Below are positions 1 through 64,000 of a stretch of 64,000 nt of DNA, piece by piece. The stretch is from Maribacter sp. (GTDB taxonomy: Bacteria; Bacteroidota; Bacteroidia; Flavobacteriales; Flavobacteriaceae), in the NCBI GenBank assembly GCA_020629285.1, contig JAHDDP010000007.1, positions 62,001 to 126,000 of the forward strand. The letters run 5' to 3'. Within the stretch, counting starts at the first letter, position 1. The number at the start of each line of letters is the position of its first letter. Below the pieces are notes generated by a model. That model ran no database searches. It saw only the letters and a program-made list of their open reading frames with translations, and was not told where the DNA came from. The position numbers were made by a program, and so were the translations under genes.

Positions 1-103
1 TTTTTGGAGCGGATACTCCTGTTGCAAAAGGTGATAGCTTACCATGATACTCTTGAGTATCTTCATTGAAAACTACATTATCTGGTTTCTTTTCTTTTTT
101 CAT
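1..103 (-). CDS. DUF2452-like protein, N-terminal fragment
   Basis: A minus-strand reading frame starts at the ATG complement at 101-103 and runs off the left edge, so only about 34 N-terminal residues are present. They begin MKKEKKPDNVVFNEDTQEYH and continue with a PFATGV segment. This charged opening, with a VFNE..T.EY motif, resembles the DUF2452 family common in Flavobacteriaceae, whose function is unknown. The family call rests on recall of similar N-termini, not on a full domain. The gene is divergent from the lipoprotein gene at 210, and the ~106-bp gap between them probably holds both promoters. Confidence 0.55.
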   Translation of the reverse strand, partial: MKKEKKPDNVVFNEDTQEYHGKLSPFATGVSAPK

Positions 104-209
104 AGCCCTACAAATTTAAATAAAAGCAAGCATTTATATCTTGCTAGATTATAAACGTATGGGTATCTTCCATTTTCACTTATAATTTTAATACCATTAT
201 TGAATTCAA

Positions 210-1721
210 ATGGATTTTAAGTTTTGCCTTTACTTCATTTTATTATGTTCGCTTTTTTCGTGTAATACTGAAAAGCCTTCTAGAGAAGTTGTTCTTTACA
301 ATAGCTATTGCGCTAGCTGTCATGTTGCTCCAGATATTCAATCATTACCTAAACATATTTGGCAAGATTATGTTTTACCAGAAATGGGAGCTAGAATGGG
401 TATTATTACACCAGAAAAACATCCCTACTACAAATTACCTTTTCATGAACAGATTGCTGTAATAAAAACAGGTGTATATCCTTCAAAACCATTGATACCT
501 ATAGAAAATTGGTACTTATTACAAAAGTATATTATTGAGCTTGGACCAGATAGTTTAAATAATGACAATGCCATTGTAGAAAGTACATCGCTATCTCAAT
601 TTAAAACCAAGCCCATTAGTCTTGATAGTATTGGAGGTAGCTTAATTACCTACATAAAAATAGAGGACGATTCAAAAAATATAATTACGGGTACTCGTAA
701 CGGACAGTTAAACGAGTTTAACCTCAATACAAAAACTTCTAAGTTATTAGGAGATTTTAATTCTGCCATAATTGATGCTAGAATACTTAACGATAGTATT
801 TATGTCACAAATATGGGAAAGATGGATCCTAATGAAATCCCAAGAGGGCAATCTGTAGTACGCCATGGTAATGCTACCGCTGTTTTGCAAGATTCATTAC
901 ATAGACCCGTACATACCATGTATTCTGATTTGAACAATGACGGAAATGAAGAAATTGTTATCAGCGAATTTGGAGATTTAAAAGGGAAACTGACTTTACT
1001 GAAAAAGGATAATTATGGTTTTTATAAAGAAAGAACGCTTTTAGATTTACCAGGTACATTAAGGGTAATACCTAAGGATATGAATAAGGATGGCAAAGAT
1101 GATTTAGTGGTCATGGTGTCGCAAGGTGATGAGGCTGTTTATATTTTATATCAAGAGGATAACTTAGAATTTACAGCCGAGAAGGTAATACGCTTTAGTC
1201 CGGTTTACGGTTCTAGCTGGTTTGAATTAGTAGATTATAATGGTGATGGATTTGATGATATCATTACCGTAAACGGCGATAATGCCGATAGATCATTTGT
1301 AAACAAACCATACCACGGTATGCGTATTCATATGAACGACGGTGAAAATAATTTTGAGGAAACCTATTTTCATCCTTTAAATGGCGCAACACGAGTAATA
1401 GCAAATGATTTTGATCAAGATGGTGATTTAGATTTGGCTCTCTTAGCTACTTTTCCTGACTATGAAAACCATCCTGAATATAATTTCGTGTATTTAGAGA
1501 ATATAAACACTGAGCAATACCAATTTAAGCAGCAGCACTTTAACGACATTAAAATGGGGAGGTGGTTCTTAATGGATGCTGCTGATATTGATGCGGATGG
1601 TGATGAAGATATCGTTTTAAGTTCACTTACTTTTTCTTTTACGCCTGTACCAGAATATTTAGAAAAAGCTTGGAAAGAAAGTAAGACCGATCTTTTAATT
1701 TTAGAAAATAAGCTACATTAG
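210..1721 (+). CDS. Lipoprotein with cytochrome c-type CxxCH motif and FG-GAP/VCBS repeats
   Basis: This 503-residue protein has a type II signal peptide with the lipobox cysteine at about residue 18. A single haem-binding motif CASCH follows at residues 34-38. From about residue 230 there are at least five acidic Ca2+-binding FG-GAP-type motifs (DLNNDGNEE, DMNKDGKDD, DYNGDGFDD, DFDQDGDLD, DIDADGDED), which indicate a beta-propeller. An outer-membrane-anchored or periplasmic redox or binding protein is the simplest reading, and the substrate is unknown. EMGARMG after the haem motif could offer a distal methionine. It begins a same-strand run with the 3D-domain gene 5 bp downstream. Confidence 0.8.
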   Translation: MDFKFCLYFILLCSLFSCNTEKPSREVVLYNSYCASCHVAPDIQSLPKHIWQDYVLPEMGARMGIITPEKHPYYKLPFHEQIAVIKTGVYPSKPLIPIENWYLLQKYIIELGPDSLNNDNAIVESTSLSQFKTKPISLDSIGGSLITYIKIEDDSKNIITGTRNGQLNEFNLNTKTSKLLGDFNSAIIDARILNDSIYVTNMGKMDPNEIPRGQSVVRHGNATAVLQDSLHRPVHTMYSDLNNDGNEEIVISEFGDLKGKLTLLKKDNYGFYKERTLLDLPGTLRVIPKDMNKDGKDDLVVMVSQGDEAVYILYQEDNLEFTAEKVIRFSPVYGSSWFELVDYNGDGFDDIITVNGDNADRSFVNKPYHGMRIHMNDGENNFEETYFHPLNGATRVIANDFDQDGDLDLALLATFPDYENHPEYNFVYLENINTEQYQFKQQHFNDIKMGRWFLMDAADIDADGDEDIVLSSLTFSFTPVPEYLEKAWKESKTDLLILENKLH

Positions 1722-1726
1722 TAGGT

Positions 1727-2152
1727 ATGATAAAAAAATCTTCCATTATAATAATCTTGATAATAGCTTTAAGCTGTTCAGAGAAACCTATGGATGATAA
1801 GTATAATTGGGTTCCTATTAATGTTACCGCAACTGCATATAATTCCCTGCCATATCAAACGTCTTATGAACACCCAGCTATTACTGCATGGGGAGATTCT
1901 ATTAAACCCGGTCAAAAATGGATTGCTGTTTCTAGAGATTTATTAAAGAAAGGATTAAGCTATAATACCATGGTGAAGATAGATACCTTTGAGGGTATAT
2001 TTTTGGTAAAAGATAAAATGCATTCTCGTTGGCGTAACCGTATTGATATTTATATGGGAGAAGATGTAAAGAAAGCCAAGGAATGGGGTAGACGTAAAAT
2101 TACTATGTCATACGCTGTTGCTAAGGATAGCTTAGAAATTATTGAAGAATGA
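1727..2152 (+). CDS. 3D (Asp-Asp-Asp) domain lipoprotein
   Basis: This is a 141-residue lipoprotein with its lipobox cysteine at residue 17 (IALSC). The body is a compact 3D domain, the double-psi barrel module shared with MltA-type lytic transglycosylases. It shows VTATAYN at residues 33-39 and the conserved aspartates in AWGD, VKDKM and NRIDIYM. Proteins of this fold usually act on peptidoglycan or remodel the wall. The gene overlaps the following amidase by the 4-bp ATGA, so the two are probably translationally coupled and act in the same envelope process. Substrate is inferred only from the family. Confidence 0.8.
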   Translation: MIKKSSIIIILIIALSCSEKPMDDKYNWVPINVTATAYNSLPYQTSYEHPAITAWGDSIKPGQKWIAVSRDLLKKGLSYNTMVKIDTFEGIFLVKDKMHSRWRNRIDIYMGEDVKKAKEWGRRKITMSYAVAKDSLEIIEE

Positions 2153-2811
2153 AACATCATATAATTTACCTTTTGTTCATTTGTATTTTAACTGCTTGTT
2201 CTTCTGCCAAAACTATTGTGGAGCATCCCATTACGTTTAATGAGGAGCGTAAAATATTGACGGTAGAATATCTACAAAATAGATATGGTTTGGAGCAAGA
2301 TTCTCCTGAAATTGAACCTAAAATGATTGTTTTGCATTGGACGGTCATTCCCACTTTCGAAAAATCATTTGAAGCCTTTGACCCGGTAACCTTACCTAAT
2401 TGGAGACCAGATATTAAAAATGTAAGCGGCTTAAATGTATCTTCTCAATTTATGGTAGATAGAGATGGTACTATATATCAGTTACTGCCAGATACTACCA
2501 TGGCGCGCCATGTCATTGGTCTAAACCATTGTGCTATAGGAGTAGAGAATGTTGGTGGTACCGAAGAGCTACCTTTGACAAAAGCACAGTTGAATTCTAA
2601 TATTTGGCTGGTAAAGTATTTGAAAGATAAGTACGATATCGATTATTTAATCGGACATTATGAATACACCCTTTTTGAAAATCACCCACTTTGGTTAGAA
2701 ATAGATGAAGGATATAGAACTGTGAAAACCGATCCGGGAACCGAGTTCATGGGCAAGGTCAGGAATGCGGTCAAGAAATTGAATTTTAAAGAGTTACCAA
2801 AAACAAAATAA
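2149..2811 (+). CDS. N-acetylmuramoyl-L-alanine amidase (Amidase_2), lipoprotein
   Basis: The 220-residue lipoprotein has its lipobox cysteine at residue 17 (LTACSS). It carries an AmpD-like Amidase_2 domain that cleaves the bond between N-acetylmuramic acid and L-alanine in peptidoglycan. Expected Zn2+ ligands are visible: H63 in VLHWTV, H170 in LIGHYE and D195 in KTDPG. E133 in GVENVGG matches the usual catalytic glutamate region. It starts inside the end of the 3D-domain gene (ATGA overlap) and is followed 22 bp later by an M14 peptidase. The trio suggests periplasmic or outer-membrane-tethered wall turnover. Confidence 0.9.
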   Translation: MKHHIIYLLFICILTACSSAKTIVEHPITFNEERKILTVEYLQNRYGLEQDSPEIEPKMIVLHWTVIPTFEKSFEAFDPVTLPNWRPDIKNVSGLNVSSQFMVDRDGTIYQLLPDTTMARHVIGLNHCAIGVENVGGTEELPLTKAQLNSNIWLVKYLKDKYDIDYLIGHYEYTLFENHPLWLEIDEGYRTVKTDPGTEFMGKVRNAVKKLNFKELPKTK

Positions 2812-2833
2812 CATTAAAATAGAAGAACTATAA

Positions 2834-4297
2834 ATGAAAAAATTATTACTCTCCATACTAAGCTTATGCACGTTTTCTGCATTTGGGCAATCAGATAATA
2901 TTACCAATCAGTTGTACGATACTTATGAGAATTACAAAGAAAGTACTATTGGTAAAAGGCGAATTAAAAGAAACGACATACAACCTCTTATAGATAAGTT
3001 TTCAGCCAATGCTAAATTTGAAGTAAGTAACGTAGGTAAATCTATTGGCGGTAAAGATTTAAGCTTGATCAGTATTGGTACCGGCGAAACCAATGTTTTT
3101 CTTTGGTCTCAAATGCATGGTGATGAACCAACGGCTACACAAGCTATTTTTGATATTCTTAATTTCTTTGATAGTGCTGATTTTAAAGCAGAGAAAGAGG
3201 CTATTCTTACCAATCTTACCGTTCATTTTTTACCAATGCTCAACCCTGATGGAGCCGAACTTTACCAACGTAGAAATTTGTTAGGGATAGATATTAATAG
3301 GGATGCGCTGCGTTTACAGTCCCCAGAATCTCAAACCTTGAAAAGAGTTAGAGATAGTCTTAATGCCGATTTCGGATTCAATCTTCATGATCAAAGCACA
3401 TATTATAATGCGGAACGCACAGAAAAACCAGCTACAATATCTTATCTAGCTCCTGCTTATAATTATGAAAAAGATATTAATGAAACTCGTGGTAATGCCA
3501 TGAAGATTATTGTTTTTATGAACGATATTCTTCAAAAATATGCTCCCGGGCAAGTAGGTAGATATAATGATGATTTTGAGCCAAGAGCTTTTGGAGATAA
3601 TATTCAAAAATGGGGGACGAGTACTATTCTAATTGAATCAGGCGGATTTCCAGAAGATGTTGAAAAGCAAGAAATAAGAAAGTTAAATTATACGTCTATT
3701 TTATCCGCCATTTATACTATTGCTAAAAAATCATATGAATCAATAAGTATTGAGGACTATGAAAAAATACCGGAGAACGATAGAAAACTGTTCGATTTGA
3801 AAATTGTTGGTGCAAAATACGAGCTAATGGGCAATACGTATACCATTGACCTGGGTATGAACCAAATAGAAGTAGATTACCCAGACCATAATTCTTATTG
3901 GTATAGTAGTAGAATTTTAGATCAAGGAGATCTTTCTACATATTACGGTTATGAAACTTTAGATGCCAGTGGTTATACCATTAGGCAGGCAAAGGTATAT
4001 CCAGAAACGCTTAATGATTTTAACGCTGTGGGGCGCTTAAACTTTAATGATCTATTGAAAAAAGGTTATGGTTATTTGCGTGTAACTAACTTTCCTTCTA
4101 AAAAAATCAATTCACCTTATCCTATGCATTTGATCGGAACAAAGTATGAAGTCCCTGATTTGAATTTAATGCCAGGAATCAATCCAACTTTCTTTTTGGA
4201 AAAAGACGGTGCGTTTGATTACGCCATTATAAACGGTTTTTTAGTAGACCTGAAAAAAAATGATATTCAGGTACCCAACGCCATGATATTTAGATAA
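2834..4297 (+). CDS. M14-family zinc carboxypeptidase, secreted
   Basis: This 487-residue protein starts with a Sec signal peptide ending near FGQS (residue 20). The M14 catalytic core is clear. The zinc motif HxxE is H95-G-D-E98, the third zinc ligand is H185 in NLHDQ, the substrate-binding stretch is LNPDGAE followed by DINRDA, and the general base is E268 in ILIESGG. The remaining ~200 residues form a C-terminal extension without an obvious domain. It probably trims peptides, possibly wall peptides given the amidase just upstream, although specificity cannot be read from the sequence. A strong bidirectional terminator follows. Confidence 0.88.
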   Translation: MKKLLLSILSLCTFSAFGQSDNITNQLYDTYENYKESTIGKRRIKRNDIQPLIDKFSANAKFEVSNVGKSIGGKDLSLISIGTGETNVFLWSQMHGDEPTATQAIFDILNFFDSADFKAEKEAILTNLTVHFLPMLNPDGAELYQRRNLLGIDINRDALRLQSPESQTLKRVRDSLNADFGFNLHDQSTYYNAERTEKPATISYLAPAYNYEKDINETRGNAMKIIVFMNDILQKYAPGQVGRYNDDFEPRAFGDNIQKWGTSTILIESGGFPEDVEKQEIRKLNYTSILSAIYTIAKKSYESISIEDYEKIPENDRKLFDLKIVGAKYELMGNTYTIDLGMNQIEVDYPDHNSYWYSSRILDQGDLSTYYGYETLDASGYTIRQAKVYPETLNDFNAVGRLNFNDLLKKGYGYLRVTNFPSKKINSPYPMHLIGTKYEVPDLNLMPGINPTFFLEKDGAFDYAIINGFLVDLKKNDIQVPNAMIFR

Positions 4298-4317
4298 TGG
4301 GTTTAAATTTATAATAT

Positions 4318-4347
4318 AAAAAAAGGCAAGCGATCGCTTGCCTTTTT
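4318..4347. terminator. Bidirectional terminator with perfect 18-bp palindrome
   Basis: GGCAAGCGATCGCTTGCC at 4325-4342 is a perfect self-complementary stem flanked by an A-run on the left and a T-run on the right. It sits between the convergent M14 peptidase and OmpA-like genes, so it can stop transcription from both sides. Its centre is the octamer GCGATCGC. Confidence 0.85.
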
Positions 4348-4369
4348 AATACGTATAGAATTATAATTC

Positions 4370-5200
4370 TTACATAGCATCCTCTGCATCTAAAAGCGCA
4401 AAGAACTTATCTAAGTTTGGTAAAATAATAATTTTTGTTCTTCTGTTCTTGGCCATGTTTTCTTTAGTATCATTTTCAACTAAAGGCAAGTAGCTACTTC
4501 TACCCGAAGCAATTAATTGAGAAGGATCTACACCGTATTCTTTCTGTAATTTACGTACTATAGATGTTGCACGTTTTACACTTAAATCCCAGTTATCCGT
4601 AACCATTGGTGTGTTTATGGTTCTAGAGTCTGTATGCCCTTCTACCATAACTTCCATACTTGGCTCAGACTTGATTACGTCAGCCAACTTCTGTAAAATC
4701 TTGTTTGCTTTGCTACTTACATTGTAACTAGCGGTGTTGAACAATAACTCATCAGAGATATTGATCATTACTACAGTCTTATCAATGTTTACATCTATAT
4801 CTTCACCTTCTTCAGAAATTGATTGTTTCAATTTGTAAGAAACTGCCAAGTTCATTGAATCTTGTAATGTTTGTGCTCCTGCTAATTTGGCCGGATCAAC
4901 ATTTTTCAATGTGTTTCTCATCTTAGCTTTTGTATTGTTACTCATAACGGCAACATCATCTACACTTGTGAACTGGCTATCGTTCATCTCTTTCAGTGAG
5001 TTGATTTTTGAATTGTACTCTTCAACACGAGCTTCGATCTTTGTCATTTGAGCTTGTAGCTCTTCTTTCTCAACTTGTGTCTTTTGTAAAGTACTTTGGG
5101 TTTGAGATAGGTTATCTTCTAAAGCAACATATTTCTTTTTAGAAACACAAGACGATAAAAGTGCTACCGATACTATAGTAACTAAGGATAATTTTTTCAT
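4370..5200 (-). CDS. OmpA-family peptidoglycan-binding lipoprotein
   Basis: The 276-residue lipoprotein begins at the ATG complement at 5198-5200. An upstream in-frame start would put 16 extra residues before the signal peptide and is unlikely. The lipobox is LLSSC, with cysteine 18. Residues ~25-80 form a heptad-rich coiled coil (ALEDNLSQTQSTLQKTQ). The C-terminal half is an OmpA-like domain with VEGHTDSR and the helix WDLSVKRAT, which supply the usual diaminopimelate-binding aspartate and arginine. It should tether the outer membrane to peptidoglycan. Transcription ends at the shared terminator at 4325-4342. Confidence 0.9.
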   Translation of the reverse strand: MKKLSLVTIVSVALLSSCVSKKKYVALEDNLSQTQSTLQKTQVEKEELQAQMTKIEARVEEYNSKINSLKEMNDSQFTSVDDVAVMSNNTKAKMRNTLKNVDPAKLAGAQTLQDSMNLAVSYKLKQSISEEGEDIDVNIDKTVVMINISDELLFNTASYNVSSKANKILQKLADVIKSEPSMEVMVEGHTDSRTINTPMVTDNWDLSVKRATSIVRKLQKEYGVDPSQLIASGRSSYLPLVENDTKENMAKNRRTKIIILPNLDKFFALLDAEDAM

Positions 5201-5352
5201 TTTGTTCTTTTTAATTAATATTAGTCTAATCGGTTTTATATACGGCACAAATCGATAAACGGATGTTTAAATGTTAATGCAAAAGAGCTTCGCCCTGCAA
5301 ATTACTAGTGCAACGAGATGATTATCAATACGTTGTTTATTTCATATTAGAG

Positions 5353-5385
5353 CAAAAAAAAGAAGCATTTTCATGCTTCTTCTTA
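5353..5385 (-). terminator. Terminator downstream of the VWA lipoprotein gene
   Basis: The arms AGAAGCAT (5361-5368) and ATGCTTCT (5373-5380) pair perfectly around a TTTC loop. On the minus strand the stem is followed by a run of T (the A-run at 5354-5361), as expected for the gene ending at 5405. Confidence 0.75.
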
Positions 5386-5404
5386 TATTCTGTGTGAGAA
5401 TTAC

Positions 5405-6496
5405 CTATTCACAACCTCCTGTAAATCCGTTTGCACTAAACTTGGTTTGTACTGCTCCTTGTCTAGAACCGGTATTGATTTCAATAGCTAAATTGTTTTC
5501 TCCGCTACCATCTCTTTTAGGGCTACAGTACTCAAATAGGTAAAAACTATTCGCTCTTTCAGAAACCTTTTCAGAGATGTCTCTGAACGTTGTTTCCAAT
5601 TCATCTTTATTGGTTGCAAAAACACTTGCTGTTTTACCTATTGCAGTTAAAACCTCAGTGTCTATTTCTGCTCCAAGACCTATACTAAAAAACGATATGT
5701 TAGCATTAGCTTCATTTACTTTCTTTAATGCTGCATCTTCCGTAAAACGAGAAGCTTGGTCTGTACCATCTGTAAATAACACGACTGAAGCCGCCCCGAT
5801 TTTACCACCTTCAGTAGATACTTTTACTAGATCAGACGCGATATCAGTAGATTTTATTACCGCACCATATAAATCTGTAGATGGGTCATTGCTAATGTCA
5901 TCTGTTATTCCGTCAACTGCTTCGGTAAGTTCTACTCTTGAAGATGTCAATTCGTTTAACAAGTGTAATTCATCTTCACCGTCAAACCAGTAAATAGCCA
6001 TTTTAACGGATTCATTCGCTGTTTCTGGCATAACCGCTTCAATGAAACTAGTAGAAGCCAATTTTAATTCTTCTAAGCTGCTGCTCAATACACTATTACT
6101 TAAATCCAGTACTAGCAATGTGTTATTTGAGAAAATTTGAGAGTTTGGTGATATACGTGCCGATGATTCTGATGTAGATATCGTATTAAAACAATCGTCA
6201 TTTCTACCTTGCTCATAAATTGTAAATTGATTTGCCGTTAAGCCAGGAACCGGATTGCCACCAGTATCGGATACTCTAAAAAAGACAGACACCTTACCAG
6301 GTAGTGTTGTGTATTGATCTTGTATAGATAGCACAAGTTCACCTTCTTCTAACCCTAAACAATCATCTACCTCGGTACCTTTTCCTAGTCCGTCTCCGGT
6401 ATTTAGGTTTAAACTAACATCATCATCTGCATTACCACAAGAAACAAATAGTGCTATCATAAACAACACACTAAAAGACTTCAAGAAATTTTTCAT
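5405..6496 (-). CDS. von Willebrand factor A domain lipoprotein
   Basis: This 363-residue protein has a lipobox at FVSCGN (cysteine 20). After a ~100-residue N-terminal region comes a VWA fold with the metal-ion-dependent adhesion site DLSNS in LLVLDLSNS. FTDGTDQ provides the later metal-binding aspartate. The C-terminus has two cysteines (FEYCSPKRDG and the final GGCE) that could pair. VWA domains mediate protein-protein binding through a divalent cation; the partner is unknown. It stands alone, with its own terminator on one side and a ~210-bp gap before the divergent XdhC operon. Confidence 0.85.
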   Translation of the reverse strand: MKNFLKSFSVLFMIALFVSCGNADDDVSLNLNTGDGLGKGTEVDDCLGLEEGELVLSIQDQYTTLPGKVSVFFRVSDTGGNPVPGLTANQFTIYEQGRNDDCFNTISTSESSARISPNSQIFSNNTLLVLDLSNSVLSSSLEELKLASTSFIEAVMPETANESVKMAIYWFDGEDELHLLNELTSSRVELTEAVDGITDDISNDPSTDLYGAVIKSTDIASDLVKVSTEGGKIGAASVVLFTDGTDQASRFTEDAALKKVNEANANISFFSIGLGAEIDTEVLTAIGKTASVFATNKDELETTFRDISEKVSERANSFYLFEYCSPKRDGSGENNLAIEINTGSRQGAVQTKFSANGFTGGCE

Positions 6497-6706
6497 ATTA
6501 ATTAATTATAGGTTCAACTAGCAGAACGGACAATGTTTATTTAAATTATGGGGAATGAAAAAATAAATGTTAAAGATTGTTAAAACGGAAGATATTTGGT
6601 AGTTGAGATTAGGTGAACACCTTTATTTCTTTGGCTTTAAGGCAAATAGACTTGAGTGATATATGCATTAATTTTAGTACTTTAGAAGGTGTAAAATCTA
6701 TGGTTA

Positions 6707-7714
6707 ATGACTCATGAATTCAAGAAAATAATTAAGGAGTACAGCATTGCTAAACTGGCAAATTTAAAGTGTGTGCTTGCAACGGTCGTAGATTTAGATG
6801 GTTCTTCTTATCGTAAACCTGGAGTTCGCATGCTTATTCGTGAAGATGATGTAATGATAGGTGCTGTTAGTGGTGGTTGTGTAGAGAAAGAAGTTTTGTT
6901 TCAAGCACAATCGGTATTTGAGAATGGAATTACAAAACTAATGACCTATGATGGTAGGTTTAGATTAGGTTGTGAAGGTTTACTTTATATCTTATTGGAA
7001 TCTTTTTCACCGGATGAGGCTCTTATTACGGAATTTAATTTCGTTATAGAAAATAGGAAATCGTTCAAACTTAACACATCTTATATAAATGAATATGGCG
7101 ATTTAGAAGGTTACGGTACATTTATAATTCTAAATTCAGTTACCTACACATTTAATTCTAGTACTAAGAAACAACAAAATAGTCTACACTTTTGCCAGAC
7201 ATTAGAACCTTGCCAACGCCTTTTATTGATAGGAGGTGAGCATGATGCGGTTCAACTAGCTCATTTTGGATTGGGTATGGGATGGGAAGTGTACGTAGCC
7301 GTAACACCAAAAGAGAATAAAACTATTGCTGATTTTCATGGTATTGATGGATTACTGGACTATGAACCAGAAGAATTTCCTGCTGAAACCATAGATAAGA
7401 ATACCGCTGTTCTTTTAATGACACATAGTTATGTAAAAGACTTGAAGTATTTAATGAGATTAAAAAATAGCAAACCCACGTATTTAGGAATTTTAGGGCC
7501 AATCAAAAGAAGAGAGAAATTACTATCTGAATTATTGGAACATGATATGGATATTGATTTAGACTTTATTGAAAATATTCATGGTCCTGCAGGGTTGAAT
7601 ATTGGAGCCGAAACGCCGCAAGAAATTGCAATATCTATTCTTGCAGAAATATTAACCGTAATTAGAAAAAAACAACCCATAATGTTGAAAGACAAATTGA
7701 AATCTGTTCATTGA
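6707..7714 (+). CDS. xdhC: XdhC/CoxI-family molybdenum-hydroxylase maturation factor
   Basis: The 335-residue protein has both XdhC family modules. The N-terminal domain shows DLDGSSYRKPG and the SGGCVE cysteine motif, and the C-terminal Rossmann-type domain shows LLLIGGEHDA and YLGILGPIKRR. XdhC proteins bind molybdenum cofactor, promote its sulfuration and deliver it to xanthine dehydrogenase or CO dehydrogenase-type enzymes. The stop overlaps the TTG start of the next gene, a MobA-like nucleotidyltransferase, which is a typical pairing. No molybdenum hydroxylase subunits lie nearby, so the client must be encoded elsewhere or be unusual. Confidence 0.9.
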   Translation: MTHEFKKIIKEYSIAKLANLKCVLATVVDLDGSSYRKPGVRMLIREDDVMIGAVSGGCVEKEVLFQAQSVFENGITKLMTYDGRFRLGCEGLLYILLESFSPDEALITEFNFVIENRKSFKLNTSYINEYGDLEGYGTFIILNSVTYTFNSSTKKQQNSLHFCQTLEPCQRLLLIGGEHDAVQLAHFGLGMGWEVYVAVTPKENKTIADFHGIDGLLDYEPEEFPAETIDKNTAVLLMTHSYVKDLKYLMRLKNSKPTYLGILGPIKRREKLLSELLEHDMDIDLDFIENIHGPAGLNIGAETPQEIAISILAEILTVIRKKQPIMLKDKLKSVH

Positions 7715-8337
7715 AGAAAGTTGTACATATAGCAGTTCTTATTATGGCAGCTGGTGCTTCTAGAAGAATGGACGGCATCAAGCAGTTAATGCCATGGAAA
7801 GATTCTAATTTCTTAATGGAAACCATTAAAACTGTTCAACAGACCAATGCAACATCAATTCATGTCGTACTAGGTTCAAACGCTGAATTTATTAGTGCTG
7901 AGTGTAGTTTGAAAGAAAAAAATATTGAAATAATCGTAAATTCTAATTGGGAAAATGGGTTGGGCGAAAGTATTGCCCATGGGGTTAAAGTGTTACTTAA
8001 GCAAACACCTGGCTTGGACGGGATCTTAATTTGCCTTGCAGACCAGCCATTATTGAGTTCTGTATACTTAGATTCATTAATTGAAGAGTTTATAAAACAT
8101 CCAACTAAAATCATTGCAACAAACTATCATAAAAAAGTGGGTGTACCGGCATTGTTTCCTAATTTGCTGTTCGAAAAATTAACTACTTTAAAAGGAGATT
8201 TCGGTGCTAAAGAAATTCTAAACAATAAAAGCAATGTAATTATCTCAATGGATGCAGCAGATCAAATTATTGATGTGGACACATACCTAGAATACCAAAA
8301 TCTATTAAAGCGAACCAATAACTCACTTAACACCTAA
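7711..8337 (+). CDS. MobA/MocA-like molybdenum-cofactor nucleotidyltransferase, TTG start
   Basis: This 208-residue NTP-transferase-fold protein has the nucleotide-binding signature LIMAAGASRRM followed by KQL, and LADQPLL in the middle. These match the MobA-like family that attaches CMP or GMP to molybdenum cofactor. I chose TTG at 7711 because the next ATG (7744) would delete the first beta strand before the AAGASRRM loop. The TTG overlaps the xdhC stop (TTGA), which fits translational coupling. It probably works with XdhC to produce or insert the dinucleotide cofactor. The amidohydrolase follows after 1 bp. Confidence 0.85.
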   Translation: MKKVVHIAVLIMAAGASRRMDGIKQLMPWKDSNFLMETIKTVQQTNATSIHVVLGSNAEFISAECSLKEKNIEIIVNSNWENGLGESIAHGVKVLLKQTPGLDGILICLADQPLLSSVYLDSLIEEFIKHPTKIIATNYHKKVGVPALFPNLLFEKLTTLKGDFGAKEILNNKSNVIISMDAADQIIDVDTYLEYQNLLKRTNNSLNT

Positions 8338-8338
8338 T

Positions 8339-9427
8339 ATGATTAAATTAAAATATACATTCATTGTCCTTCTAACTACTTTACTATCCTCTTCAATATT
8401 AGCCCAAGAAATGGGTTTTGAAGAATATAACCCTACATCTACCTTAGTTGTTCCTGGTGGTGAAATTACCAAAGCTAAATTTCCTTTTATAGATGTTCAT
8501 AGCCATCAACGAGATATGTCGGTCGAGGCTCTGAACGAATTAATTTCTCATATGGATGCTATGAACGAAGCCATAATGGTGAACTTAAGTGGAAGGTCTG
8601 GAGCAAGTCTCAAGGAGAAAATCGATAATATCAATAAAAGTTACCCAAATAGGTTTGTTGTTTTTGCCAATGTAGATTTTGAAGGAGCTAAAGATATGGA
8701 ATGGGGCAAACAGGCTGCAGCCCAATTAGAACAAGATATAAAGAACGGAGCTAAAGGATTAAAGGTTTTTAAAAGTTTAGGACTACGAAATAAAGATGCA
8801 GATGGTAATCGTTTGGCAATAGATGACCCCCGTTTAGACCCCATTTGGGCTAAATGTGCAGAAATGGGAGTACCGGTATTAATTCATGCTGCTGACCCAA
8901 AGCCTTTCTGGGATGATATGGATGCTGATAACGAACGTTGGTTAGAATTGAAAACACACCCTAGAAGAAAGCGTACAGCTACAGACCCTGCGCCTTTCGA
9001 GCAAATTATTCAGGAGCAACATAACGTATTCAAAAAACATCCGAATACCAAATTTATAAATGCTCACATGGGTTGGCATGCTAACAACCTTAAAAAATTA
9101 GGAGAGCTATTAGATGAAATGCCAAATATGAATGTGGGTATATCTGCAGTAATTGCAGAGCTTGGTAGACAACCTCAGAATGCTAGGGCATTCTTTATTA
9201 AATATCAAGACAGGGTATTGTTCGGTAAGGATAGCTGGAAACCAGAAGAATTCCCTACGTACTTTAGAGTATTGGAAAGCAACGATGAGTATTTTCCTTA
9301 TTATAAGAAATATCACGCATTTTGGTCCATGTACGGATTGAACCTACCTGATGATGTGCTGAAAAAACTATATTACCAAAATGCGATAAACCTAATTCCA
9401 GGATTAGATGCATCGCTGTTTAACTAG
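8339..9427 (+). CDS. Secreted amidohydrolase-family metal-dependent hydrolase
   Basis: The 362-residue protein has a signal peptide ending around ILAQE (residue 23) and a TIM-barrel amidohydrolase body (Amidohydro_2 type). It has the metal motif DVHSHQ near residue 52, VLIHAADP, a conserved histidine in INAHMGWH, and GKDSW towards the end. The reaction is hydrolysis or decarboxylation of a small molecule, and the substrate cannot be deduced. It is exported, whereas its two operon partners (XdhC and the nucleotidyltransferase) are cytoplasmic, so shared function may be indirect. Confidence 0.8.
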   Translation: MIKLKYTFIVLLTTLLSSSILAQEMGFEEYNPTSTLVVPGGEITKAKFPFIDVHSHQRDMSVEALNELISHMDAMNEAIMVNLSGRSGASLKEKIDNINKSYPNRFVVFANVDFEGAKDMEWGKQAAAQLEQDIKNGAKGLKVFKSLGLRNKDADGNRLAIDDPRLDPIWAKCAEMGVPVLIHAADPKPFWDDMDADNERWLELKTHPRRKRTATDPAPFEQIIQEQHNVFKKHPNTKFINAHMGWHANNLKKLGELLDEMPNMNVGISAVIAELGRQPQNARAFFIKYQDRVLFGKDSWKPEEFPTYFRVLESNDEYFPYYKKYHAFWSMYGLNLPDDVLKKLYYQNAINLIPGLDASLFN

Positions 9428-9430
9428 TAG

Positions 9431-9577
9431 TTATACTTTTTTAGGTACAACGGCTTCGTCAACTACCGGAATATCTTTTACATCTTGAAAAATACCGCAT
9501 GAAACCTCTTTCTTAACTAAACTTCGTGTGGTTTTTCTCTTGGTTAACGCTTCAATTTCTGGATTTAAGAACTGCAT
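9431..9577 (-). CDS. Possible 48-residue small protein
   Basis: A minus-strand frame runs from the ATG complement at 9575-9577 to a stop at 9431. It encodes a 48-residue charged peptide that starts MQFLNPEIEALTKRKTTR and ends VVPKKV. It has one cysteine, no signal peptide and no domain I recognise. It fills a gap between the amidohydrolase and the sigma factor with little spare space, and its composition looks protein-like. It is convergent with the amidohydrolase, with only 3 bp between stops, and could be spurious. Confidence 0.4.
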   Translation of the reverse strand: MQFLNPEIEALTKRKTTRSLVKKEVSCGIFQDVKDIPVVDEAVVPKKV

Positions 9578-9610
9578 ACCTTATATTTATTTTTTTACTA
9601 AAACGCACAT

Positions 9611-9640
9611 ACATGTCTCATGTTGTATGAGTTAGCATGT
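9611..9640. promoter_or_regulatory. Imperfect inverted repeat upstream of the ECF sigma gene
   Basis: ACATG-t-CTCAT at 9611-9621 is mirrored by ATGAG-ttag-CATGT at 9627-9640, giving 5+5 paired bases interrupted by unequal spacers. It lies between the divergent small frame and the sigma gene. A regulator-binding site is possible, but no such regulator is identified. Confidence 0.3.
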
Positions 9641-9725
9641 TTTTACTTTAATTTAAAAAAGAATTTACTTTTAAGTGTGACAAACTGTACAAAAGACATA
9701 CTAATGGGTAAATAGATTTTTATAA

Positions 9726-10214
9726 ATGCAAAAAGAAGAAGTCTTTACTGAATTAATACAAGAGCATCAGGCATTGTTATATAAGGTGACTTCAATCTAC
9801 ACCGAAAACAAAGAGGATCAAGAAGACCTGTTTCAAGAAGTGGTCTACCAGCTTTGGAAATATTTTGACTCCTTTCGTAACGATTCAAAAATAACAACTT
9901 GGATGTATCGCGTAGCTATGAATACTTCAATCACATTTATTAAGAAAAAAAAGAGAAGACCAGATTCGGTCCCCATTGCAGATGTTTTTTTAAAGCAATC
10001 AGATACTAATGATGATGCGTATGACGAGCGATTAAAACTACTTTACCAGCATTTAAAGTATTTAAACACCTTAGAAAAAGGACTTATTTTTCTCCTATTA
10101 GAAGGTAAAAGCTATAATGAAATAGCAGACATTACAGGCTTGAGCGCTAGTAATGTTGGTACAAAAATATCTCGAATAAAAAAGAAATTAAAAACGAACA
10201 TGACAAAACAATAA
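9726..10214 (+). CDS. ECF-type RNA polymerase sigma factor
   Basis: The 162-residue protein has the two ECF sigma regions. Region 2 spans about residues 10-75 (LFQEVVYQLWKYFDSFR, then TTWMYRVAMNT) and recognises the -10 element and core polymerase. Region 4 spans about residues 105-160, with the helix-turn-helix SYNEIADITGLSASNVGTKI. It directs transcription of an unknown regulon. The membrane-protein gene 2 bp downstream is the natural candidate for its anti-sigma or sensor partner. An imperfect inverted repeat lies ~90 bp upstream. Confidence 0.92.
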   Translation: MQKEEVFTELIQEHQALLYKVTSIYTENKEDQEDLFQEVVYQLWKYFDSFRNDSKITTWMYRVAMNTSITFIKKKKRRPDSVPIADVFLKQSDTNDDAYDERLKLLYQHLKYLNTLEKGLIFLLLEGKSYNEIADITGLSASNVGTKISRIKKKLKTNMTKQ

Positions 10215-10216
10215 TC

Positions 10217-10816
10217 ATGGAACTAGAAGAATTACAGTCCGCCTGGACACAATTAAGCGATGAACTAAATCATCAAAAAAAATTAACGAATAAAATCATA
10301 TTAGACATGACCAAACAGAAATATCAAAACAAATTCACTACCATTACAAAGTATGAAACCTTAGGCGCTATTGTCTGTTTTGCCATTGCATTTTTTGTTA
10401 TTCTAAACTTTGGTAAATTAGATACGTGGTATTTGCAAGTTTGTGGCATACTTACTTTGTTATTTTTAATTGTACTACCTGTTATGGTGCTAACTACCTT
10501 AAAAACAATAAAGAACATAGATATTTTAAACGGCTCATATAAAGACAATTTAAAGTTCTACTTAAAGACTAAGAATAAACTTTTAAAATTGCAACAAGTA
10601 GGCATAGCTATCGGTTTTGTTGGACTCTTCTTTATAGTACCTGTCACGTCCAAAATTATTTCCAATAAAAATGTCTTCCTAACCAGTTTAAAAACAGAAC
10701 AATATGTAATATTTGCTATTACTATGATTGCTATGGTGTTTTTCTGCAAATGGGCATATAATGGTTACCTTAAAGTAACCCGTTCTGCACAAGAACTATT
10801 ACAAGATTTAGAGTAG
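10217..10816 (+). CDS. Multi-pass membrane protein, putative sigma-factor partner
   Basis: This 199-residue protein has a soluble, charged N-terminus of about 45 residues (MELEELQSAWTQLSDELN) and four predicted membrane helices, near residues 50-67, 74-95, 130-148 and 163-180. No enzymatic motif is visible. It begins 2 bp after the ECF sigma stop, so co-transcription is near certain. The cytoplasmic N-terminus plus membrane anchor is the architecture expected of an anti-sigma regulator in Bacteroidota, but no zinc-binding anti-sigma motif is present, so that role is inference. Confidence 0.65.
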   Translation: MELEELQSAWTQLSDELNHQKKLTNKIILDMTKQKYQNKFTTITKYETLGAIVCFAIAFFVILNFGKLDTWYLQVCGILTLLFLIVLPVMVLTTLKTIKNIDILNGSYKDNLKFYLKTKNKLLKLQQVGIAIGFVGLFFIVPVTSKIISNKNVFLTSLKTEQYVIFAITMIAMVFFCKWAYNGYLKVTRSAQELLQDLE

Positions 10817-10819
10817 TTT

Positions 10820-11449
10820 TTACTCGGTAAGTTTCTTCTGAACATAATTTAAAATCAACATCCAATTCATTTTTAGTAGGAGGGAAGCCGTAGGTACGTT
10901 ATCGTCTGCAATTGCTGAAATAATGGATTCATGTTGATTGTCAGACTTGTTATAGAAAGAGTCATCATTTGTAAAGGCACGTTCATAAAAAAAAATACGT
11001 GTTTTTAGATCATGTAGTATTTTTAAAGCCAAGTCATTTTTGTAATTTTTGGTCAATAACCTATGAAACTCCAAATCTGCCTGAATTCTAGAAATAGCAT
11101 CTTTGGCATTTTCAAATACCTCTTGCTGTTCCTTAAGTTCAATAATATGTTCTTCGGTAAATTCTGAGTTTTCAATGGCCATGACCTCTAAATTTGCAAC
11201 CAACTCATACAAATCTTCAGCCTCTTCTACATCTAATTCTGCTATTATAAATCCTCTATTGGGTACGGCTTTTATAATATGGGATTGTTGTAATTGGGTT
11301 AAAGCCTCTCTAATAGGAGTAACACTAACTTTTAAATGCCGTGCTAATGCTGCTAAATTAATGGTCTTCCCTGTTTTAAGATTACCTGTTGTCATTTCAG
11401 ATAACAGATAATCCCGTACTTGATCTCTTAAGTTCATTTTTACCAGCAT
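10820..11449 (-). CDS. GntR/FadR-family transcriptional regulator
   Basis: This 209-residue regulator has an N-terminal winged helix-turn-helix of GntR type (residues ~5-70, including LAALARHLKVSVTPIREAL). It is followed by an all-helical FCD ligand-binding domain containing FHRLLTKNYKN and a later DNQHESIISAIADD, positions that in the family bind metal and ligand. Family members usually respond to a carboxylic acid or sugar acid. It ends 3 bp from the convergent membrane protein. No obvious target operon is adjacent, because the gene upstream is an orphan lipoprotein on the other strand. Confidence 0.88.
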   Translation of the reverse strand: MLVKMNLRDQVRDYLLSEMTTGNLKTGKTINLAALARHLKVSVTPIREALTQLQQSHIIKAVPNRGFIIAELDVEEAEDLYELVANLEVMAIENSEFTEEHIIELKEQQEVFENAKDAISRIQADLEFHRLLTKNYKNDLALKILHDLKTRIFFYERAFTNDDSFYNKSDNQHESIISAIADDNVPTASLLLKMNWMLILNYVQKKLTE

Positions 11450-11607
11450 ACATCAAATATAATATATCGTATACGATTTAAATCGTTTTACGCATAACTT
11501 TTATAATCAAGTTCTATTTCATCGAAAATACAGCGTTAATATGCCTTCTATCAATACTATAATCCATTATTGAACGTTCCAAGAGTTCAACCTACAAATA
11601 AGAAAAA

Positions 11608-12393
11608 ATGAAATATTTAAAATGGATTTTCAAAAAGCCTATTATATTAATTACTGTTGTAGTTTTTGGTTATAGCTGTAGTGATGATGATACTGTTAAT
11701 GAAGAAATTAGTCTGACCCAATCAGATTTGAAAGCAGTATTAGAAATTGATGAAATTACCAATGGTGTTGACTTAGCACTTTTTAATTTAAATGCCAATG
11801 CTGAATCTACTGGTAAATCCTACAGTTTTGATTGTTATTCTGCCGTATATTCAGAAACCGGTTATGTTGCTACATTTAATAATTGTGTACTTAACGGTAC
11901 CGAGAATGTAAATGGGGTGCTTACCGTAACTTATGATCTAGAGGATCAATCTGGTTCTTTTACTGCAAGTTATGATGATTTTTACATAGGAGACGTAAAA
12001 ATTAATGGTTCAAGGTCGTTCGCATTTACCTCTAATATAGATAGTAGTGCAATAACCTTTGAGGTTACAAGTGATATGATTGCAGAGATGGAAGATAGTT
12101 CTATTATTTCAGATAATGGTGTAAGGGTTACTACTTTAATTTTTGGAGAAGTAACTACTACGTTTAGTATTACGGGGAATTGGACAGTACAATATAAAGG
12201 GAACACCTATAATGTTACTGTTAATAATGCACTAACCAGCGCTATTATCTGCTCTTATGTATCTGGAGGAGATATGGATTTAACAAAAAACGGATTAACA
12301 GTTAATGTTGATTTTGGAGATGCTACATGTGATGATGTAGCTACGTTAACTTATCCTAATGGAGTAGTAGAGGAGATTACATTAGAAGATTAA
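11608..12393 (+). CDS. Lipoprotein of unknown function
   Basis: A 261-residue protein with a type II signal peptide and lipobox GYSCSDDD (cysteine about residue 24), followed by an acidic tether. The body is rich in beta-strand-forming, Thr/Ser/Asn residues with three further cysteines, two of them in FDCYS and NNCVLNG. No domain is recognised. It is probably displayed on the outer membrane or faces the periplasm. It is flanked by the divergent GntR regulator gene and by a terminator and the large repeat array. Confidence 0.65.
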   Translation: MKYLKWIFKKPIILITVVVFGYSCSDDDTVNEEISLTQSDLKAVLEIDEITNGVDLALFNLNANAESTGKSYSFDCYSAVYSETGYVATFNNCVLNGTENVNGVLTVTYDLEDQSGSFTASYDDFYIGDVKINGSRSFAFTSNIDSSAITFEVTSDMIAEMEDSSIISDNGVRVTTLIFGEVTTTFSITGNWTVQYKGNTYNVTVNNALTSAIICSYVSGGDMDLTKNGLTVNVDFGDATCDDVATLTYPNGVVEEITLED

Positions 12394-12411
12394 AACAATA
12401 ATTTTAAAAGA

Positions 12412-12446
12412 AAAAAAAAGGATAAGGCCTACAGGTTTTATCCTTT
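12412..12446 (+). terminator. Terminator after the orphan lipoprotein
   Basis: GGATAA (from 12420) pairs with TTATCC (ending 12442), and internal GCCT/AGGT pairs extend the stem. The hairpin is flanked by an A-run before and TTTTTCTTTTTT after it, about 20 bp past the lipoprotein stop. Confidence 0.7.
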
Positions 12447-12474
12447 TTCTTTTTTAGACTTAATCTCCGTCTAA

Positions 12475-13375
12475 TTTAGCCGTGTCTATTCAAAATACAA
12501 TTTGAAATAGAAGCCCATATTTAGATTCATATAAATTAGTGGGTATGATTTCTACTCGCAACCCATTGAATACGTTTGCTGTTTTTAAAATTGGAAAAAA
12601 ATGTATTTCTTCTAGATTCTGTCGGTGTGTTTCTGATAAAAGTTCTCATGATGTTCGTTTTTTTGTCGGTGATTAGCCGAATTGATTAATGATTTAATAT
12701 TGAATTAGGTATTCTTAGTGTGTATGATGTCTAGACGCCACCCATTGTATTCGTTTACTGTTTTTAAAATTGGTAAAAAATGAATTTCTTCTAGATTCTG
12801 TTGGTGTGTTTCTGATAAGTGTTGTCATGATGTTCGTTTTTAGTTTCGGTGATTAGCCGTGTGATTGATGAATGATTGATGTTTTACTAATGAGTGTGAT
12901 TTCTTGATGCTACCCATTGTATTCTTTTGCTGTTTTTAAAACTTGAAAAGAAAGTGTTTCTTCTTGTTTCTGTCGGTGTGTTTCTAATGAAAGTTCTCAT
13001 GATTTTTGTTTTTAGTTTCGGTGATTAGCCGAGTGATTGATGAATGATTAATTAAAGTATTATTAATGAGTATGATTTCTTGATGCTACCCATTGTACTC
13101 TTTTACTGTTTTTAAAACTTGAAAAGAAAGTGTTTCTTCTTGTTTCTGTCGGTGTGTTTCTGATGAAAGTTCTCATGATGTTCGTTTTTAGTTTCGGTGA
13201 TTAGCCGAGTGATTGATGAATGATTAATTAAGGTATTATTAATGAGTGTGATTTCTTGATGCTACCCATTTTACACTTTTGCTGTTTTTAAAACTTGAAA
13301 AGAAAGTGTTTCTTCTTGTTTCTGTCGGTGTGTTTCTGATGAAAGTTCTCATGATATTTGATTTTTAATTGATGA
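12475..13375. repeat. Tandem array of about five ~175-bp repeats
   Basis: The anchor CCCATT recurs at 12562, 12741, 12913, 13089 and 13265, giving periods of 179, 172, 176 and 176 bp. Each unit has the same order of blocks: an AATGA/GTGTGATTTCT block, the CCCATT anchor, CTGTTTTTAAAA, TTTCTTCT, TCTGTCGGTGTGTTTCT, GTTCTCATGAT and CGGTGATTAGCCG. Units 3-5 are nearly identical over their cores. Unit 1 is the most divergent and unit 5 breaks down at its right end. No frame stays open across units on either strand. Function is unknown. Confidence 0.9.
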
Positions 13376-13857
13376 TTAATAATTTTCTTATACTTACAAG
13401 ACGACGAATGTTTTATATTGTTACAGTACTATGCATAAAAAGGTACTATTTTTAACAAATTAATTTTATATTTTTCATTCAAAATACTAATAATCAGTAT
13501 TTTATGTTTTTAATCAAAAAATTAATTTTAACAATTCTTTTTCAATTTTCCTTTATTCTATAAATAATGGAATAGGAGAATGGGCAAAAAACCTTAAAAT
13601 ATTATTATATAATGTGATGACATATTCATTTTAAAAGGGAGTAGCTTAAAACTTTCATAGTTTGAGTCCGTATAATGCTAAATAATTGAAATACAAATCA
13701 TATCTTTGTAAAACATTAAAGGGATGCACATAATTCTTGCAATGACCTTACAGCAAACGGAGTAATAGTTTACTCAAAAACTTACCGTTCGTTATACACG
13801 TCAACACGTATTTCAATTCCTTTATTGCAAAATCTATTATTATCATTAAAATTACGA
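13376..13857. other. AT-rich gene-free stretch and leader of the cold-shock-domain gene
   Basis: No supportable gene lies between the repeat array and the cold-shock-domain start. A 19-codon frame at 13504-13563 reads like a lone signal peptide and then stops. A TATCTTTG promoter element at 13701-13708 implies a long untranslated leader of roughly 140-150 bases for the gene starting at 13858. Long leaders are common for cold-shock genes, but a regulatory fold is not demonstrated here. Confidence 0.5.
13701..13708 (+). promoter_or_regulatory. Candidate -7 element TATCTTTG for the cold-shock-domain gene
   Basis: This is a perfect match to the Bacteroidota housekeeping -7 consensus TAnnTTTG, ~150 bp upstream of the start at 13858. 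I do not see a well-spaced TTTG/TTG -33 element, so the call rests on the -7 box alone. Confidence 0.4.
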
Positions 13858-14316
13858 ATGGCAAAATCGCAACAAACATTTAATAAAACTGAAAAAGAAA
13901 AAAAGCGCTTAAAGAAGCGTGAAGAAAAGAAGAAAAAAATGCTTGCTCGTAAAGCAGCTGCAAAAGAAAATGGTACTTCTGGTATTCCATTGGCTTATGT
14001 AGATTTCAATGGAAACTTGGTGGACACTCCGCCAGATCCAGCAATGAAAGTAGAAATTGAAGCTGAAGATATCGTTTTAGGTATTCCTAAGAAAGAAGAA
14101 GGTGATGTTGAAGAATTTGATCCGGTAAGAAACGGAAAGGTTTCTTTCTTTGATACTACTAAAGGCTTTGGTTTTATCATAGACGCAGAGAACAATGAAA
14201 AATACTTTGTTCATGTTAGTGGTCTTATTGATGAAATTATGGAAAACGACAAAGTTTCTTACGAGTTAGAAAAAGGCATGAAAGGCATGAACGCCGTTCG
14301 TGTTAAGAAGATTTAG
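13858..14316 (+). CDS. Cold-shock-domain protein with basic N-terminal extension
   Basis: I start this 152-residue protein at the ATG at 13858, because the family begins MAKSQQTFNKTEKEKK and the 11 upstream in-frame residues are not protein-like. The N-terminus is extremely lysine-rich (KEKKRLKKREEKKKKM), residues ~12-90 are a linker, and residues ~94-152 are a cold-shock domain with RNP1 KGFGFI and RNP2 YFVHVS. It should bind single-stranded RNA or DNA and act as an RNA chaperone. The basic tail probably adds nucleic-acid or ribosome affinity. A second, short cold-shock protein is encoded at 28086. Confidence 0.9.
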   Translation: MAKSQQTFNKTEKEKKRLKKREEKKKKMLARKAAAKENGTSGIPLAYVDFNGNLVDTPPDPAMKVEIEAEDIVLGIPKKEEGDVEEFDPVRNGKVSFFDTTKGFGFIIDAENNEKYFVHVSGLIDEIMENDKVSYELEKGMKGMNAVRVKKI

Positions 14317-14331
14317 TTCTAAATATTTTTA

Positions 14332-15279
14332 ATGGTGAAAATGCAACGCAACACCGTTCTGGTAGTATTGTCATTTTTTGCCATTTATTTCATTTGGGGA
14401 TCAACCTATTTATGGAATAAAATTGCAGTAACCGAATTACCTGCCTTTATGTTGGCAGGTATTCGTTTTGTTACAGCAGGTAGTCTAATTTTTATCATAT
14501 CTAAGATATTAGGCTTCTCCCTTAAAATTACCAAACAGCAATTCAAGAATACTATTCTTGCAGGTTTTCTATTCCTAACATTTGGGAACGGAGTAGTTGT
14601 ATGGGCGCTAAAATTTGTAGACAGCGGCTTTGCTGCATTAGAAGTTTCTGCACAGCCATTGGTTGTTCTGCTAATGATGCGGATTTTACAAGGCAAGAAA
14701 ATACAACCTATGTCTGTTATTGGAGTAATTTTCGGTATCACAGGAATATTTTTGTTGGTCAGCCAGAAAGAAATTATTGCTCAAGAAGGTGCTATTTTAG
14801 GGATGGTATTGATTTTTATCTGTATGCTAAGCTGGTCTTACGGTAGTTTATTTGTTGGTAAGGCAGATTTACCTAAAAATTTCTTTGTAAATACTGGTTA
14901 TCAAATGCTTACAAGCGGAATTTCATTATTAATCATCAGTGCTTTATTTGGTGAAGAATGGATATCTCCTGCTTACTGGAGCACTCCGGTTATTACATCC
15001 ATGTTGCTACTAATTATTTTTGGCAGTATACTTACATTTACTGCTTTCAATTATTTACTTCGTATCGTTTCCCCTGAAAAAGTTGCTACATCTACCTATG
15101 TGAACCCAATAGTAGCCATGACTTTAGGATGGTATTTTTTAAATGAAAATATCACATTACAGTCTGTAATTGCGTCTACAATTTTGCTTACCGGAGTATA
15201 TTTTATTAACACAAAAAAGAGCCTCACTATTTTATCTCGCTTTTCTGGAAAACGAATTCCTAAGAAAGCGGAAGAATAA
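14332..15279 (+). CDS. EamA/DMT-superfamily exporter
   Basis: This 315-residue membrane protein has ten predicted helices arranged as two EamA repeats. The first repeat begins FFAIYFIWGSTYLWNKIA and the second begins after IFICMLSWSYGSLFVGKA. Such proteins export amino acids, drugs or metabolites; the substrate is unknown. The start is 14332 (ATG), and a second ATG at 14341 is equally usable. It lies 15 bp after the cold-shock-domain gene and may be co-transcribed. Its 3' end overlaps the convergent pseudouridine synthase by 20 bp. Confidence 0.88.
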   Translation: MVKMQRNTVLVVLSFFAIYFIWGSTYLWNKIAVTELPAFMLAGIRFVTAGSLIFIISKILGFSLKITKQQFKNTILAGFLFLTFGNGVVVWALKFVDSGFAALEVSAQPLVVLLMMRILQGKKIQPMSVIGVIFGITGIFLLVSQKEIIAQEGAILGMVLIFICMLSWSYGSLFVGKADLPKNFFVNTGYQMLTSGISLLIISALFGEEWISPAYWSTPVITSMLLLIIFGSILTFTAFNYLLRIVSPEKVATSTYVNPIVAMTLGWYFLNENITLQSVIASTILLTGVYFINTKKSLTILSRFSGKRIPKKAEE

Positions 15280-15844
15280 TCTTTACAGGCTGTACTTCGC
15301 TTGGTTGCATTTTTTCTAGTGTTATATCACCAATTCTTACCCGTATTAAACGTACTGTTGGAAATCCTACGGCCGCCGTCATTTTACGCACTTGACGAAA
15401 CTTACCTTCTGTAATTACAATACGTATCAATGAGGTGGGTCTATGCCTACCAATTCGTAATTGTACATCAGCATCGGGCAGGGCAGGAGGTTCGTTTAGT
15501 ATTATTACATTACATGGTTTGGTCAAATACTTTTTACCGAATATGCCAATAGTTACACCTTTAGATATTTTATTTATAGCTTCTGTAGTTATAAGACCAT
15601 CAAGCTGTGCTAAATATTCTTTTTCTATACCTGCTCTATTTATGGTATCACTTAATTTTCCATCCGTGGTCAATAACAATAGACCTTCAGATTTTTCATC
15701 CAACCTACCTACAGGCATTATTTCCTTTGGAAAATCATGAAGTTCTGTCAAAAATCGTTTTTTGCGACGTTGACGGTCTTCACCAGAAGTCATTTGACTT
15801 AGCACACCCACTGGTTTGTACACTTTATAATGTAAATGTTCCAA
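15260..15844 (-). CDS. RsuA/RluE-type pseudouridine synthase
   Basis: This 194-residue enzyme converts a specific uridine in rRNA to pseudouridine. The catalytic aspartate is D49 in PVGRLDEKSEG. Other family motifs are YKPVGVLSQM at the N-terminus and EGKFRQVRKMTAAVGFPT near the C-terminus. It has no S4 domain, which fits the short RluE-like branch rather than RsuA or RluB. It overlaps the 3' end of the EamA gene by 20 bp on the opposite strand. The exact target base cannot be read from the sequence. Confidence 0.9.
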   Translation of the reverse strand: MEHLHYKVYKPVGVLSQMTSGEDRQRRKKRFLTELHDFPKEIMPVGRLDEKSEGLLLLTTDGKLSDTINRAGIEKEYLAQLDGLITTEAINKISKGVTIGIFGKKYLTKPCNVIILNEPPALPDADVQLRIGRHRPTSLIRIVITEGKFRQVRKMTAAVGFPTVRLIRVRIGDITLEKMQPSEVQPVKIILPLS

Positions 15845-15936
15845 TAATTTATACGTTTACGGCTAATATAGTTAACACATGGTCGCAAAAGGTACCCTTT
15901 TTAACCCATGTATTAGTAATGTTTTGCAGAGAATGT

Positions 15937-15944
15937 TACCTTTG
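15937..15944 (+). promoter_or_regulatory. Candidate -7 element TACCTTTG for the helicase gene
   Basis: Perfect TAnnTTTG match ending 20 bp before the helicase start codon at 15965, so the transcript would have a short leader. A -33 box at the usual spacing is not clear. Confidence 0.5.
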
Positions 15945-15964
15945 TAAACTCCAGAGAAGATTTT

Positions 15965-17518
15965 ATGCAAGAGACAGTTTTTGAATTACAAGATAGAAAG
16001 ACCGATAAGGAACTTTACAGCTATCAACAAGGAGCTATTCAACAAATTTTTGACAAGTTCGATTCAGAACGAGAAGATTATCACCTTCTATACCAATTGC
16101 CTACCGGTGGTGGTAAAACAGTGATTTTTTCGGAAATAGTACGTCAATACCTCAAAAACCACAATAAAAAGGTTTTGGTAATGACACATCGTATTGAACT
16201 TTGTAACCAAACTTCTGCCATGCTTACTAGTTTTGGCGTTGTTAACAAGGTAGTAAACAGCAAGGCCAATCTTGATGACCATGAACGTTACAGTTGTTAT
16301 GTAGCCATGGTAGAGACCTTAAACAATAGGTTGAACGATGACCAACTAGATATTTCTGATGTTGGTTTGGTAATTATTGATGAAGCCCACTATAATTCTT
16401 TCACCAAACTTTTTAAGTTCTTTGAAAACTCTTTTGTTCTTGGGGTTACGGCAACTCCTTTAAGTTCTAATAAGGACTTACCAATGAACAAAAACTATGA
16501 TGAGCTTATACCTGGTGAAACCATAGAAAATCTTATTGCCAATGATTTCTTGGCAAGAGCGGAAGTATTTCAGTACGACATGGGACTTACCTCTCTTGAA
16601 ATTGGGTCAAATGGTGATTATACCGTAAAATCTTCGGCTGATCTCTATACAAGCCCGGCAATGTTAAATAAGCTTTTAGAAGCTTATTCCAAACATTCTA
16701 AAGGTAAAAAGACATTGATTTTCAACAATGGTATTGAAACCTCTATACAGGTATACCATACTTTTCAAGCTGCAGGATTAAATATCATGCATCTTGACAA
16801 TACCGCTACCAAAAAACAGCGTAAGCAAATATTAAAATGGTTTAAAGAAACACCTGATGCTATATTAACATCGGTAAGTATATTGACTACAGGTTTTGAT
16901 GAGCCTACGATTGATACTATTATCTTAAATAGAGCAACAAAATCGCTAACTCTTTACTACCAAATGATCGGTAGGGGCTCTAGGATTTTGAATAACAAAT
17001 CTAAATTTACGGTTATAGATTTAGGTAACAACCTTTATCGTTTTGGACCATGGGGTGCAGATTTAGATTGGGGAGCTATATTCAAGTCTCCGAATTTCTA
17101 CATGGACCGTATTAAGGATGACGAGGAAATTGAAAGTGATTTTAAGTTAGATTTATCTGACGAGGTTAAGGCGGAATTTAAAAATTCTAAAGAAACCTAT
17201 TTCGATATTAAAGAAACTTATAAAACTGCAACGTTTGCCGGAGAATCTTCTAAAGTGGTTTTAGAACGTTCTATTGCGCAGCATGCTTATATGTGTATTG
17301 AAAATAGTGAAGATGTTTACGATGCAATTGCTCTTGCTAAATTGTTAAAGGAAGATATTGATAATCGTATTCATGTATATGGTAAATGTATAAGCAAGAG
17401 TACTTATAATTTCTTAAGCTGGTTGAAAGATGATTACCAAAAGAAATTGAATGCTTACTTACGAGAAAATTTCGATAGGGTATTTGAAGATATCCATGGG
17501 CATCCGCCAGAAGATTAA
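15965..17518 (+). CDS. SF2 DEAD/DEAH-box helicase, RadD-like
   Basis: This 517-residue superfamily 2 helicase has Walker A LPTGGGKT at residues 45-52, DEAH at 139-142, motif III GVTATPL, and motif VI in YYQMIGRGSRI. The order and the short core resemble RadD/YejH-type DNA repair helicases and type I-restriction-like ATPases. No nuclease or zinc domain is evident in the ~130-residue C-terminal region. It is monocistronic, with a promoter box 20 bp upstream and a strong terminator downstream, and probably acts in DNA repair or processing. Confidence 0.85.
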   Translation: MQETVFELQDRKTDKELYSYQQGAIQQIFDKFDSEREDYHLLYQLPTGGGKTVIFSEIVRQYLKNHNKKVLVMTHRIELCNQTSAMLTSFGVVNKVVNSKANLDDHERYSCYVAMVETLNNRLNDDQLDISDVGLVIIDEAHYNSFTKLFKFFENSFVLGVTATPLSSNKDLPMNKNYDELIPGETIENLIANDFLARAEVFQYDMGLTSLEIGSNGDYTVKSSADLYTSPAMLNKLLEAYSKHSKGKKTLIFNNGIETSIQVYHTFQAAGLNIMHLDNTATKKQRKQILKWFKETPDAILTSVSILTTGFDEPTIDTIILNRATKSLTLYYQMIGRGSRILNNKSKFTVIDLGNNLYRFGPWGADLDWGAIFKSPNFYMDRIKDDEEIESDFKLDLSDEVKAEFKNSKETYFDIKETYKTATFAGESSKVVLERSIAQHAYMCIENSEDVYDAIALAKLLKEDIDNRIHVYGKCISKSTYNFLSWLKDDYQKKLNAYLRENFDRVFEDIHGHPPED

Positions 17519-17562
17519 TCAAAGAAAATAGTTTTCTATTTCCATCGATATTATAAAAACGA

Positions 17563-17594
17563 AAAGGGCTGTTCTTAAAGAACAGCCCTTTTTA
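17563..17594. terminator. Bidirectional terminator between helicase and cupredoxin-like genes
   Basis: AAGGGCTGTTCTT (17564-17576) pairs perfectly with AAGAACAGCCCTT (17578-17590), flanked by A before and T after. It serves the convergent genes ending at 17518 and 17613. Confidence 0.9.
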
Positions 17595-17612
17595 TCTATA
17601 GCTAATTACTTC

Positions 17613-17999
17613 TTATTCAACAATAAGACTGTATTGCGGAGTTGGGTTTAAAGGACAGAAATATACATATTCTCCTTTTTCCAATTTCGTTTCCTTAGAA
17701 TGACCTACAGTATTATTTTTAACCGAAGCTGTTACATATGCCGTTTGGATATGATTTTCTGGTTTAGAGGCATCTTTACCTTTTTTAACCAATACCAAAC
17801 CAACATCTTTACCCACGTTGTTGTTCGCAACATCAAAAACATAGGTTCCTTCGCTAACTGTAATTGATTTTTGTGTAAACTCACCAGTTGTTTGCTCTAA
17901 AGCAATTTTCTTAACTGGTTGCTTCATCATATTATCTTGAGCATTTGCGTTGAAAGAAAATGCTAATACGATAACTAAAATTGATAATACTTTTTTCAT
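17613..17999 (-). CDS. Secreted cupredoxin-like protein
   Basis: This 128-residue protein has a signal peptide ending at ANAQ (residue 21) and a small beta-rich body with TYVFDVANNNVGKDVG, AYVTASV and the terminal YVYFCPLNPTPQY. That last segment occupies the place of the cupredoxin copper loop. The cysteine is present, but the usual following histidine and methionine are not (PLNPTPQY instead of a P-G-H-x-x-x-M type loop). A type 1 copper site may therefore be lost or altered. It lies 67 bp downstream of the AhpD-like gene and could be co-transcribed with it. Confidence 0.7.
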   Translation of the reverse strand: MKKVLSILVIVLAFSFNANAQDNMMKQPVKKIALEQTTGEFTQKSITVSEGTYVFDVANNNVGKDVGLVLVKKGKDASKPENHIQTAYVTASVKNNTVGHSKETKLEKGEYVYFCPLNPTPQYSLIVE

Positions 18000-18066
18000 G
18001 TGTTTAAAATTTAATGAGCTTTTGCTCTAATGGATAGATTAATAATTATTGTTTGTAAAATTGTAT

Positions 18067-18600
18067 TTATAAAGCAACTGCTTCAGGAAAATCGACTGGC
18101 ACCTGAGTAGTACTATGTATGTAGTTTGATATTGTTTTGTCACCCACTAATGAAATGGTGTCAATTAAATTTGCTTTTGTATAACCAGCAGCAAAATAAT
18201 TTTCTAAAACTTTTTCATCTGTACGCCCTCTATTCTCTGTAACGTTTTTTGCTAATTGAGCCAAAGCATGCAATTTGGAGTCAAAAGATGCTTTACCTGC
18301 TCTTAGTTCAAGAATTTGCTCATCAGTAAATCCGTTCATTTTACCTATTGCCGTATGTGCAGACAAACAATAGATACAGTTATTTACTTCACTAACCGCT
18401 AAATTGACAACTTCTTTCTCTTTCGCTGATAATGATGTTTTTGCGTTGGCAAAATTCAAGTAGTTTTCTAATGCCGTATCACTATTCGCATATGTTGCAT
18501 ATAAGTTAGGTACAAAGCCTAAAGCTTTTTCTAAATTATCGAAAATCGCTTTGTTGTTTTCGCTTACGTCTTCTCTTGTCGGTATATTAAATGTGCTCAT
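18067..18600 (-). CDS. Carboxymuconolactone decarboxylase/AhpD-like protein
   Basis: The 177-residue all-helical protein contains the AhpD-type active site NCIYCLSAHTAIGK, with the CxxC pair and the following histidine. AhpD-like proteins have weak alkylhydroperoxidase or thiol-disulfide activity. The family resemblance here is to the uncharacterised peroxidase-related branch beginning with FNIPTREDVSE. A CAAAGGTA box (minus-strand TACCTTTG) 48 bp upstream is a likely promoter. The cupredoxin-like gene follows in the same direction, so a periplasmic or redox-stress theme is possible. Confidence 0.85.
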   Translation of the reverse strand: MSTFNIPTREDVSENNKAIFDNLEKALGFVPNLYATYANSDTALENYLNFANAKTSLSAKEKEVVNLAVSEVNNCIYCLSAHTAIGKMNGFTDEQILELRAGKASFDSKLHALAQLAKNVTENRGRTDEKVLENYFAAGYTKANLIDTISLVGDKTISNYIHSTTQVPVDFPEAVAL

Positions 18601-18647
18601 ATTTTTATGTTTAATTATTATTGATTTGTTCTTTAAATTATCTGGTA

Positions 18648-18655
18648 CAAAGGTA
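18648..18655 (-). promoter_or_regulatory. Candidate -7 element for the AhpD-like gene
   Basis: The plus strand reads CAAAGGTA, that is TACCTTTG on the minus strand, a perfect TAnnTTTG match 48 bp upstream of the start at 18600. No clear -33 box. Confidence 0.45.
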
Positions 18656-18713
18656 GCTTCACTATGGAACTTTTATTATGTAGAGACTTCCTTTCTACAT
18701 GTCAATTTTTCCT

Positions 18714-18890
18714 TTATAAAGAAGAACCGAATGCTTTTGTTAGTCTTGAAGTACTATCAGAATCACAATAGTAATCTGACAAATGATTATGTTGACAATG
18801 CTTATCTACATTGATAGTGTTAGGTATAACCGTCTTCTTAGAGGTAAATATTTCAATTAAATTGAAGATTGATTTGTGTTTTAAGTTCAT
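18714..18890 (-). CDS. Possible 58-residue small protein
   Basis: In the 380-bp gap between the AhpD-like gene and the AraC gene, a minus-strand frame starts at the ATG complement at 18888-18890 and stops at 18714. The peptide begins MNLKHKSIFNLIEIFTSKK and has a His/Cys/Asp-rich middle (DKHCQHNHLSDYYCD). It has no signal peptide or known domain. The Cys/His cluster could bind metal, but the frame could equally be chance. Beyond this frame and the promoter box I see nothing else in this gap. Confidence 0.3.
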   Translation of the reverse strand: MNLKHKSIFNLIEIFTSKKTVIPNTINVDKHCQHNHLSDYYCDSDSTSRLTKAFGSSL

Positions 18891-18980
18891 GTCTTTGATG
18901 TTTTAATTCTACACTGCAAAGATCTAAGTATTAAGAATCTTAAAACGGGCAATTTTACCCGAGGTATTGTCAATTTTTCC

Positions 18981-19823
18981 CTAAAATGATTTTTTAAGTT
19001 GCTTCTTGAAATCAGACGGAGATTGCTGAGTTTGCTTTTTAAATAAACGACTTAAATGAGAGGCATCTTCAAAACCAATTTCATAAGAAATTTCTTTTGT
19101 GGTCTTATCTGTATAAATAAGTAATCGTTTTGCTTCAAGAATAATACGCTCATGAATAATTTGTAGGGGAGTGGTATTGAATTTTGAAAAGGTGTTTGAA
19201 AGTGTTTTAGGAGATTTAAATAACTTATCGGCATAAAAAGCAACCGAATGTTCTGATTTGTAATATTCTTCAACCAGCAAATTGAAGTTTCTGAGCAAAT
19301 CTACTTTGACATCATTGGTAGCTTCGCTAAACCCTTCTTTTGCTTTAAGCAATCGCGTACTCATAATCATAAAACGAGCCATAAGCATACGAAGCATTTC
19401 TGCTTGAATGGTATCTTCAGTTTCTAGTTCATCAACAAATACCTCGTGCAGCGTATCAAACTTTCGTTGTTGTTTCTCTTCTAAATCTATAAGGGGAATA
19501 TGTGCATTGCTAAAAAATAATAAGCCAGCGCAACTTACTTCTTGATCATGGTCTTTTATACAGTAAAACTCTCTGTTGAATTGATAGACGATTAAATTAC
19601 TGCCTTCTGTATAATGTAAGAACTGAATTGGCGTTAATGCCAGCAAACTATGTTCTGAAATGGTATATGGAACACCATCGACTTCTATTGAGGCTTTTTG
19701 AGTAGTGGTTCTTATAAAAATATAAATCCCGGCTTGCTTTGGTTTTCTATAGGGTTCTAGTAATAATTCATTACCAATTTTCAGTAATCCACCAGTACTA
19801 AAATCTTTAAAAACTTCTTGCAT
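18981..19823 (-). CDS. AraC-family transcriptional regulator
   Basis: This 280-residue regulator has an N-terminal cupin-like sensor region and a C-terminal double helix-turn-helix AraC domain (about residues 185-275). The domain includes FADKLFKSPKTLSNTF-like and TKEISYEIGFEDASHLSRLF motifs. It lies 78 bp downstream of the TonB-dependent receptor gene on the same strand, with a terminator between them. It may control that receptor or the AhpD-like/cupredoxin genes further along. The ligand is unknown. Confidence 0.9.
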   Translation of the reverse strand: MQEVFKDFSTGGLLKIGNELLLEPYRKPKQAGIYIFIRTTTQKASIEVDGVPYTISEHSLLALTPIQFLHYTEGSNLIVYQFNREFYCIKDHDQEVSCAGLLFFSNAHIPLIDLEEKQQRKFDTLHEVFVDELETEDTIQAEMLRMLMARFMIMSTRLLKAKEGFSEATNDVKVDLLRNFNLLVEEYYKSEHSVAFYADKLFKSPKTLSNTFSKFNTTPLQIIHERIILEAKRLLIYTDKTTKEISYEIGFEDASHLSRLFKKQTQQSPSDFKKQLKKSF

Positions 19824-19840
19824 ACTGCCTTGGTCTAAAA

Positions 19841-19880
19841 AAAGGATGATTCATTACAGAAGTAACAAATCATCCTTTTA
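19841..19880 (-). terminator. Terminator of the TonB-dependent receptor gene
   Basis: AAAGGATGATT (19841-19851) pairs with AATCATCCTTT (19868-19878), with a 16-nt loop. The flanking A-run at 19838-19843 gives the T-tract on the minus strand. Confidence 0.8.
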
Positions 19881-19901
19881 AAATCTTTTTAGAACAACTC
19901 T

Positions 19902-22154
19902 TTAAAATCTAACAGCAACCTTGCCTCTTAAATAAAATGGAGTACCGGGAGTAAAATGAATTTCTTCGACAGAAGCTGGTTCGTTGAACAATCTACTTTC
20001 GGTAGCGAATTGTGTTTCGTTCCACTCCGTATCTAATAGATTTTCAACGATTATACCAACGGTCCAGTTTTTAATATGGTAGTTCAGGTTTAGGTCGGTC
20101 ACAAAATATCCTTCCGCGACAATGCTATTATCTTCATTAGCCGCTCTATCACCTAAATATCTATAATTCAGGTTCCCTGAAAAATTGCCAATATCACTAA
20201 AAGACAATCCGCCTACAGCAGTAAAATCTGGTGCTAAAGGAATATAATCTTCACCATCGGCTTCTTCTGTACTTCTAGCATAGGTATAATTAACATCACT
20301 ATATAAATATAACCAATCTAGCATTTGATATCGCGCACCAACTTCTACACCAACTCTTCTAGTTTTTCCACTTGGTTCAACAATACCTGCATCACCAACA
20401 TACACAAACTCTTGATCTAAAAATAAGCCCCATAAGGTTGCGTTCAATACCAATTTATCCACTGGTTTAATTATAGTTCCAAAATCGACACCATATGCTC
20501 TTGGAAGAATATCTCTACCTTCATTTGCCGTAACAACACGGGCATCGTTTGAATGAAAACCTAAACCTGTTTTCAAGAATAATTGCCAGTCTTTATTTAC
20601 TGCATAAATAGTGTTCAGTTTAGGACTCACTATTGCCTTGTTTTCGCTTTTGTTATCATATAATTGACTCAGTTTATTTTCATAGTCGAAGTTGAAATAG
20701 TCGATACGAACAGACGGATTAAAAGTCCAGTTACCTGTTTTGTACTCACCGTCAACAAAACCGTACATATTGGTTTCATCTACATCACCAAAGGCAAATT
20801 GTTCTAAAACCGTCTTTCTGTTTAAAGTATGCTCTAAAGTTACATCATCTACGTTATCGTTTCTAAATCCTATTCCTGCAGAATATTTAAATCTGTCATC
20901 TGCACCAACGGCTATATCTATTTGTTCAAAGACAGTTTCAGCTCCCATTACGGTTCTATCTTCATACTGGCGTATTTGGTCTCCATTTACTGGGTCTTCT
21001 AAAAAGAAGGTAAAATTTGAAAACAGTTCAAAATCATACTTACTCACAAAAGCCCTTGTTTTTAAGAACTGATCTTCACCTAAAAATTTAGTGTGATTCA
21101 ACATTAAATTTGTTCTACTAGTTTGTCCGCCTTCTGTATCATCTATAGCACCAAAACGACCTATTATACCTTGATCAATTGCGCGTTGTGGAATTTGCCC
21201 AGAAGCATCCCATTTACTTTGAAAATGCGATGCGGTCAAAGTTAATTCCTCTTTCCCTATATCCTTATAGTTATATCGTCCTAGAATATTTAAACGGTTA
21301 AAATTCTGTGGAGAATCAAATGGACCATCAGTTAAATACACCTCAGATGCTACGTATGCGCTACTTTTACTGCTTTCTAAAATACTGAAAAGACCTACAA
21401 ATCTATTTGTATTAAATTGTCCCGCTTCGTAAGAAACCATATTCTTATCAACGCTTTTCTTAAGACTCAAATCTACATAACCAGCTGTATTGAAATCGCC
21501 TTTATCAGCGTAGTACAGACCTTTGCCAAAGTTGATATTGTCTATAGTTTCTGGTATTACAAAGTGTAGATCGGCATACCCTTGACCGTGTGCATGAGAT
21601 ACCATATTTACTGGCATACCATCTACACTAAGTGCTACATCGGTACCGTGATCAATATCAAATCCTCTTAAAAAAATCTGCTCAGCTTTACCACCGCCGG
21701 CATGTTGACCTATTAACAGACCCGGCACCTTTCTAAGAATCTCTTGTGAAGATTTTACAGGGTCGTTCTGTACATCTATATTCACAATTTTACTCATCGC
21801 ATCAACTTTAGAAACAACTACAACTTGGTCTAAATTAATGCTAGATTCTTCTAAAGAGATGTTAACTCCCTCTTTTAAATGGTCTTGATTTACTACAAGA
21901 ATAAATGTTTTAAAACCTAAATTAGAAAAATAAATAGAGTCATTCATCGATGTAGAAGTGAGTGCAAATGTACCTGATAAATTTGTGTGGCTATGTTGAC
22001 CTGATGTTTGATTAAAGATTCCTACATTTTCTAATGCAGTACCTTCAGTATCGGTAATATTACCTTTTAAAGTTTGGGCATTTACAATTGTTGTCGCACT
22101 TAGTATAAATAATAATATAGTAGACTGTAGTGCCCATTTACGGCTATAAATCAT
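19902..22154 (-). CDS. TonB-dependent outer-membrane receptor
   Basis: The 750-residue protein has a signal peptide ending at VNAQ (residue 27), and then a carboxypeptidase-regulatory-like beta domain (residues ~28-105). A plug domain follows (LRKVPGLLIGQHAGGG, then FLRGFDIDHGTDVALSVDGMP), and then a 22-strand barrel ending in the aromatic-terminated strand RGKVAVRF. The length is typical of a stand-alone receptor rather than a SusC. No SusD partner is adjacent. It imports a siderophore, metal complex or other small ligand. The His-rich plug loop VSHAHGQGYADLHF is worth noting as possible metal contact. An AraC regulator follows. Confidence 0.92.
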   Translation of the reverse strand: MIYSRKWALQSTILLFILSATTIVNAQTLKGNITDTEGTALENVGIFNQTSGQHSHTNLSGTFALTSTSMNDSIYFSNLGFKTFILVVNQDHLKEGVNISLEESSINLDQVVVVSKVDAMSKIVNIDVQNDPVKSSQEILRKVPGLLIGQHAGGGKAEQIFLRGFDIDHGTDVALSVDGMPVNMVSHAHGQGYADLHFVIPETIDNINFGKGLYYADKGDFNTAGYVDLSLKKSVDKNMVSYEAGQFNTNRFVGLFSILESSKSSAYVASEVYLTDGPFDSPQNFNRLNILGRYNYKDIGKEELTLTASHFQSKWDASGQIPQRAIDQGIIGRFGAIDDTEGGQTSRTNLMLNHTKFLGEDQFLKTRAFVSKYDFELFSNFTFFLEDPVNGDQIRQYEDRTVMGAETVFEQIDIAVGADDRFKYSAGIGFRNDNVDDVTLEHTLNRKTVLEQFAFGDVDETNMYGFVDGEYKTGNWTFNPSVRIDYFNFDYENKLSQLYDNKSENKAIVSPKLNTIYAVNKDWQLFLKTGLGFHSNDARVVTANEGRDILPRAYGVDFGTIIKPVDKLVLNATLWGLFLDQEFVYVGDAGIVEPSGKTRRVGVEVGARYQMLDWLYLYSDVNYTYARSTEEADGEDYIPLAPDFTAVGGLSFSDIGNFSGNLNYRYLGDRAANEDNSIVAEGYFVTDLNLNYHIKNWTVGIIVENLLDTEWNETQFATESRLFNEPASVEEIHFTPGTPFYLRGKVAVRF

Positions 22155-22364
22155 AAAAAAAGTTTAGAAAGGGTTGTTTTATCTCTACTTACGATAAAAA
22201 TCTAGAAAGGTTTTATTTTTTTAGAAAAGCAAAAATATGATATAGGCGAAGCAATCTATTTTTTATACGTTTTATAACATTGTTTTAACGCTTAGAGTCA
22301 ATAAACCACTTGTAATTATTTGAACTTTGTAAGACAAAAAATATACATTACAAAAAATACATAT

Positions 22365-23465
22365 ATGAGCGATCAAGCATTATTATCCCCTTTTCATAAA
22401 ACTTTAAACTTAAGTAACAGGGTGGTTATGGCACCTATGACGAGAAGCAGAGCTGCTAATGAAGGCAATATCCCTACTGAAGATTTACATGTTCCTTATT
22501 ATACGCAACGAGCTTCCGCAGGATTAATTATTACAGAAGGATCGCAGGTTTCTAAAGATGCCGTTGGTTATGTAAATACAGCCGGTATTCATTCAAAAGA
22601 ACAAGTAGAAGGCTGGAAAAAAGTAACGAAATCAGTACATGATAAGGGAGGTAAGATTTTTATACAACTTTGGCATGTGGGTAGAATGTCTCACCCAGAT
22701 TTTCATAATGGTGAATTGCCTTTAGCGCCATCAGCTATTAACCCGAATGCACAGTCTTATACTCCAGAAGGATTTAAAGATACGGTTGCACCAAAAGCGA
22801 TGAGCATTGTAGACATTAAGCAAACGGTAGCAGATTTTAAGAACGCAGCTATAAATGCTATGGAAGCAGGCTTTGACGGTGTTGAGATTCACTCTTCGAA
22901 TGGATACTTATTTCATCAATTTTTTAATGGAACGTCTAATCACAGAACAGATGAGTATGGAGGAAGCATTGAAAATAGAACTCGTATCTTTTTTGAAGTA
23001 TTAGATGCTATTAAAGTGGCTATCGCACAAGAAAAAATCGGGGTTAGATTTAATCCATCTTTAAACGGAATGTTCGGTATTACCATGGACGAGGAAACGA
23101 TTCCTACTTTTGAGCATATCATTAAAAAGTTGAATGACTATGATTTAGCTTATGTGCATTTATCTGAACCTTTTAACGATGTTTCTAATATATCGTTTGC
23201 AGTAAAACACATTGCTAAACATTTTAGACCTCTTTATAATGGTACTCTAATGATCAATGCAGGTTTTGACCAAGAATCTGGCAACAAGGTAATCGAAGAG
23301 GGTAATGCAGATTTGGTGGCATTCGGTAAACCGTTTATTTCCAATCCTGATTTGGTAGAACGGTTTAAACACAACTACCCATTAGCAGATTGGGATACCG
23401 ATACCTTTTACACAATAGGAAAAGAAGGATATACAGACTACCCAACTTATGAAGAAAATAATTAA
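22365..23465 (+). CDS. Old yellow enzyme-family alkene reductase
   Basis: This is a 366-residue FMN-dependent TIM-barrel reductase. I place the start at the ATG at 22365, where the conserved MSDQALLSPFHKTLNLSN opening begins. Motifs include VMAPMTRSRA near the N-terminus, LWHVGRMSHP, the active-site region VEIHSSNGYLFHQFF, and DEYGGSIENRTRI. It reduces activated C=C bonds with NAD(P)H and is usually linked to detoxification of unsaturated aldehydes, ketones or nitro compounds. It stands alone, with a terminator directly downstream. Confidence 0.93.
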   Translation: MSDQALLSPFHKTLNLSNRVVMAPMTRSRAANEGNIPTEDLHVPYYTQRASAGLIITEGSQVSKDAVGYVNTAGIHSKEQVEGWKKVTKSVHDKGGKIFIQLWHVGRMSHPDFHNGELPLAPSAINPNAQSYTPEGFKDTVAPKAMSIVDIKQTVADFKNAAINAMEAGFDGVEIHSSNGYLFHQFFNGTSNHRTDEYGGSIENRTRIFFEVLDAIKVAIAQEKIGVRFNPSLNGMFGITMDEETIPTFEHIIKKLNDYDLAYVHLSEPFNDVSNISFAVKHIAKHFRPLYNGTLMINAGFDQESGNKVIEEGNADLVAFGKPFISNPDLVERFKHNYPLADWDTDTFYTIGKEGYTDYPTYEENN

Positions 23466-23479
23466 AATTCAAGACATAA

Positions 23480-23511
23480 AAAAAAGGGCAGCAAATGGCT
23501 GCCCTTTTTAA
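23480..23511. terminator. Bidirectional terminator after the alkene reductase
   Basis: AAAAGGGCAGC (23482-23492) pairs with GCTGCCCTTTT (23498-23508) around AAATG, flanked by A and T runs. It serves the convergent genes ending at 23465 and 23531. Confidence 0.88.
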
Positions 23512-23530
23512 TTTTACTCAGTAACACCTA

Positions 23531-23815
23531 TTAAATATCATCATTATTATGTTCTAAGTTTTCATTTTCAGCACCACCTAAACTATATAGCTGGTTTTCT
23601 TCATCTTTTAAAGATTTTGAAACTTTATTTTGAGGTAGACTTCTGCCGGGGATGTCTAAATCTTTTCCTGCAAAATCAACTTTTCTATTTCTGTCGGATA
23701 ATTGGCTATCATCACCATCATCCGTACGGGTGTTTTTCACCTTTTCTCCTAAAGCTTTTAAATCTTCTTGGGTTATATCAGAATTATAAGTCTCTGTTTT
23801 ATTTTCAGTTTTCAT
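23531..23815 (-). CDS. Small hydrophilic protein of unknown function
   Basis: This is a 94-residue, highly charged protein with no membrane segment or signal peptide. I prefer the ATG complement at 23813-23815 (MKTENKTETYNSDITQED); another start 18 bp upstream is possible. It is rich in Asp, Asn, Lys and Glu and looks disordered, with a conserved-looking central part containing DLDIPGRSLPQNK. I do not recognise a family with certainty. Similar short hydrophilic proteins are common in flavobacteria and may be stress-induced. Confidence 0.6.
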   Translation of the reverse strand: MKTENKTETYNSDITQEDLKALGEKVKNTRTDDGDDSQLSDRNRKVDFAGKDLDIPGRSLPQNKVSKSLKDEENQLYSLGGAENENLEHNNDDI

Positions 23816-23998
23816 ATGTATATTTTTTTTCAAATTACCTTTTCTTATTTGTACCTGTTAGCACAAAACAAATGGTTATGAGCTCGATTAAATAGACTAG
23901 CTAAAACTGAGGAAACAAACGTTTAGCATTAAGATTTTCTTTTTACGAATTAATGATAGCTATATAATTTAACCAACTTGCCAATAAATAATTTGAAG

Positions 23999-24628
23999 AT
24001 GGAAAATGTATTAGTTGCTGGTGCTAACGGTACCACAGGAAAAAAAATAGTTAACCTTTTAAAAAGTTCTCAATATTTTGAACCCATAGCCATGGTACGT
24101 AAAAAAGAGCAGCAAGAACAATTTGAAAAGGAAAATATAAAAACGGTTTTAGGTGATTTAGAAAAAGACTTATCTCATACTGTAGAAAACATTGATAAAG
24201 TAATTTTTGCTGCTGGTTCTGGTGGTAAAAAAGTGGTAGAAGTTGATCAAGAAGGCGCCAAAAGTTTAATTGATGTTTCTAAAAAAGCAAACATTAAAAA
24301 ATTTGTCATGTTAAGTTCTATGGGTGCAGATAATCCTGAAGAGGCTAGTGATTTAAAAGAGTACTTAAAAGCAAAACACAATGCCGATGAATACCTTAAA
24401 TCTAAAAATTTAATGCACGCTATAGTTAGACCGGGATCTTTGACCAATGATGCTGGTACAGGTAAAATCGAACTTAAATCTAAATTGAACAAGCAAGGCT
24501 CTATTACTAGAGATGATGTTGCACAAACACTGGTAAGGTCTTTACATGACGATGCTGCCATAAATAGTACTTTTGAAATTATACAGGGTGATACCCTTAT
24601 AGGTAAAGCTATGGACGGCAACTCTTAA
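23999..24628 (+). CDS. NmrA-like atypical SDR, NAD(P)-binding protein
   Basis: A 209-residue Rossmann-fold protein that I start at the ATG at 23999 (MENVLVAGANGTTGK). The dinucleotide loop GANGTTG is of the atypical GxxGxxG kind seen in NmrA-like and NAD(P)H-binding SDRs. FVMLSSMGADNP and IVRPGSLTND follow at the usual places. There is no classical YxxxK, as in the family. It may be a redox sensor or an isomerase/reductase acting on a small molecule. It is monocistronic with a 15-bp-stem terminator downstream. Confidence 0.85.
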   Translation: MENVLVAGANGTTGKKIVNLLKSSQYFEPIAMVRKKEQQEQFEKENIKTVLGDLEKDLSHTVENIDKVIFAAGSGGKKVVEVDQEGAKSLIDVSKKANIKKFVMLSSMGADNPEEASDLKEYLKAKHNADEYLKSKNLMHAIVRPGSLTNDAGTGKIELKSKLNKQGSITRDDVAQTLVRSLHDDAAINSTFEIIQGDTLIGKAMDGNS

Positions 24629-24653
24629 ATATTAAAATATTGTATGGTTGGTT

Positions 24654-24690
24654 AAAGTCTATCATAACTTGGTTATGATAGACTTTTTTT
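24654..24690 (+). terminator. Strong terminator after the NmrA-like gene
   Basis: AAAGTCTATCATAAC (24654-24668) pairs perfectly with GTTATGATAGACTTT (24672-24686) around a TTG loop, followed by TTTT. Confidence 0.92.
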
Positions 24691-24774
24691 ATTTATAATA
24701 ACCTGCAACTATCTTTAAAAATCTAGATAATAAATCTTGTTGTGTATCTTCGTATCAAATTAAACCACCTCTAT

Positions 24775-25965
24775 ATGAAAACTTCATTTTTAAAATTAGC
24801 TATGGTTTTGTCCGTAGTTATAGCATTACACTCTTGTAAAGAAAACAAGAAAGAAAACAATGATAGTACGGAAAAAGAAGTCGAGCTTGATAGTACAGAT
24901 TTAGCGTTACTAGAGCTGAATCTTCCAAAAGGTTTTCAAATTGAAATATATGCTAGGGGAGTAGACGGCGCCCGTTCTATGGCAATGGGTGAGAACGGCA
25001 CTTTGTTCGTAGGCACTAGAACAGAAAATAATGTATATGCTATACAAGACACCGATGGCGATTTTAAAGCTGACAAGATTATAGTACTTGATACTATGGA
25101 AGTGCCTAACGGAATTGCCATGAGAAATGGTGATTTATATGTTGCACAACCAGGTAGTCTTTGGAAATACCCAAATATTGAAGACCAAGTTGGAGGTGAG
25201 TTAGAGAAGGAATTGATCTATGATGATTTTCCGACGGAATTTCACCACGGGTGGAAATACATAGCCTTTGGACCTGATGATAAATTATATGTACCGGTAG
25301 GTGCACCATGTAATATTTGTAACCGTACCGATGAAGATGAACGTTTTGCGACGATTTCAAGAATGGACCCTGATGGAAGTAATAGAGAGATTTATGCCAA
25401 GGGAATTAGAAATTCTGTCGGCTTTACGTGGCATCCAGATACAAAGCAAATGTGGTTTACAGATAATGGTCGCGATATGTTAGGTGATGACATTCCACCT
25501 TGCGAACTTAATAAAGTTACCGAAGCTGGTCAGCATTTTGGGTATCCATTTTGCCATGGTGGCATTGTAAAGGATCCAGAATTCGGGGATCAAAGACCTT
25601 GCTCAGATTTTGTTGAACCTGCTCTGCAGTTAGGTGCTCATGTTGCGCCTTTGGCTATAAAATTTTATACAGGTACTATGTTCCCAGAAGAATATAAGGG
25701 CAAAGCTTTCATTGCAGAACACGGTTCTTGGAACAGAAGCAAGAAAGTAGGTTATAGAATTATGATGGTTGATATTGAAGATGGCGAAGTTGTAAATAAC
25801 GAGATTTTCATTGATGGCTGGTTAAACGAATCTGAACAAAAAGCTTCAGGTAGACCGGTAGATCTGTTAGTTTTAAAAGATGGCTCTATGCTTATATCAG
25901 ATGATTATGGTGATGCTATTTATAGGTTATCCTATAACAATACAGCTTTAGCTAGCAACAATTAA
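24775..25965 (+). CDS. PQQ-dependent sugar dehydrogenase/sorbosone dehydrogenase-like lipoprotein
   Basis: This 396-residue protein starts at the ATG at 24775 and has a lipobox at ALHSCKEN. The body is a six-bladed propeller of the GdhB/L-sorbosone dehydrogenase type, with the conserved FHHGWKYIAFGPDDKLY and AEHGSWNRS motifs and a CNICN cysteine pair near residue 183. Such enzymes oxidise sugars with pyrroloquinoline quinone in the periplasm. Because PQQ-binding residues cannot be verified by eye, it might be a non-quinone propeller. It is monocistronic, with a promoter-like TATCTTCG box upstream and a hairpin downstream. Confidence 0.85.
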   Translation: MKTSFLKLAMVLSVVIALHSCKENKKENNDSTEKEVELDSTDLALLELNLPKGFQIEIYARGVDGARSMAMGENGTLFVGTRTENNVYAIQDTDGDFKADKIIVLDTMEVPNGIAMRNGDLYVAQPGSLWKYPNIEDQVGGELEKELIYDDFPTEFHHGWKYIAFGPDDKLYVPVGAPCNICNRTDEDERFATISRMDPDGSNREIYAKGIRNSVGFTWHPDTKQMWFTDNGRDMLGDDIPPCELNKVTEAGQHFGYPFCHGGIVKDPEFGDQRPCSDFVEPALQLGAHVAPLAIKFYTGTMFPEEYKGKAFIAEHGSWNRSKKVGYRIMMVDIEDGEVVNNEIFIDGWLNESEQKASGRPVDLLVLKDGSMLISDDYGDAIYRLSYNNTALASNN

Positions 25966-25984
25966 TAAATAGATAAGATGTATA

Positions 25985-26014
25985 AAGAAGCAGTCGATAA
26001 GGCTGCTTTTTTTA
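25985..26014 (+). terminator. Terminator after the sorbosone dehydrogenase-like gene
   Basis: AAGCAG (25988-25993) and CTGCTT (26003-26008) form a short stem with a 9-nt loop, followed by T7. Confidence 0.65.
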
Positions 26015-26117
26015 TGCAACCACATTAGAGTTAATTATTCTGTAACTATATTTATGTTCATTTATACATAGTTATAACCTTATACTCCTTTAATACATAA
26101 TAGGATTTTAAAACAAA

Positions 26118-26957
26118 ATGAGTTATCCAGATAAAGTTTATTTAAACGGACAGATTGTAGATTCTGCTGAAGCTAAAATTTCTGTCTTTGACCGCGGATT
26201 TATTTTTGGTGACGGTCTCTATGAGGTTATGGTTCAAATAAATGGAAATTTCTTTTATGAAAAAGAGCACCTTGCAAGACTGCAATCCGGTTTACATAAA
26301 GTTAATATTGATTTTGATGTAGCAATTCTTAAAAACGAAATACCCAAATTATTACACGCTGCTCAATTGACAAATTTGGACTGTATGCTATACATACAGA
26401 TCACTAGGGGAGTGGCACCGCGACAACATTCTTTTCCGTCAAACATAAAACCAACAGTAATGATGTATGCTGTACCAAAAGTTTTACCTGAAATAAATTT
26501 GGTGAATGCACATGTAATTACAAGAAAAGATTTTAGGTGGTCTAGATGCGATATTAAAATGACCTCTCTTTTAGGAAATGTAATGCTGAACGAAGAAGCT
26601 ATGCAGCATGATTGTTATGAAACCATTTTACATAGAAATGGCGTTTTTACAGAGGCATCTCACAGTAATTTATTTTTTGTAAAAGATGGAGCAGTATATA
26701 CCCACCCAGCAGATGAACATATTCTTAATGGTATTACCAGAATTGTAGTCATTGAACTTTGCCACTTACTTGGTATTAAAATTATAGAAGAAGCTATTAA
26801 GGTAGCTGAAATTGATAGTATTGATGAAGCTTTCCTAACAGGTACCAGTACTCAAATTGCAGCTATTCAAAATATTGATGACCACCAGCTATATTCAGGA
26901 AATAAAAAAGGCCCCATTACAAAAAGATTGCAAGAGGCCTTTTTAAAACTAAAATAG
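26118..26957 (+). CDS. Class IV PLP aminotransferase (D-amino acid/branched-chain type)
   Basis: This 279-residue class IV aminotransferase begins with the typical YLNGQIVDSAEAKISVFDRG opening. The PLP lysine lies in CDIKMTSLLGNV, with EASHSNLFFV, LNGITR and LTGTSTQI downstream. The size and opening favour D-amino acid transaminase (D-Ala/D-Glu interconversion for peptidoglycan) over BCAT, but the two are hard to separate by eye. It ends 3 bp from the convergent nucleoside-hydrolase-like gene. A branched-chain or aminodeoxychorismate-lyase role cannot be ruled out. Confidence 0.85.
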   Translation: MSYPDKVYLNGQIVDSAEAKISVFDRGFIFGDGLYEVMVQINGNFFYEKEHLARLQSGLHKVNIDFDVAILKNEIPKLLHAAQLTNLDCMLYIQITRGVAPRQHSFPSNIKPTVMMYAVPKVLPEINLVNAHVITRKDFRWSRCDIKMTSLLGNVMLNEEAMQHDCYETILHRNGVFTEASHSNLFFVKDGAVYTHPADEHILNGITRIVVIELCHLLGIKIIEEAIKVAEIDSIDEAFLTGTSTQIAAIQNIDDHQLYSGNKKGPITKRLQEAFLKLK

Positions 26958-26960
26958 GTT

Positions 26961-27803
26961 TTACTCTACCATAAAATAAGTAAAGAACTCATCTGTATTT
27001 TTAATTTTCATAAGGTTTAAAATATAGCACACTTCACTTAAATCAGAAAAATCCAATCCGCCTTCAGCAACACTTTCATTTAAATATCTGCCGTCCTTAC
27101 CATTATATTCATTTCCTAAACGAATAGCAGTATTCCAAACTTTGGTCAAATGTTCATCGTTTAATTTAGATTCCCAATCAACCTTACCATCAGACTTTAA
27201 ACCCGGTGTACCATTGCCCACAGCATTTCCATCTGCTATTTTATGGTAGTCCGTTATAGTTTGAGCATACTTTAATTTAGTTGGTTCAGTAACTGATTCG
27301 TTCCAATCACTATGTTGAACTACATGAATACTTTCTTTTATATTTATTGAAGGGTTCTTTTCTGACAACTTCTTAACCCAGTCTGCAGTGAAATCTGATT
27401 GCCCAGCTTCAGCTATCCAAATTGAACCACCATTTTCAATAATATTAAATGCTTTAGTCACCACTTTGTCGAGAGATGCTTCCCATTCCTTGTCCGCATC
27501 TGTCCAATTACTTTTAAACGCCATTTTCATTAATTCATTTGGCGGAACATATAATCCTTCTTGAATGCCATAAGTACCAGCAACAGCGAAGTAATTTAAA
27601 CCTTTGTAATCTGGATGTTTTAAAAGTGTTGCCAAACCGGCTGCAGTGTGTAAATCGTCAATATCTGTTTTACAATCTAATTGAACTAGCAGCAAATCTT
27701 TAGAAATATTGAATTTAGGTTCTTGGGCTATAACACCGTAAGAAATAAATAATGTAGATAGTAGCCCAAACAGGACATTTTTGAATAAGAATAAGTTTTT
27801 CAT
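26961..27803 (-). CDS. Secreted nucleoside-hydrolase-like protein
   Basis: This 280-residue protein has a signal peptide ending at VIAQ (residue 27). The next ~25 residues carry QLDCKTDIDDLHTAAG, with aspartates at about 43, 47, 49 and 50. This resembles the DxDxxxDD calcium site of inosine-uridine nucleoside hydrolases, with extra residues. Later motifs are weaker. It may hydrolyse a glycosidic bond in the periplasm, or it may be a fold relative with altered chemistry. It stands alone, with a palindrome (27837-27852) in its upstream region. Confidence 0.6.
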   Translation of the reverse strand: MKNLFLFKNVLFGLLSTLFISYGVIAQEPKFNISKDLLLVQLDCKTDIDDLHTAAGLATLLKHPDYKGLNYFAVAGTYGIQEGLYVPPNELMKMAFKSNWTDADKEWEASLDKVVTKAFNIIENGGSIWIAEAGQSDFTADWVKKLSEKNPSINIKESIHVVQHSDWNESVTEPTKLKYAQTITDYHKIADGNAVGNGTPGLKSDGKVDWESKLNDEHLTKVWNTAIRLGNEYNGKDGRYLNESVAEGGLDFSDLSEVCYILNLMKIKNTDEFFTYFMVE

Positions 27804-27836
27804 TGAAATGAGTATTGTATGTTGTTATGAAGTTGT

Positions 27837-27852
27837 TTATACTAAAGTATAA
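27837..27852. promoter_or_regulatory. Palindrome upstream of the nucleoside-hydrolase-like gene
   Basis: TTATACT-AA-AGTATAA is a perfect 7-bp inverted repeat with a 2-bp centre, 34 bp upstream of the start at 27803. It is a possible regulator-binding site. Confidence 0.35.
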
Positions 27853-28085
27853 TAAATTATCATTATCCAATTGAATATAAAATTCAACAAACCAGTTATT
27901 TTTCAGATATGGGATAGTTTATTTGAGAAATAATATGACCACAAACCTTCTATTAACTCAATTTAAGTACGAAAACTCTTAAAGTCTTCACAAAAAACAG
28001 ATATAAAAGAACTTTAAACACTGTTTCTCAACTATTGGCGTCATCTTTGCGCCTTAATAAGTATTATAAATTAAATTACATTACA

Positions 28086-28277
28086 ATGAGTAAAGGAACA
28101 GTAAAATTTTTCAACGACACAAAAGGTTTCGGTTTTATCACTGAAGAAGGAGTTGAGAAAGATCACTTTGTACACATTTCTGGGTTGATCGACGAAATTC
28201 GCGAAGGCGATGAAGTTGAATTTGAACTTAAAGAAGGTAACAAAGGTTTAAACGCAGTGAACGTTAAAGTTATCTAA
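28086..28277 (+). CDS. CspA-type cold-shock protein
   Basis: This 63-residue single-domain cold-shock protein starts at the ATG at 28086 (MSKGTVKFFNDTKG). RNP1 is KGFGFI and RNP2 is HFVHIS. It binds single-stranded nucleic acid and melts mRNA secondary structure. The domain is closely related to the C-terminal domain encoded at 13858 (both have a SGLIDEI stretch after RNP2), but it lacks the lysine-rich extension. A CATCTTTG box about 35 bp upstream is a near match to the flavobacterial -7 element. A strong terminator follows. Confidence 0.93.
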   Translation: MSKGTVKFFNDTKGFGFITEEGVEKDHFVHISGLIDEIREGDEVEFELKEGNKGLNAVNVKVI

Positions 28278-28301
28278 GACATATATACATTCAAGTTTAA
28301 C

Positions 28302-28333
28302 AAAAAGCCCTCTACTATTAGAGGGCTTTTTTA
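28302..28333. terminator. Bidirectional terminator between csp and XRE genes
   Basis: AAAAAGCCCTCTA (28302-28314) pairs perfectly with TAGAGGGCTTTTT (28319-28331), with a 4-nt loop. It lies 24 bp after the cold-shock stop and abuts the XRE stop. Confidence 0.9.
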
Positions 28334-29089
28334 TTATCGCTCATTTTTAAGTCTATCAAAATCTTTCTCTAATTGAAATAACTTTTCTTCTATATTAAAA
28401 TTGGTCTCTGGCAATCTATGATAAAAAACGTATCGTACACGCCACATTTCTTTAATCTCCTTTAACTGGAGTACTACATCATCCACATTTTTATGATCTG
28501 CCCGTAACACAAAACTATCATTGGTAATAAACAATCTCCTTAAAATGATTTCCTTTTCCGTTACCGTAAAAACCAAGGTGCCATTGTTAAGTTTTGAATA
28601 TACCGTTGGCGGCACCCATTCCCCAATAGCAATATCCTTAGGGAACATTCCTAATTCATTTCTGCTCATTTCTAAATTTTGAACGGTGTATGCCCTAAAT
28701 TTTTTATCTGGATTTATAGGTAATGATAAAAAAGGGAGGTCTTGTATGTAAGAATCCTTGCTGAAATACTTTATATAATCGGTCTGATTCACAGCTGTAA
28801 TACAAGGTACTTTAATAAAGAATTCTTGCTCACCAAGGTCTTGCTCAACAGTTAAATTACCTTTGAACTTTAATAAATTATTTACCGTTAATTCGGTTGT
28901 TAGCAAGTCATCTATAGGAATGCTAAAATAATTAGCAATTTTTATCAATGTTTCTAGTTTTGGCTCACTTCTCCCTTCTTCATAAGCACCCAAAGTACCT
29001 CTTTTTAAGTCGAATAGCTCTGCAAATGCTTGTTGACTAAGACTTTTTAAACTTCTTATTTTCCTAATATTTTTACCGAAATACGACAT
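28334..29089 (-). CDS. XRE-family regulator with S24-like C-terminal domain
   Basis: This 251-residue regulator has an N-terminal helix-turn-helix (residues ~6-62, with LSQQAFAELFDLKRGTLGAY). Its C-terminal part resembles the LexA/CI peptidase S24 fold (FRAYTVQNLEMS, then KDIAIGEWV). In active S24 domains the first of these carries a serine in a D-S-M motif. Here it reads L-E-M, so self-cleavage is unlikely. It is divergent from the PspA-flotillin-ATPase operon across a 244-bp gap that contains repeated and inverted sequences. It is the best candidate for that operon's regulator, which is inference from position. Confidence 0.85.
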   Translation of the reverse strand: MSYFGKNIRKIRSLKSLSQQAFAELFDLKRGTLGAYEEGRSEPKLETLIKIANYFSIPIDDLLTTELTVNNLLKFKGNLTVEQDLGEQEFFIKVPCITAVNQTDYIKYFSKDSYIQDLPFLSLPINPDKKFRAYTVQNLEMSRNELGMFPKDIAIGEWVPPTVYSKLNNGTLVFTVTEKEIILRRLFITNDSFVLRADHKNVDDVVLQLKEIKEMWRVRYVFYHRLPETNFNIEEKLFQLEKDFDRLKNER

Positions 29090-29132
29090 TTTTTTGCTAA
29101 TTATATTTGCAAGTGATAAATATTTAATTATA

Positions 29133-29200
29133 TTTGTCTAACAAAATTAGCAATAATTATTTGAATTGCTATTATTTTGAGCTATTAATTTTTGTCTAAC
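29133..29200. promoter_or_regulatory. Candidate operators between XRE regulator and PspA operon
   Basis: TTTGTCTAAC occurs twice as a direct repeat, at 29133-29142 and 29191-29200. Between the copies, TAGCAAT (29148-29154) and ATTGCTA (29165-29171) form an inverted repeat with a 10-bp spacer. Together they cover the divergent promoter region of the regulator and the five-gene operon. Confidence 0.45.
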
Positions 29201-29333
29201 CAATTTTAAAAACTCAATATCATGTTCGTCGTACTTATTTACATTTTAGCGCTCCTCTTATCAATTTAGGATTACGCACCAATATTATTTTGTATTATTG
29301 AATTTAAGAATCCACTTACAAAAACCAACACAA

Positions 29334-29729
29334 ATGAAAAACCACTTTAATATAACCAGAGATTACCTGCTTGAACTGAATTTTAATATTGTAAAAGAGA
29401 ATAGGGCAGACGGAATTATGGTTGTTGAGAAAGAAGATTCTGGAATAAAAAATTTGATTTTGGGAGTATCGCCTCCAATTTTGATTATGGAACAGTTTAT
29501 ATTTTCCGTTCACAATCAATCTGAAAAAATCTTTAAAAGCTTACTTCAGAAGAATAGAGATATCATTCACGGCGCTTTTGTTTTAGATGAAACTGCAAAC
29601 CGCGTCATATTCAGGGACACCTTACAAATTGAGAATATGGATTTGAACGAGTTTGAAGCCAGTCTTAATTCATTAAGCTTACTTATGAGTGAATACTCGG
29701 ACAAAATCATTGAATTTTCTAAATATTAA
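29334..29729 (+). CDS. YbjN/Tir-chaperone-like protein
   Basis: I start this 131-residue cytoplasmic protein at the ATG at 29334 (MKNHFNITRDYLLELNFN). The layout of alternating strands and helices (ENRADGIMVVEKE, KNLILGVSPPILIMEQFIF, KNRDIIHGAFVLDE) matches the YbjN/type III secretion chaperone-like fold, a small adaptor domain. It opens the PspA-flotillin-ATPase operon, with PspA starting 13 bp downstream. In related neighbourhoods similar proteins are annotated as a Tir chaperone. A role as adaptor for one of the large partners is inferred from context. Confidence 0.75.
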   Translation: MKNHFNITRDYLLELNFNIVKENRADGIMVVEKEDSGIKNLILGVSPPILIMEQFIFSVHNQSEKIFKSLLQKNRDIIHGAFVLDETANRVIFRDTLQIENMDLNEFEASLNSLSLLMSEYSDKIIEFSKY

Positions 29730-29742
29730 AAACAATAAAATC

Positions 29743-30456
29743 ATGAATATATTTAAAAGACTATTTAAAATAGGAGAGGCTGAAACCAATTCAGCAATTG
29801 ATAATATGGAAGATCCTATTAAGATGACCGAACAAGGCATTAGGGATATGAAGCTAGACTTGGAAAAAAGTTTAGAGGCTCTTGCACAAGTTAAAGCTCT
29901 TGCCATACGTTCTAAGAACGATCAAGATGTTTATAAAAATAAAGCAAAAGAGTATCAAGATAAAGCCATTATAATTTTAAAGAAGGCAAATAGCAAAGAA
30001 ATGGACGCTGCTGAAGCGGACAGACTTGCTAAAGAAGCTTTAATGCAGAAAGAAACCAATGAAAAGCAATTAGAAGCTACAAAAACCGAAACTGAAAAAT
30101 TTGAAGCTAATGTGAGTCAAATGCAAGGTAATGTAGAAGCTTTAAAAGCAAATATAGGTAATTGGGAGAATGAGCTTAAAACACTTAAAGCACGTGTAAA
30201 GGTTAGTAATGCAACCAAAAACCTAAACAAGCAAATGGCTGAATTGGATAGCACCGGTACTGTTTCTATGCTTGAAAGAATGAAAGAGAAAATTGCACAA
30301 GAAGAAGCCTTGGCAGAAGCTTATGGTGATATCGCAAATTCGAGTAAATCTATAGATGAAGAACTTGACAAAGCTGCCGATACTACTGAAGCCGCTGCAG
30401 ATGACGAACTTCAAAAACTTAAAGAACAACTAGGGTTTAACAAATCCAAAAAATAA
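29743..30456 (+). CDS. pspA: PspA/IM30-family protein
   Basis: This 237-residue protein starts at the ATG at 29743 (MNIFKRLFKIGEAETN), which gives the usual amphipathic N-terminal helix. The rest is almost entirely coiled coil, with the family's AIDNMEDPIKMTEQGIRDM opening and long heptad stretches to residue ~220. PspA/IM30 proteins are ESCRT-III relatives that polymerise on membranes and stabilise them under stress. Here it is second in a five-gene operon with an NfeD-like protein and a flotillin, partners known to occur with PspA. Confidence 0.92.
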   Translation: MNIFKRLFKIGEAETNSAIDNMEDPIKMTEQGIRDMKLDLEKSLEALAQVKALAIRSKNDQDVYKNKAKEYQDKAIIILKKANSKEMDAAEADRLAKEALMQKETNEKQLEATKTETEKFEANVSQMQGNVEALKANIGNWENELKTLKARVKVSNATKNLNKQMAELDSTGTVSMLERMKEKIAQEEALAEAYGDIANSSKSIDEELDKAADTTEAAADDELQKLKEQLGFNKSKK

Positions 30457-30460
30457 AAAT

Positions 30461-31171
30461 TTGAATCAACTAATAGACATATTATTTTCTGAGGTAAATA
30501 TTACGTTAACCTTATTATTGATACTCCTTCTGGTGTATTGGATCATAACCATGATAGGTGGTCTTGATTTTGACCTAGATGTTGATGTCGATATAGATGT
30601 AGACGCCGATGTAGATATAGACGCTGGTATTGAAGGTGGTAATCTTGATTTTGAAGATATTTCTAACACTGAAGTCAACCAGGAAGATGTCATAGGAAAG
30701 AGACGTAGACCACTAAAATGGTGGCAAATATTCCTTATCTATTTCAACTTTGTAGGACTGCCTTTTATGTTCACGTTTACCTGCTGGATATTTGTTTGGT
30801 GGTTGATTACAACTTTAGCGACCACATTGACGTTTACCTATGACAATTATATAGGATTCATTATTATGATCGCTTCGCTTTATCCAGCATTATTCGTCAA
30901 TAAATTATTTACCACTCCGTTCAAGGGCTTTTTCAAGCAACTGAATAAAGATGGTGATGCTCCTGTTGATTTTTTGGGCAGGCAAGCCACTTTGCTATCT
31001 AATATTAGCGAAGATAAAATGGGCAATGCAGAAGTAAAAGCAGATGGTAATAGTCATTCTATCTATGTAAAATCTTTAGATCGTAAACCGTTAACCTACG
31101 GTAGTTCGGTTTTAATCATCAAACGATCTGCGGATCACACACACTTTTTAGTACAATCTTATAACCAATAA
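30461..31171 (+). CDS. NfeD/OB-fold-like membrane protein, TTG start
   Basis: This 236-residue protein starts with TTG at 30461, 4 bp after the PspA stop. The next in-frame ATG would remove the first membrane helix, so TTG is preferred. The order is: helix (residues ~8-32); an acidic Asp/Val repeat (DFDLDVDVDIDVDADVD, residues ~36-56); the segment KRRRPLKWWQIFLIYFNFVG; two more helices (~90-150); and a C-terminal OB-like domain (DFLGRQATLLSN, then SIYVKSLDRK). It resembles the NfeD partner of flotillins. The alternating acidic tract is unusual and may bind cations. Confidence 0.82.
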   Translation: MNQLIDILFSEVNITLTLLLILLLVYWIITMIGGLDFDLDVDVDIDVDADVDIDAGIEGGNLDFEDISNTEVNQEDVIGKRRRPLKWWQIFLIYFNFVGLPFMFTFTCWIFVWWLITTLATTLTFTYDNYIGFIIMIASLYPALFVNKLFTTPFKGFFKQLNKDGDAPVDFLGRQATLLSNISEDKMGNAEVKADGNSHSIYVKSLDRKPLTYGSSVLIIKRSADHTHFLVQSYNQ

Positions 31172-31185
31172 AACTTAAATCATTT

Positions 31186-33252
31186 ATGGAATCCATCTTT
31201 TCAATTATCGGTATAGGTTTGGGGGTAATCCTCTTCCTTATCATTGTTTATTTTGCAATCATTGCAATGTTCTACAAAAAAGTTCATCAAGGTCAAGCCT
31301 TGGTAAGAACTGGATTTGGAGGAACTAAAGTAGCTACGGATAAAGGTCTGTATGTAGTGCCAGTATTTCATAGAGTTGAAGTAATGGATATTTCAGTAAA
31401 GAAAATTCAAATTGAAAGATTGGCGACAGAAGGTCTTATCTGTAAGGATAATATGCGTGCGGATATTAAAGTTGCATTCTTCGTTAGGGTAAATAATGAA
31501 GTAGACCTTATTAAAAAAGTTGCTCAGACCATTGGTGTCCAAAGAGCTTCTAGACAAGAAACACTTGAAGAGCTTTTTGAAGCCAAGTTTTCCGAAGCCT
31601 TAAAAACCGTTGGTAAAAAGTTCGATTTTATTCAATTATATGAAGCGCGTAGAGAGTTTAGAGATGAGATTGTTGATATTATTGGAATTGACCTAAACGG
31701 CTATACCCTAGAAGATTGTGCCATAGATTATCTGGAGCAAACTGCCGTAGCGCATTTGAAAGCAGATAATATTCTTGATGCAGAAGGTATCAAGAAGATT
31801 AATGACCTTACTGCTGCTCAAAATGTGAAATCGAACCTTATTAAGCGTGACGAGGAGAAAACCATTCGTAAACAAGACGTAGAAGCTCGTGAAGCTATAC
31901 TAGAGCTAGACAAGCAGTTAGCGGAAAAAGAAGAACAACAAAAAAGAGAAATCGCGAACATAAAATCTCGCGAAGAGGCAGAAACTTTAAAAGTTTCCGA
32001 AGAAGAGCGTTTAAAGTCGGAAACTGCTCGTATTGCTACCCAAGAAAAAGTAAAAGTTGCTGAAGAGAATATGGAGCGTCAAATTATTGTCGCTTTAAAA
32101 AATAAGCAGCGTACAGATGCCGTAGAGACTGAAAGAGTAGAAAAGGACAGACTTTTAGAGGCTACGGAAAGAGAAAGAGTAGTTACGCTGGCACAGATTG
32201 AAAAAGAAAAAGTTGTTGAAGTAGAAAAAAAGAATATACAAGATGTTATTCGTGATCGTGTTACCCTTGAAAAAGGAGTAGTGGAAGAGCAAGAGAACAT
32301 GAAAGATATTGAAGCTTTCAAAACTGCCGATCGTGAGAAACAAGTAAAGATTACTATTGCAGAAGCAAATGCTCAAGAAGATTTAATTAAAACAATTAAA
32401 GCAGCAGAGGCTCAAAAAGAGGCTGCAAAACAAAAAGCGGAAGAAATCAATATTGAAGCATTGGCTCATAAAGAGGCTAGTGAGAAAGAGGCTGAAGCAC
32501 GTAAAATTTTAGCGGAAGCACAAGCGAAGGAGGAAGCAACCGTGGGTATGTCTGAAGCTCAAGTTATGCATGCAAAAGCAGATGCCTTTGAACGTGAAGG
32601 AATAGTACAAGCTATCATCATTGAGAAGAAAGCCAAAGCTGAAGCAGTTGGTATCGAAGCAAAAGCAGAAGCTAAGCGTAAAGATGGATTAGCAGAGGCT
32701 GATGTTATTAAAGAAAAAGCCATGGCAGATGCTGCTGGCATAGAAGAGAAGGCTAATGCAATGAAGAAATTAGATGGTGTTGGTAAAGAACACGAAGAAT
32801 TTAAACTGCGTTTAGACAAAGAATTACAAGTAGATCTTGCCCACATTAATATCCAGAAAGATATTGCCGATGCACAAGCACAGGTTATTGGTGATGCATT
32901 AAAAGCTGCCAAGATTGATATTGTTGGTGGTGAGACCATGTTCTTTGATCAAATTATCGGTCAAATAACCAAAGGTAAGGGCTATGATAGATTGGTTGAA
33001 AACAGTACCAACATTCAAGATGTAAAAGATGCTATTTTAGGCAGCGATGATGTCAAAGGGAATCTTTTGGAAAAGGTAAAAGAATTCGCAGATAAATATG
33101 GTATCTCTACTGAAGACCTTAAAAACGTAACTATAGCAAATTTACTGATGGACTTAAAATCAAAGTCTAACGATAGTGAAGAGCAAACGCTGTTTAGCAA
33201 TCTATTTAACCTTGCAAAAGGGTTAGGTATGGGCGATAAAAAGTTGAAATAG
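31186..33252 (+). CDS. Flotillin/YqiK-like SPFH-domain protein
   Basis: This 688-residue protein has a single N-terminal membrane helix (residues ~5-30). An SPFH/band 7 domain follows (about residues 35-210, with HQGQALVRTGFGGTKV and KVAFFVRVN), then a very long Ala/Glu/Lys coiled coil (residues ~215-600). The C-terminal tail may mediate oligomerisation. Flotillins organise lipid domains and scaffold membrane complexes. It is the fourth gene of the operon and follows the NfeD-like protein by 14 bp, a pairing known from other bacteria. The coiled-coil length matches YqiK rather than short FloA proteins. Confidence 0.9.
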   Translation: MESIFSIIGIGLGVILFLIIVYFAIIAMFYKKVHQGQALVRTGFGGTKVATDKGLYVVPVFHRVEVMDISVKKIQIERLATEGLICKDNMRADIKVAFFVRVNNEVDLIKKVAQTIGVQRASRQETLEELFEAKFSEALKTVGKKFDFIQLYEARREFRDEIVDIIGIDLNGYTLEDCAIDYLEQTAVAHLKADNILDAEGIKKINDLTAAQNVKSNLIKRDEEKTIRKQDVEAREAILELDKQLAEKEEQQKREIANIKSREEAETLKVSEEERLKSETARIATQEKVKVAEENMERQIIVALKNKQRTDAVETERVEKDRLLEATERERVVTLAQIEKEKVVEVEKKNIQDVIRDRVTLEKGVVEEQENMKDIEAFKTADREKQVKITIAEANAQEDLIKTIKAAEAQKEAAKQKAEEINIEALAHKEASEKEAEARKILAEAQAKEEATVGMSEAQVMHAKADAFEREGIVQAIIIEKKAKAEAVGIEAKAEAKRKDGLAEADVIKEKAMADAAGIEEKANAMKKLDGVGKEHEEFKLRLDKELQVDLAHINIQKDIADAQAQVIGDALKAAKIDIVGGETMFFDQIIGQITKGKGYDRLVENSTNIQDVKDAILGSDDVKGNLLEKVKEFADKYGISTEDLKNVTIANLLMDLKSKSNDSEEQTLFSNLFNLAKGLGMGDKKLK

Positions 33253-33314
33253 ACGCTTAACACTTAGAGTTTTAAAGTAATTTATTAATGTAGTACTAAA
33301 GCCTAGTTATTTTT

Positions 33315-36300
33315 ATGGCAGAAGAATCCCGAACAGACAAAACGGAAGAACATATTTTAGATGGTGGTACTTATGATGTGATTAAAAACCGACTGCAAAA
33401 GCAGAAGGAATTGTTACAGAGTAAGCTAATTAATCTAAACGATGATAGAAAAACCGTTTTTGGATCATTAGAAACTAAACTTATTGCGAATGATAGAATC
33501 AATACAGAGAACAATTGTATAGCAAGAGATATTGTTTCTTTTGGTGACACTTGCCTGTTCGGGTATAATGTTCATTTTGGTCTTAGAACCGAAATAAATA
33601 TTAAAGATGTTTTTAGCAGTTACACTTTTACAGACAACAGTTTTAAAGCTGCTGATCTTAATCTGCTAGAAGATGCGACCTTTAAAACAGATTTTACCAA
33701 TTTATATAAATACTATAGAAATACGATATTTTCCAACTTTGCCGTAATTGGAAATTATCTACATATGGTTTTTCAGCTAAGTGAAAGTCCTACGGATATT
33801 AAAACCTTTAAATGGTTAGTGGTAGACAATTCGCTAAAATACATTGATAACCGTAGCGAACATGAATACAAATTTCCTGTTCAACAAGAGTTTAAATGGC
33901 AAGAGGCTACGAGAGATATGCAACGTTATGGAGAACATCCTCATGTGTCTATAAAAGACCGGGTGTTCGTAGAAACCATTGGCGGAGATCTTACCATTAA
34001 AATTGAGGACAATACTGCTGAAGGAAAGGGTATTTTAGATGAACCCGTAGAATATGTTGACCAAACTTTAGATGACGGTCAATATCGTTTTGGAGATTTA
34101 GGCAACCTTTTAATTTTAGAAATAAAGCCATTTCAAGAAGCTGCCCGTTATTTTGTTTTCAATGACAAAATGCGAGAGGTTCAAAAAATTGATTCTGTTA
34201 AAGATGCCTGCATTTTACTGCCAGATGATCAAGGAATCATCTTTCCAACAGGGTATTATTTGCAAACGGGAGAGTATCACATTTTTGATAATGCTATCCC
34301 TAATGTAAAATTTCAAGAACGTATTATTTCTCCTAATGGAGAAGATTTTTTGTATGTTTTCTATTCTGCTGCCGAGGGGTTATATAACCTTATGTCTTAT
34401 AATATCATAAGTCAGGTTATTAAGACACCCATAATCTGTAATGGATTTACGATTTTAGAAAACGGTGAGCTTTGTTATTTTAAAACAGAGCAAGAGCAGA
34501 CAAAACACCATGTAGTTCAAATTTGGCAAACACCATACTTAAAAGGTGATTACGTGCCTTCTCAGCATGAAGACACATTACTTTATAAAATAGGAAACAA
34601 AGATATTGTAAAGGCTATGGCAGAAGTCAATGGCTTAATTACATTGTTGAATAAAAACGACAACTACGCCGGACTATATAGTGATATTGCAAAGTTTTCG
34701 AAAGATATTTTAGATGCGTATTATTGGTTACCAGAGCCAGATACACATCAATTAAACGAGCCTATTGAAGAAATCAACAAAGCATCTAACGCTGCTATTG
34801 ATGAGTTTGAAAAAGTGGTTCAACTCCGTAAAAATGCTCAAAATCAATCTAAATTAATTCAACAGAATTCTGAGGAGTTATTTAATAAAATCAAAAGTAC
34901 CTCATTTAAAAGTATTGATGAGTTTGTTGCATTACTTACCAGGTTGCGATCTTTAAGAGGCGAAGCTATTTCGCTTAAAGAAGTACGATATATTGATTTA
35001 GAATATATTGAGGTCCTGGAAGAACAAATAGGGGAGCAGACAAAAAAGATATCTGAACGTTGTGTTCAGTTTCTTTTAAACCCGAATGCATTACAACCAT
35101 ACCATGACGCTTTAAAAGATAAAAAAGAATTTATAGCTACAGTTGAAAAGGTAATTGTAGCTAAAGAGAAGGAAGAAGAAATTAATGAGATCAGTACGCA
35201 ACTAGAAATGCTGATCGATATTGTTTCTAATCTAGAAATTGAAGATACAGCCCATTCTACTAAGATAATCGATGATATTTCATTGATTTTCTCAACTATA
35301 AATGAACTTAAGGCAGCTTTAAAAAACAAAAGAAATTCTCTTGGTATATCTGAAGCCAAGGCAGAGTTTGCTGCACAATTGAAATTGATCGATCAGAGTA
35401 TCATCAATTACCTAGATATGGCATCTACACCAGAAAAGTGTGATGAATATCAAACTAAAACATCTATTCAATTAGAGGAACTAGAGGGCAAATTCACCGA
35501 TTTCGAAGAGTTTATCGAAACTATTATTGAAAAGAGAGAAGAGGTTTATGCTGCTTTTGATGCTAGAAAGAACTCTTTAATTGAAAAACGGAATAAAAAA
35601 TCTAGCGCATTAGCCAATGCATCAGCCAGGATATTAAAAGGGGTACAGAAAAAGGCACAGAGTTTTAATTCTGCCGTAGAAATCAACGGATACTTTGCGT
35701 CAGATTTAATGATCAATAAGCTGCGTGATATTATTTCTCAACTGCAAGAGCTTGATGATAGTGGTAAAGCTGAAGAGATTGAAACCCAATTGAAAACGGC
35801 TAGGGAAGATGCTCTTAGAAAGTTAAAGGATAAGCTTGATCTTTATGAAGATGGCGATAGTGTTATCAGATTGGGTAAACACAAATTCGGAGTCAACAAG
35901 CAACAGTTAGACTTAACGATTGTTTTTCATGATAACGAACTCAATTATCATTTAACAGGAACCGATTTTTACAAAGTACTGAACAATGAAGAATTTGTTA
36001 AGAATAGGCACTTATGGAATCAGGAATATGTTTCTGAAACCGATGATATTTATCGTGCTGCATATTTAGCTTACAAAATATTCTCAAAATTCACCGAAGA
36101 CGATTTGCTTCCGCTAAGCGAAGAAGAACTTTTAAAACTTGTTCAAGAACAAAGTAGAAACGACTATTCTGAAGGCTATATAAAAGGAGTTCATGATGTT
36201 GATGCTTCAAGAATACTGAAGCTTTTAGTACATAAACACCATGAACTAGATTTACTTACCTACCGACCAGAAATTCGTGGGTATGCCCAATTTTTCTGGT

Positions 36301-38204
36301 ATGATTTGGATAAAGATGTTAAAGCCGTATTAGATAAAGGTTTAAAAGCTGCAGGAGAGGTTTTACAATATTTTCCTGAATCTAAAGAATACGCTTCTAT
36401 CATTGAGGGATTAAAAAAGAAAATAGAAGTCTTTTCTGAAGAAACGAAACTTTTTGACGTACTATTAAGCGAAGATATTGCTGATTATTTGTTTGAAGAA
36501 CTAAAATCAGATTCTGAATTTGTATATAGTGGCTTTGCTATTCAATTAAAAGATGAATTTTTAAAATTACTTAAATCTCAAAATGCAGATTTAAAGTTTA
36601 AGAAAAGTGTTGAAGAAGCTTCTAAATTTTCATCTAAAGTTCGTTTGGTGAAACAATGGGTAGGTGCATTTTTAAAATCTAAAAAAGATGTCGATGCTAA
36701 TCTTAATTTAAACAGATATGAAAATGAAATTGTAGGAGCCATTCTGTTTAGAGATGAGTCTGCTTCTAAAATCAAGGCTGTTTCGCCAAAAGAAAGTTTA
36801 AAAGAGCTGAGAGGTTCTCATGAAACTATTGTTGAAGGAGTTTATTCGTTCAATTATCATGATTTCATTTCTAGAATGAGCTTATTTGTGTCCGATGAAG
36901 TTCCGGCATTTTTAAATTTTAAAAAGACAAAACACGAAATAACCGAAAAACTAAAAATTGATTTAAAGTTAGAGGAATTTAAACCAAGAGTGCTTACGTC
37001 TTTCGTACGTAATAAATTAATTGATGAAGTATATCTTCCAATTTTCGGTAACAATTTAGCGAAACAGCTAGGTACGGTAGGTGCAAACAAACGTACCGAT
37101 AGAATGGGTATGTTGCTTTTGATATCGCCACCAGGTTATGGTAAAACCACCTTGATGGAATATATAGCAAACCGACTTGGTTTAATTTTCGTTAAAATAA
37201 ATGGACCGGCAATTGGTCATGAGGTTACCAATGTAGATCCAGCCTCTGCAAAAAACAGTGCTGCACGCGAAGAACTTAAAAAGCTGAATCTTGCTTTTGA
37301 AATGGGGAATAATGTCATGCTTTATATTGATGATATTCAGCATTGTAATCCAGAATTTTTACAAAAGTTCATTTCCCTTTCAGATGGTACTCGTAAGATA
37401 GAAGGTGTATACGAAGGTCAGCCTAAAACATACGATTTACGTGGTAAAAAATTCTGCGTAATAATGGCAGGTAACCCATATACGGAAAGCGGAGAGAAAT
37501 TTCAGATTCCAGATATGTTAGCCAACCGTGCGGATATTTATAACCTTGGTGATATTATTGGCGAAACCGAACATTTATTTCGATTGAGTTTGGTAGAAAA
37601 TTCGCTTACAGCAAATCCTATTTTACAGCAATTGGCAAGTAAAGAATTTGATGATGTGTATACATTGGTAGAACAAATTGAATCTAAATCTGATGAGGGT
37701 CAATTAATTGGCAACCATTCTAGTCAAGAAGTTGAAGAATATAAAAAGGTTCTCGAAAAAGTATTGCGGGTAAGAGATGTTTTGTTAAAAGTAAATGCAA
37801 CGTACATTAAAAGTGCCGCTATGCAAGATGAATACCGTACAGAACCTTCTTTTAAACTTCAAGGCTCTTATAGGGATATGAATAAGTTAGTTGCTCAGAT
37901 TGTACCTATAATGAACGAGCGGGAATTGAACACGCTTTTACGTTCACATTATGAGAATGAAGCGCAAACTTTAACTGGTTCTGCAGAAGCAAACTTGTTA
38001 AAATACAATGAGCTGATTGGTAATCTTACTACGGAAGAAGATGCTCGTTGGAGTGCCATAAAGGAGCAATTTGTAAAGAACAATAAATTAAAAGGATTTG
38101 GTAATGCCAATGAGATGGCTCAAGTACTTTCGCAGATGATGGAATTCTCTGATAATCTTGCCGGTATCAAATCTGTTCTTGAAAAGGGACTTAAAAATGA
38201 TTAA
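33315..38204 (+). CDS. Giant DUF3686-type AAA ATPase (DNA-repair-ATPase-like annotation)
   Basis: This is a 1629-residue cytoplasmic protein. The N-terminal ~500 residues look beta-rich (GQYRFGDLGNLLILEIKPF; DDQGIIFPTGYYL), and residues ~500-900 form coiled coils. The C-terminal AAA+ module has Walker A SPPGYGKT at 1271-1278, Walker B MLYIDDIQH with D1339-D1340, sensor-1 asparagine N1387 in MAGNPYTE, and a likely arginine finger in LANRADIYN. The first glycine of Walker A is serine, and the usual second acidic residue of Walker B is Asp rather than Glu. It matches the family often named DNA repair ATPase, although no nuclease or DNA-binding domain is seen. In this operon it probably remodels PspA or flotillin assemblies. 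Confidence 0.85.
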   Translation: MAEESRTDKTEEHILDGGTYDVIKNRLQKQKELLQSKLINLNDDRKTVFGSLETKLIANDRINTENNCIARDIVSFGDTCLFGYNVHFGLRTEINIKDVFSSYTFTDNSFKAADLNLLEDATFKTDFTNLYKYYRNTIFSNFAVIGNYLHMVFQLSESPTDIKTFKWLVVDNSLKYIDNRSEHEYKFPVQQEFKWQEATRDMQRYGEHPHVSIKDRVFVETIGGDLTIKIEDNTAEGKGILDEPVEYVDQTLDDGQYRFGDLGNLLILEIKPFQEAARYFVFNDKMREVQKIDSVKDACILLPDDQGIIFPTGYYLQTGEYHIFDNAIPNVKFQERIISPNGEDFLYVFYSAAEGLYNLMSYNIISQVIKTPIICNGFTILENGELCYFKTEQEQTKHHVVQIWQTPYLKGDYVPSQHEDTLLYKIGNKDIVKAMAEVNGLITLLNKNDNYAGLYSDIAKFSKDILDAYYWLPEPDTHQLNEPIEEINKASNAAIDEFEKVVQLRKNAQNQSKLIQQNSEELFNKIKSTSFKSIDEFVALLTRLRSLRGEAISLKEVRYIDLEYIEVLEEQIGEQTKKISERCVQFLLNPNALQPYHDALKDKKEFIATVEKVIVAKEKEEEINEISTQLEMLIDIVSNLEIEDTAHSTKIIDDISLIFSTINELKAALKNKRNSLGISEAKAEFAAQLKLIDQSIINYLDMASTPEKCDEYQTKTSIQLEELEGKFTDFEEFIETIIEKREEVYAAFDARKNSLIEKRNKKSSALANASARILKGVQKKAQSFNSAVEINGYFASDLMINKLRDIISQLQELDDSGKAEEIETQLKTAREDALRKLKDKLDLYEDGDSVIRLGKHKFGVNKQQLDLTIVFHDNELNYHLTGTDFYKVLNNEEFVKNRHLWNQEYVSETDDIYRAAYLAYKIFSKFTEDDLLPLSEEELLKLVQEQSRNDYSEGYIKGVHDVDASRILKLLVHKHHELDLLTYRPEIRGYAQFFWYDLDKDVKAVLDKGLKAAGEVLQYFPESKEYASIIEGLKKKIEVFSEETKLFDVLLSEDIADYLFEELKSDSEFVYSGFAIQLKDEFLKLLKSQNADLKFKKSVEEASKFSSKVRLVKQWVGAFLKSKKDVDANLNLNRYENEIVGAILFRDESASKIKAVSPKESLKELRGSHETIVEGVYSFNYHDFISRMSLFVSDEVPAFLNFKKTKHEITEKLKIDLKLEEFKPRVLTSFVRNKLIDEVYLPIFGNNLAKQLGTVGANKRTDRMGMLLLISPPGYGKTTLMEYIANRLGLIFVKINGPAIGHEVTNVDPASAKNSAAREELKKLNLAFEMGNNVMLYIDDIQHCNPEFLQKFISLSDGTRKIEGVYEGQPKTYDLRGKKFCVIMAGNPYTESGEKFQIPDMLANRADIYNLGDIIGETEHLFRLSLVENSLTANPILQQLASKEFDDVYTLVEQIESKSDEGQLIGNHSSQEVEEYKKVLEKVLRVRDVLLKVNATYIKSAAMQDEYRTEPSFKLQGSYRDMNKLVAQIVPIMNERELNTLLRSHYENEAQTLTGSAEANLLKYNELIGNLTTEEDARWSAIKEQFVKNNKLKGFGNANEMAQVLSQMMEFSDNLAGIKSVLEKGLKND

Positions 38205-38301
38205 GGTTTAAATATATAAGATAGTTTTTCTTTTATTACTGAAATTCAAGCTTTCACGTCAAAATAAAGATGTAGTTTTGCACCCGCAAAAAAGCTGCAT
38301 T

Positions 38302-38748
38302 ATGAAGCGTATTAATGAATATAAGAAACTTTTCGGGGTTGAAAAAGAAATTGAACTTAAAGCTCTTAAGTCTACCTATAGAAAATTGGTAAAAGAATGG
38401 CATCCAGACAAATTCCAAGAGGGTGACGAGAAAAGAGAAGAAGCTGAAGTTCAAAGCCGTCGTATTATTGACGGATACCACTTTTTAGTAAGTATCGCCC
38501 CTGAAACCAAAGAAGCTAATAAAGAAGTATACAACGAGTCTATTAACTCTGGCGTTGCCGATTTCCAGCATAATGGTTTAGTATTAGAAGTTACTTTTGT
38601 TGATGGTGCTACGTATGAGTATTTTGGTGTAACTAAACCTATTTTTCAGAAAATGATCAATGCTAACAAATTGAACAGATTCGCTAAAAGAACAATTTTT
38701 CCAAATTATTTGTACAGAAAATCGAAACGTGACCTTCAAGAGGCATAA
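38302..38748 (+). CDS. J-domain/KTSC-domain fusion protein
   Basis: I start this 148-residue protein at the ATG at 38302. The N-terminus is a short DnaJ-like domain (residues ~3-60) with the HPD signature in EWHPDKFQ that stimulates Hsp70 ATPase. The C-terminal ~65 residues match a KTSC domain (ATYEYFGVTKPIFQKMINA, ending in YLYRK), a small module of unknown role. It is 97 bp past the giant ATPase and just before a DEAD helicase. It may recruit DnaK to RNA or to a specific client. The pairing of these two domains is compact and neat. Confidence 0.85.
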   Translation: MKRINEYKKLFGVEKEIELKALKSTYRKLVKEWHPDKFQEGDEKREEAEVQSRRIIDGYHFLVSIAPETKEANKEVYNESINSGVADFQHNGLVLEVTFVDGATYEYFGVTKPIFQKMINANKLNRFAKRTIFPNYLYRKSKRDLQEA

Positions 38749-38779
38749 TCGTATATAAATTAATGGTTATCAAAGACGC

Positions 38780-40081
38780 ATGAAAAATCAAAAAGAGATT
38801 TTATCAAAATTGAATATTGATGCGTTAAATCCGATGCAAGAGCGTGCGTTAGATGCTATTTCATCATCGAATAATACCATTTTACTTTCTCCGACCGGTA
38901 CAGGAAAAACATTGGCTTTTCTTTTACCGGTTTTAGATATTTTAGACCATGACAATCCTGAAGTTCAGGCATTGATTTTGGTTCCTTCTAGAGAATTGGC
39001 CATTCAAATAGAACAGGTCATTCGTAATATGGGTACTGGTTTTAAAGTGAATGCAATTTATGGTGGCAGACCCATGTCAAAGGATAAAATTGAACTAAAA
39101 CATACTCCAACAATATTATTAGGTACTCCTGGTAGAATTCTTGACCATTTCTTTGCAGACCGTTTTACTAAAGATCATATTAAAACTTTGGTTCTTGACG
39201 AATTCGATAAATCTTTAGAAGTCGGCTTTGAAGAGGAGATTAGTGAGATTCTTGCAGAGCTTCCAAACCTTAAAAAACGTATTCTTACTTCCGCAACTGA
39301 AGGTGTTAAGATACCGAAATTTGTAGGTATGGAAAATCCGAAGCGTGTCAATTTTCTTAAAAATGATAGACCACCACAACTTACGATTAGCACTGTTATT
39401 TCAGAAGATAAAGACAAATTAAAAACGCTTGTTCAACTCCTAAAATACATAGGTGAAGAACCAGGCATTATTTTTTGTAATTACAAGGATAGTATTGAAA
39501 GTATTAGCGATTATTTAAGCCAACAACGCATTCTGCATGAGTGCTTTTCTGGTGGCATGGAACAGAAAGACCGTGAGCGTGCTTTAATCAAATTCAGAAA
39601 CGGCAGTAGTCGTATTTTGATTGCGACAGATTTAGCCGCAAGGGGTATTGACATACCTGAATTAAAATTCATTATTCATTACGAATTACCGCATAGAATA
39701 GAAGAGTTTACGCACCGTAACGGTAGAACGGCACGTGTAAATGAAAAGGGAACTGCATATGTTTTGCAATGGAACAAAGAATCGTTACCCGAATTCATTA
39801 AGAAATCTAGCGGAATAAACATAAGCAAAACCAATAGGCTAGGAGACCCTCTTTGGGAGACCTTATTTATTTCTGGCGGAAGAAAAGATAAAATATCAAA
39901 AGGTGATATTGCGGGACTTTTCTTTAAACAAGGAGGATTGAACAGAGAAGAATTAGGCGATATTGAATTAAAGCAAGATTGTGCTTTTGTGGCAGTGCCA
40001 AAGAATAAATCTGACCAACTTGTAAATCAATTGAACAATTCCCGTTTAAAAAAGAAAAAAGTACGCATTACCGTACTTTAA
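38780..40081 (+). CDS. DEAD-box RNA helicase with DEFD motif II
   Basis: This 433-residue protein contains the DEAD-family core. It has a Q-motif-like opening (NPMQERALDAI), motif I SPTGTGKT, PSRELA, TPGRILD, motif II DEFD at residues 140-143, motif III SAT and motif VI HRNGRTAR. The DEFD instead of DEAD is conservative (the catalytic D and E are kept). The last ~80 residues are a small C-terminal extension with a basic end (LKKKKVRITVL). It probably unwinds RNA duplexes in ribosome assembly or cold adaptation. It lies 31 bp after the J/KTSC gene. Confidence 0.92.
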   Translation: MKNQKEILSKLNIDALNPMQERALDAISSSNNTILLSPTGTGKTLAFLLPVLDILDHDNPEVQALILVPSRELAIQIEQVIRNMGTGFKVNAIYGGRPMSKDKIELKHTPTILLGTPGRILDHFFADRFTKDHIKTLVLDEFDKSLEVGFEEEISEILAELPNLKKRILTSATEGVKIPKFVGMENPKRVNFLKNDRPPQLTISTVISEDKDKLKTLVQLLKYIGEEPGIIFCNYKDSIESISDYLSQQRILHECFSGGMEQKDRERALIKFRNGSSRILIATDLAARGIDIPELKFIIHYELPHRIEEFTHRNGRTARVNEKGTAYVLQWNKESLPEFIKKSSGINISKTNRLGDPLWETLFISGGRKDKISKGDIAGLFFKQGGLNREELGDIELKQDCAFVAVPKNKSDQLVNQLNNSRLKKKKVRITVL

Positions 40082-40115
40082 TCATTGTTAGTATTTTTGC
40101 CCTTTTTAAGGTAGT

Positions 40116-41669
40116 ATGATGAAGGATAAACAACACGAAAACCAAACTGAGATCGATTTAACAGAGATTGAAAGTTGTATTGAAATTTTAAATAGATTGG
40201 TAAACGATACCAATCAGATATTTGAAATTCCAGAAGAGAGACGCATTGCCTTAATTAAAGTAGCTGGCCAATTGTCTCGCCCTAGTAAACAAGAGTTTGC
40301 GAAAAGGGTAAAAGATGCCAAAAGAAACGCTAAAAGAAAGCAAGCCGTTCGTGACAAGCATGCACGTAAAGAAACTGGTATTCGTAGTGCCCGTGAAGCT
40401 CATGTATTTGTCGCTCCTAAATTATTACCCGCTGCTGAACTGGCAAGCAAAGATTTACCAGAATTGACCACTCCACGTAATTGTTACGTTTGTAAAACAG
40501 AGTTCACTAAACTTCATCACTTTTATGATACCATGTGTAGCGATTGTGGCGATTTCAATTATGCGAAAAGATTCCAAAATGCCAATGTAAAAGGTCAAGT
40601 TGCAGTTATTACCGGATCTCGTTTAAAAATTGGTTATCATATTACCTTAATGTTACTACGTGGTGGCGCAACCGTTATTGCAACAACACGTTTTCCCGTA
40701 GATTCCGCGCTTCGCTTTTCTAAGGAAGAAGATTTTATGGAATGGGGGCATAGACTGAAAATTCATGGTTTGGATTTACGTCATATACCTAGTGTTGAAA
40801 TATTCTGCAATTTTATTGAGCAGCAATATGATAAGCTAGATATTTTAATTAATAATGCAGCACAGACTGTACGTAGACCGGCTGGTTTTTACCACCATCT
40901 TATGGAAAATGAAGAGAAAGAAATCTCTTCACTACCTAAGTTTGCCCAAATGGTATTAAGTGATCATGAAAGTTGCTTACAAGAATTAAAAGGATTTAGT
41001 AAACAAGCATCACCAAATCAAAACATGCCGGTTACTTGGCACGGACCTGAACCTGGTATTGGTATACGAGCTTCTGCAAAGCTGTCTCAGATTCCGTATA
41101 GTTTTGATAATGCATTAGTAGCCCAAGAAGTTTTCCCAACGGGTGAATTAGATGCCGATTTACAACAAGTAGATTTGCGTAAAACAAATAGCTGGAGACT
41201 AAAGTTAGGCGAGATTGAAACTACTGAAATGATTGAAGTTCAGCTGGTTAATTCCGTAGCGCCTTTTGTACTTTGCAATCGCTTGGCAGAGCTGATGAAG
41301 AAAGAGAACACGGGACAGAAACATATTATTAACGTAACGGCGATGGAAGGAAAATTTCACCGTTTCTTTAAGGAATCTCGTCACCCACATACCAATATGG
41401 CGAAGGCTGCCTTGAACATGTTAACACATACTGCTGCTGGGGAATTAGCAAAAGACGGAATCTTCATGAATGCAGTCGATACGGGTTGGGTAACTGACGA
41501 AGACCCTGCAGAATTGGCTAAGAAGAAGCAAGAAGTACACGATTTTCAACCACCCTTAGATATTGTTGATGGTGCTGCTAGAGTAATGGATCCACTTTTT
41601 GACGGTATCAATACGGGTAAACATTGGTGTGGTAAATTTTTAAAGGATTACTTCCCAATTGATTGGTAA
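40116..41669 (+). CDS. Zinc-ribbon-containing short-chain dehydrogenase-like protein
   Basis: This 517-residue protein starts at one of two adjacent ATGs (40116 or 40119). Residues ~1-120 are charged and partly helical. A zinc ribbon follows: C123-x2-C126-x14-C141-x2-C144. From ~155 comes a Rossmann fold with [11 protein letters not shown] and ILINNAAQT. At the usual YxxxK site the sequence reads HTNMAKAA, so K430 is retained but T426 stands where tyrosine is expected, and the usual serine region reads VTAMEG. It may be an unusual reductase or an NAD(P)-binding scaffold. It follows the helicase by 34 bp. Substrate unknown. Confidence 0.85.
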
Positions 41670-41790
41670 TAATATAATGATTTACAGTTTTTATTACTTC
41701 ATTCTCAATTGTTTAAAAACATTTTAAAAAAAGTCAATATTCTTACTGTTCTAATTTACTAGTCTGAATCTATTTTCGTTTTTTTGCGAC

Positions 41791-43749
41791 ATGATTAGGC
41801 TAACTATCAAAGTATTATTACAATTTCTTGTATTCGTTATCATGGTAATATCGATTCCCATGAATGCACAAGAAATACAAACCTATAACGGACCTTTACA
41901 AATAGGGAAGTATAACGGTAAAGCAACGTATTCTTATAAACTTGTTGAGAACGACACCGTTCTTGATGGCGATTTTACAGTACTACGTTCCAATCTTCAA
42001 GAACTCTTAGAGAAACAAGATTATTCCTTTCAATTTAAGGGTGCTTTCGTAGACGGTAAGGCAAATGGTCCCTGGAAATTTCAATTCGGAGAATTCAATT
42101 CAAAAAGTCAGTCTGAGGTTATTGATTATCAATACCGTGTTCTAGTTAGTGGAATTCAGAAATCTGCTATCGGTAAAATTAAAATGGGTAAGCCCAATGG
42201 TAAATGGACTATTGTAGAAGAAGAAATTGAAAATTCCGAAATATCCAAAACCTTGTTCAAAAGTGTAATCTCTTTTGATAACGGTGTGCCACAGCAAAAC
42301 TTTAGCATCAATAACGAAAACTATACATTGGTAGGTAGATTTCTACGAGATGGTTTGGCGCATGACGAGTGGTCGTTGTTTCCTTCTAATGGTATGGACC
42401 AATCTGAAAGCTGGTTTTTTAAAGATGGTCTATTACAGTCTATTAGAGTAGATGATGAAAACGACCATAAAACTATAAAGGCTTACCAAGGGTATAACGG
42501 TAAAACTAAAATCATCAATCTAAATGCGGGTTATATTAATGCTTTAGAAATTCAACTTTCGCAAGTAGATGTTGATATTCTTCATCATAATAGTCTACCT
42601 GAACTTTTAAAACAAAATGCAGCACGTTATCAAGAAGTAGATGAGATATTATCTGAATTGGGTAAGTCAAAATTTCTACCAGAGTTAAAAGTAAAGGTTC
42701 CTTATTACCCACTTGACTCCTTAGAGGTCACTAAAGTTGATAGCATTGTATCTTATTATAAAAAAGCACATGAATTGAGTGAGTCTATCTTGCATAATTC
42801 ACAATTGAACATCTTAAAATTATCCGATAACAATACTGCTTATCAATATAATACGGTACTTCAATTGAAGGAGAATTTCTTAAATCCTATTCAAGAAATT
42901 GTAAGTTATGATTCATTGGGTATATTGGAATACACTTCTCAAGAGCAATTAATCAATCACGTGTTTGCTAACGGACTTCCAAAACCTCAAATGGATATTG
43001 AGATACAAATAGATAGTGTTATATCTTCTAAATCATACACCATTCCTTCAAGCGATTCAATATCTGCTGACACTCCCAACATAGAAAAAATTGAAGCTGT
43101 AGCTAAAATGGGCTATGACGGTATATTATCTATTGCAAATGAAGTAAAAGAAACACTTACGCAAGAAAAACGACAAAACGAATTGGCTAGCTTAGAAGAA
43201 GAAATCATTATTAGAAATGATTCAATGATGGTTTTCATAGATTCTACCAGTTCAACTATACCTTTAAAATATGCGACAGCCTTAAAACAGCTGAAGTCTT
43301 TTACCAGTAAAACCATAAATGACTATTCTAAAGTAAAATCTGCAGTAAACAGATTAGCTGCCGCTAGAACAACGGTCGAATGTCTAAATAATTTAAACGA
43401 GTTATCGAAGACGGTTTCACAAATGCCAAACTACCAAACTACCATTAAAGAGGGCTATACCGATAGAATTTGGAATCCGTTTATGGCAACTTTAATGGAT
43501 GAGGATATTAAAAAACGAATAACATCTGCTTATTCAAAAACGTTGGAACCTTATTTCTTAAATGAAATAGACCAACACTTGTCTTGCGATAATACTAAAG
43601 AATTAAACAGCACTATCAATGCTACATATACCAAGATTCTAGAATTAAAAGACCAGGACACCAAAAAACTTGAACGCAAGTTAAAGAGGCAAAAAGACCC
43701 TATTACTATATTAGAAATGTTGAATGTACAAAACACTGCAAAGCAATAG
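41791..43749 (+). CDS. Large secreted protein with MORN-like N-terminus
   Basis: This 652-residue protein has a signal peptide ending at MNAQ (residue ~27). The N-terminal ~200 residues contain MORN-like units (GPLQIGKYNGKATYSY; FKGAFVDGKANGPWKF; IKMGKPNGKWTI). The remainder is helical, with long charged stretches and no known domain. It is first in a tight three-gene run: the DUF2490 gene begins 3 bp after its stop and the MORN protein follows. An envelope-associated scaffold is plausible. No enzyme motif is visible. Confidence 0.6.
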   Translation: MIRLTIKVLLQFLVFVIMVISIPMNAQEIQTYNGPLQIGKYNGKATYSYKLVENDTVLDGDFTVLRSNLQELLEKQDYSFQFKGAFVDGKANGPWKFQFGEFNSKSQSEVIDYQYRVLVSGIQKSAIGKIKMGKPNGKWTIVEEEIENSEISKTLFKSVISFDNGVPQQNFSINNENYTLVGRFLRDGLAHDEWSLFPSNGMDQSESWFFKDGLLQSIRVDDENDHKTIKAYQGYNGKTKIINLNAGYINALEIQLSQVDVDILHHNSLPELLKQNAARYQEVDEILSELGKSKFLPELKVKVPYYPLDSLEVTKVDSIVSYYKKAHELSESILHNSQLNILKLSDNNTAYQYNTVLQLKENFLNPIQEIVSYDSLGILEYTSQEQLINHVFANGLPKPQMDIEIQIDSVISSKSYTIPSSDSISADTPNIEKIEAVAKMGYDGILSIANEVKETLTQEKRQNELASLEEEIIIRNDSMMVFIDSTSSTIPLKYATALKQLKSFTSKTINDYSKVKSAVNRLAAARTTVECLNNLNELSKTVSQMPNYQTTIKEGYTDRIWNPFMATLMDEDIKKRITSAYSKTLEPYFLNEIDQHLSCDNTKELNSTINATYTKILELKDQDTKKLERKLKRQKDPITILEMLNVQNTAKQ

Positions 43750-43752
43750 CCC

Positions 43753-44580
43753 ATGAAAACGTTTCGTACATATAGCATAAAGCTTATATTCCTATTCTTT
43801 CTAGTGTTTCAAGGATTTTCACAAGAGAAAGAGGCTGTAGAATTGCCTGAGTATTCAAAATATAAAGATTTAGGTACAAAGACCTGGATCAATACTTATG
43901 GTAATATTAGAATTGGCAAACGCTTATTTTGGGATGCACAAACCCACCTTAGGCTAGAAGAAACAGAAGCTACACCATTTTTTGGTCAGGTAGCCCAGGT
44001 ATATAATAGACATGCCATTGGGTACATTCACTCTAAATATTTTAATGTTCGATTAGGTGGAGTTTTACGTTTAAATTTCAATACAGATGAAGCTTCTACA
44101 GATCGTAACTTAGTACCAGAATGGCGTATTTGGCATCAATATCAGTTTGCTCAATCACTTGCCAGTATGATGATTTATCATCGTATTCGTATAGAACACA
44201 GATGGACGCAAGGTTTTGCCGAAAATAGTGAATACATATTTAGAAACCGTTGGAGGTATATGTTTAGAATGAAAATTCCTCTGAACAATCACAAGTTAAA
44301 ACCAAAGACTTTTTACGTTGCACCAGAAGCAGAATTGATTATGCAAAGCGGAAAAGCCGTTGTTGCAAGCCCTATGGAAGATTTACGATTAACCAGTACA
44401 TTAGGTTATATTCTAACACCAAGATTGACCGTTGCAGCTGGCGCCATGTATTCACAGGGACAAGATTTGAAGAACGGTGGATTTTTTAAGCATAGTTGGG
44501 CAATGAGATTTCATGTTTACTATTCTCCTGATTTTAGAAAAGTAAAGAACAAACTTCCTGAAATTCACTTGACGGACTAG
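43753..44580 (+). CDS. DUF2490-family outer-membrane protein
   Basis: This 275-residue protein has a signal peptide ending at GFSQ (residue 23) and many alternating beta strands with aromatic residues. Characteristic pieces are TKTWINTYGNIRIGKRLFWD, YHRIRIEHRWTQGF and FRNRWRYMFRMKIPL, which match DUF2490, a family of predicted outer-membrane beta-barrels. Its function is unknown. It lies between two MORN-repeat proteins in one operon (3 bp and 21 bp gaps), so all three probably form or serve one envelope structure. Confidence 0.85.
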   Translation: MKTFRTYSIKLIFLFFLVFQGFSQEKEAVELPEYSKYKDLGTKTWINTYGNIRIGKRLFWDAQTHLRLEETEATPFFGQVAQVYNRHAIGYIHSKYFNVRLGGVLRLNFNTDEASTDRNLVPEWRIWHQYQFAQSLASMMIYHRIRIEHRWTQGFAENSEYIFRNRWRYMFRMKIPLNNHKLKPKTFYVAPEAELIMQSGKAVVASPMEDLRLTSTLGYILTPRLTVAAGAMYSQGQDLKNGGFFKHSWAMRFHVYYSPDFRKVKNKLPEIHLTD

Positions 44581-44601
44581 AGGCTCGGTAATAAGAAAAG
44601 T

Positions 44602-45450
44602 ATGAAAAAAAAGGATATTACATTATACAGTTTGCTTGCCATCATTTCTGCAGTAGCTCTTTATTTCGGAGTAAAATCCAGTACTTTAGAAAATGAGATA
44701 GGGGAGAGTAGCAAGGCAAAAGAGGAATTGGATGTACTTGTAACCGGTAATAAAGAATTAGTGGCAATTGATTCTGTATTAATGAAAGGCGATTATAATA
44801 AAGCAATCGAATCTTATAATACTACGCTTCAAAATCATGAAGAGCTGAACAGCGTTATTCCATTACGAATCGCAATTGCTCAAAAATTAATGCAAAATAA
44901 TACTGTAAATACTTCTAAAAAGGGAACTGAAAAAATCTCAGTAGATTCATCTGCTATTGCAGCCGTATCTGAAAGTGAAATAAGAAGTATAGATTCTCTC
45001 AATTTTGCCCTAGAAAAAGCACGGGTTCAGTTGAACAACATGCGTAAGCAGTTGAATAACAAATCTTTCGGTGAATACCTGAGTTTTACTAGTAAAAAAG
45101 GTACTGGTCTACATTACGTAGGTCAAGTTAAAAACAATAAGGCCAATGGTGTAGGTATTGCCGTGCTTGAAACCGGTAGTAGGTATGAGGGGCAATGGAA
45201 AGACAATTTACGTGAAGGTAACGGTACTTTTTATTGGCCTGATGGTGAATATTACATTGGCAGCTACAAAAATGACATGCGAGATGGTGAAGGAACCTAT
45301 TTTTGGCCTAACGGTGAAAAATATAAAGGACAGTGGAAAAACGACAAACGAAATGGAAAAGGTATTTTTCACAAGAAAGAAGGCTCTGTTATTAGTGGCA
45401 TTTGGGAGAATGATAAGCTTATAGAAACCGATAAATTGAACAAGAAATAG
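44602..45450 (+). CDS. Membrane-anchored MORN-repeat protein
   Basis: This 282-residue protein has one N-terminal membrane helix (residues ~6-24). A TPR-like helical segment follows (GDYNKAIESYNTTLQNHEE). The C-terminus is four to five MORN repeats, for example YEGQWKDNLREGNGTFYWPD, YIGSYKNDMRDGEGTYFWPN and YKGQWKNDKRNGKGIF. MORN repeats bind lipids or proteins and form extended beta sheets. It is the third gene of the operon with DUF2490. The MORN part should face the periplasm if the helix is an uncleaved signal anchor. Confidence 0.85.
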   Translation: MKKKDITLYSLLAIISAVALYFGVKSSTLENEIGESSKAKEELDVLVTGNKELVAIDSVLMKGDYNKAIESYNTTLQNHEELNSVIPLRIAIAQKLMQNNTVNTSKKGTEKISVDSSAIAAVSESEIRSIDSLNFALEKARVQLNNMRKQLNNKSFGEYLSFTSKKGTGLHYVGQVKNNKANGVGIAVLETGSRYEGQWKDNLREGNGTFYWPDGEYYIGSYKNDMRDGEGTYFWPNGEKYKGQWKNDKRNGKGIFHKKEGSVISGIWENDKLIETDKLNKK

Positions 45451-45609
45451 TGCCGTAATTTATTTTGTATAAAATTCATCAAATAGACCAGTTCTAATCT
45501 CAATATAGAATTGGCAAAATAAGAAAATCGCAAAAATCATCTTGAACGTATGTTTTGCGTAATGGTTTAAGTAACTTTAGGTCTTAACCAAACTATTATT
45601 CAAACCTAA

Positions 45610-48609
45610 ATGAAATCGTTCTTTCGTTACCTAGCCGTTGCATCATTTGTATGCATTTCTTCATCTCTTTTTTCTCAAGATTTTTCAGCATTGCATTATC
45701 GTACTATTGGTCCGTCAAGAGGTGGTCGTGTTACCACGGTTACCGGTACACCTGTTTTACCGGGCACTTTTTACCTAGGAGCTTCAGGTGCTGGAGTTTG
45801 GAAAACCGATGATTATGGTACATCTTGGAATAATATTTCTGACGGATTTTTTGATACGCCCTCTATTGGAGCTATTGAAGTGGCCGTCAATGACCCTAAT
45901 ATCGTTTATGTTGGTACTGGTTCTGACGGACTACGTAGTAACATCATTAGTGGTAAAGGGGTTTATAAATCTATAGACGCCGGAAAAACCTGGGATCATA
46001 TCGGATTAGAAAAAGCAGGACAAATAGGAGCGGTTGAAATTGACCCTACCAATAGCAACATCGTTTGGGTCGCGGCAATTGGTGATGCATTTAAAGCGAA
46101 TGAAGAACGTGGTATCTATAAAACTATAGATGGTGGTGTTACTTGGGAAAAGATGCTACACATATCTAACACAACCGGATTTGCCGATTTAGAGCTATTA
46201 CCAGGAAACCCTAATATAATTTATGCTGCCGCTTGGAAAGCACAACGTACACCTTGGACTATCATATCTGGAGGAGAAAACAAAGAAGGTGGGATCTATA
46301 AATCTGTAAATGGCGGTAAAGATTGGATCAAACTAGAAACAGGATTACCAAAAGGATTAATAGGTAAAATAGATTTAGCCGTTTCAGCAGTAGATTCAAG
46401 TATTCTTTATGCGGTAATTGAAGCACCTGGTGATGAAGGCGGAGTATACAAATCTGTAGATCAAGGTAAGACCTTTGTACAGACATCTAGCAATATGGGT
46501 TTGGTGAATAGACCTTTTTACTATACTAATATAGAATTAGACCCTACGAATCCTGATATAGTATATTCCAATGCCAACCCATTGTTAAAATCTATTGATG
46601 GAGGAAAAAATTGGACGATGATGTCGGTACCTCACGGCGATAATCATGATATATGGTTAAACCCTAATAATCCAGATTTACTAATACAATGTAATGACGG
46701 TGGTGCCAATGTTTCTCACAATGGTGGTAAAACATGGTCATCGCAATTCAATCAGCCAACGGCAGAGATATATCAAGTTGCTGTGGATGACCAATATCCT
46801 TATTGGATCTATGGTGCACAACAAGATAATACCACCATTGCCATACCAAGTTCAGCACCTAGTGGAACTTCCGCTCAGGGTACGCAGGTTATGATTGAAG
46901 TAGGTGGTTGTGAAACCGGTCCGTCAATACCAAAACCGGGAAATCATAATATCGTTTATAACAATTGTAAAGGTCGTTTTAGCGTCTATAACAAAATTAC
47001 CGGAGTAGGTAGGGAATATTCTATAGGTGCTTCAAATATTTACGGTCATAATCCTAAAGATTTAAAATATCGTTTTCAGCGTGTTGCTCCTGTTCATGTT
47101 TCACCACATGATCCAGATGTTGTGTATATGGGCTCACAGTTTGTACATAAAACAAGGAACGACGGGGTTATTTGGGAAACCATTTCTCCAGATTTAACCG
47201 CTTTTGAAGCTGATAAGCAAGTAATTTCCGGTAGTCCGATTACCAGAGACATTACCGGTGAGGAGTATTATAGTACTATATATTCCATCAGAGAATCAAA
47301 AATCAAAAAAGATTTAATCTGGACAGGATCAAATGATGGTGTGGTTTCTTTGACTCAAGATGGCGGACAAACTTGGACGACTGTAACACCTAAGAAAATG
47401 CCTAAAGGTGGTAGAGTGGAGTCTATTGAACCTTCTCAATTTAATCCTGCCACTGCCTATATATCTGTAGATAGACATTTATTAGGTGATACTACTCCAT
47501 ATTTCTATAGAACGGAAGATTATGGTAAAACTTGGGAGTTATTGAGTACTGCTACAAACGGAATTCCGTCTGACTATACCGCTAAAGTATTACGTGAAGA
47601 CCCAGAAACCGAAGGTCTCTTATATGCAGGTACTGAATATGGCATGTTCGTATCTTTAAACGATGGAAAAGATTGGAAATCTTTTCAGCAAAATTTACCG
47701 GTAACACCAATTACCGATATCATTATACAAAGAGGCGATTTAGTTTTAAGTACCATGGGACGTGGTTTTTGGGTAATGGATAATATTACCTCTTTAAGAG
47801 ATTCTGCTATTGCCAATTTAGACGATACGCCTGTATTGTTTAAACCAGATAATACCTTTAGATATCGTACGCCTAGAAGAGCAAAAGGATTTCCTAATTA
47901 TCCTTCAACGGGAGTTCTAATTGATTACTACTTACCAAAAGAACTTAAAACCGAAGTACAATTAGAAATTTTAGATGCTAACAATCAATCTATAGCAACT
48001 ATCATAAGTGACTCTACAAAAGTGAAATCCAGTAAAGAGGAAGTAGAGAATATGGGTCTTAGTATGGCTTTTAGTTACTTTGACAATAAATTGGAAACTA
48101 AAAAAGGTATTAATAGATTTCAATGGGATATGCGCCAAAAAGGAGCATGGAGCGACAAAGAATCTAGAAGCTACAAAAATGGACCATTGGTATTGCCAGG
48201 AACTTACACGGCAAGACTGACTGTAGGTAAAGAAACATTTGAGCAACCATTTGAAATTCTGGTTGATCCAAGATTAGCAGAAGAAGGCATCGATGAAACA
48301 ATTATAAAAGACCATTTAGTTTTTGAAAATAAAGTTCTAGCGCTACTGACCGAGGCTAGAAAATTTCAATCGCAATTAGAGAAAGAAATCAAGAAAAGCA
48401 CAGGAGACAGAAAAGTTTCTTTAGAGAAAACATTAAAAGAAATCAAAAATGATGAAGGGGCTTATCCGCAGCAAATGCTAGTGCCTCAAATTGCCTATTT
48501 ATCTTACATCGTTGGCGGTGTCGATAAAATACCCGGCAATGAAGAAGTAGAGCGTTTAAAAGAGCTTGAAGACCAATTGGCATCATTAAAATCTAAAACT
48601 GCATTATAG
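45610..48609 (+). CDS. Secreted VPS10/BNR-type beta-propeller protein
   Basis: This 999-residue protein has a signal peptide ending near SLFSQ and at least ten Asp-box motifs of S/T-x-D-x-G-x-x-W type (TDDYGTSW, SIDAGKTW, TIDGGVTW, SIDGGKNW, TQDGGQTW, TEDYGKTW, SLNDGKDW and others). These indicate a large, probably double, propeller as in sortilin VPS10 or BNR hydrolases. The last ~250 residues include a beta domain and a charged helical end. Homologues are often called glycosyl hydrolase, but no catalytic residues are evident. It stands alone. Confidence 0.85.
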   Translation: MKSFFRYLAVASFVCISSSLFSQDFSALHYRTIGPSRGGRVTTVTGTPVLPGTFYLGASGAGVWKTDDYGTSWNNISDGFFDTPSIGAIEVAVNDPNIVYVGTGSDGLRSNIISGKGVYKSIDAGKTWDHIGLEKAGQIGAVEIDPTNSNIVWVAAIGDAFKANEERGIYKTIDGGVTWEKMLHISNTTGFADLELLPGNPNIIYAAAWKAQRTPWTIISGGENKEGGIYKSVNGGKDWIKLETGLPKGLIGKIDLAVSAVDSSILYAVIEAPGDEGGVYKSVDQGKTFVQTSSNMGLVNRPFYYTNIELDPTNPDIVYSNANPLLKSIDGGKNWTMMSVPHGDNHDIWLNPNNPDLLIQCNDGGANVSHNGGKTWSSQFNQPTAEIYQVAVDDQYPYWIYGAQQDNTTIAIPSSAPSGTSAQGTQVMIEVGGCETGPSIPKPGNHNIVYNNCKGRFSVYNKITGVGREYSIGASNIYGHNPKDLKYRFQRVAPVHVSPHDPDVVYMGSQFVHKTRNDGVIWETISPDLTAFEADKQVISGSPITRDITGEEYYSTIYSIRESKIKKDLIWTGSNDGVVSLTQDGGQTWTTVTPKKMPKGGRVESIEPSQFNPATAYISVDRHLLGDTTPYFYRTEDYGKTWELLSTATNGIPSDYTAKVLREDPETEGLLYAGTEYGMFVSLNDGKDWKSFQQNLPVTPITDIIIQRGDLVLSTMGRGFWVMDNITSLRDSAIANLDDTPVLFKPDNTFRYRTPRRAKGFPNYPSTGVLIDYYLPKELKTEVQLEILDANNQSIATIISDSTKVKSSKEEVENMGLSMAFSYFDNKLETKKGINRFQWDMRQKGAWSDKESRSYKNGPLVLPGTYTARLTVGKETFEQPFEILVDPRLAEEGIDETIIKDHLVFENKVLALLTEARKFQSQLEKEIKKSTGDRKVSLEKTLKEIKNDEGAYPQQMLVPQIAYLSYIVGGVDKIPGNEEVERLKELEDQLASLKSKTAL

Positions 48610-48729
48610 CTTTTGATCGATCTCATTATTAAATCTATATTTTGATATAATTCTTTGAGATAATTAATTCATCAATGTCATTAATACTATCCGTGGATCT
48701 ATTTTACTTTTACTTAAAATTCAATTGTA

Positions 48730-49233
48730 ATGAGCAGAGGGTTTGTAAAAGAAGAAGATCAGGAAGAGATACCTATGGTACCGCCTAGGGCAGATTTACC
48801 TGACGGAGCCGTTAATTACGTTACCAAAATCGGGCATACTAATCTGTTGGCAGAAAGGAATGGCTTATTGGTTGAAAAAGAATCTTTACAACATGACAAT
48901 GAGAATGAAAGACGTATTGCAAGTAATTTAATCAATGCTAAATTACAATTACTGAATGAGCGAATTGCAAGTGCTAAAATTGTAGACCTAAAAGAGCAAC
49001 CACAAAATGAAATTCGTTTCGGTGCCACGATAACAGTAGTAATTGATAATGCAGAAACACCACAACAATTTCAAATAGTTGGTGTGGATGAGGCAAACAT
49101 AGCGAAAGGTAAAATTTCGTTTCTATCACCTATTGCACGACTATTAATTTCTAAACATGTTGGTGATACTGCAACATTGAAATTAGGTAAAGTAGAACGT
49201 GTTTTTAAAATTATAGAGATATCGTACACGTAA
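48730..49233 (+). CDS. GreA/GreB-family transcription elongation factor-like protein
   Basis: This 167-residue protein has a Gre-like layout. Residues ~35-90 are an N-terminal coiled coil (LLAERNGLLVEKESLQHD), and residues ~95-165 are an FKBP-like domain (FGATITVVIDNAETPQQFQIVG; KISFLSPIARLLISKHVGD). Gre factors rescue backtracked RNA polymerase by stimulating transcript cleavage. The acidic tip that coordinates Mg2+ in GreA is not obvious here, so it may be one of the secondary-channel relatives with another role. It is monocistronic with a terminator downstream. Confidence 0.85.
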   Translation: MSRGFVKEEDQEEIPMVPPRADLPDGAVNYVTKIGHTNLLAERNGLLVEKESLQHDNENERRIASNLINAKLQLLNERIASAKIVDLKEQPQNEIRFGATITVVIDNAETPQQFQIVGVDEANIAKGKISFLSPIARLLISKHVGDTATLKLGKVERVFKIIEISYT

Positions 49234-49277
49234 TAAACACAGTCATAAAAGCAGTAAACTTTTTATTGATATAATTG

Positions 49278-49308
49278 AAAAGAGGAACCGATGGGTCCTC
49301 TTTTTTTA
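49278..49308. terminator. Bidirectional terminator after the Gre-like gene
   Basis: AAGAGGA (49280-49286) pairs with TCCTCTT (49296-49302), extended by ACC/GGT, with a T7 run after it. It lies between convergent genes ending at 49233 and 49329. Confidence 0.78.
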
Positions 49309-49328
49309 TGCTATATATTTAAAAGTGC

Positions 49329-49886
49329 TTATTCTTCGCTTGACATTACATCACTCAACTCCAACTCTTCATCCATTGAATTATCAACAGGAACCGAATC
49401 TTTCAACACATTGAATTTTTCTACGCGTTCCATATCGTCTTCTTCACCAGAGAAATAAGGAAAAACATCCATAATTGGAGATTCTGCTATCGACGGTATA
49501 GAGTATTCACCCATAGTATCTTTCATTACACTTATGGTATTGTCATAGGCCTCTTTTACATCATTTGCCTGTATTAATAAATACATGTTCGTTTTACGTT
49601 CTTTACCGCTTTCTTCGTCAAAAGCAATTAAAGAAACTTTAGATTTAAACCACCTATCTGAATTTTCGAAGGGATGAATCTCAGCAAAATTCGCCACCTT
49701 AATATTAGTGATTTTAATTTCTTCGGTATCGCTTAAGTAAACCGACATTTCTTCGGTAATTCTACTCTCGGCTTCGGTATAAGAAATGGCATCAACCAAA
49801 AATGGCTCTGTTTTCACCTTTAACATTCCTGAAGCTTCGTCTAGCTTTCTATATTTTATTTTACACTCGTACCACGTTGCGCTCAT
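49329..49886 (-). CDS. DUF4494 protein
   Basis: This 185-residue cytoplasmic protein begins MSATWYECKIKYRKLDE and contains the DUF4494 features FLVDAISYTEAESRI, KVSLIAFDEE and EAYDNTISVMKDTMGEYSI. The family is nearly restricted to Bacteroidota and its function is unknown. The C-terminal ~40 residues are acidic and low-complexity. It has no operon partner; the gap upstream (188 bp) separates it from the response regulator. Confidence 0.88.
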   Translation of the reverse strand: MSATWYECKIKYRKLDEASGMLKVKTEPFLVDAISYTEAESRITEEMSVYLSDTEEIKITNIKVANFAEIHPFENSDRWFKSKVSLIAFDEESGKERKTNMYLLIQANDVKEAYDNTISVMKDTMGEYSIPSIAESPIMDVFPYFSGEEDDMERVEKFNVLKDSVPVDNSMDEELELSDVMSSEE

Positions 49887-50074
49887 AATTTCCTTTTATT
49901 TTGGGGTGCTAAATATACTTCTTAGTCATAGTTTGAAAAGGCAAAAAAAGCAATAGATATTCACAATTTAAAAGAGATGAGTGTAGTCTACTTAAAATTA
50001 GACACTTAGAAGTATTTCAATAATTTCTGAAATATTGAGCAATTGAATAGTATAAAATTGGAAAGAATTACGAA

Positions 50075-50749
50075 TTAAAACAATTCATCTTTTACCCGGT
50101 CATAGTAAGAATCACTAACGGGTATCATAACATCTGACAGTTGTAAATCTCTACCTTTTAAGCCGGTTACACTGTTTTTATTAATGATATATGATCTATG
50201 CACTCTCATAAACATGGCACTCGGCAACTCTTGTTCTAAGGCTTTTAAACGTTGATTACTTATAATTTTCTTGTCAGCCATATGGAAGGTAACATACTCG
50301 CTATCACTTACGATATATTTAATATCTTCAAACTTTACCTTATGTAAATCATAGCCGGATTTGATAGTAAAAGAATCGGACTTTTCGACTATTTTATTGT
50401 TTTTCACCTTATTTACAGCAGTAACAAAACGTTCAAAAGTTATTGGTTTTAATAGATAATCTACTGCATTTAATTCATATCCTTCCAAAGCATATTGGGA
50501 GTATGCTGTGGTAAAAATTATCTTAGTATTAGCATCTACCATTTTAGCAAAATCAGTTCCTTTTATCTCAGGCATTTGAATGTCCAAAAACAAAACATCT
50601 ACATCATGTTCTTTCATTAATTGTAAAGCCTCTAACGGATTTTCAGCCTCACCCACCAAATTCAAAAAATCTAATTTTTCGATATAACTTATCAGTAGGG
50701 CTCGTGCCAATTCTTCGTCATCTACGACTATACAATTTATACTATTCAT
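50075..50749 (-). CDS. LytTR-family response regulator
   Basis: This 224-residue regulator has a receiver domain with the phosphoacceptor D56 in VDVLFLDIQMP, the switch TTAYSQ and lysine in YLLKPIT. A LytTR DNA-binding domain follows (residues ~120-220, with MRVHRSYIINKNSV). It overlaps the histidine kinase gene by 8 bp, so the two are translationally linked. LytTR regulators bind paired 9-bp-type sites. The likely target is the divergent EF-hand/YHYH/SCO cluster on the other side of the kinase gene. Confidence 0.95.
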   Translation of the reverse strand: MNSINCIVVDDEELARALLISYIEKLDFLNLVGEAENPLEALQLMKEHDVDVLFLDIQMPEIKGTDFAKMVDANTKIIFTTAYSQYALEGYELNAVDYLLKPITFERFVTAVNKVKNNKIVEKSDSFTIKSGYDLHKVKFEDIKYIVSDSEYVTFHMADKKIISNQRLKALEQELPSAMFMRVHRSYIINKNSVTGLKGRDLQLSDVMIPVSDSYYDRVKDELF

Positions 50750-51839
50750 TCAACTGCAGTTTTAAATTCACTTTAAAAGCCTCTGTGGTTTCATTAATTA
50801 GTAATTCATGACGGTTAGGATATAGAATTGCCAATCGTTTCTTTACATTATCTATTCCAATACCGCCAACATCATCCTTTACTACCTTAAATTCAGGTTT
50901 ACTGTTCTCTAGCTCAAAATCAATACTACTTTCGGTAGCAGTAATTATAAGATTAATAAAGGTTCCTGTTACTTTTTCAATATTACTATGCTTTAAGGCA
51001 TTTTCCAAAAAGGGTATAAATAACATAGGTACTATTTCAACATTTTGATTCTCAATTGAAAAAGTCGTCGTTATAGGATATGTTTTACTACTCTTTAGAC
51101 AAAACAGTTTTATGTAATTCTCAATATAATCTAACTCTTTGTAAAGTGGCACAATTTCTTGCTCGCACTCGTATAAAACATACCTAAGCATATCTGACAA
51201 GTAGCTAATACTTTGTTGTGTTCTTCCAGAATCTATGGCAGACAATGCATATATATTGTTCAAAGCATTGAATAAAAAATGCGGATTGATCTGCGATTTC
51301 AATAGTTTCAATTCTGTCTGCAAAGCCTCATTTTTATTGATTACGATTTCCTCTTCTTTTCGCCGAGCAAATAAAAATATTTCAACAAGGGTAGCAATCA
51401 CATAAGCTAAGGCAATTAGTAACAAATTGATAAAATACCTTGAAGGTGGTCTACGATTAATATCTAATGGTGGTCCATCTTCAAATCTAGGTCCCGTTCC
51501 TGGTCCGCCAGCTCCGGGTCCCTGTCCAAATCCAGGACCAGGCATCTGTCTTATCGTATTTTCAGATCCTAGTATTTGATCAGGAACAATATTGGTTAAA
51601 ATTAGCGTGACCACAAAAACCGTAATTATAGAGACTATAGTAAATGCTATATACTTTTTTTTAAATAATAATTGTGGAACCGTATAGTAAATCAATATCG
51701 CAATTACTACAATCTGAAATAAAAATGCCAATCCATTCTCAACTGCAAATTGAATATCACTGCCACTAAAAATCCAAGCAATTGACCAAATCAGTAACCA
51801 TAGGGCTACATGAAATATAAAATTCTTATGTCTGTTCAT
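50742..51839 (-). CDS. LytS-type sensor histidine kinase with Gly/Pro-rich external loop
   Basis: This 365-residue membrane kinase has helices near residues 8-24, 36-56, 62-82 and 136-157. A His-kinase domain follows with H187 in SQINPHFLFNALN, the N-box ENALKHSN and the GGIGIDNVKKRL G-box. Between helices 3 and 4, residues ~98-125 form an unusual Gly/Pro-rich loop (PGPGFGQGPGAGGPGTGP, then an acidic patch) predicted to face the periplasm. It has no PAS or other sensor domain, so the loop and helices are the likely sensing part. Confidence 0.93.
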   Translation of the reverse strand: MNRHKNFIFHVALWLLIWSIAWIFSGSDIQFAVENGLAFLFQIVVIAILIYYTVPQLLFKKKYIAFTIVSIITVFVVTLILTNIVPDQILGSENTIRQMPGPGFGQGPGAGGPGTGPRFEDGPPLDINRRPPSRYFINLLLIALAYVIATLVEIFLFARRKEEEIVINKNEALQTELKLLKSQINPHFLFNALNNIYALSAIDSGRTQQSISYLSDMLRYVLYECEQEIVPLYKELDYIENYIKLFCLKSSKTYPITTTFSIENQNVEIVPMLFIPFLENALKHSNIEKVTGTFINLIITATESSIDFELENSKPEFKVVKDDVGGIGIDNVKKRLAILYPNRHELLINETTEAFKVNLKLQLNE

Positions 51840-52028
51840 GATGCAAATAAAAGGAATAAAAATTCAAACATACCCCGTAAATATGGCGATAAATAGGTTA
51901 TAATAAAGAGTTCGCTGTTTACAATATGGCATTCACTTAAAAGTAAACAGCAAATACTTAATGCGCTCATATTACATTAAAGTTTCTTACATCTTTGTAT
52001 TCGAATATTAACTATAAAATTAAAATAT

Positions 52029-52310
52029 ATGAAACGTATTACTTTAAAAACAGGATTACTATTTGCCATGTTAATTGCATTTGGCACTGTAGCTGTTAAC
52101 GCACAATCTAGAGGAGAAAGAAAAGAACCACCTACATATGCCAAACTTTTAGAAGAAATGGATGCAGATGAAGATGGTCAGCTTTCGGAAGATGAAGTAA
52201 AAGGTCCTTTAAAGGATAACTTTTCTGAAATAGATGCCAATGAAGATGGTTTTATATCAGAAGAAGAATTTGACGAGGCTCCAAAACCAAAAGGAAGACC
52301 TAGAAATTAA
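52029..52310 (+). CDS. Secreted EF-hand protein
   Basis: This 93-residue protein has a signal peptide ending at VNAQ (residue 25) and two EF-hand calcium-binding loops: DADEDGQLSEDE (residues ~45-56) and DANEDGFISEEE (~69-80). The C-terminus is Lys/Pro-rich. It should bind Ca2+ outside the cytoplasm and act as a buffer, sensor or adaptor. It is divergent from the LytTR kinase and heads the YHYH/SCO cluster, although a hairpin terminator separates it from the DUF6090 gene. Confidence 0.88.
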   Translation: MKRITLKTGLLFAMLIAFGTVAVNAQSRGERKEPPTYAKLLEEMDADEDGQLSEDEVKGPLKDNFSEIDANEDGFISEEEFDEAPKPKGRPRN

Positions 52311-52363
52311 TTTTTCTCTCATTTTAAAAAATTTGAATCAATAATTTTTGATGAAGTTAGCCC

Positions 52364-52391
52364 AAAGCTTCATGAGTGATCATGAAGCTTT
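52364..52391 (+). terminator. Hairpin after the EF-hand gene
   Basis: AAAGCTTCATGA (52364-52375) and TCATGAAGCTTT (52380-52391) form a perfect 12-bp stem with loop GTGA, followed by ATTT. The T-tract is weak, so it may be a partial terminator that reduces read-through into DUF6090. Confidence 0.65.
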
Positions 52392-52420
52392 ATTTAAAAT
52401 AAGAAGGTAAATACAAAAGT

Positions 52421-53173
52421 ATGGTCTTATTCAGAAAGGTTAGAAGTAAGTTATTGAAACTAGAAAAATTTAAAACGTATTTCATTTATGCTCTAGGTGA
52501 AATTTTATTGATTGTGGTGGGTCTTTTAATTGCCTGGAAAATCAATAATATGAATGAGACTAGAAAAAACAGAGTTGTTGAGATTAAAATATATAAAAGT
52601 TTAAGCCAAGAATTAGATACGAATTTGGTTGTTTTAGATAGTGCTATAGTAGAATACACAAGAAGTATACAAATGCTTCAAAATACCATTAATTATCTAG
52701 GAACACAGCCTAAGAAATTAACACAGGATGCAAAATCTCTAATAGTAAATTTAAATTACAACAAGACAATAGTAAGAGATGAAGCCATTAATTCTATCAA
52801 TGCTACCAATAAATTCGAGTTTATTGACAGTGATTCACTTAAACAATTAATTTCTGCATACCCTAACGAATTAGATAGTTTTAATAATCAACAAAACAAG
52901 ATTGAAAATATAATTACAGATCGTTTGAAACCCGTAATAGAAAAGCACATTTCTCTTATGGAAATTTTGCCGCAGAATAGTTATAATTATCAACGTATTA
53001 AAAATTATGGGAATCAGTCTAATTACCCAGAACTACTTGTTAGTCGTGAATATCAAAATAGTGTAATAGACAGATTACTACAGACCAAGGGTCAATTGAC
53101 GATTGCTAAAAGCTTAAAAGAGAAAACAAAAACAATTGCCACAAAGTTGAATCAAGAATTGTACAGACCTTAA
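52421..53173 (+). CDS. DUF6090-family membrane protein
   Basis: This 250-residue protein has the family's opening KFKTYFIYALGEILLIVVGL followed by LLIAWKINNMNE, which gives one membrane helix (residues ~22-43). The remainder is soluble and mostly helical, probably periplasmic. The DUF6090 family is frequent in marine Flavobacteriia and its role is unknown. It lies between the EF-hand gene and the first YHYH lipoprotein, with a gap of 35 bp to the latter. Confidence 0.85.
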   Translation: MVLFRKVRSKLLKLEKFKTYFIYALGEILLIVVGLLIAWKINNMNETRKNRVVEIKIYKSLSQELDTNLVVLDSAIVEYTRSIQMLQNTINYLGTQPKKLTQDAKSLIVNLNYNKTIVRDEAINSINATNKFEFIDSDSLKQLISAYPNELDSFNNQQNKIENIITDRLKPVIEKHISLMEILPQNSYNYQRIKNYGNQSNYPELLVSREYQNSVIDRLLQTKGQLTIAKSLKEKTKTIATKLNQELYRP

Positions 53174-53208
53174 TTCCTTTAAAATATTATCAATTTAAAC
53201 CTAAAATT

Positions 53209-54270
53209 ATGATACAAAAAAACAAATATTTGATTTTGACCTACTTACTTTTCGCCTTTACCGCTATTGGTTTTGTAAGTTGTAGCAGTGATGACTCTTC
53301 AACTACAGATGATTCGGTAATTGAAGATGAAGACGATACAACTTCTGACGACACAAACGATGACACCACTGATGAAGATACAAATACGGTAAGTGTAAAC
53401 GCTTCTTACTTTTATACAACAGATGGCTCTGTTACTATTACAACTGTACCCTGCACATTATCAGATGGTACAGAAACTGATTGCTATCAAATAGTAACTA
53501 CAAGTCTACCTGGAGATCATGAAATGGGACCTTGGTGCCCTGGTAATATTGAAGATGACGCTACAGAAGGTGGTATTTGGTTAGAAGGTGGCGAAGTATA
53601 TGATGTAGATGGTGCTTTCGTTGAAAATATGGCGACATTCTATGATGACCCAAATTGGTTAATGTACGATGCTAATGGTGATATTTATATTACCGATACA
53701 CAAGAGGATTGTGAAAATGCAGCCAACCCTAATGTTGGCGCAGAATATGAAAATTTCTGTGTTGAATGTTTACCTTCTTACATTACCGATCTTAGTCAAA
53801 CTTGGACAATTCCTATTACCCCTGTAATACAAGAATCTGCAGTGTTATTTACAACTGGTGGTGGAGGACCTGGAGGTCCAGGAACAACAACAGCTCCATC
53901 AACTCGTGGAGTAGCATTGAACGGAATTGAATTTTCTGCTCCAGCACCAGTAGATAATATTTTAGGTGCCTATACTTTAGCTCCCTTTGATGATGCTGGT
54001 GGTCACATTAACGTTCACCAAGGGTATCATTACCACGCAGCAACCGGCTTTAGTACTAAAGTAGCGCAAGATGACGGACATGCTGCCTTAATTGGTTATG
54101 CTTTGGATGGATTTGGAATTTATGAATTGGCTGATAGCAGCGGTGTCGATGCTACCGATTTGGATGAACTACGAGGACATTCTGATGATACTAGAGGTTA
54201 CCATTACCATGTTGATGCAGCTGGTAATAACAACTTTATTGATGGATTAAAAGGTGCTTACGTAAACTAA
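53209..54270 (+). CDS. YHYH-domain lipoprotein 1
   Basis: This 353-residue lipoprotein has the lipobox FVSCSSDD, then a very acidic Asp/Thr tether (residues ~25-65). The C-terminal half is a YHYH domain with the motif at residues 273-276 (GYHYHAATG) and again at 331-334 (GYHYHVDAAG). His-rich pairs of this kind are candidate metal ligands. Before them lies a short Gly/Pro run GGGGPGGPGTTT, echoing the kinase loop. It has seven cysteines, several likely disulfide-bonded. It is followed by a DUF6702-like gene after 10 bp. Confidence 0.85.
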   Translation: MIQKNKYLILTYLLFAFTAIGFVSCSSDDSSTTDDSVIEDEDDTTSDDTNDDTTDEDTNTVSVNASYFYTTDGSVTITTVPCTLSDGTETDCYQIVTTSLPGDHEMGPWCPGNIEDDATEGGIWLEGGEVYDVDGAFVENMATFYDDPNWLMYDANGDIYITDTQEDCENAANPNVGAEYENFCVECLPSYITDLSQTWTIPITPVIQESAVLFTTGGGGPGGPGTTTAPSTRGVALNGIEFSAPAPVDNILGAYTLAPFDDAGGHINVHQGYHYHAATGFSTKVAQDDGHAALIGYALDGFGIYELADSSGVDATDLDELRGHSDDTRGYHYHVDAAGNNNFIDGLKGAYVN

Positions 54271-54280
54271 AAATATTATT

Positions 54281-54901
54281 ATGAAAAAGTATATCTTAAT
54301 TTATATAACCGGGCTATTTTCATTGCTAGGTTATGCTCATAACCCAGATGTCTCTACCACAATGTTCGTAGAGAAAGAAAATAATATTTGGGTACTTCAG
54401 ATTAGTTCTTCCTTAACAGCTTTTCAGCAAGAAGTGAGAACACATTTTTCAGAAACTCCGTATAAAACCCCCGAGGAGTTTCAACAAATGGTCTTAGAGC
54501 ATATTAAAAATAACCTTGAAATTAGTTATAACAATGGCTCAAAAATCACCTTTGGTAAAGGCATAGTAAAGTTAGGTCATGAAACTAAAGTCGTATTCGA
54601 AGTATTTGGAATACCTTCTAATTTACAGTCCTTACAGGTAACAAACACCACCTTTAAGGATATTGGTAGAAGCCAAAGTGCATTGTTCATTTTTAAAGAT
54701 GGCTTCAGTAAAGATCAGTTTATCTTAAATAATGAAAACGAGCATTCTTTAGAACTCAAAGCTAGCGGAAATAAGTTTATTGAGTCTAACAAACTGAAAG
54801 CAAGCTTCAATTCTACTTTTGCCATAATAATCGTAATTAGTCTTTTGGCATTTAGCTTTATCGTTCAAAAGACCATTCTTTCAAAAGTTACTATTGAATA
54901 G
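54281..54901 (+). CDS. DUF6702-like envelope protein
   Basis: This 206-residue protein has a signal peptide (cleavage near GYAHN) and a body of alternating strands (VLQISSSLTAFQQEV; HIKNNLEISYNNGSKI; LGHETKVVFEVFG). It ends in a single C-terminal membrane helix (residues ~178-198) and a short cytoplasmic tail. It resembles the DUF6702 family, which often occurs near metallopeptidases or metal-handling genes. Function is unknown. Its position between two YHYH lipoproteins suggests a shared envelope process. Confidence 0.65.
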   Translation: MKKYILIYITGLFSLLGYAHNPDVSTTMFVEKENNIWVLQISSSLTAFQQEVRTHFSETPYKTPEEFQQMVLEHIKNNLEISYNNGSKITFGKGIVKLGHETKVVFEVFGIPSNLQSLQVTNTTFKDIGRSQSALFIFKDGFSKDQFILNNENEHSLELKASGNKFIESNKLKASFNSTFAIIIVISLLAFSFIVQKTILSKVTIE

Positions 54902-55138
54902 CCAAACTATTACAATTAGTGACTAGATTTTGATAATTACAACATATCAAAAAATCATGAACTTTAAAACATCGGTCATTCACTTAATACAAACGGTAGT
55001 TCACTGATTATTGAAAATTCCATATAAACATATGATTATACTTGTGCTGTAAACTTAAATGGTCATAAAAAAAACACAGATATTTTCAACTAAGAATACA
55101 TTGAACGACACTTATAAAACCCCATTAAATCAAAAATT

Positions 55139-55930
55139 ATGAGAAAAAATAGTTTAAATAGAATACCAAAATCTTCGCTAATTATAGCCTTGTCATTTAT
55201 AACACTTTTAGCATGTAGTAGTGATAGTGTAGATGATGATGTTCTTGAAGATATTGTAAGTTCTGATAGTGAAGAGGAAGATGAAGAAATTGCTACTGAA
55301 CTGCATGCTGCATACAGTGCTTTTAATACAGATGCAGTTACTATTTATTTAGACGGATCTGAGGTGGTCATTGAAACCACAGGTTTGCCTAATCATGAAA
55401 CTGTTTATTGGGGAGAGGGTAATTCTCTTTATAGAGAGGAAGATGATGTGGATAAAACCCCTAGCATTATGTCCAGCAATAATAATGCAACAACTATTCG
55501 TGTAGATGCTACTCCTAATTTAACGGGGAGCACTGTAGAAACAGAATTGAATACTATTGGTATAGCAGTAAGTGGTTCTTCAATTTTTAATGATCAAGAA
55601 GGTGGTGGGGCATTAGATCAGGCTGCAGGCAGTTTAGACTGGACGGGTGCTCATATTGGTCCTGGAGTTTATCATTACCATTTAGAGCCTAAAGCTTTTA
55701 CGGATGATGATGATAACCTAGTAGGTATTTTATTGGATGGCGTTTTTCTTTACGGAAGAAAATGTAGTACAACCGGAGAATATCCTACGGATTTAGATGC
55801 TTCTGGCGGACATACTTCCACTACACAATATACCGATGGTGAAGAGGAATATCACTACCATATCATTAATGAAGTATATTCAACAACAGGTTCATACTTG
55901 GCTTTTGCCGGTCCATACCAAGGATATTAA
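55139..55930 (+). CDS. YHYH-domain lipoprotein 2
   Basis: This 263-residue lipoprotein has the lipobox LLACSSD and a short acidic tether. The YHYH domain has the motif at residues 178-181 (VYHYHLEP) and 238-241 (EYHYHIIN). It is a shorter paralogue of the lipoprotein encoded at 53209, without the Gly/Pro segment. It probably binds a metal or a small ligand outside the cell. It follows a 237-bp gap and heads a tight run with a MORN-like lipoprotein and SCO. Confidence 0.85.
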   Translation: MRKNSLNRIPKSSLIIALSFITLLACSSDSVDDDVLEDIVSSDSEEEDEEIATELHAAYSAFNTDAVTIYLDGSEVVIETTGLPNHETVYWGEGNSLYREEDDVDKTPSIMSSNNNATTIRVDATPNLTGSTVETELNTIGIAVSGSSIFNDQEGGGALDQAAGSLDWTGAHIGPGVYHYHLEPKAFTDDDDNLVGILLDGVFLYGRKCSTTGEYPTDLDASGGHTSTTQYTDGEEEYHYHIINEVYSTTGSYLAFAGPYQGY

Positions 55931-55935
55931 TATTT

Positions 55936-56556
55936 ATGAAATTCACTTCTCTTAATTTATTCGTTTCGCTTTTGTTCATTTCATTGAACAGCTGTAAACA
56001 TACACCTGAAACAACAGAAAATAAGAAAGAGCAATTGGTTATTGAAAATGTAACTAAGTTTAAGGAAGAATTAGAACTAAATCAACTAGAAGGTACATGG
56101 TATTATAAAAACGCACCTTATGATGGCTATTCATTAGCTTTACATGAGAATGGGCAACTGGCTGAAAAGGTCGGTTTTATTGAAGGAAAAAGACAAGGTG
56201 TTGTGCAAAGGTTTTCCGCAAGCGGCGTATTGCGGGTAGAGTATTATAAAGATAACAGAATAGAAGGCAGTTATAAATCATGGTGGGAAAATGGACAATT
56301 GGCACAAGATGCCATGTATGTAAATGGCAAAATGCATGGTAAGGAGAAAAAATGGTATTCAGACGGTCAATTGGCAAAAGAACGCAATTTAGTAAATGGA
56401 CAAGAGGAGGGATTACAAAAAGCGTGGCTAAAAAACGGAACCTTGTATGTTAATTACGAAGCCAAAAACGGACGTATTTTTGGGTTGAGAAGAGCCAATT
56501 CTTGCTATCAATTAGAAGATGAAGTTGTAATTAGATCAGAAAACGAATTATTATGA
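55936..56556 (+). CDS. MORN/YwqK-like repeat lipoprotein
   Basis: This 206-residue lipoprotein (lipobox LNSCKH) is made of repeated ~23-residue units like those of YwqK and MORN variants, for example SLALHENGQLAEKVGFIEGK, YKSWWENGQLAQDAMYVNGK and KKWYSDGQLAKERNLVNGQE. These form a flat beta-sheet solenoid. It is 5 bp after YHYH lipoprotein 2 and overlaps SCO by 4 bp (ATGA), so it is expressed with both. No enzymatic site is visible. Confidence 0.82.
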   Translation: MKFTSLNLFVSLLFISLNSCKHTPETTENKKEQLVIENVTKFKEELELNQLEGTWYYKNAPYDGYSLALHENGQLAEKVGFIEGKRQGVVQRFSASGVLRVEYYKDNRIEGSYKSWWENGQLAQDAMYVNGKMHGKEKKWYSDGQLAKERNLVNGQEEGLQKAWLKNGTLYVNYEAKNGRIFGLRRANSCYQLEDEVVIRSENELL

Positions 56557-57227
56557 ACAAGACAGTACTTTGTATAGTTGTTGTACTTCTTTTTGCCGCT
56601 TGTGAACAAACAGTAAAAAAAGAGAACATACAGGTTAAAGAGACCAGTAGGGTAGAGCACTTGCCTTATTATAATGATGAATCATTTACCCCACATTGGA
56701 TAACTCCTAATACTGAAGAAGAAAAACAATTTCACAAAATTCCTGATTTTAAGCTGGTTGATCAGTTAGGAGATACATTGACACAGAAGTCTTTCGAAAA
56801 CCAAATTTATATTACTGATTTCTTTTTTACTACTTGCCCTGGTATTTGTCTTAAAATGACGAATAATATGACCAAGGTACAAGAAGCGTTTTTAGACAAT
56901 GATGAAGTAGCTATTCTTTCGCATTCAGTAACTCCTTCAATAGATATGGTATCCTTACTTAAAACATATTCCGAAAAAAACGGAGTAATAAATTCTAAAT
57001 GGCACTTGGTGACCGGTGATAAAACTGAAATTTACAACTTGGGCAGAAATGAATACTTTGTGGAAAATGATTTAGGTATTCCTAAGGATATTAATGATTT
57101 TCTACATACAGAAAACTTTCTGTTGATTGATAAAAATAAGCATATACGCGGTATTTATAACGGACTCAACCGAGCTTCGATAGCGCAATTGATTACCGAT
57201 GTTGAAGCATTGTTAAAAGAAAGTTGA
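56553..57227 (+). CDS. SCO1/SenC-family copper/thiol lipoprotein
   Basis: This 224-residue lipoprotein (FAACEQ lipobox) has a thioredoxin fold. The copper-binding CxxxC is C95-PGI-C99, and the conserved histidine is H185 in FLHTENFLLIDK. SCO proteins deliver copper to the CuA site of cytochrome oxidase or reduce its cysteines. No oxidase genes are nearby; instead it sits with YHYH and EF-hand proteins, so it may serve these. It overlaps the MORN-like gene by 4 bp. Confidence 0.93.
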   Translation: MNKTVLCIVVVLLFAACEQTVKKENIQVKETSRVEHLPYYNDESFTPHWITPNTEEEKQFHKIPDFKLVDQLGDTLTQKSFENQIYITDFFFTTCPGICLKMTNNMTKVQEAFLDNDEVAILSHSVTPSIDMVSLLKTYSEKNGVINSKWHLVTGDKTEIYNLGRNEYFVENDLGIPKDINDFLHTENFLLIDKNKHIRGIYNGLNRASIAQLITDVEALLKES

Positions 57228-57250
57228 TAGATTGATTAAGTAGTAAACAT

Positions 57251-57286
57251 AAAAAAGCCCATAAACTATAGTTTACGGGCTTTTAC
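57251..57286. terminator. Bidirectional terminator between SCO and DJ-1-like genes
   Basis: AAAAGCCCATAAACT (57253-57267) pairs with AGTTTACGGGCTTTT (57270-57284) with one mismatch. It lies between the convergent stops at 57227 and 57304. Confidence 0.85.
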
Positions 57287-57303
57287 ATTTAATATTCTTA
57301 ATG

Positions 57304-57981
57304 CTATTTCAGTGCTGCCAATAACTTCTCTGCCACCAACTCAGATGATGAAGGGTTTTGACCTGTAATTAAATTACCATCTTGAATTGCGTATGCTGCC
57401 CAATCTTCTTTTTTAGAATAGATTCCTCCATTTTCTTGTAACATGTCTTCTACTAAGAAAGGAACAACTTCTGTCAACTGTACAGCCGCTTCTTCACTAT
57501 TTGTGAATCCGGTTACTTTCTTACCTTTTACTAAAGGATTTCCATCAGTTCCTTTTACACCCTTTAAGGCTGCAGGCGCGTGACATACAAATGCTACCGG
57601 TTTCGCTTGCTCATTAAATGTTTCAATCAATTTAATTGATGTTGCATCGTTCGCTAAATCCCATAAAGGTCCGTGACCACCTGGGTAAAATACCGCATCA
57701 AAATCAGAAGCGTTTACGTCTGCTAATTTCTTTGTATTGTTTATAACGCTTTGCGCATCTTCATCATCCTTATAACGCTTTGTATCTTTTGTCTGAGCGT
57801 CTTCAGAATCACTACTTGGATCAATTGGTGCTTGACCACCTTTTGGAGTAGCTACCGTAATCTCAGCACCTTTGTCTAATAATGCGTAATACGGAGCAGC
57901 AAACTCTTCAATCCAAAATCCAGTTTTTTTTCCTGTGTCCCCTAATTCATCATGAGACGTTAATACAAATAATATTTTCAT
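57304..57981 (-). CDS. DJ-1/PfpI-family protein (Hsp31-like glyoxalase III type)
   Basis: This 225-residue class I glutamine-amidotransferase-like protein has the nucleophile elbow AFVCHAPAAL with the catalytic cysteine and following histidine. GGHGPLWDL carries the second histidine region and the N-terminal TGFWIEEFAAPYY gives the glutamate. Hsp31-like members convert methylglyoxal to lactate or act as chaperones. It is the last gene of a minus-strand cluster with an MDR reductase (42 bp gap), an aldehyde dehydrogenase and an SDR, in line with carbonyl detoxification. Confidence 0.9.
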   Translation of the reverse strand: MKILFVLTSHDELGDTGKKTGFWIEEFAAPYYALLDKGAEITVATPKGGQAPIDPSSDSEDAQTKDTKRYKDDEDAQSVINNTKKLADVNASDFDAVFYPGGHGPLWDLANDATSIKLIETFNEQAKPVAFVCHAPAALKGVKGTDGNPLVKGKKVTGFTNSEEAAVQLTEVVPFLVEDMLQENGGIYSKKEDWAAYAIQDGNLITGQNPSSSELVAEKLLAALK

Positions 57982-58023
57982 TGTTAATTTATTTAAGTTA
58001 TTAATTTATAGTTAATCAAATAG

Positions 58024-59022
58024 TTACACCTTAACTATCATTTTACCTTTATTCTTACCATCCATCATATCTAAAAATGCCTGTGGCGTATGCTCAAAGC
58101 CTTCTACAATGGTTTCTTTGTACGTTAATTTACCTTCACCCAACCACGTAGATAATTGCTTCATGGCTACCGGGAATTTGTCTGCATAATTAGAAACTAT
58201 AAAACCTTGCATTAATGCACTATTCTTCACCAAGAATGGTTGTACAGCTACTGCCATTGGAATTTCTGTTTTATTATAAACCGATATAGCACCACAATTA
58301 ATAATTCTTGCAAACTGATTGATATTGAAGAGAACAGCATCCGATATTGGTCCGCCTACATTATCAAAATAGATATCTACACCGTTAGGGGCTGCTTCTT
58401 TTATGGCAGCTTGCAAATCTTTAGTGGTTTTGTAGTTGATACCATGGTCAAAACCGAATTCTGATTTCAGCATCTCAACTTTTTCATCCGTACCGGCAAT
58501 ACCGATAACATTCAACCCTAGAATTTTACCTATCTGACCTACAACACTACCTACGGCTCCTGCAGCACCAGATACTACCAAAGTTTCGCCTTTTTTAGGC
58601 TTCCCAATTTCATGAAGACCTAAATAAGCTGTTAATCCCGTCATACCGACGATACCTAAATAAGCACTAAGCGGAGCCTTACTTTTATCTATTTTCTGCA
58701 AGCCTTCGCCGGTAGAAACTTGTTTTTCTTTCCATTGTAATAATCCTGATACAAAATCTCCTTTACTGAAATTACTGTTTTTAGACTCAACTACTTCCGC
58801 AACCACGCCAGAGCTTATGGGCTCATCTAAATTAAATGGAGGTACATACGACTTCGCATCGTTCATACGACCTCTTAAATATGGATCAACAGAAATATAT
58901 TTGGCTTCTAATAAAAGTTGACCATCAGAAATGCTGGGATTTACATCAGTTTCAACAAATTCAAAGTCAGAAAGGGTAGGAGTACCTACCGGACGTTTTT
59001 TTAAATTAATGGACTTATTCAT
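58024..59022 (-). CDS. Zinc-independent MDR-family NADP oxidoreductase
   Basis: This 332-residue medium-chain reductase of the leukotriene B4 dehydrogenase/CurA type has YLRGRMNDAKSYVPPF near the N-terminus, a Rossmann loop VSGAAGAVGSVVGQ, and IYFDNVGG near residue 220. Zinc-binding cysteines are absent, as expected. It reduces alpha,beta-unsaturated aldehydes or ketones with NADPH. It precedes the DJ-1-like gene on the same strand and is separated from the aldehyde dehydrogenase by a terminator at 59213-59246. Confidence 0.92.
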   Translation of the reverse strand: MNKSINLKKRPVGTPTLSDFEFVETDVNPSISDGQLLLEAKYISVDPYLRGRMNDAKSYVPPFNLDEPISSGVVAEVVESKNSNFSKGDFVSGLLQWKEKQVSTGEGLQKIDKSKAPLSAYLGIVGMTGLTAYLGLHEIGKPKKGETLVVSGAAGAVGSVVGQIGKILGLNVIGIAGTDEKVEMLKSEFGFDHGINYKTTKDLQAAIKEAAPNGVDIYFDNVGGPISDAVLFNINQFARIINCGAISVYNKTEIPMAVAVQPFLVKNSALMQGFIVSNYADKFPVAMKQLSTWLGEGKLTYKETIVEGFEHTPQAFLDMMDGKNKGKMIVKV

Positions 59023-59212
59023 AAGTTTTTATTCAAATTCTATTCTAAATTATTGTCAAAGAGATAAATGATTGTAAATGCTATTATAGGTATACTTTGC
59101 TATAACATACATCACAATTTGAATCTATATCTTTTAAGATATTTCAAAGATATTACAAAAAAGAATGAACATTCATTTTTTAACGAAAGTTTATAAAAAA
59201 CACGGTTATACT

Positions 59213-59246
59213 AAAAAAAAGGGCAGTCATTTGACTACCCTTTTTT
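59213..59246 (-). terminator. Terminator after the aldehyde dehydrogenase
   Basis: GGGCAGTCA (59221-59229) pairs with TGACTACCC (59232-59240), one mismatch. An A-run before and T-run after make it work on either strand. It directly follows the stop at 59254. Confidence 0.82.
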
Positions 59247-59253
59247 ATACATT

Positions 59254-60651
59254 TTATTCATCATCCATTATTATTATGGACTTCACATTTACGAACTCTT
59301 TCATACCGAAACCGCCATGTTCACGTCCATAACCAGAGTCTTTTACTCCGCCAAATGGCATACTTGGTTCTGCCAATCCGAAGGAATTAATAAAAACCAT
59401 TCCTGTATCAAAATGTTGTTCGGCTAATTTGGCAGCCTTCTCAACATCTTTGGAAAATATTCCGCCACCTAGACCAAATCTACTATCATTGGCAATACGC
59501 ATAGCATCTTCGCCATCTTTCGCTTTTATCAAAGAAGCAACGGGTCCAAATAACTCATCGTCATAAGCGGGTTGACCTGGTTTTACATTACTTAGTACGG
59601 TAGCAGGGTAGAAGTAACCATCCCCTTCAGGAATTTTTCCTCCGCACAATACATCGGCTCCTTTTTCTACACTTTCCTGTACTTGCTCTTGAATTTTATC
59701 TCTAAGATCTTCACGCGCCATAGGTCCTAACTCGGTATCTTCATTCTTAGGATCTCCAACTTTTAAAGCATCCATCGCCTTCACAAACTTTTCCTTGAAC
59801 TCATCATATACTTTTTCCGTAGCGATAAATCTCTTTGCGGCAATACAAGTTTCTCCGTTGTTATAGATACGCCCCATTACACTTTTTTCTACGGCTAAAT
59901 CTATATCTGCATCATCAAGTACCAAATAGGCATCATTACTACCTAATTCCAACACTGTTTTCTTTAATTGTGCACCGGCTTTTTCTCCAATTTTTTCACC
60001 TGCCACAGGGCTACCCGTTAAGGTAACACCACGTACCAGTTTATGCTCTATTATAGCGTTTGATTGCTCGTGCTCAATGACCATGACATTGAAAATACCT
60101 TCTGGTAAACCTGCTGTATCAAAGATTGATTTCAATAATTTGGCAGTGCCTGTTACGTTAGAGGCGTGTTTCAATAAAATACTGTTACCTGCCATTAAGT
60201 TTACTATTGTATATCGTAATACCTGATAGCTTGGGTAATTCCATGGCTGTATTCCATATATAATCCCAATAGGTGAATATGTTATTATTCCTCTACCGTT
60301 ATCTAACTTGCGTTCTTCGCTTTTTAAAAATTCTGGGGCATTCTCTGCTGAATAATTACAGATAGAAGTACATAAATCTACTTCATGATTGCTCTGTGAA
60401 AGCAATTTACCCATTTCATCGGTCATTAACTCAGCAAGTTCTTTCTTGTAATTCTGAAGCTCTTTACCTATCGATTTTATAATCTCGCCGCGCTCTTCAA
60501 TAGATTTTGTTTTCCATTTTAAAAACGCTTTGTGAGACTGTTGAATGCTTTCTTCAACCTGTGCATCTGTCATGTAAGAATGAGATGCGATTTCTTTTCC
60601 CGTTGTAGGATTTATTGTCTTGAATGTATCTTGTTTTGTTGTCGTTGACAT
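59254..60651 (-). CDS. Succinate-semialdehyde/aldehyde dehydrogenase
   Basis: This 465-residue NAD(P)-dependent aldehyde dehydrogenase has the catalytic glutamate in VLELGSNDAYLV, the nucleophile cysteine in NNGETCIAAKRF and the cofactor-binding TGSPVAGEKIG. The length and NNGETC-type site resemble the Sad/YneI group that oxidises succinate semialdehyde. It lies 18 bp downstream of the SDR gene and is probably co-transcribed with it. The substrate may be broader, as for many members. Confidence 0.92.
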   Translation of the reverse strand: MSTTTKQDTFKTINPTTGKEIASHSYMTDAQVEESIQQSHKAFLKWKTKSIEERGEIIKSIGKELQNYKKELAELMTDEMGKLLSQSNHEVDLCTSICNYSAENAPEFLKSEERKLDNGRGIITYSPIGIIYGIQPWNYPSYQVLRYTIVNLMAGNSILLKHASNVTGTAKLLKSIFDTAGLPEGIFNVMVIEHEQSNAIIEHKLVRGVTLTGSPVAGEKIGEKAGAQLKKTVLELGSNDAYLVLDDADIDLAVEKSVMGRIYNNGETCIAAKRFIATEKVYDEFKEKFVKAMDALKVGDPKNEDTELGPMAREDLRDKIQEQVQESVEKGADVLCGGKIPEGDGYFYPATVLSNVKPGQPAYDDELFGPVASLIKAKDGEDAMRIANDSRFGLGGGIFSKDVEKAAKLAEQHFDTGMVFINSFGLAEPSMPFGGVKDSGYGREHGGFGMKEFVNVKSIIIMDDE

Positions 60652-60669
60652 ATTTTTTTCTTTAAATTA

Positions 60670-61410
60670 TTATTGTTGCTCACTTGGTACCAAGTAAACG
60701 TCATTGATATTAACTCTTTCAGGCTGAGTTAATACATAGAAAATAGAATTCGCGATATCTTCGGCTTCTAAGGTTTCCATTTTCTGCATTTCTTTCATTT
60801 TTTCCTTAATATCTTCATCTGAAATGGTGCTCGTTAAGTTAGTGGCCACAGCACCTGGTTCAATAGATGTAATGTTGATGCCATATTTAGGTGCCAATTC
60901 TTGACGAAGCCCTTCTGAAAACATTTTTACCGCAGATTTTGTAGCACAGTATACTGCTCCACCAGGAAAATATCTATTTGCCGCCATGGATGAAATATTA
61001 ATAATGTTCCCACCTTTATTTTCTTTTAATGCAGGTAAAACTGCTGCTACGCCGTTTAATACACCTTTAATATTGACATCCACCATTTTGTCCCATTCAT
61101 CTGTTTTCAATTTTTCAACAAATGATAAAGGCATTAATCCGGCATTATTTACCAAGCCAGATACTTTGCCGTATTCTTGCTTGGTTTTTGAAACCACTTT
61201 TTCAAAGTCATCCTTTTTGGTTACATCACCTGGCACGACCAAAGCTTGACCTCCATTTTTTACGATGTCAGATTTTAGGTCGTTCAATTCATCTTCACTA
61301 CGTGCCATTAACACTACTTTGGCTCCATTTTCTGCTAGTTTTACTGCAGTTGCTTTACCAATTCCGCTAGATGCTCCAGTTATAATTATTACTTTATCTT
61401 CTAAATTCAT
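60670..61410 (-). CDS. Short-chain dehydrogenase/reductase
   Basis: This 246-residue classical SDR starts at the ATG complement at 61408-61410 (MNLEDKVIIITGASSGIGK). It has TGASSGIG for cofactor binding, VNNAGL, the catalytic serine in INISSMA, and YCATKSAVK giving YxxxK. The C-terminus matches the YdfG-like serine/3-hydroxy acid dehydrogenase group. It is first in the short operon with the aldehyde dehydrogenase. A 220-bp gap separates it from the AraC gene, which is upstream in the same direction. Confidence 0.92.
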   Translation of the reverse strand: MNLEDKVIIITGASSGIGKATAVKLAENGAKVVLMARSEDELNDLKSDIVKNGGQALVVPGDVTKKDDFEKVVSKTKQEYGKVSGLVNNAGLMPLSFVEKLKTDEWDKMVDVNIKGVLNGVAAVLPALKENKGGNIINISSMAANRYFPGGAVYCATKSAVKMFSEGLRQELAPKYGINITSIEPGAVATNLTSTISDEDIKEKMKEMQKMETLEAEDIANSIFYVLTQPERVNINDVYLVPSEQQ

Positions 61411-61630
61411 TGCGTCTTTTTTTGATTTCAAACTAAGTTACGCTGAATGAAAGATGTCTTTTAACTAGATTAAAATAAGAATTGACGGAAAAGGAAATGA
61501 ATTAAAATTTACCGTTTGTGAGTTAAAAAAACGGAGCATCTCATATCCTAATAATACACAATAGAACAAAATATATGCCTTAGCGAAAAAAGTAAATAGT
61601 GCCTTTGTAGTGAAGTTTAAAACTAATTAT

Positions 61631-62527
61631 TTAAGCACTTATGGTAGATGTACAAGATGCTCTTTTTAATAACATGTATTCTCCTTTATTTTTAAAATCA
61701 CGAATAGATGAACCTGTATAGCGCTTAAAGGTTTTTGAAAGGTGACTTACATCTGTAAAACCTAAATCATCTGCTATTTGGGTCAAGGTATAGTCTGAAT
61801 TTAGCAGACGAATTTCTACAAGCTTTAATTTTGCCTTAATGATATACTCTCTTAAAGACATGCTCACTTGCTTTTTAAAATATTCACTAACATAAGTGGG
61901 TGACATCATAAAAACATCTGCCAAGTTCTCAACTTTTAACAATTCTGTCTTATGAATATTAGAATTTATATAAGCGAGCATTTTAGTAATTCTATCATCT
62001 GAATTATTTTTTGCCAATTCAAAATAACTACTCTTTTTAATATTACGGATCAGAATTTCCAGTATACAAGTCATTAAACTAGTCACTAAATTTATAGACT
62101 CTTCCCCATAATTTCTAGACTCTTGAAGTATCATCTCAATAAGGTTTTCAAGATAATTACGGTCTAATTCGTTCTTAATGATATCACCCGGCAGCTGATT
62201 GTAATTAGATAATATGTACGATGCCTCTTTAAACCACTCATTTCTATCAATAGTTATTCTATTCGCATTTTTAAAGAAAGAATCGGTAAACTTTAAAAAG
62301 ACAAAACGTGTCGGTTTTTCAATGGTAAAAGAATGGCATTTTAACGGAGGCAATAAAAATATGCTATTCTTGCCATAGGCATAATCATTGTAGTTGATGC
62401 ACTGGGTACCTTCACCTTCCTTTATTAAAACCAGCTCAAAAAAATTATTCTTAACGGGTCGTTGTTTCCAATCCGTCAATTCAATTTCTTGTATTTCAAA
62501 AGGTTTATACGCTTCTAATACTTGCAT
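61631..62527 (-). CDS. AraC-family transcriptional regulator
   Basis: This 298-residue regulator has an N-terminal cupin-like domain (YGKNSIFLLPPLKCHSF) and a C-terminal AraC DNA-binding domain. The domain has MMSPTYVSEYFKKQVSMSL in its first helix-turn-helix and TLTQIADDLGFTDVSHLSKTF in its second. It is immediately upstream of the SDR/aldehyde dehydrogenase genes, on the same strand, and is the natural regulator of the minus-strand oxidoreductase set. The effector is unknown but may be a carbonyl compound. It is divergent from the AlkB gene. Confidence 0.92.
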   Translation of the reverse strand: MQVLEAYKPFEIQEIELTDWKQRPVKNNFFELVLIKEGEGTQCINYNDYAYGKNSIFLLPPLKCHSFTIEKPTRFVFLKFTDSFFKNANRITIDRNEWFKEASYILSNYNQLPGDIIKNELDRNYLENLIEMILQESRNYGEESINLVTSLMTCILEILIRNIKKSSYFELAKNNSDDRITKMLAYINSNIHKTELLKVENLADVFMMSPTYVSEYFKKQVSMSLREYIIKAKLKLVEIRLLNSDYTLTQIADDLGFTDVSHLSKTFKRYTGSSIRDFKNKGEYMLLKRASCTSTISA

Positions 62528-62649
62528 TTTTAGGATAATTAAGTGATATATGAACGAAAATAATGTAAAACAGTTACTCGTTACAAATATTAACCTTTAT
62601 TTATACCATTTAAACCTCTGTAACTACTTCATGATACTATCAAAGCCAG

Positions 62650-62657
62650 TATCTTTG
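62650..62657 (+). promoter_or_regulatory. Candidate -7 element TATCTTTG for the AlkB gene
   Basis: Perfect TAnnTTTG match, 32 bp before the start codon at 62690. No clear -33 box. Confidence 0.5.
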
Positions 62658-62689
62658 TAATAATAGATAATTACTAGCTGTTATTTGAA

Positions 62690-63319
62690 ATGGATTTATT
62701 TAATCAAACCAATTTGTTTTCAACGGAAGAAGTTCGTAAAACTACTTTTGATTTACCAGGAGCGGATATTACGTTGTTCGAAAATTTCTTCAGCATTGAA
62801 GAGAGTAACAAGCTGTATAAAAGTCTACTTCATAATACGCCTTGGCAGCAAGAACAAATTAGCATTCACGGTAAATTGGTAGATTATCCTAGATTGACAG
62901 CTTGGTATGGAGATGTTGACAAAGACATTAAACACACGAATACAAAAAGTAAAATGCATTTGTGGAATAACGATTTACTTTTCATTAAAGAACGTATAGA
63001 AAAGGAAGTACCTATTAAATTTACACGCTGTTTGCTCAATTATTATCGCGACGGAAAAGATAGCGTAGACTGGCATCAAGATTATAAAGGAGAACAACGA
63101 AAAAATACGGTCATTGCTTCTGTCACCTTTGGTGCAACCAGACCCTTTCAATTAAAACATGTATCAAGAACAGATTTAAAACGATTGGATATTCCATTGG
63201 CAAATGGTAGCCTTCTATTGATGCAAGGCGCTACCCAGGAAAATTGGAAGCATAAAATACCGAAGACCGCAAAACAGATTTCCCCAAGAATTAACCTAAC
63301 CTTTAGATGGATCGGTTAA
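62690..63319 (+). CDS. AlkB-family Fe(II)/2-oxoglutarate dioxygenase
   Basis: This 209-residue enzyme has the iron site H129-x-D131 in DWHQDYKG, a distal histidine in ENWKHKIPK, and the 2-oxoglutarate-binding arginines in SPRINLTFRW. It repairs methylated bases such as 1-methyladenine and 3-methylcytosine by oxidative demethylation. The size and the YPRLTAWYGD region resemble the ALKBH2/3-like branch. It has its own promoter box and is followed 61 bp later by the ABM-domain gene. A DNA-repair role is by family. Confidence 0.92.
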   Translation: MDLFNQTNLFSTEEVRKTTFDLPGADITLFENFFSIEESNKLYKSLLHNTPWQQEQISIHGKLVDYPRLTAWYGDVDKDIKHTNTKSKMHLWNNDLLFIKERIEKEVPIKFTRCLLNYYRDGKDSVDWHQDYKGEQRKNTVIASVTFGATRPFQLKHVSRTDLKRLDIPLANGSLLLMQGATQENWKHKIPKTAKQISPRINLTFRWIG

Positions 63320-63380
63320 TTTATCCGCTATCAATCTTTAATTTTATAGTTCTAACTTTTGAACCAATTTAAAGCATCTT

Positions 63381-63680
63381 ATGAAAAAATCTTATTTAAC
63401 ACTAGTGGTACATATTTTAGTAAAAGAAGAATTTAGAGAAGAAATAAAAGCTGAATTGCTAAAACTTGTTAGTCCCACTAGAGGAGAAGAAGGTTGTATT
63501 GCTTACGACTTACATCAAGATAACGATAACCCCAATCTGTTCTTATTTCACGAAAAATGGGTGAATCAAGATTATTTGACCAAACATTCGCAAAGTGACC
63601 ACATTGCGGCCTATAGACTTGCTTCTAAAGATAAGCTTGAGAACGTTTCTGCTTATAAAATGACAGAGCTTACCAATTAG
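63381..63680 (+). CDS. ABM-domain quinol monooxygenase
   Basis: This 99-residue single-domain protein of the antibiotic biosynthesis monooxygenase family is a dimeric ferredoxin-like fold. It carries EEGCIAYDLHQDNDNPNLF and FHEKWVNQDYLTKHSQSDH, the usual active-site strand and histidine-containing helix. Members such as YgiN oxidise quinols or degrade small compounds, sometimes without a cofactor. It stands in front of a nitroreductase-like gene and may share an oxidative theme with it. Confidence 0.88.
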   Translation: MKKSYLTLVVHILVKEEFREEIKAELLKLVSPTRGEEGCIAYDLHQDNDNPNLFLFHEKWVNQDYLTKHSQSDHIAAYRLASKDKLENVSAYKMTELTN

Positions 63681-63818
63681 AATTGTAATTATAAAGGCTT
63701 AACATTAAATTAATGTATTAAAAACCGGTAATTTTACCTGTAATAAGCTCGTTTTGGCAATATTTTAAGATTTCGCCACTTAAAAACCTCTATTTATACC
63801 TTATTCTCCTTTTTTTGT

Positions 63819-63832
63819 ACTCTATTTAGAGT
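63819..63832. promoter_or_regulatory. Palindrome upstream of the nitroreductase-like gene
   Basis: ACTCTA-TT-TAGAGT is a perfect 6-bp inverted repeat with 2-bp centre, 12 bp before the TATCTTTG box. Its place overlapping the -33 region would suit a repressor or redox regulator such as HxlR or MarR families. Confidence 0.4.
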
Positions 63833-63844
63833 GTTTTGTGTATA

Positions 63845-63852
63845 TATCTTTG
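63845..63852 (+). promoter_or_regulatory. Candidate -7 element TATCTTTG for the nitroreductase-like gene
   Basis: Perfect TAnnTTTG match, 38 bp before the start at 63891. Confidence 0.55.
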
Positions 63853-63890
63853 TCTTCATTAAATCTATCAATTACAAAAAAGACATAATA

Positions 63891-64000
63891 ATGAATACTC
63901 CAAACATAGCACAAGAAGATATATTAAACGCATTTAACTACAGACATGCTACCAAAGAATTTGATGCGTCAAAAACATTAACCGATGAGCAAATCAACTT
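63891..64000 (+). CDS. Nitroreductase-like NAD(P)H oxidoreductase, N-terminal fragment
   Basis: The gene starts at the ATG at 63891 and runs off the right edge, leaving about 36 residues. These read ILNAFNYRHATKEFD followed by KTLTDEQIN. The sequence FNYRHATKEFD is the hallmark N-terminal strand and helix of flavin-dependent nitroreductases (NfsB-like). The rest, including FMN-binding residues, lies outside the window. The promoter box and palindrome upstream suggest inducible expression. Confidence 0.8.
   Translation, partial: MNTPNIAQEDILNAFNYRHATKEFDASKTLTDEQIN

Follow-up and report, generated by a model that had tools for sequence, protein, structure and literature searches.

A giant DUF3686 AAA+ ATPase that travels with a flotillin subfamily and, in Bacteroidota, with a separable PspA-CesT module

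A six-gene locus in a 64,000-nucleotide stretch of a Maribacter sp. contig (hereafter, the window) brings together genes for an NfeD-like protein, a flotillin, and a giant AAA+ ATPase of the DUF3686 family with those for PspA, a CesT/Tir-like chaperone, and a divergently transcribed XRE regulator. The gene neighborhoods compared here indicate that the steady partner of the ATPase is the flotillin/NfeD pair rather than PspA, which makes the locus a testable case for a motor acting on flotillin assemblies. It is probable, in our judgment, that the ATPase is a MoxR-like motor dedicated to the flotillin-NfeD assembly and that PspA and CesT form a regulated stress module. A motor linked to a single flotillin subfamily, together with a 95-residue candidate contact, would render the role and turnover of bacterial flotillin microdomains testable. 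It redirects the tempting, but probably incomplete, analogy with Vps4 extended to PspA, and it argues against the unsupported "DNA repair" label of the DUF3686 ATPase.

Five of the genes run in the same direction with spacers of 13, 4, 14, and 62 bp by their open reading frame coordinates (Table 1), in agreement with an earlier note on this DNA, which had described five tightly packed genes with gaps of 4 to 62 bp and had identified PspA/IM30, an NfeD-like protein, a flotillin, and a 1629-residue DUF3686 ATPase among their products. The CesT/Tir-like gene, the first of the five, adjoins the PspA gene (13 bp apart); of the "Tir-chaperone/YbjN-like" label previously given to its product, the Tir part is borne out by the CesT_Tir_1 match, and no YbjN match was found at E ≤ 0.01. 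The nearest solved structures to the PspA protein, the only PspA found in the searched genome, are those of PspA and Vipp1; this family is akin to ESCRT-III. The NfeD-like protein matches no Pfam family at E ≤ 0.01, and its identity is based on an iterated profile that matches a Hymenobacter protein annotated as DUF1449 (E = 1e-66), a label also carried by E. coli YqiJ, on its three hydrophobic segments, and on its position before the flotillin gene. The flotillin has a single, N-terminal hydrophobic segment (residues 7 to 25) and a long coiled-coil-like middle part. Since the complete six-gene arrangement recurs in all 9 further genomes that are positive for DUF3686 in a sample of 395 from Bacteroidota, it is not a chance assembly. 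A KTSC-DnaJ gene (38278-38748) was considered as an extra member and rejected; its profile matches 6 of 90 sources, namely the window and five Maribacter/Zobellia loci.

Table 1. Features of the Maribacter locus (positions are those of the window)
Feature	Position	Strand	Details
XRE (Cro/C1 HTH) regulator, S24-like C-terminal part	28334-29089	-	251 aa; HTH_3, E 1e-12
Divergent intergenic region	29090-29333		Motif TTAGCAA/TTGCTAA; candidate XRE operator
TTAGCAA/TTGCTAA sites	29094-29100, 29147-29153		Shared intergenic motif
Related ATTGCTA	29165-29171		Intergenic region
CesT/Tir-like chaperone	29334-29729	+	131 aa; CesT_Tir_1 (PF22550), E 4.3e-55
PspA/IM30, ESCRT-III-like	29743-30456	+	237 aa; PspA_IM30 (PF04012), E 2.4e-43
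YqiJ/NfeD-like membrane protein	30461-31171	+	236 aa, TTG start; DUF1449 kinship
Band-7 (SPFH) flotillin	31186-33252	+	688 aa; Band_7, E 9e-13
Flotillin ATPase-specific C-terminal segment, residues 518-612	32737-33021	+	95 residues
DUF3686 AAA+ ATPase	33315-38204	+	1629 aa; DUF3686 (PF12458), E 2e-176
Walker A SPPGYGKTT, residues 1271-1279	37125-37151	+	K1277 and T1278 kept in 62/62 sequences
Walker B D1339-D1340	37329-37334	+	Both kept in 62/62 sequences
Pre-sensor-1 beta-hairpin, residues 1361-1374	37395-37436	+	Two strands, predicted model

This type of operon is already in print, and the window locus belongs to a known kind. Ravi et al. 2024 (PMC11237479) describe an operon that combines CesT/Tir-PspA with a band-7/flotillin protein, a YqiJ/YuaF protein, and an AAA+ protein with a propeller and a coiled coil, i.e., the same five gene kinds as in the window, as well as abbreviated operons consisting of flotillin and a YqiJ-like protein, sometimes with the ATPase; they suggest ESCRT-like membrane remodeling, which is close to the idea of the earlier note. 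The CesT/Tir-PspA adjacency, the propeller and coiled coil of the AAA+ protein, and the three transmembrane segments of the YqiJ/YuaF-like protein all recur in the window, where the flotillin has the transmembrane segment and the Band_7 domain but does not match the Pfam Flot tail. The divergent XRE gene, the ATPase-specific flotillin C terminus, the (predicted) MoxR-like AAA+ fold, and the one-to-one pairing are not named in the available part of that paper. In the open-licence PMC literature, no paper was found for DUF3686 or for flotillin combined with "DNA repair ATPase," nothing beyond Ravi et al. for CesT, PspA, AAA, and propeller, and, for MoxR with flotillin, a sole match that by its title deals with Mycobacterium chelonae prophages.

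Genes for flotillin and the NfeD-like protein were found upstream of the ATPase gene in 82 of the 83 loci with at least 3 kb of upstream sequence (from a set made up of the best 80 of at least 568 relatives and 9 loci from a phylum sample). These loci span Bacteroidota, Planctomycetota, Calditrichota, Verrucomicrobiota, Desulfobacterales, and one further bacterium; in the single exception, the NfeD-flotillin pair is on another contig. The same holds for a plasmid collection, with hosts among Gammaproteobacteria, Actinomycetota, Deinococcota, and Hymenobacter: flotillin accompanies the ATPase in 11 of 11 loci and the NfeD-like protein in 10 (11 of the 12 ATPase records were fetched, the second Proteus record being excluded), and, among the 60 rows listed for 317 plasmid records, the 12 best flotillin matches are exactly the 12 ATPase records. 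Such neighborhood and co-occurrence data are consistent with, but do not prove, a contact between the ATPase and flotillin.

Outside the core, no family recurs in more than 8 of the 78 loci read. The steady neighbors are membrane proteins, and the domains found in the ATPase are confined to a propeller, helices, and an AAA+ module, which makes it scarcely credible that DUF3686 proteins are DNA-repair ATPases, as stated in the Pfam family description and in plasmid annotations and as hinted at by weak RuvB matches at the P-loop. Nothing supporting this annotation was found, as the earlier note had also maintained. One cluster of neighbors, from 20 loci, is by its position the flotillin gene read in a shadow frame.

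The C termini of the ATPase-linked flotillins are of a kind other than the Pfam Flot tail, which E. coli YqiK carries and which was detected in all three flotillins from ATPase-less records, versus none of the five ATPase-linked flotillins scanned; three of these five match no Pfam family, Band_7 included. The window flotillin has no Pfam match to PF15975. Its residues 518 to 612 correspond to 95 alignment positions that are nearly gapless across 35 flotillin sequences (alignment A5 used 32 of them); the tail is strongly diverged in Pseudomonas, Proteus, Vibrio, Halomonas, and Deinococcus (23 to 35% identity to the window). A profile of this segment (A4) picks out 10 of the 395 Bacteroidota genomes, precisely those that have the ATPase. 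Because the profile was built from ATPase-linked flotillins, this specificity is partly by construction; matches in ATPase-less genomes of the 395-genome sample were nonetheless possible in principle, and none was found. In Planctomycetota, the segment is present in 45 of 343 genomes. Among the 44 loci that were fetched afresh (the 45th is in the genome of L086), the ATPase gene lies directly downstream in 42, and in the other two the contig stops 245 and 36 bases further on; this count covers the segment-positive genomes, the other 298 being segment-negative. Comparison of the segment with solved structures yielded weak scattered matches (best E = 0.006), and the full flotillin profile matched only QmcA, chiefly through the coiled coil. 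The cap position proposed for the segment therefore follows the model of human flotillin, whose cage is reported to have the C terminus at its narrow end (PMC11260169), rather than an alignment.

In addition to DUF3686, Pfam recognizes DUF7902 and AAA (E = 9e-8) in the ATPase; neither Pfam nor a hydrophobic-segment scan revealed a protease domain or a membrane segment. The protein was modeled as two halves (pLDDT 87.6 and 84.9), with a predicted N-terminal beta-propeller (approximately residues 51 to 407; best Z score of the fold matches, 9.7), long helices (approximately 422 to 845), a helical middle part, and a C-terminal MoxR-like AAA+ module (approximately 1216 to 1570). Judging by its conserved residues, the active site is intact: the Walker A and B residues listed in Table 1 are kept throughout alignments A2 and A3 (62 of 65 nonredundant sequences, from 81, with L034, L035, and L092 excluded) and also in 11 homologues from the plasmid collection. 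The predicted hairpin lies after the helix that follows Walker B and before the sensor-1 strand. The "fused" 3321-residue ATPase of L092 is an artifact; its scaffold contains a run of N.

In the single model available (pTM 0.63), the AAA+ domain is predicted to resemble the MoxR-type ATPases NorQ and CbbQ best. The top ten rows of the structural alignment are all NorQ/CbbQ (Z scores of 14.5 to 16.5, rmsd of 3.2 to 3.8, 225 to 254 residues aligned to chains of about 250), and the single classical-AAA row among the 50 aligned rows listed has a Z score of 11.7, versus 16.5 for the best MoxR type. In the Foldseek order alone, ClpC, RuvB, and ClpB stand above CbbQ (rank 24), and Vps4 has rank 28. 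Sequence profiles do not settle the clade and speak in part against the MoxR assignment: the MoxR alignment covers 118 columns with a probability of 9.6, below the short P-loop matches to FtsH (34 columns, probability of 94), Lon (32 columns, 91), and a few other AAA proteins (28 columns, 93). A Vps4-like classical AAA domain is unsupported by the structural ranking, led by NorQ/CbbQ (the absence of Vps4 from the 50 rows carries no weight), and the Vps4/ESCRT comparison for the ATPase is weakened by this model.

The resemblance to NorQ-NorD, CbbQ-CbbO, and RavA-ViaA may extend to the partner: NorQ is reported to engage a finger and the C terminus of NorD, the latter in contact with the ring (PMC13036017). 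Systems of this type are described as small ATPases with VWA-domain partners, whereas here the predicted AAA+ module ends a 1629-residue protein, and the annotations of six neighborhoods mention no gene for a VWA protein, which commonly accompanies MoxR. MoxR-type ATPases have been described as chaperones for the maturation of particular complexes (PMC3893208, PMC10585395). By this precedent, and with NorQ/CbbQ in the top structural rows, the ATPase could be a general chaperone for membrane or respiratory complexes, with flotillin serving only to position it in a microdomain and not as its substrate. The pairing with a flotillin C terminus speaks against this option, which we regard as unlikely, although a recruiting tail would look alike; the scarcity of recurrent neighbors noted above means that no shared client gene is seen nearby, but a client may be encoded elsewhere.

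If the ATPase is indeed dedicated to flotillin, the core machine would consist of the NfeD-like protein, flotillin, and the ATPase. Flotillin subunits would assemble an SPFH cage on the inner membrane, assisted by the NfeD-like protein; the propeller and long helices may recruit the ATPase, a putative MoxR-like remodeling motor, whose AAA+ ring would engage the distinctive C-terminal segment of these flotillins where the cage narrows on its cytoplasmic side. By hydrolyzing ATP, the motor could then open, remodel, or disassemble the cage or act on membrane proteins enclosed in it. In E. coli (YqiJ-YqiK) and B. subtilis (YuaF-FloT), too, one operon encodes an NfeD-like protein together with a flotillin (PMC2636767), but neither organism, both used here as controls, has a member of the ATPase family.

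FtsH with HflK/C offers a second comparison. FtsH belongs to the classical AAA clade and is a protease anchored in the membrane, and HflK/C reaches into the periplasm, whereas neither a protease domain nor a membrane segment was detected in the window ATPase. The likeness is in the pairing of an AAA+ machine with an SPFH assembly, for which a model has been published (PMC12048511). Tentatively, the core may thus represent, besides FtsH-HflK/C, a second kind of SPFH-AAA+ machine found in several phyla: the cage cap would be the dock for a giant MoxR-like motor that opens or dismantles the flotillin cage with ATP, and PspA-CesT would be an optional emergency-repair add-on, with its own repressor, in Bacteroidota.

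The core and the PspA-CesT module are separable by their distribution in genomes, with CesT-PspA pairs lacking the core, core loci lacking PspA, and core genomes lacking any detectable PspA. PspA is encoded in the same locus as the ATPase in 57 of the 66 Bacteroidota loci with enough flank, 55 of which have the CesT-PspA-XRE trio, and both PspA and the trio are missing from all 14 such loci elsewhere, where a more sensitive PspA profile changed nothing. The genes make up a conserved membrane locus, with the trio seen in Bacteroidota only. Among 44 further Planctomycetota loci, PspA is clear in one (L201, confirmed by the same profile and with two PspA genes beside the core); weak profile matches were obtained in L217 (E = 0.003), which has no Pfam PspA match, and in L216 (E = 0.005), where a coiled-coil protein falls below the Pfam PspA cutoff. 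Of the 22 genomes in which no PspA gene adjoins that of the ATPase, 9 yielded no PspA in a genome search. Conversely, PspA is present in 164 of 395 Bacteroidota genomes, versus 10 for the ATPase. The joining has occurred a second time on the Pseudomonas plasmid pQBR103, where a YjfI(DUF2170)-PspA pair accompanies the core.

These counts bear on the proposal of the earlier note, shared by Ravi et al. (PMC11237479), that the ATPase takes apart or reshapes PspA polymers in the manner of Vps4 with ESCRT-III. The frequent adjacency in Bacteroidota, the ESCRT-III-like nature of PspA, the pQBR103 locus, and the paired PspA genes of L201 fit that proposal; the near absence of PspA from loci outside Bacteroidota, its absence from entire core genomes, its abundance in genomes without the ATPase, and the Z scores of the AAA+ module make it improbable. 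The other substrate named in the earlier note, flotillin, is supported by its almost invariable presence and matching C terminus, and PspA is not supported as a general substrate. In this Maribacter, PspA may well be a second client, since the PspA module is present in every one of the 10 ATPase genomes of the Bacteroidota sample. In our reading, the core in Bacteroidota has been joined to a separate module of PspA and a CesT-like chaperone under a putative XRE/S24-like repressor, and PspA would, when the envelope is stressed, seal or stabilize membrane where the core acts.

The XRE gene is found in 55 of the 89 ATPase loci, always together with CesT and PspA, and none of the 15 CesT-PspA loci that lack the core has it. 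It is divergent in all 56 loci that have it, the window included, and belongs to the six-gene set; the earlier note had described it as facing the operon. Its "XRE/S24-like" label holds for the HTH part in the window protein, which itself has no Peptidase_S24 match in Pfam; this domain was recognized in the two orthologues examined (E = 9e-7 and 7e-7). A putative XRE repressor, a patchy distribution (10 of 395 genomes), and presence on large plasmids would also suit an anti-phage defense system. PADLOC has no family for the CesT, PspA, NfeD-like, and flotillin proteins; its matches are limited to the HTH of the regulator and, weakly, to mad8 within the AAA+ domain (E = 3e-4). Among 50,697 phage records, none matches the ATPase; a defense role is accordingly very improbable. 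The region between the divergent genes contains an over-represented motif: TTAGCAA/TTGCTAA occurs in 34 of 43 nonredundant intergenic regions (5.5 expected) and ATATTAGC in 25 of the 43 (1.0 expected), the 43 being drawn from 56 regions after exclusion of short and similar ones, including that of the window, which is similar to that of L028. The motif sites in the window region are likely the operator of the XRE protein.

The six genes, of which the last five are separated by 13, 4, 14, and 62 bp, lie where the earlier note placed them (see the table), and their locus is real and conserved. Of 395 evenly drawn Bacteroidota genomes, 10 encode DUF3686, including that of the window, and the other nine all carry the six genes in the same arrangement, XRE being divergent. 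The supposed Tir-chaperone/YbjN-like adaptor is of the Tir-chaperone type, with no Pfam match to YbjN. In the window's genome assembly (83% complete), DUF3686 and PspA each occur once, and Band_7 occurs in five genes. Going by excerpts of Ravi et al. 2024 (PMC11237479), where such operons are described, the window locus thus belongs to a kind of gene neighborhood already in print, and the earlier note's idea is close to theirs.

Genes of the window locus and compared features (domain matches from Pfam)
Sequence	Feature	Coordinates	Strand	Content
Window	XRE	28334-29089	-	HTH_3
Window	CesT/Tir-like	29334-29729		CesT_Tir_1, E 4e-55
Window	PspA	29743-30456		PspA_IM30, E 2e-43
Window	NfeD-like	30461-31171		no Pfam match
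Window	Flotillin	31186-33252		Band_7, E 9e-13
Window	ATPase	33315-38204		DUF3686, E 2e-176; DUF7902; C-terminal AAA
Window	KTSC/DnaJ-like, 3' of ATPase	38278-38748		short; DnaJ-like N-terminus, KTSC domain
Window	Short-chain dehydrogenase	40116-41669		517 aa; long N-terminal part, two CxxC motifs, then SDR domain
pQBR103 (L106)	PspA module and core	2001-15205		YjfI-PspA-rhomboid-DUF2491-DUF350-DUF1190-glutathionylspermidine synthase, directly followed by NfeD-like, flotillin, ATPase
Agrobacterium plasmid (L118)	PspA-flotillin set	3163-6617		PspA, OB-fold protein, Pfam-type flotillin, consecutive; no ATPase
Planctomycete L216	Stretch with the 598-aa protein	7437-10090		598-aa protein: AAA domain of classical type, E 1.5e-16

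When each species was represented by a single genome, a scan detected at least 568 relatives, and neighborhoods were compared for the best 80 of these plus nine loci from the Bacteroidota draw. In this set, flotillin and NfeD-like genes precede the ATPase in 82 of the 83 loci that have 3 kb or more upstream, and CesT, PspA, and XRE occur together in 55 of the 66 loci from Bacteroidota that have 6.5 kb or more; two of the 66 have PspA without CesT and XRE, and nine lack all three. None of the three was detected in the 14 non-Bacteroidota loci of this set (by record title, Planctomycetota, Calditrichota, Verrucomicrobiota, Desulfobacterales, and one other bacterium), a count that a more sensitive PspA profile left unchanged for PspA. 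The ATPase records of a plasmid collection (11 of 12 read) encode flotillin in all 11 cases, an NfeD-like protein in 10, and PspA in 2. CesT_Tir_1 occurs in 50 of the 395 Bacteroidota genomes, 25 of them with strong matches (E < 1e-37); ten of these are the ATPase genomes, and the remaining 15 all have PspA beside CesT, with neither the core (NfeD-like, flotillin, ATPase) nor the XRE gene in the 6 to 13 kb fetched. Since core loci occur without CesT, PspA, and XRE, and CesT-PspA loci without the core, the two are separable modules, whose union is marked, among the loci examined, by the XRE gene. Three ATPase-less CesT-PspA pairs (L124, L129, and L136) lie 5' of operons that, judged from the first residues of their ORFs only, appear to be of the membrane synthase type, the second group in the excerpts of Ravi et al. 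(PMC11237479). Among 78 loci surveyed for further neighbor families (23 from the first set lacking the three genes, 44 from Planctomycetota, and 11 from plasmids), no family is shared by more than 8; the one larger cluster, of 20 loci, is by its position a flotillin shadow frame.

The ATPase is paired with a particular form of flotillin. The Pfam Flot tail, present in E. coli YqiK and in one Agrobacterium and one E. coli plasmid flotillin, is missing from all five ATPase-linked flotillins scanned; three of the five have no Pfam match of any kind. It is replaced by a nearly gap-free 95-residue segment (residues 518-612 of the window flotillin) that is common to 35 ATPase-linked flotillins, although the gammaproteobacterial and Deinococcus versions are strongly diverged, sharing 23-35% identity with that of the window. 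When the 317 plasmid records that match flotillin are ranked, the top 12 coincide exactly with the 12 ATPase records; for the other 48, among the matches listed, query coverage is at most 54% and none extends beyond residue 397, where the BLAST alignment of the ATPase-linked Photobacterium flotillin likewise ends. Searches with the segment recovered 10 of 395 Bacteroidota genomes, identical to the 10 ATPase genomes, and 45 of 343 Planctomycetota genomes, all at E < 1e-27. In 42 of the 44 planctomycetal loci fetched, the ATPase lies directly 3' on the same strand, and in the two exceptions the contig ends 245 and 36 bases past the flotillin; the NfeD-like gene is present in all 44, and one has clear PspA genes. 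As the segment profile was derived from ATPase-linked proteins, the telling part is the absence of matches in ATPase-less genomes among the 395 Bacteroidota and in ATPase-less Planctomycetota loci having room for the gene. In Bacteroidota, the ATPase stands alone at a single locus (L071), and there the NfeD-flotillin pair, with the segment, lies on another contig of the same genome (L234), so that both persist though unlinked from the ATPase.

The residues K1277 and T1278 (Walker A), D1339 and D1340 (Walker B), N1387, R1405, and R1520 are invariant across 62 of 62 sequences as well as the 11 aligned plasmid homologs. Judged from its sequence, the protein should hydrolyze ATP. Sensor 1 (N1387), sensor 2, and arginine finger are common names for such residues. 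Two Streptomyces proteins differ at the residue following T1278. Two AlphaFold2 models (pLDDT 87.6 and 84.9; pTM 0.63 each) show a WD40-like beta-propeller, long helices, and an AAA+ module. In this module a beta-hairpin precedes sensor 1; it is mostly missing from one of the two Streptomyces proteins (L114). A hairpin of this kind and a sensor-2 arginine distinguish such ATPases from Vps4. The propeller reaches a best Z of 9.7, slightly above the 7-8 usual for unclear models, and matches several propellers at a Foldseek probability of 1.00. Against 971 chains, the top ten for the AAA+ module are all NorQ/CbbQ of the MoxR type (Z 14.5-16.5; rmsd 3.2-3.8 over 225-254 residues), with dynein motor (Z up to 13.7) and then Clp ATPases (up to 12.4) behind them; the single classical-AAA entry among the alignments listed is a PAN chimera (Z 11.7). 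Foldseek ranking alone leaves the AAA clades unseparated, and profile-profile comparison places FtsH, Lon, and other AAA proteins before MoxR, at the P-loop.

According to excerpts of the respective papers, human flotillin forms a cage with the C-terminus at its narrow end (PMC11260169), HflK/C is the working partner of FtsH (PMC12048511), and NorD is held by NorQ via a finger in the pore and the NorD C-terminus (PMC13036017). Combining the three, we propose that the C-terminal segment of the cognate flotillin would serve as a docking site for the ATPase, which would remodel the flotillin assembly, with PspA-CesT being a putative membrane-repair module added in Bacteroidota. The ATPase-flotillin pairing is observed; their contact, the cage, and the action of the ATPase we infer by analogy. 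Of the two objects suggested in the earlier note, flotillin gains support from its near-constant presence and paired C-terminal segment. PspA as a general object is not supported, being undetected in the 14 non-Bacteroidota loci and (at E ≤ 0.001) in 9 of 22 genomes, of unstated completeness, whose ATPase has no PspA beside it; the named isolates among the nine are Hyunsoonleella pacifica, two Pontibacter, and Rhodopirellula baltica. PspA is found in 164 of the 395 Bacteroidota genomes, thus commonly without the ATPase. It may still be a second client in the window organism, because PspA joins NfeD-flotillin loci elsewhere too, as in the ATPase-bearing loci of pQBR103 and planctomycete L201 and the ATPase-less one of the Agrobacterium plasmid. 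What merits experiment is the dedicated pairing of flotillin and motor.

On plasmid pQBR103, a PspA module has joined the core independently; an Agrobacterium plasmid carries PspA, an OB-fold protein, and flotillin but lacks the ATPase. Four planctomycete loci (L216, L217, L220, and L221) encode a 598-aa protein or a relative of it beside the core; in L216 it lies directly 3' of a coiled-coil protein whose similarity to PspA falls below threshold. This AAA protein is reminiscent of the two-AAA partner of PspA in the excerpts of Ravi et al. (PMC11237479).

Of 43 non-redundant XRE-CesT intergenic regions, 34 contain the 7-mer TTAGCAA/TTGCTAA, against an expectation of 5.5 by first-order resampling, and 25 contain ATATTAGC, against 1.0; these are counts that shared descent inflates. 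The window region has the 7-mer on both strands, as expected of a candidate repressor operator. Both XRE orthologs tested match Peptidase_S24, so relief of the putative repressor by cleavage or ligand is possible.

Downstream of the ATPase, the KTSC/DnaJ-like gene was considered as a further member and placed outside the system, since, among 90 sources, its profile has no match beyond the window itself and five loci of Maribacter/Zobellia. In the short-chain dehydrogenase encoded farther on, the two CxxC motifs look like a zinc site.
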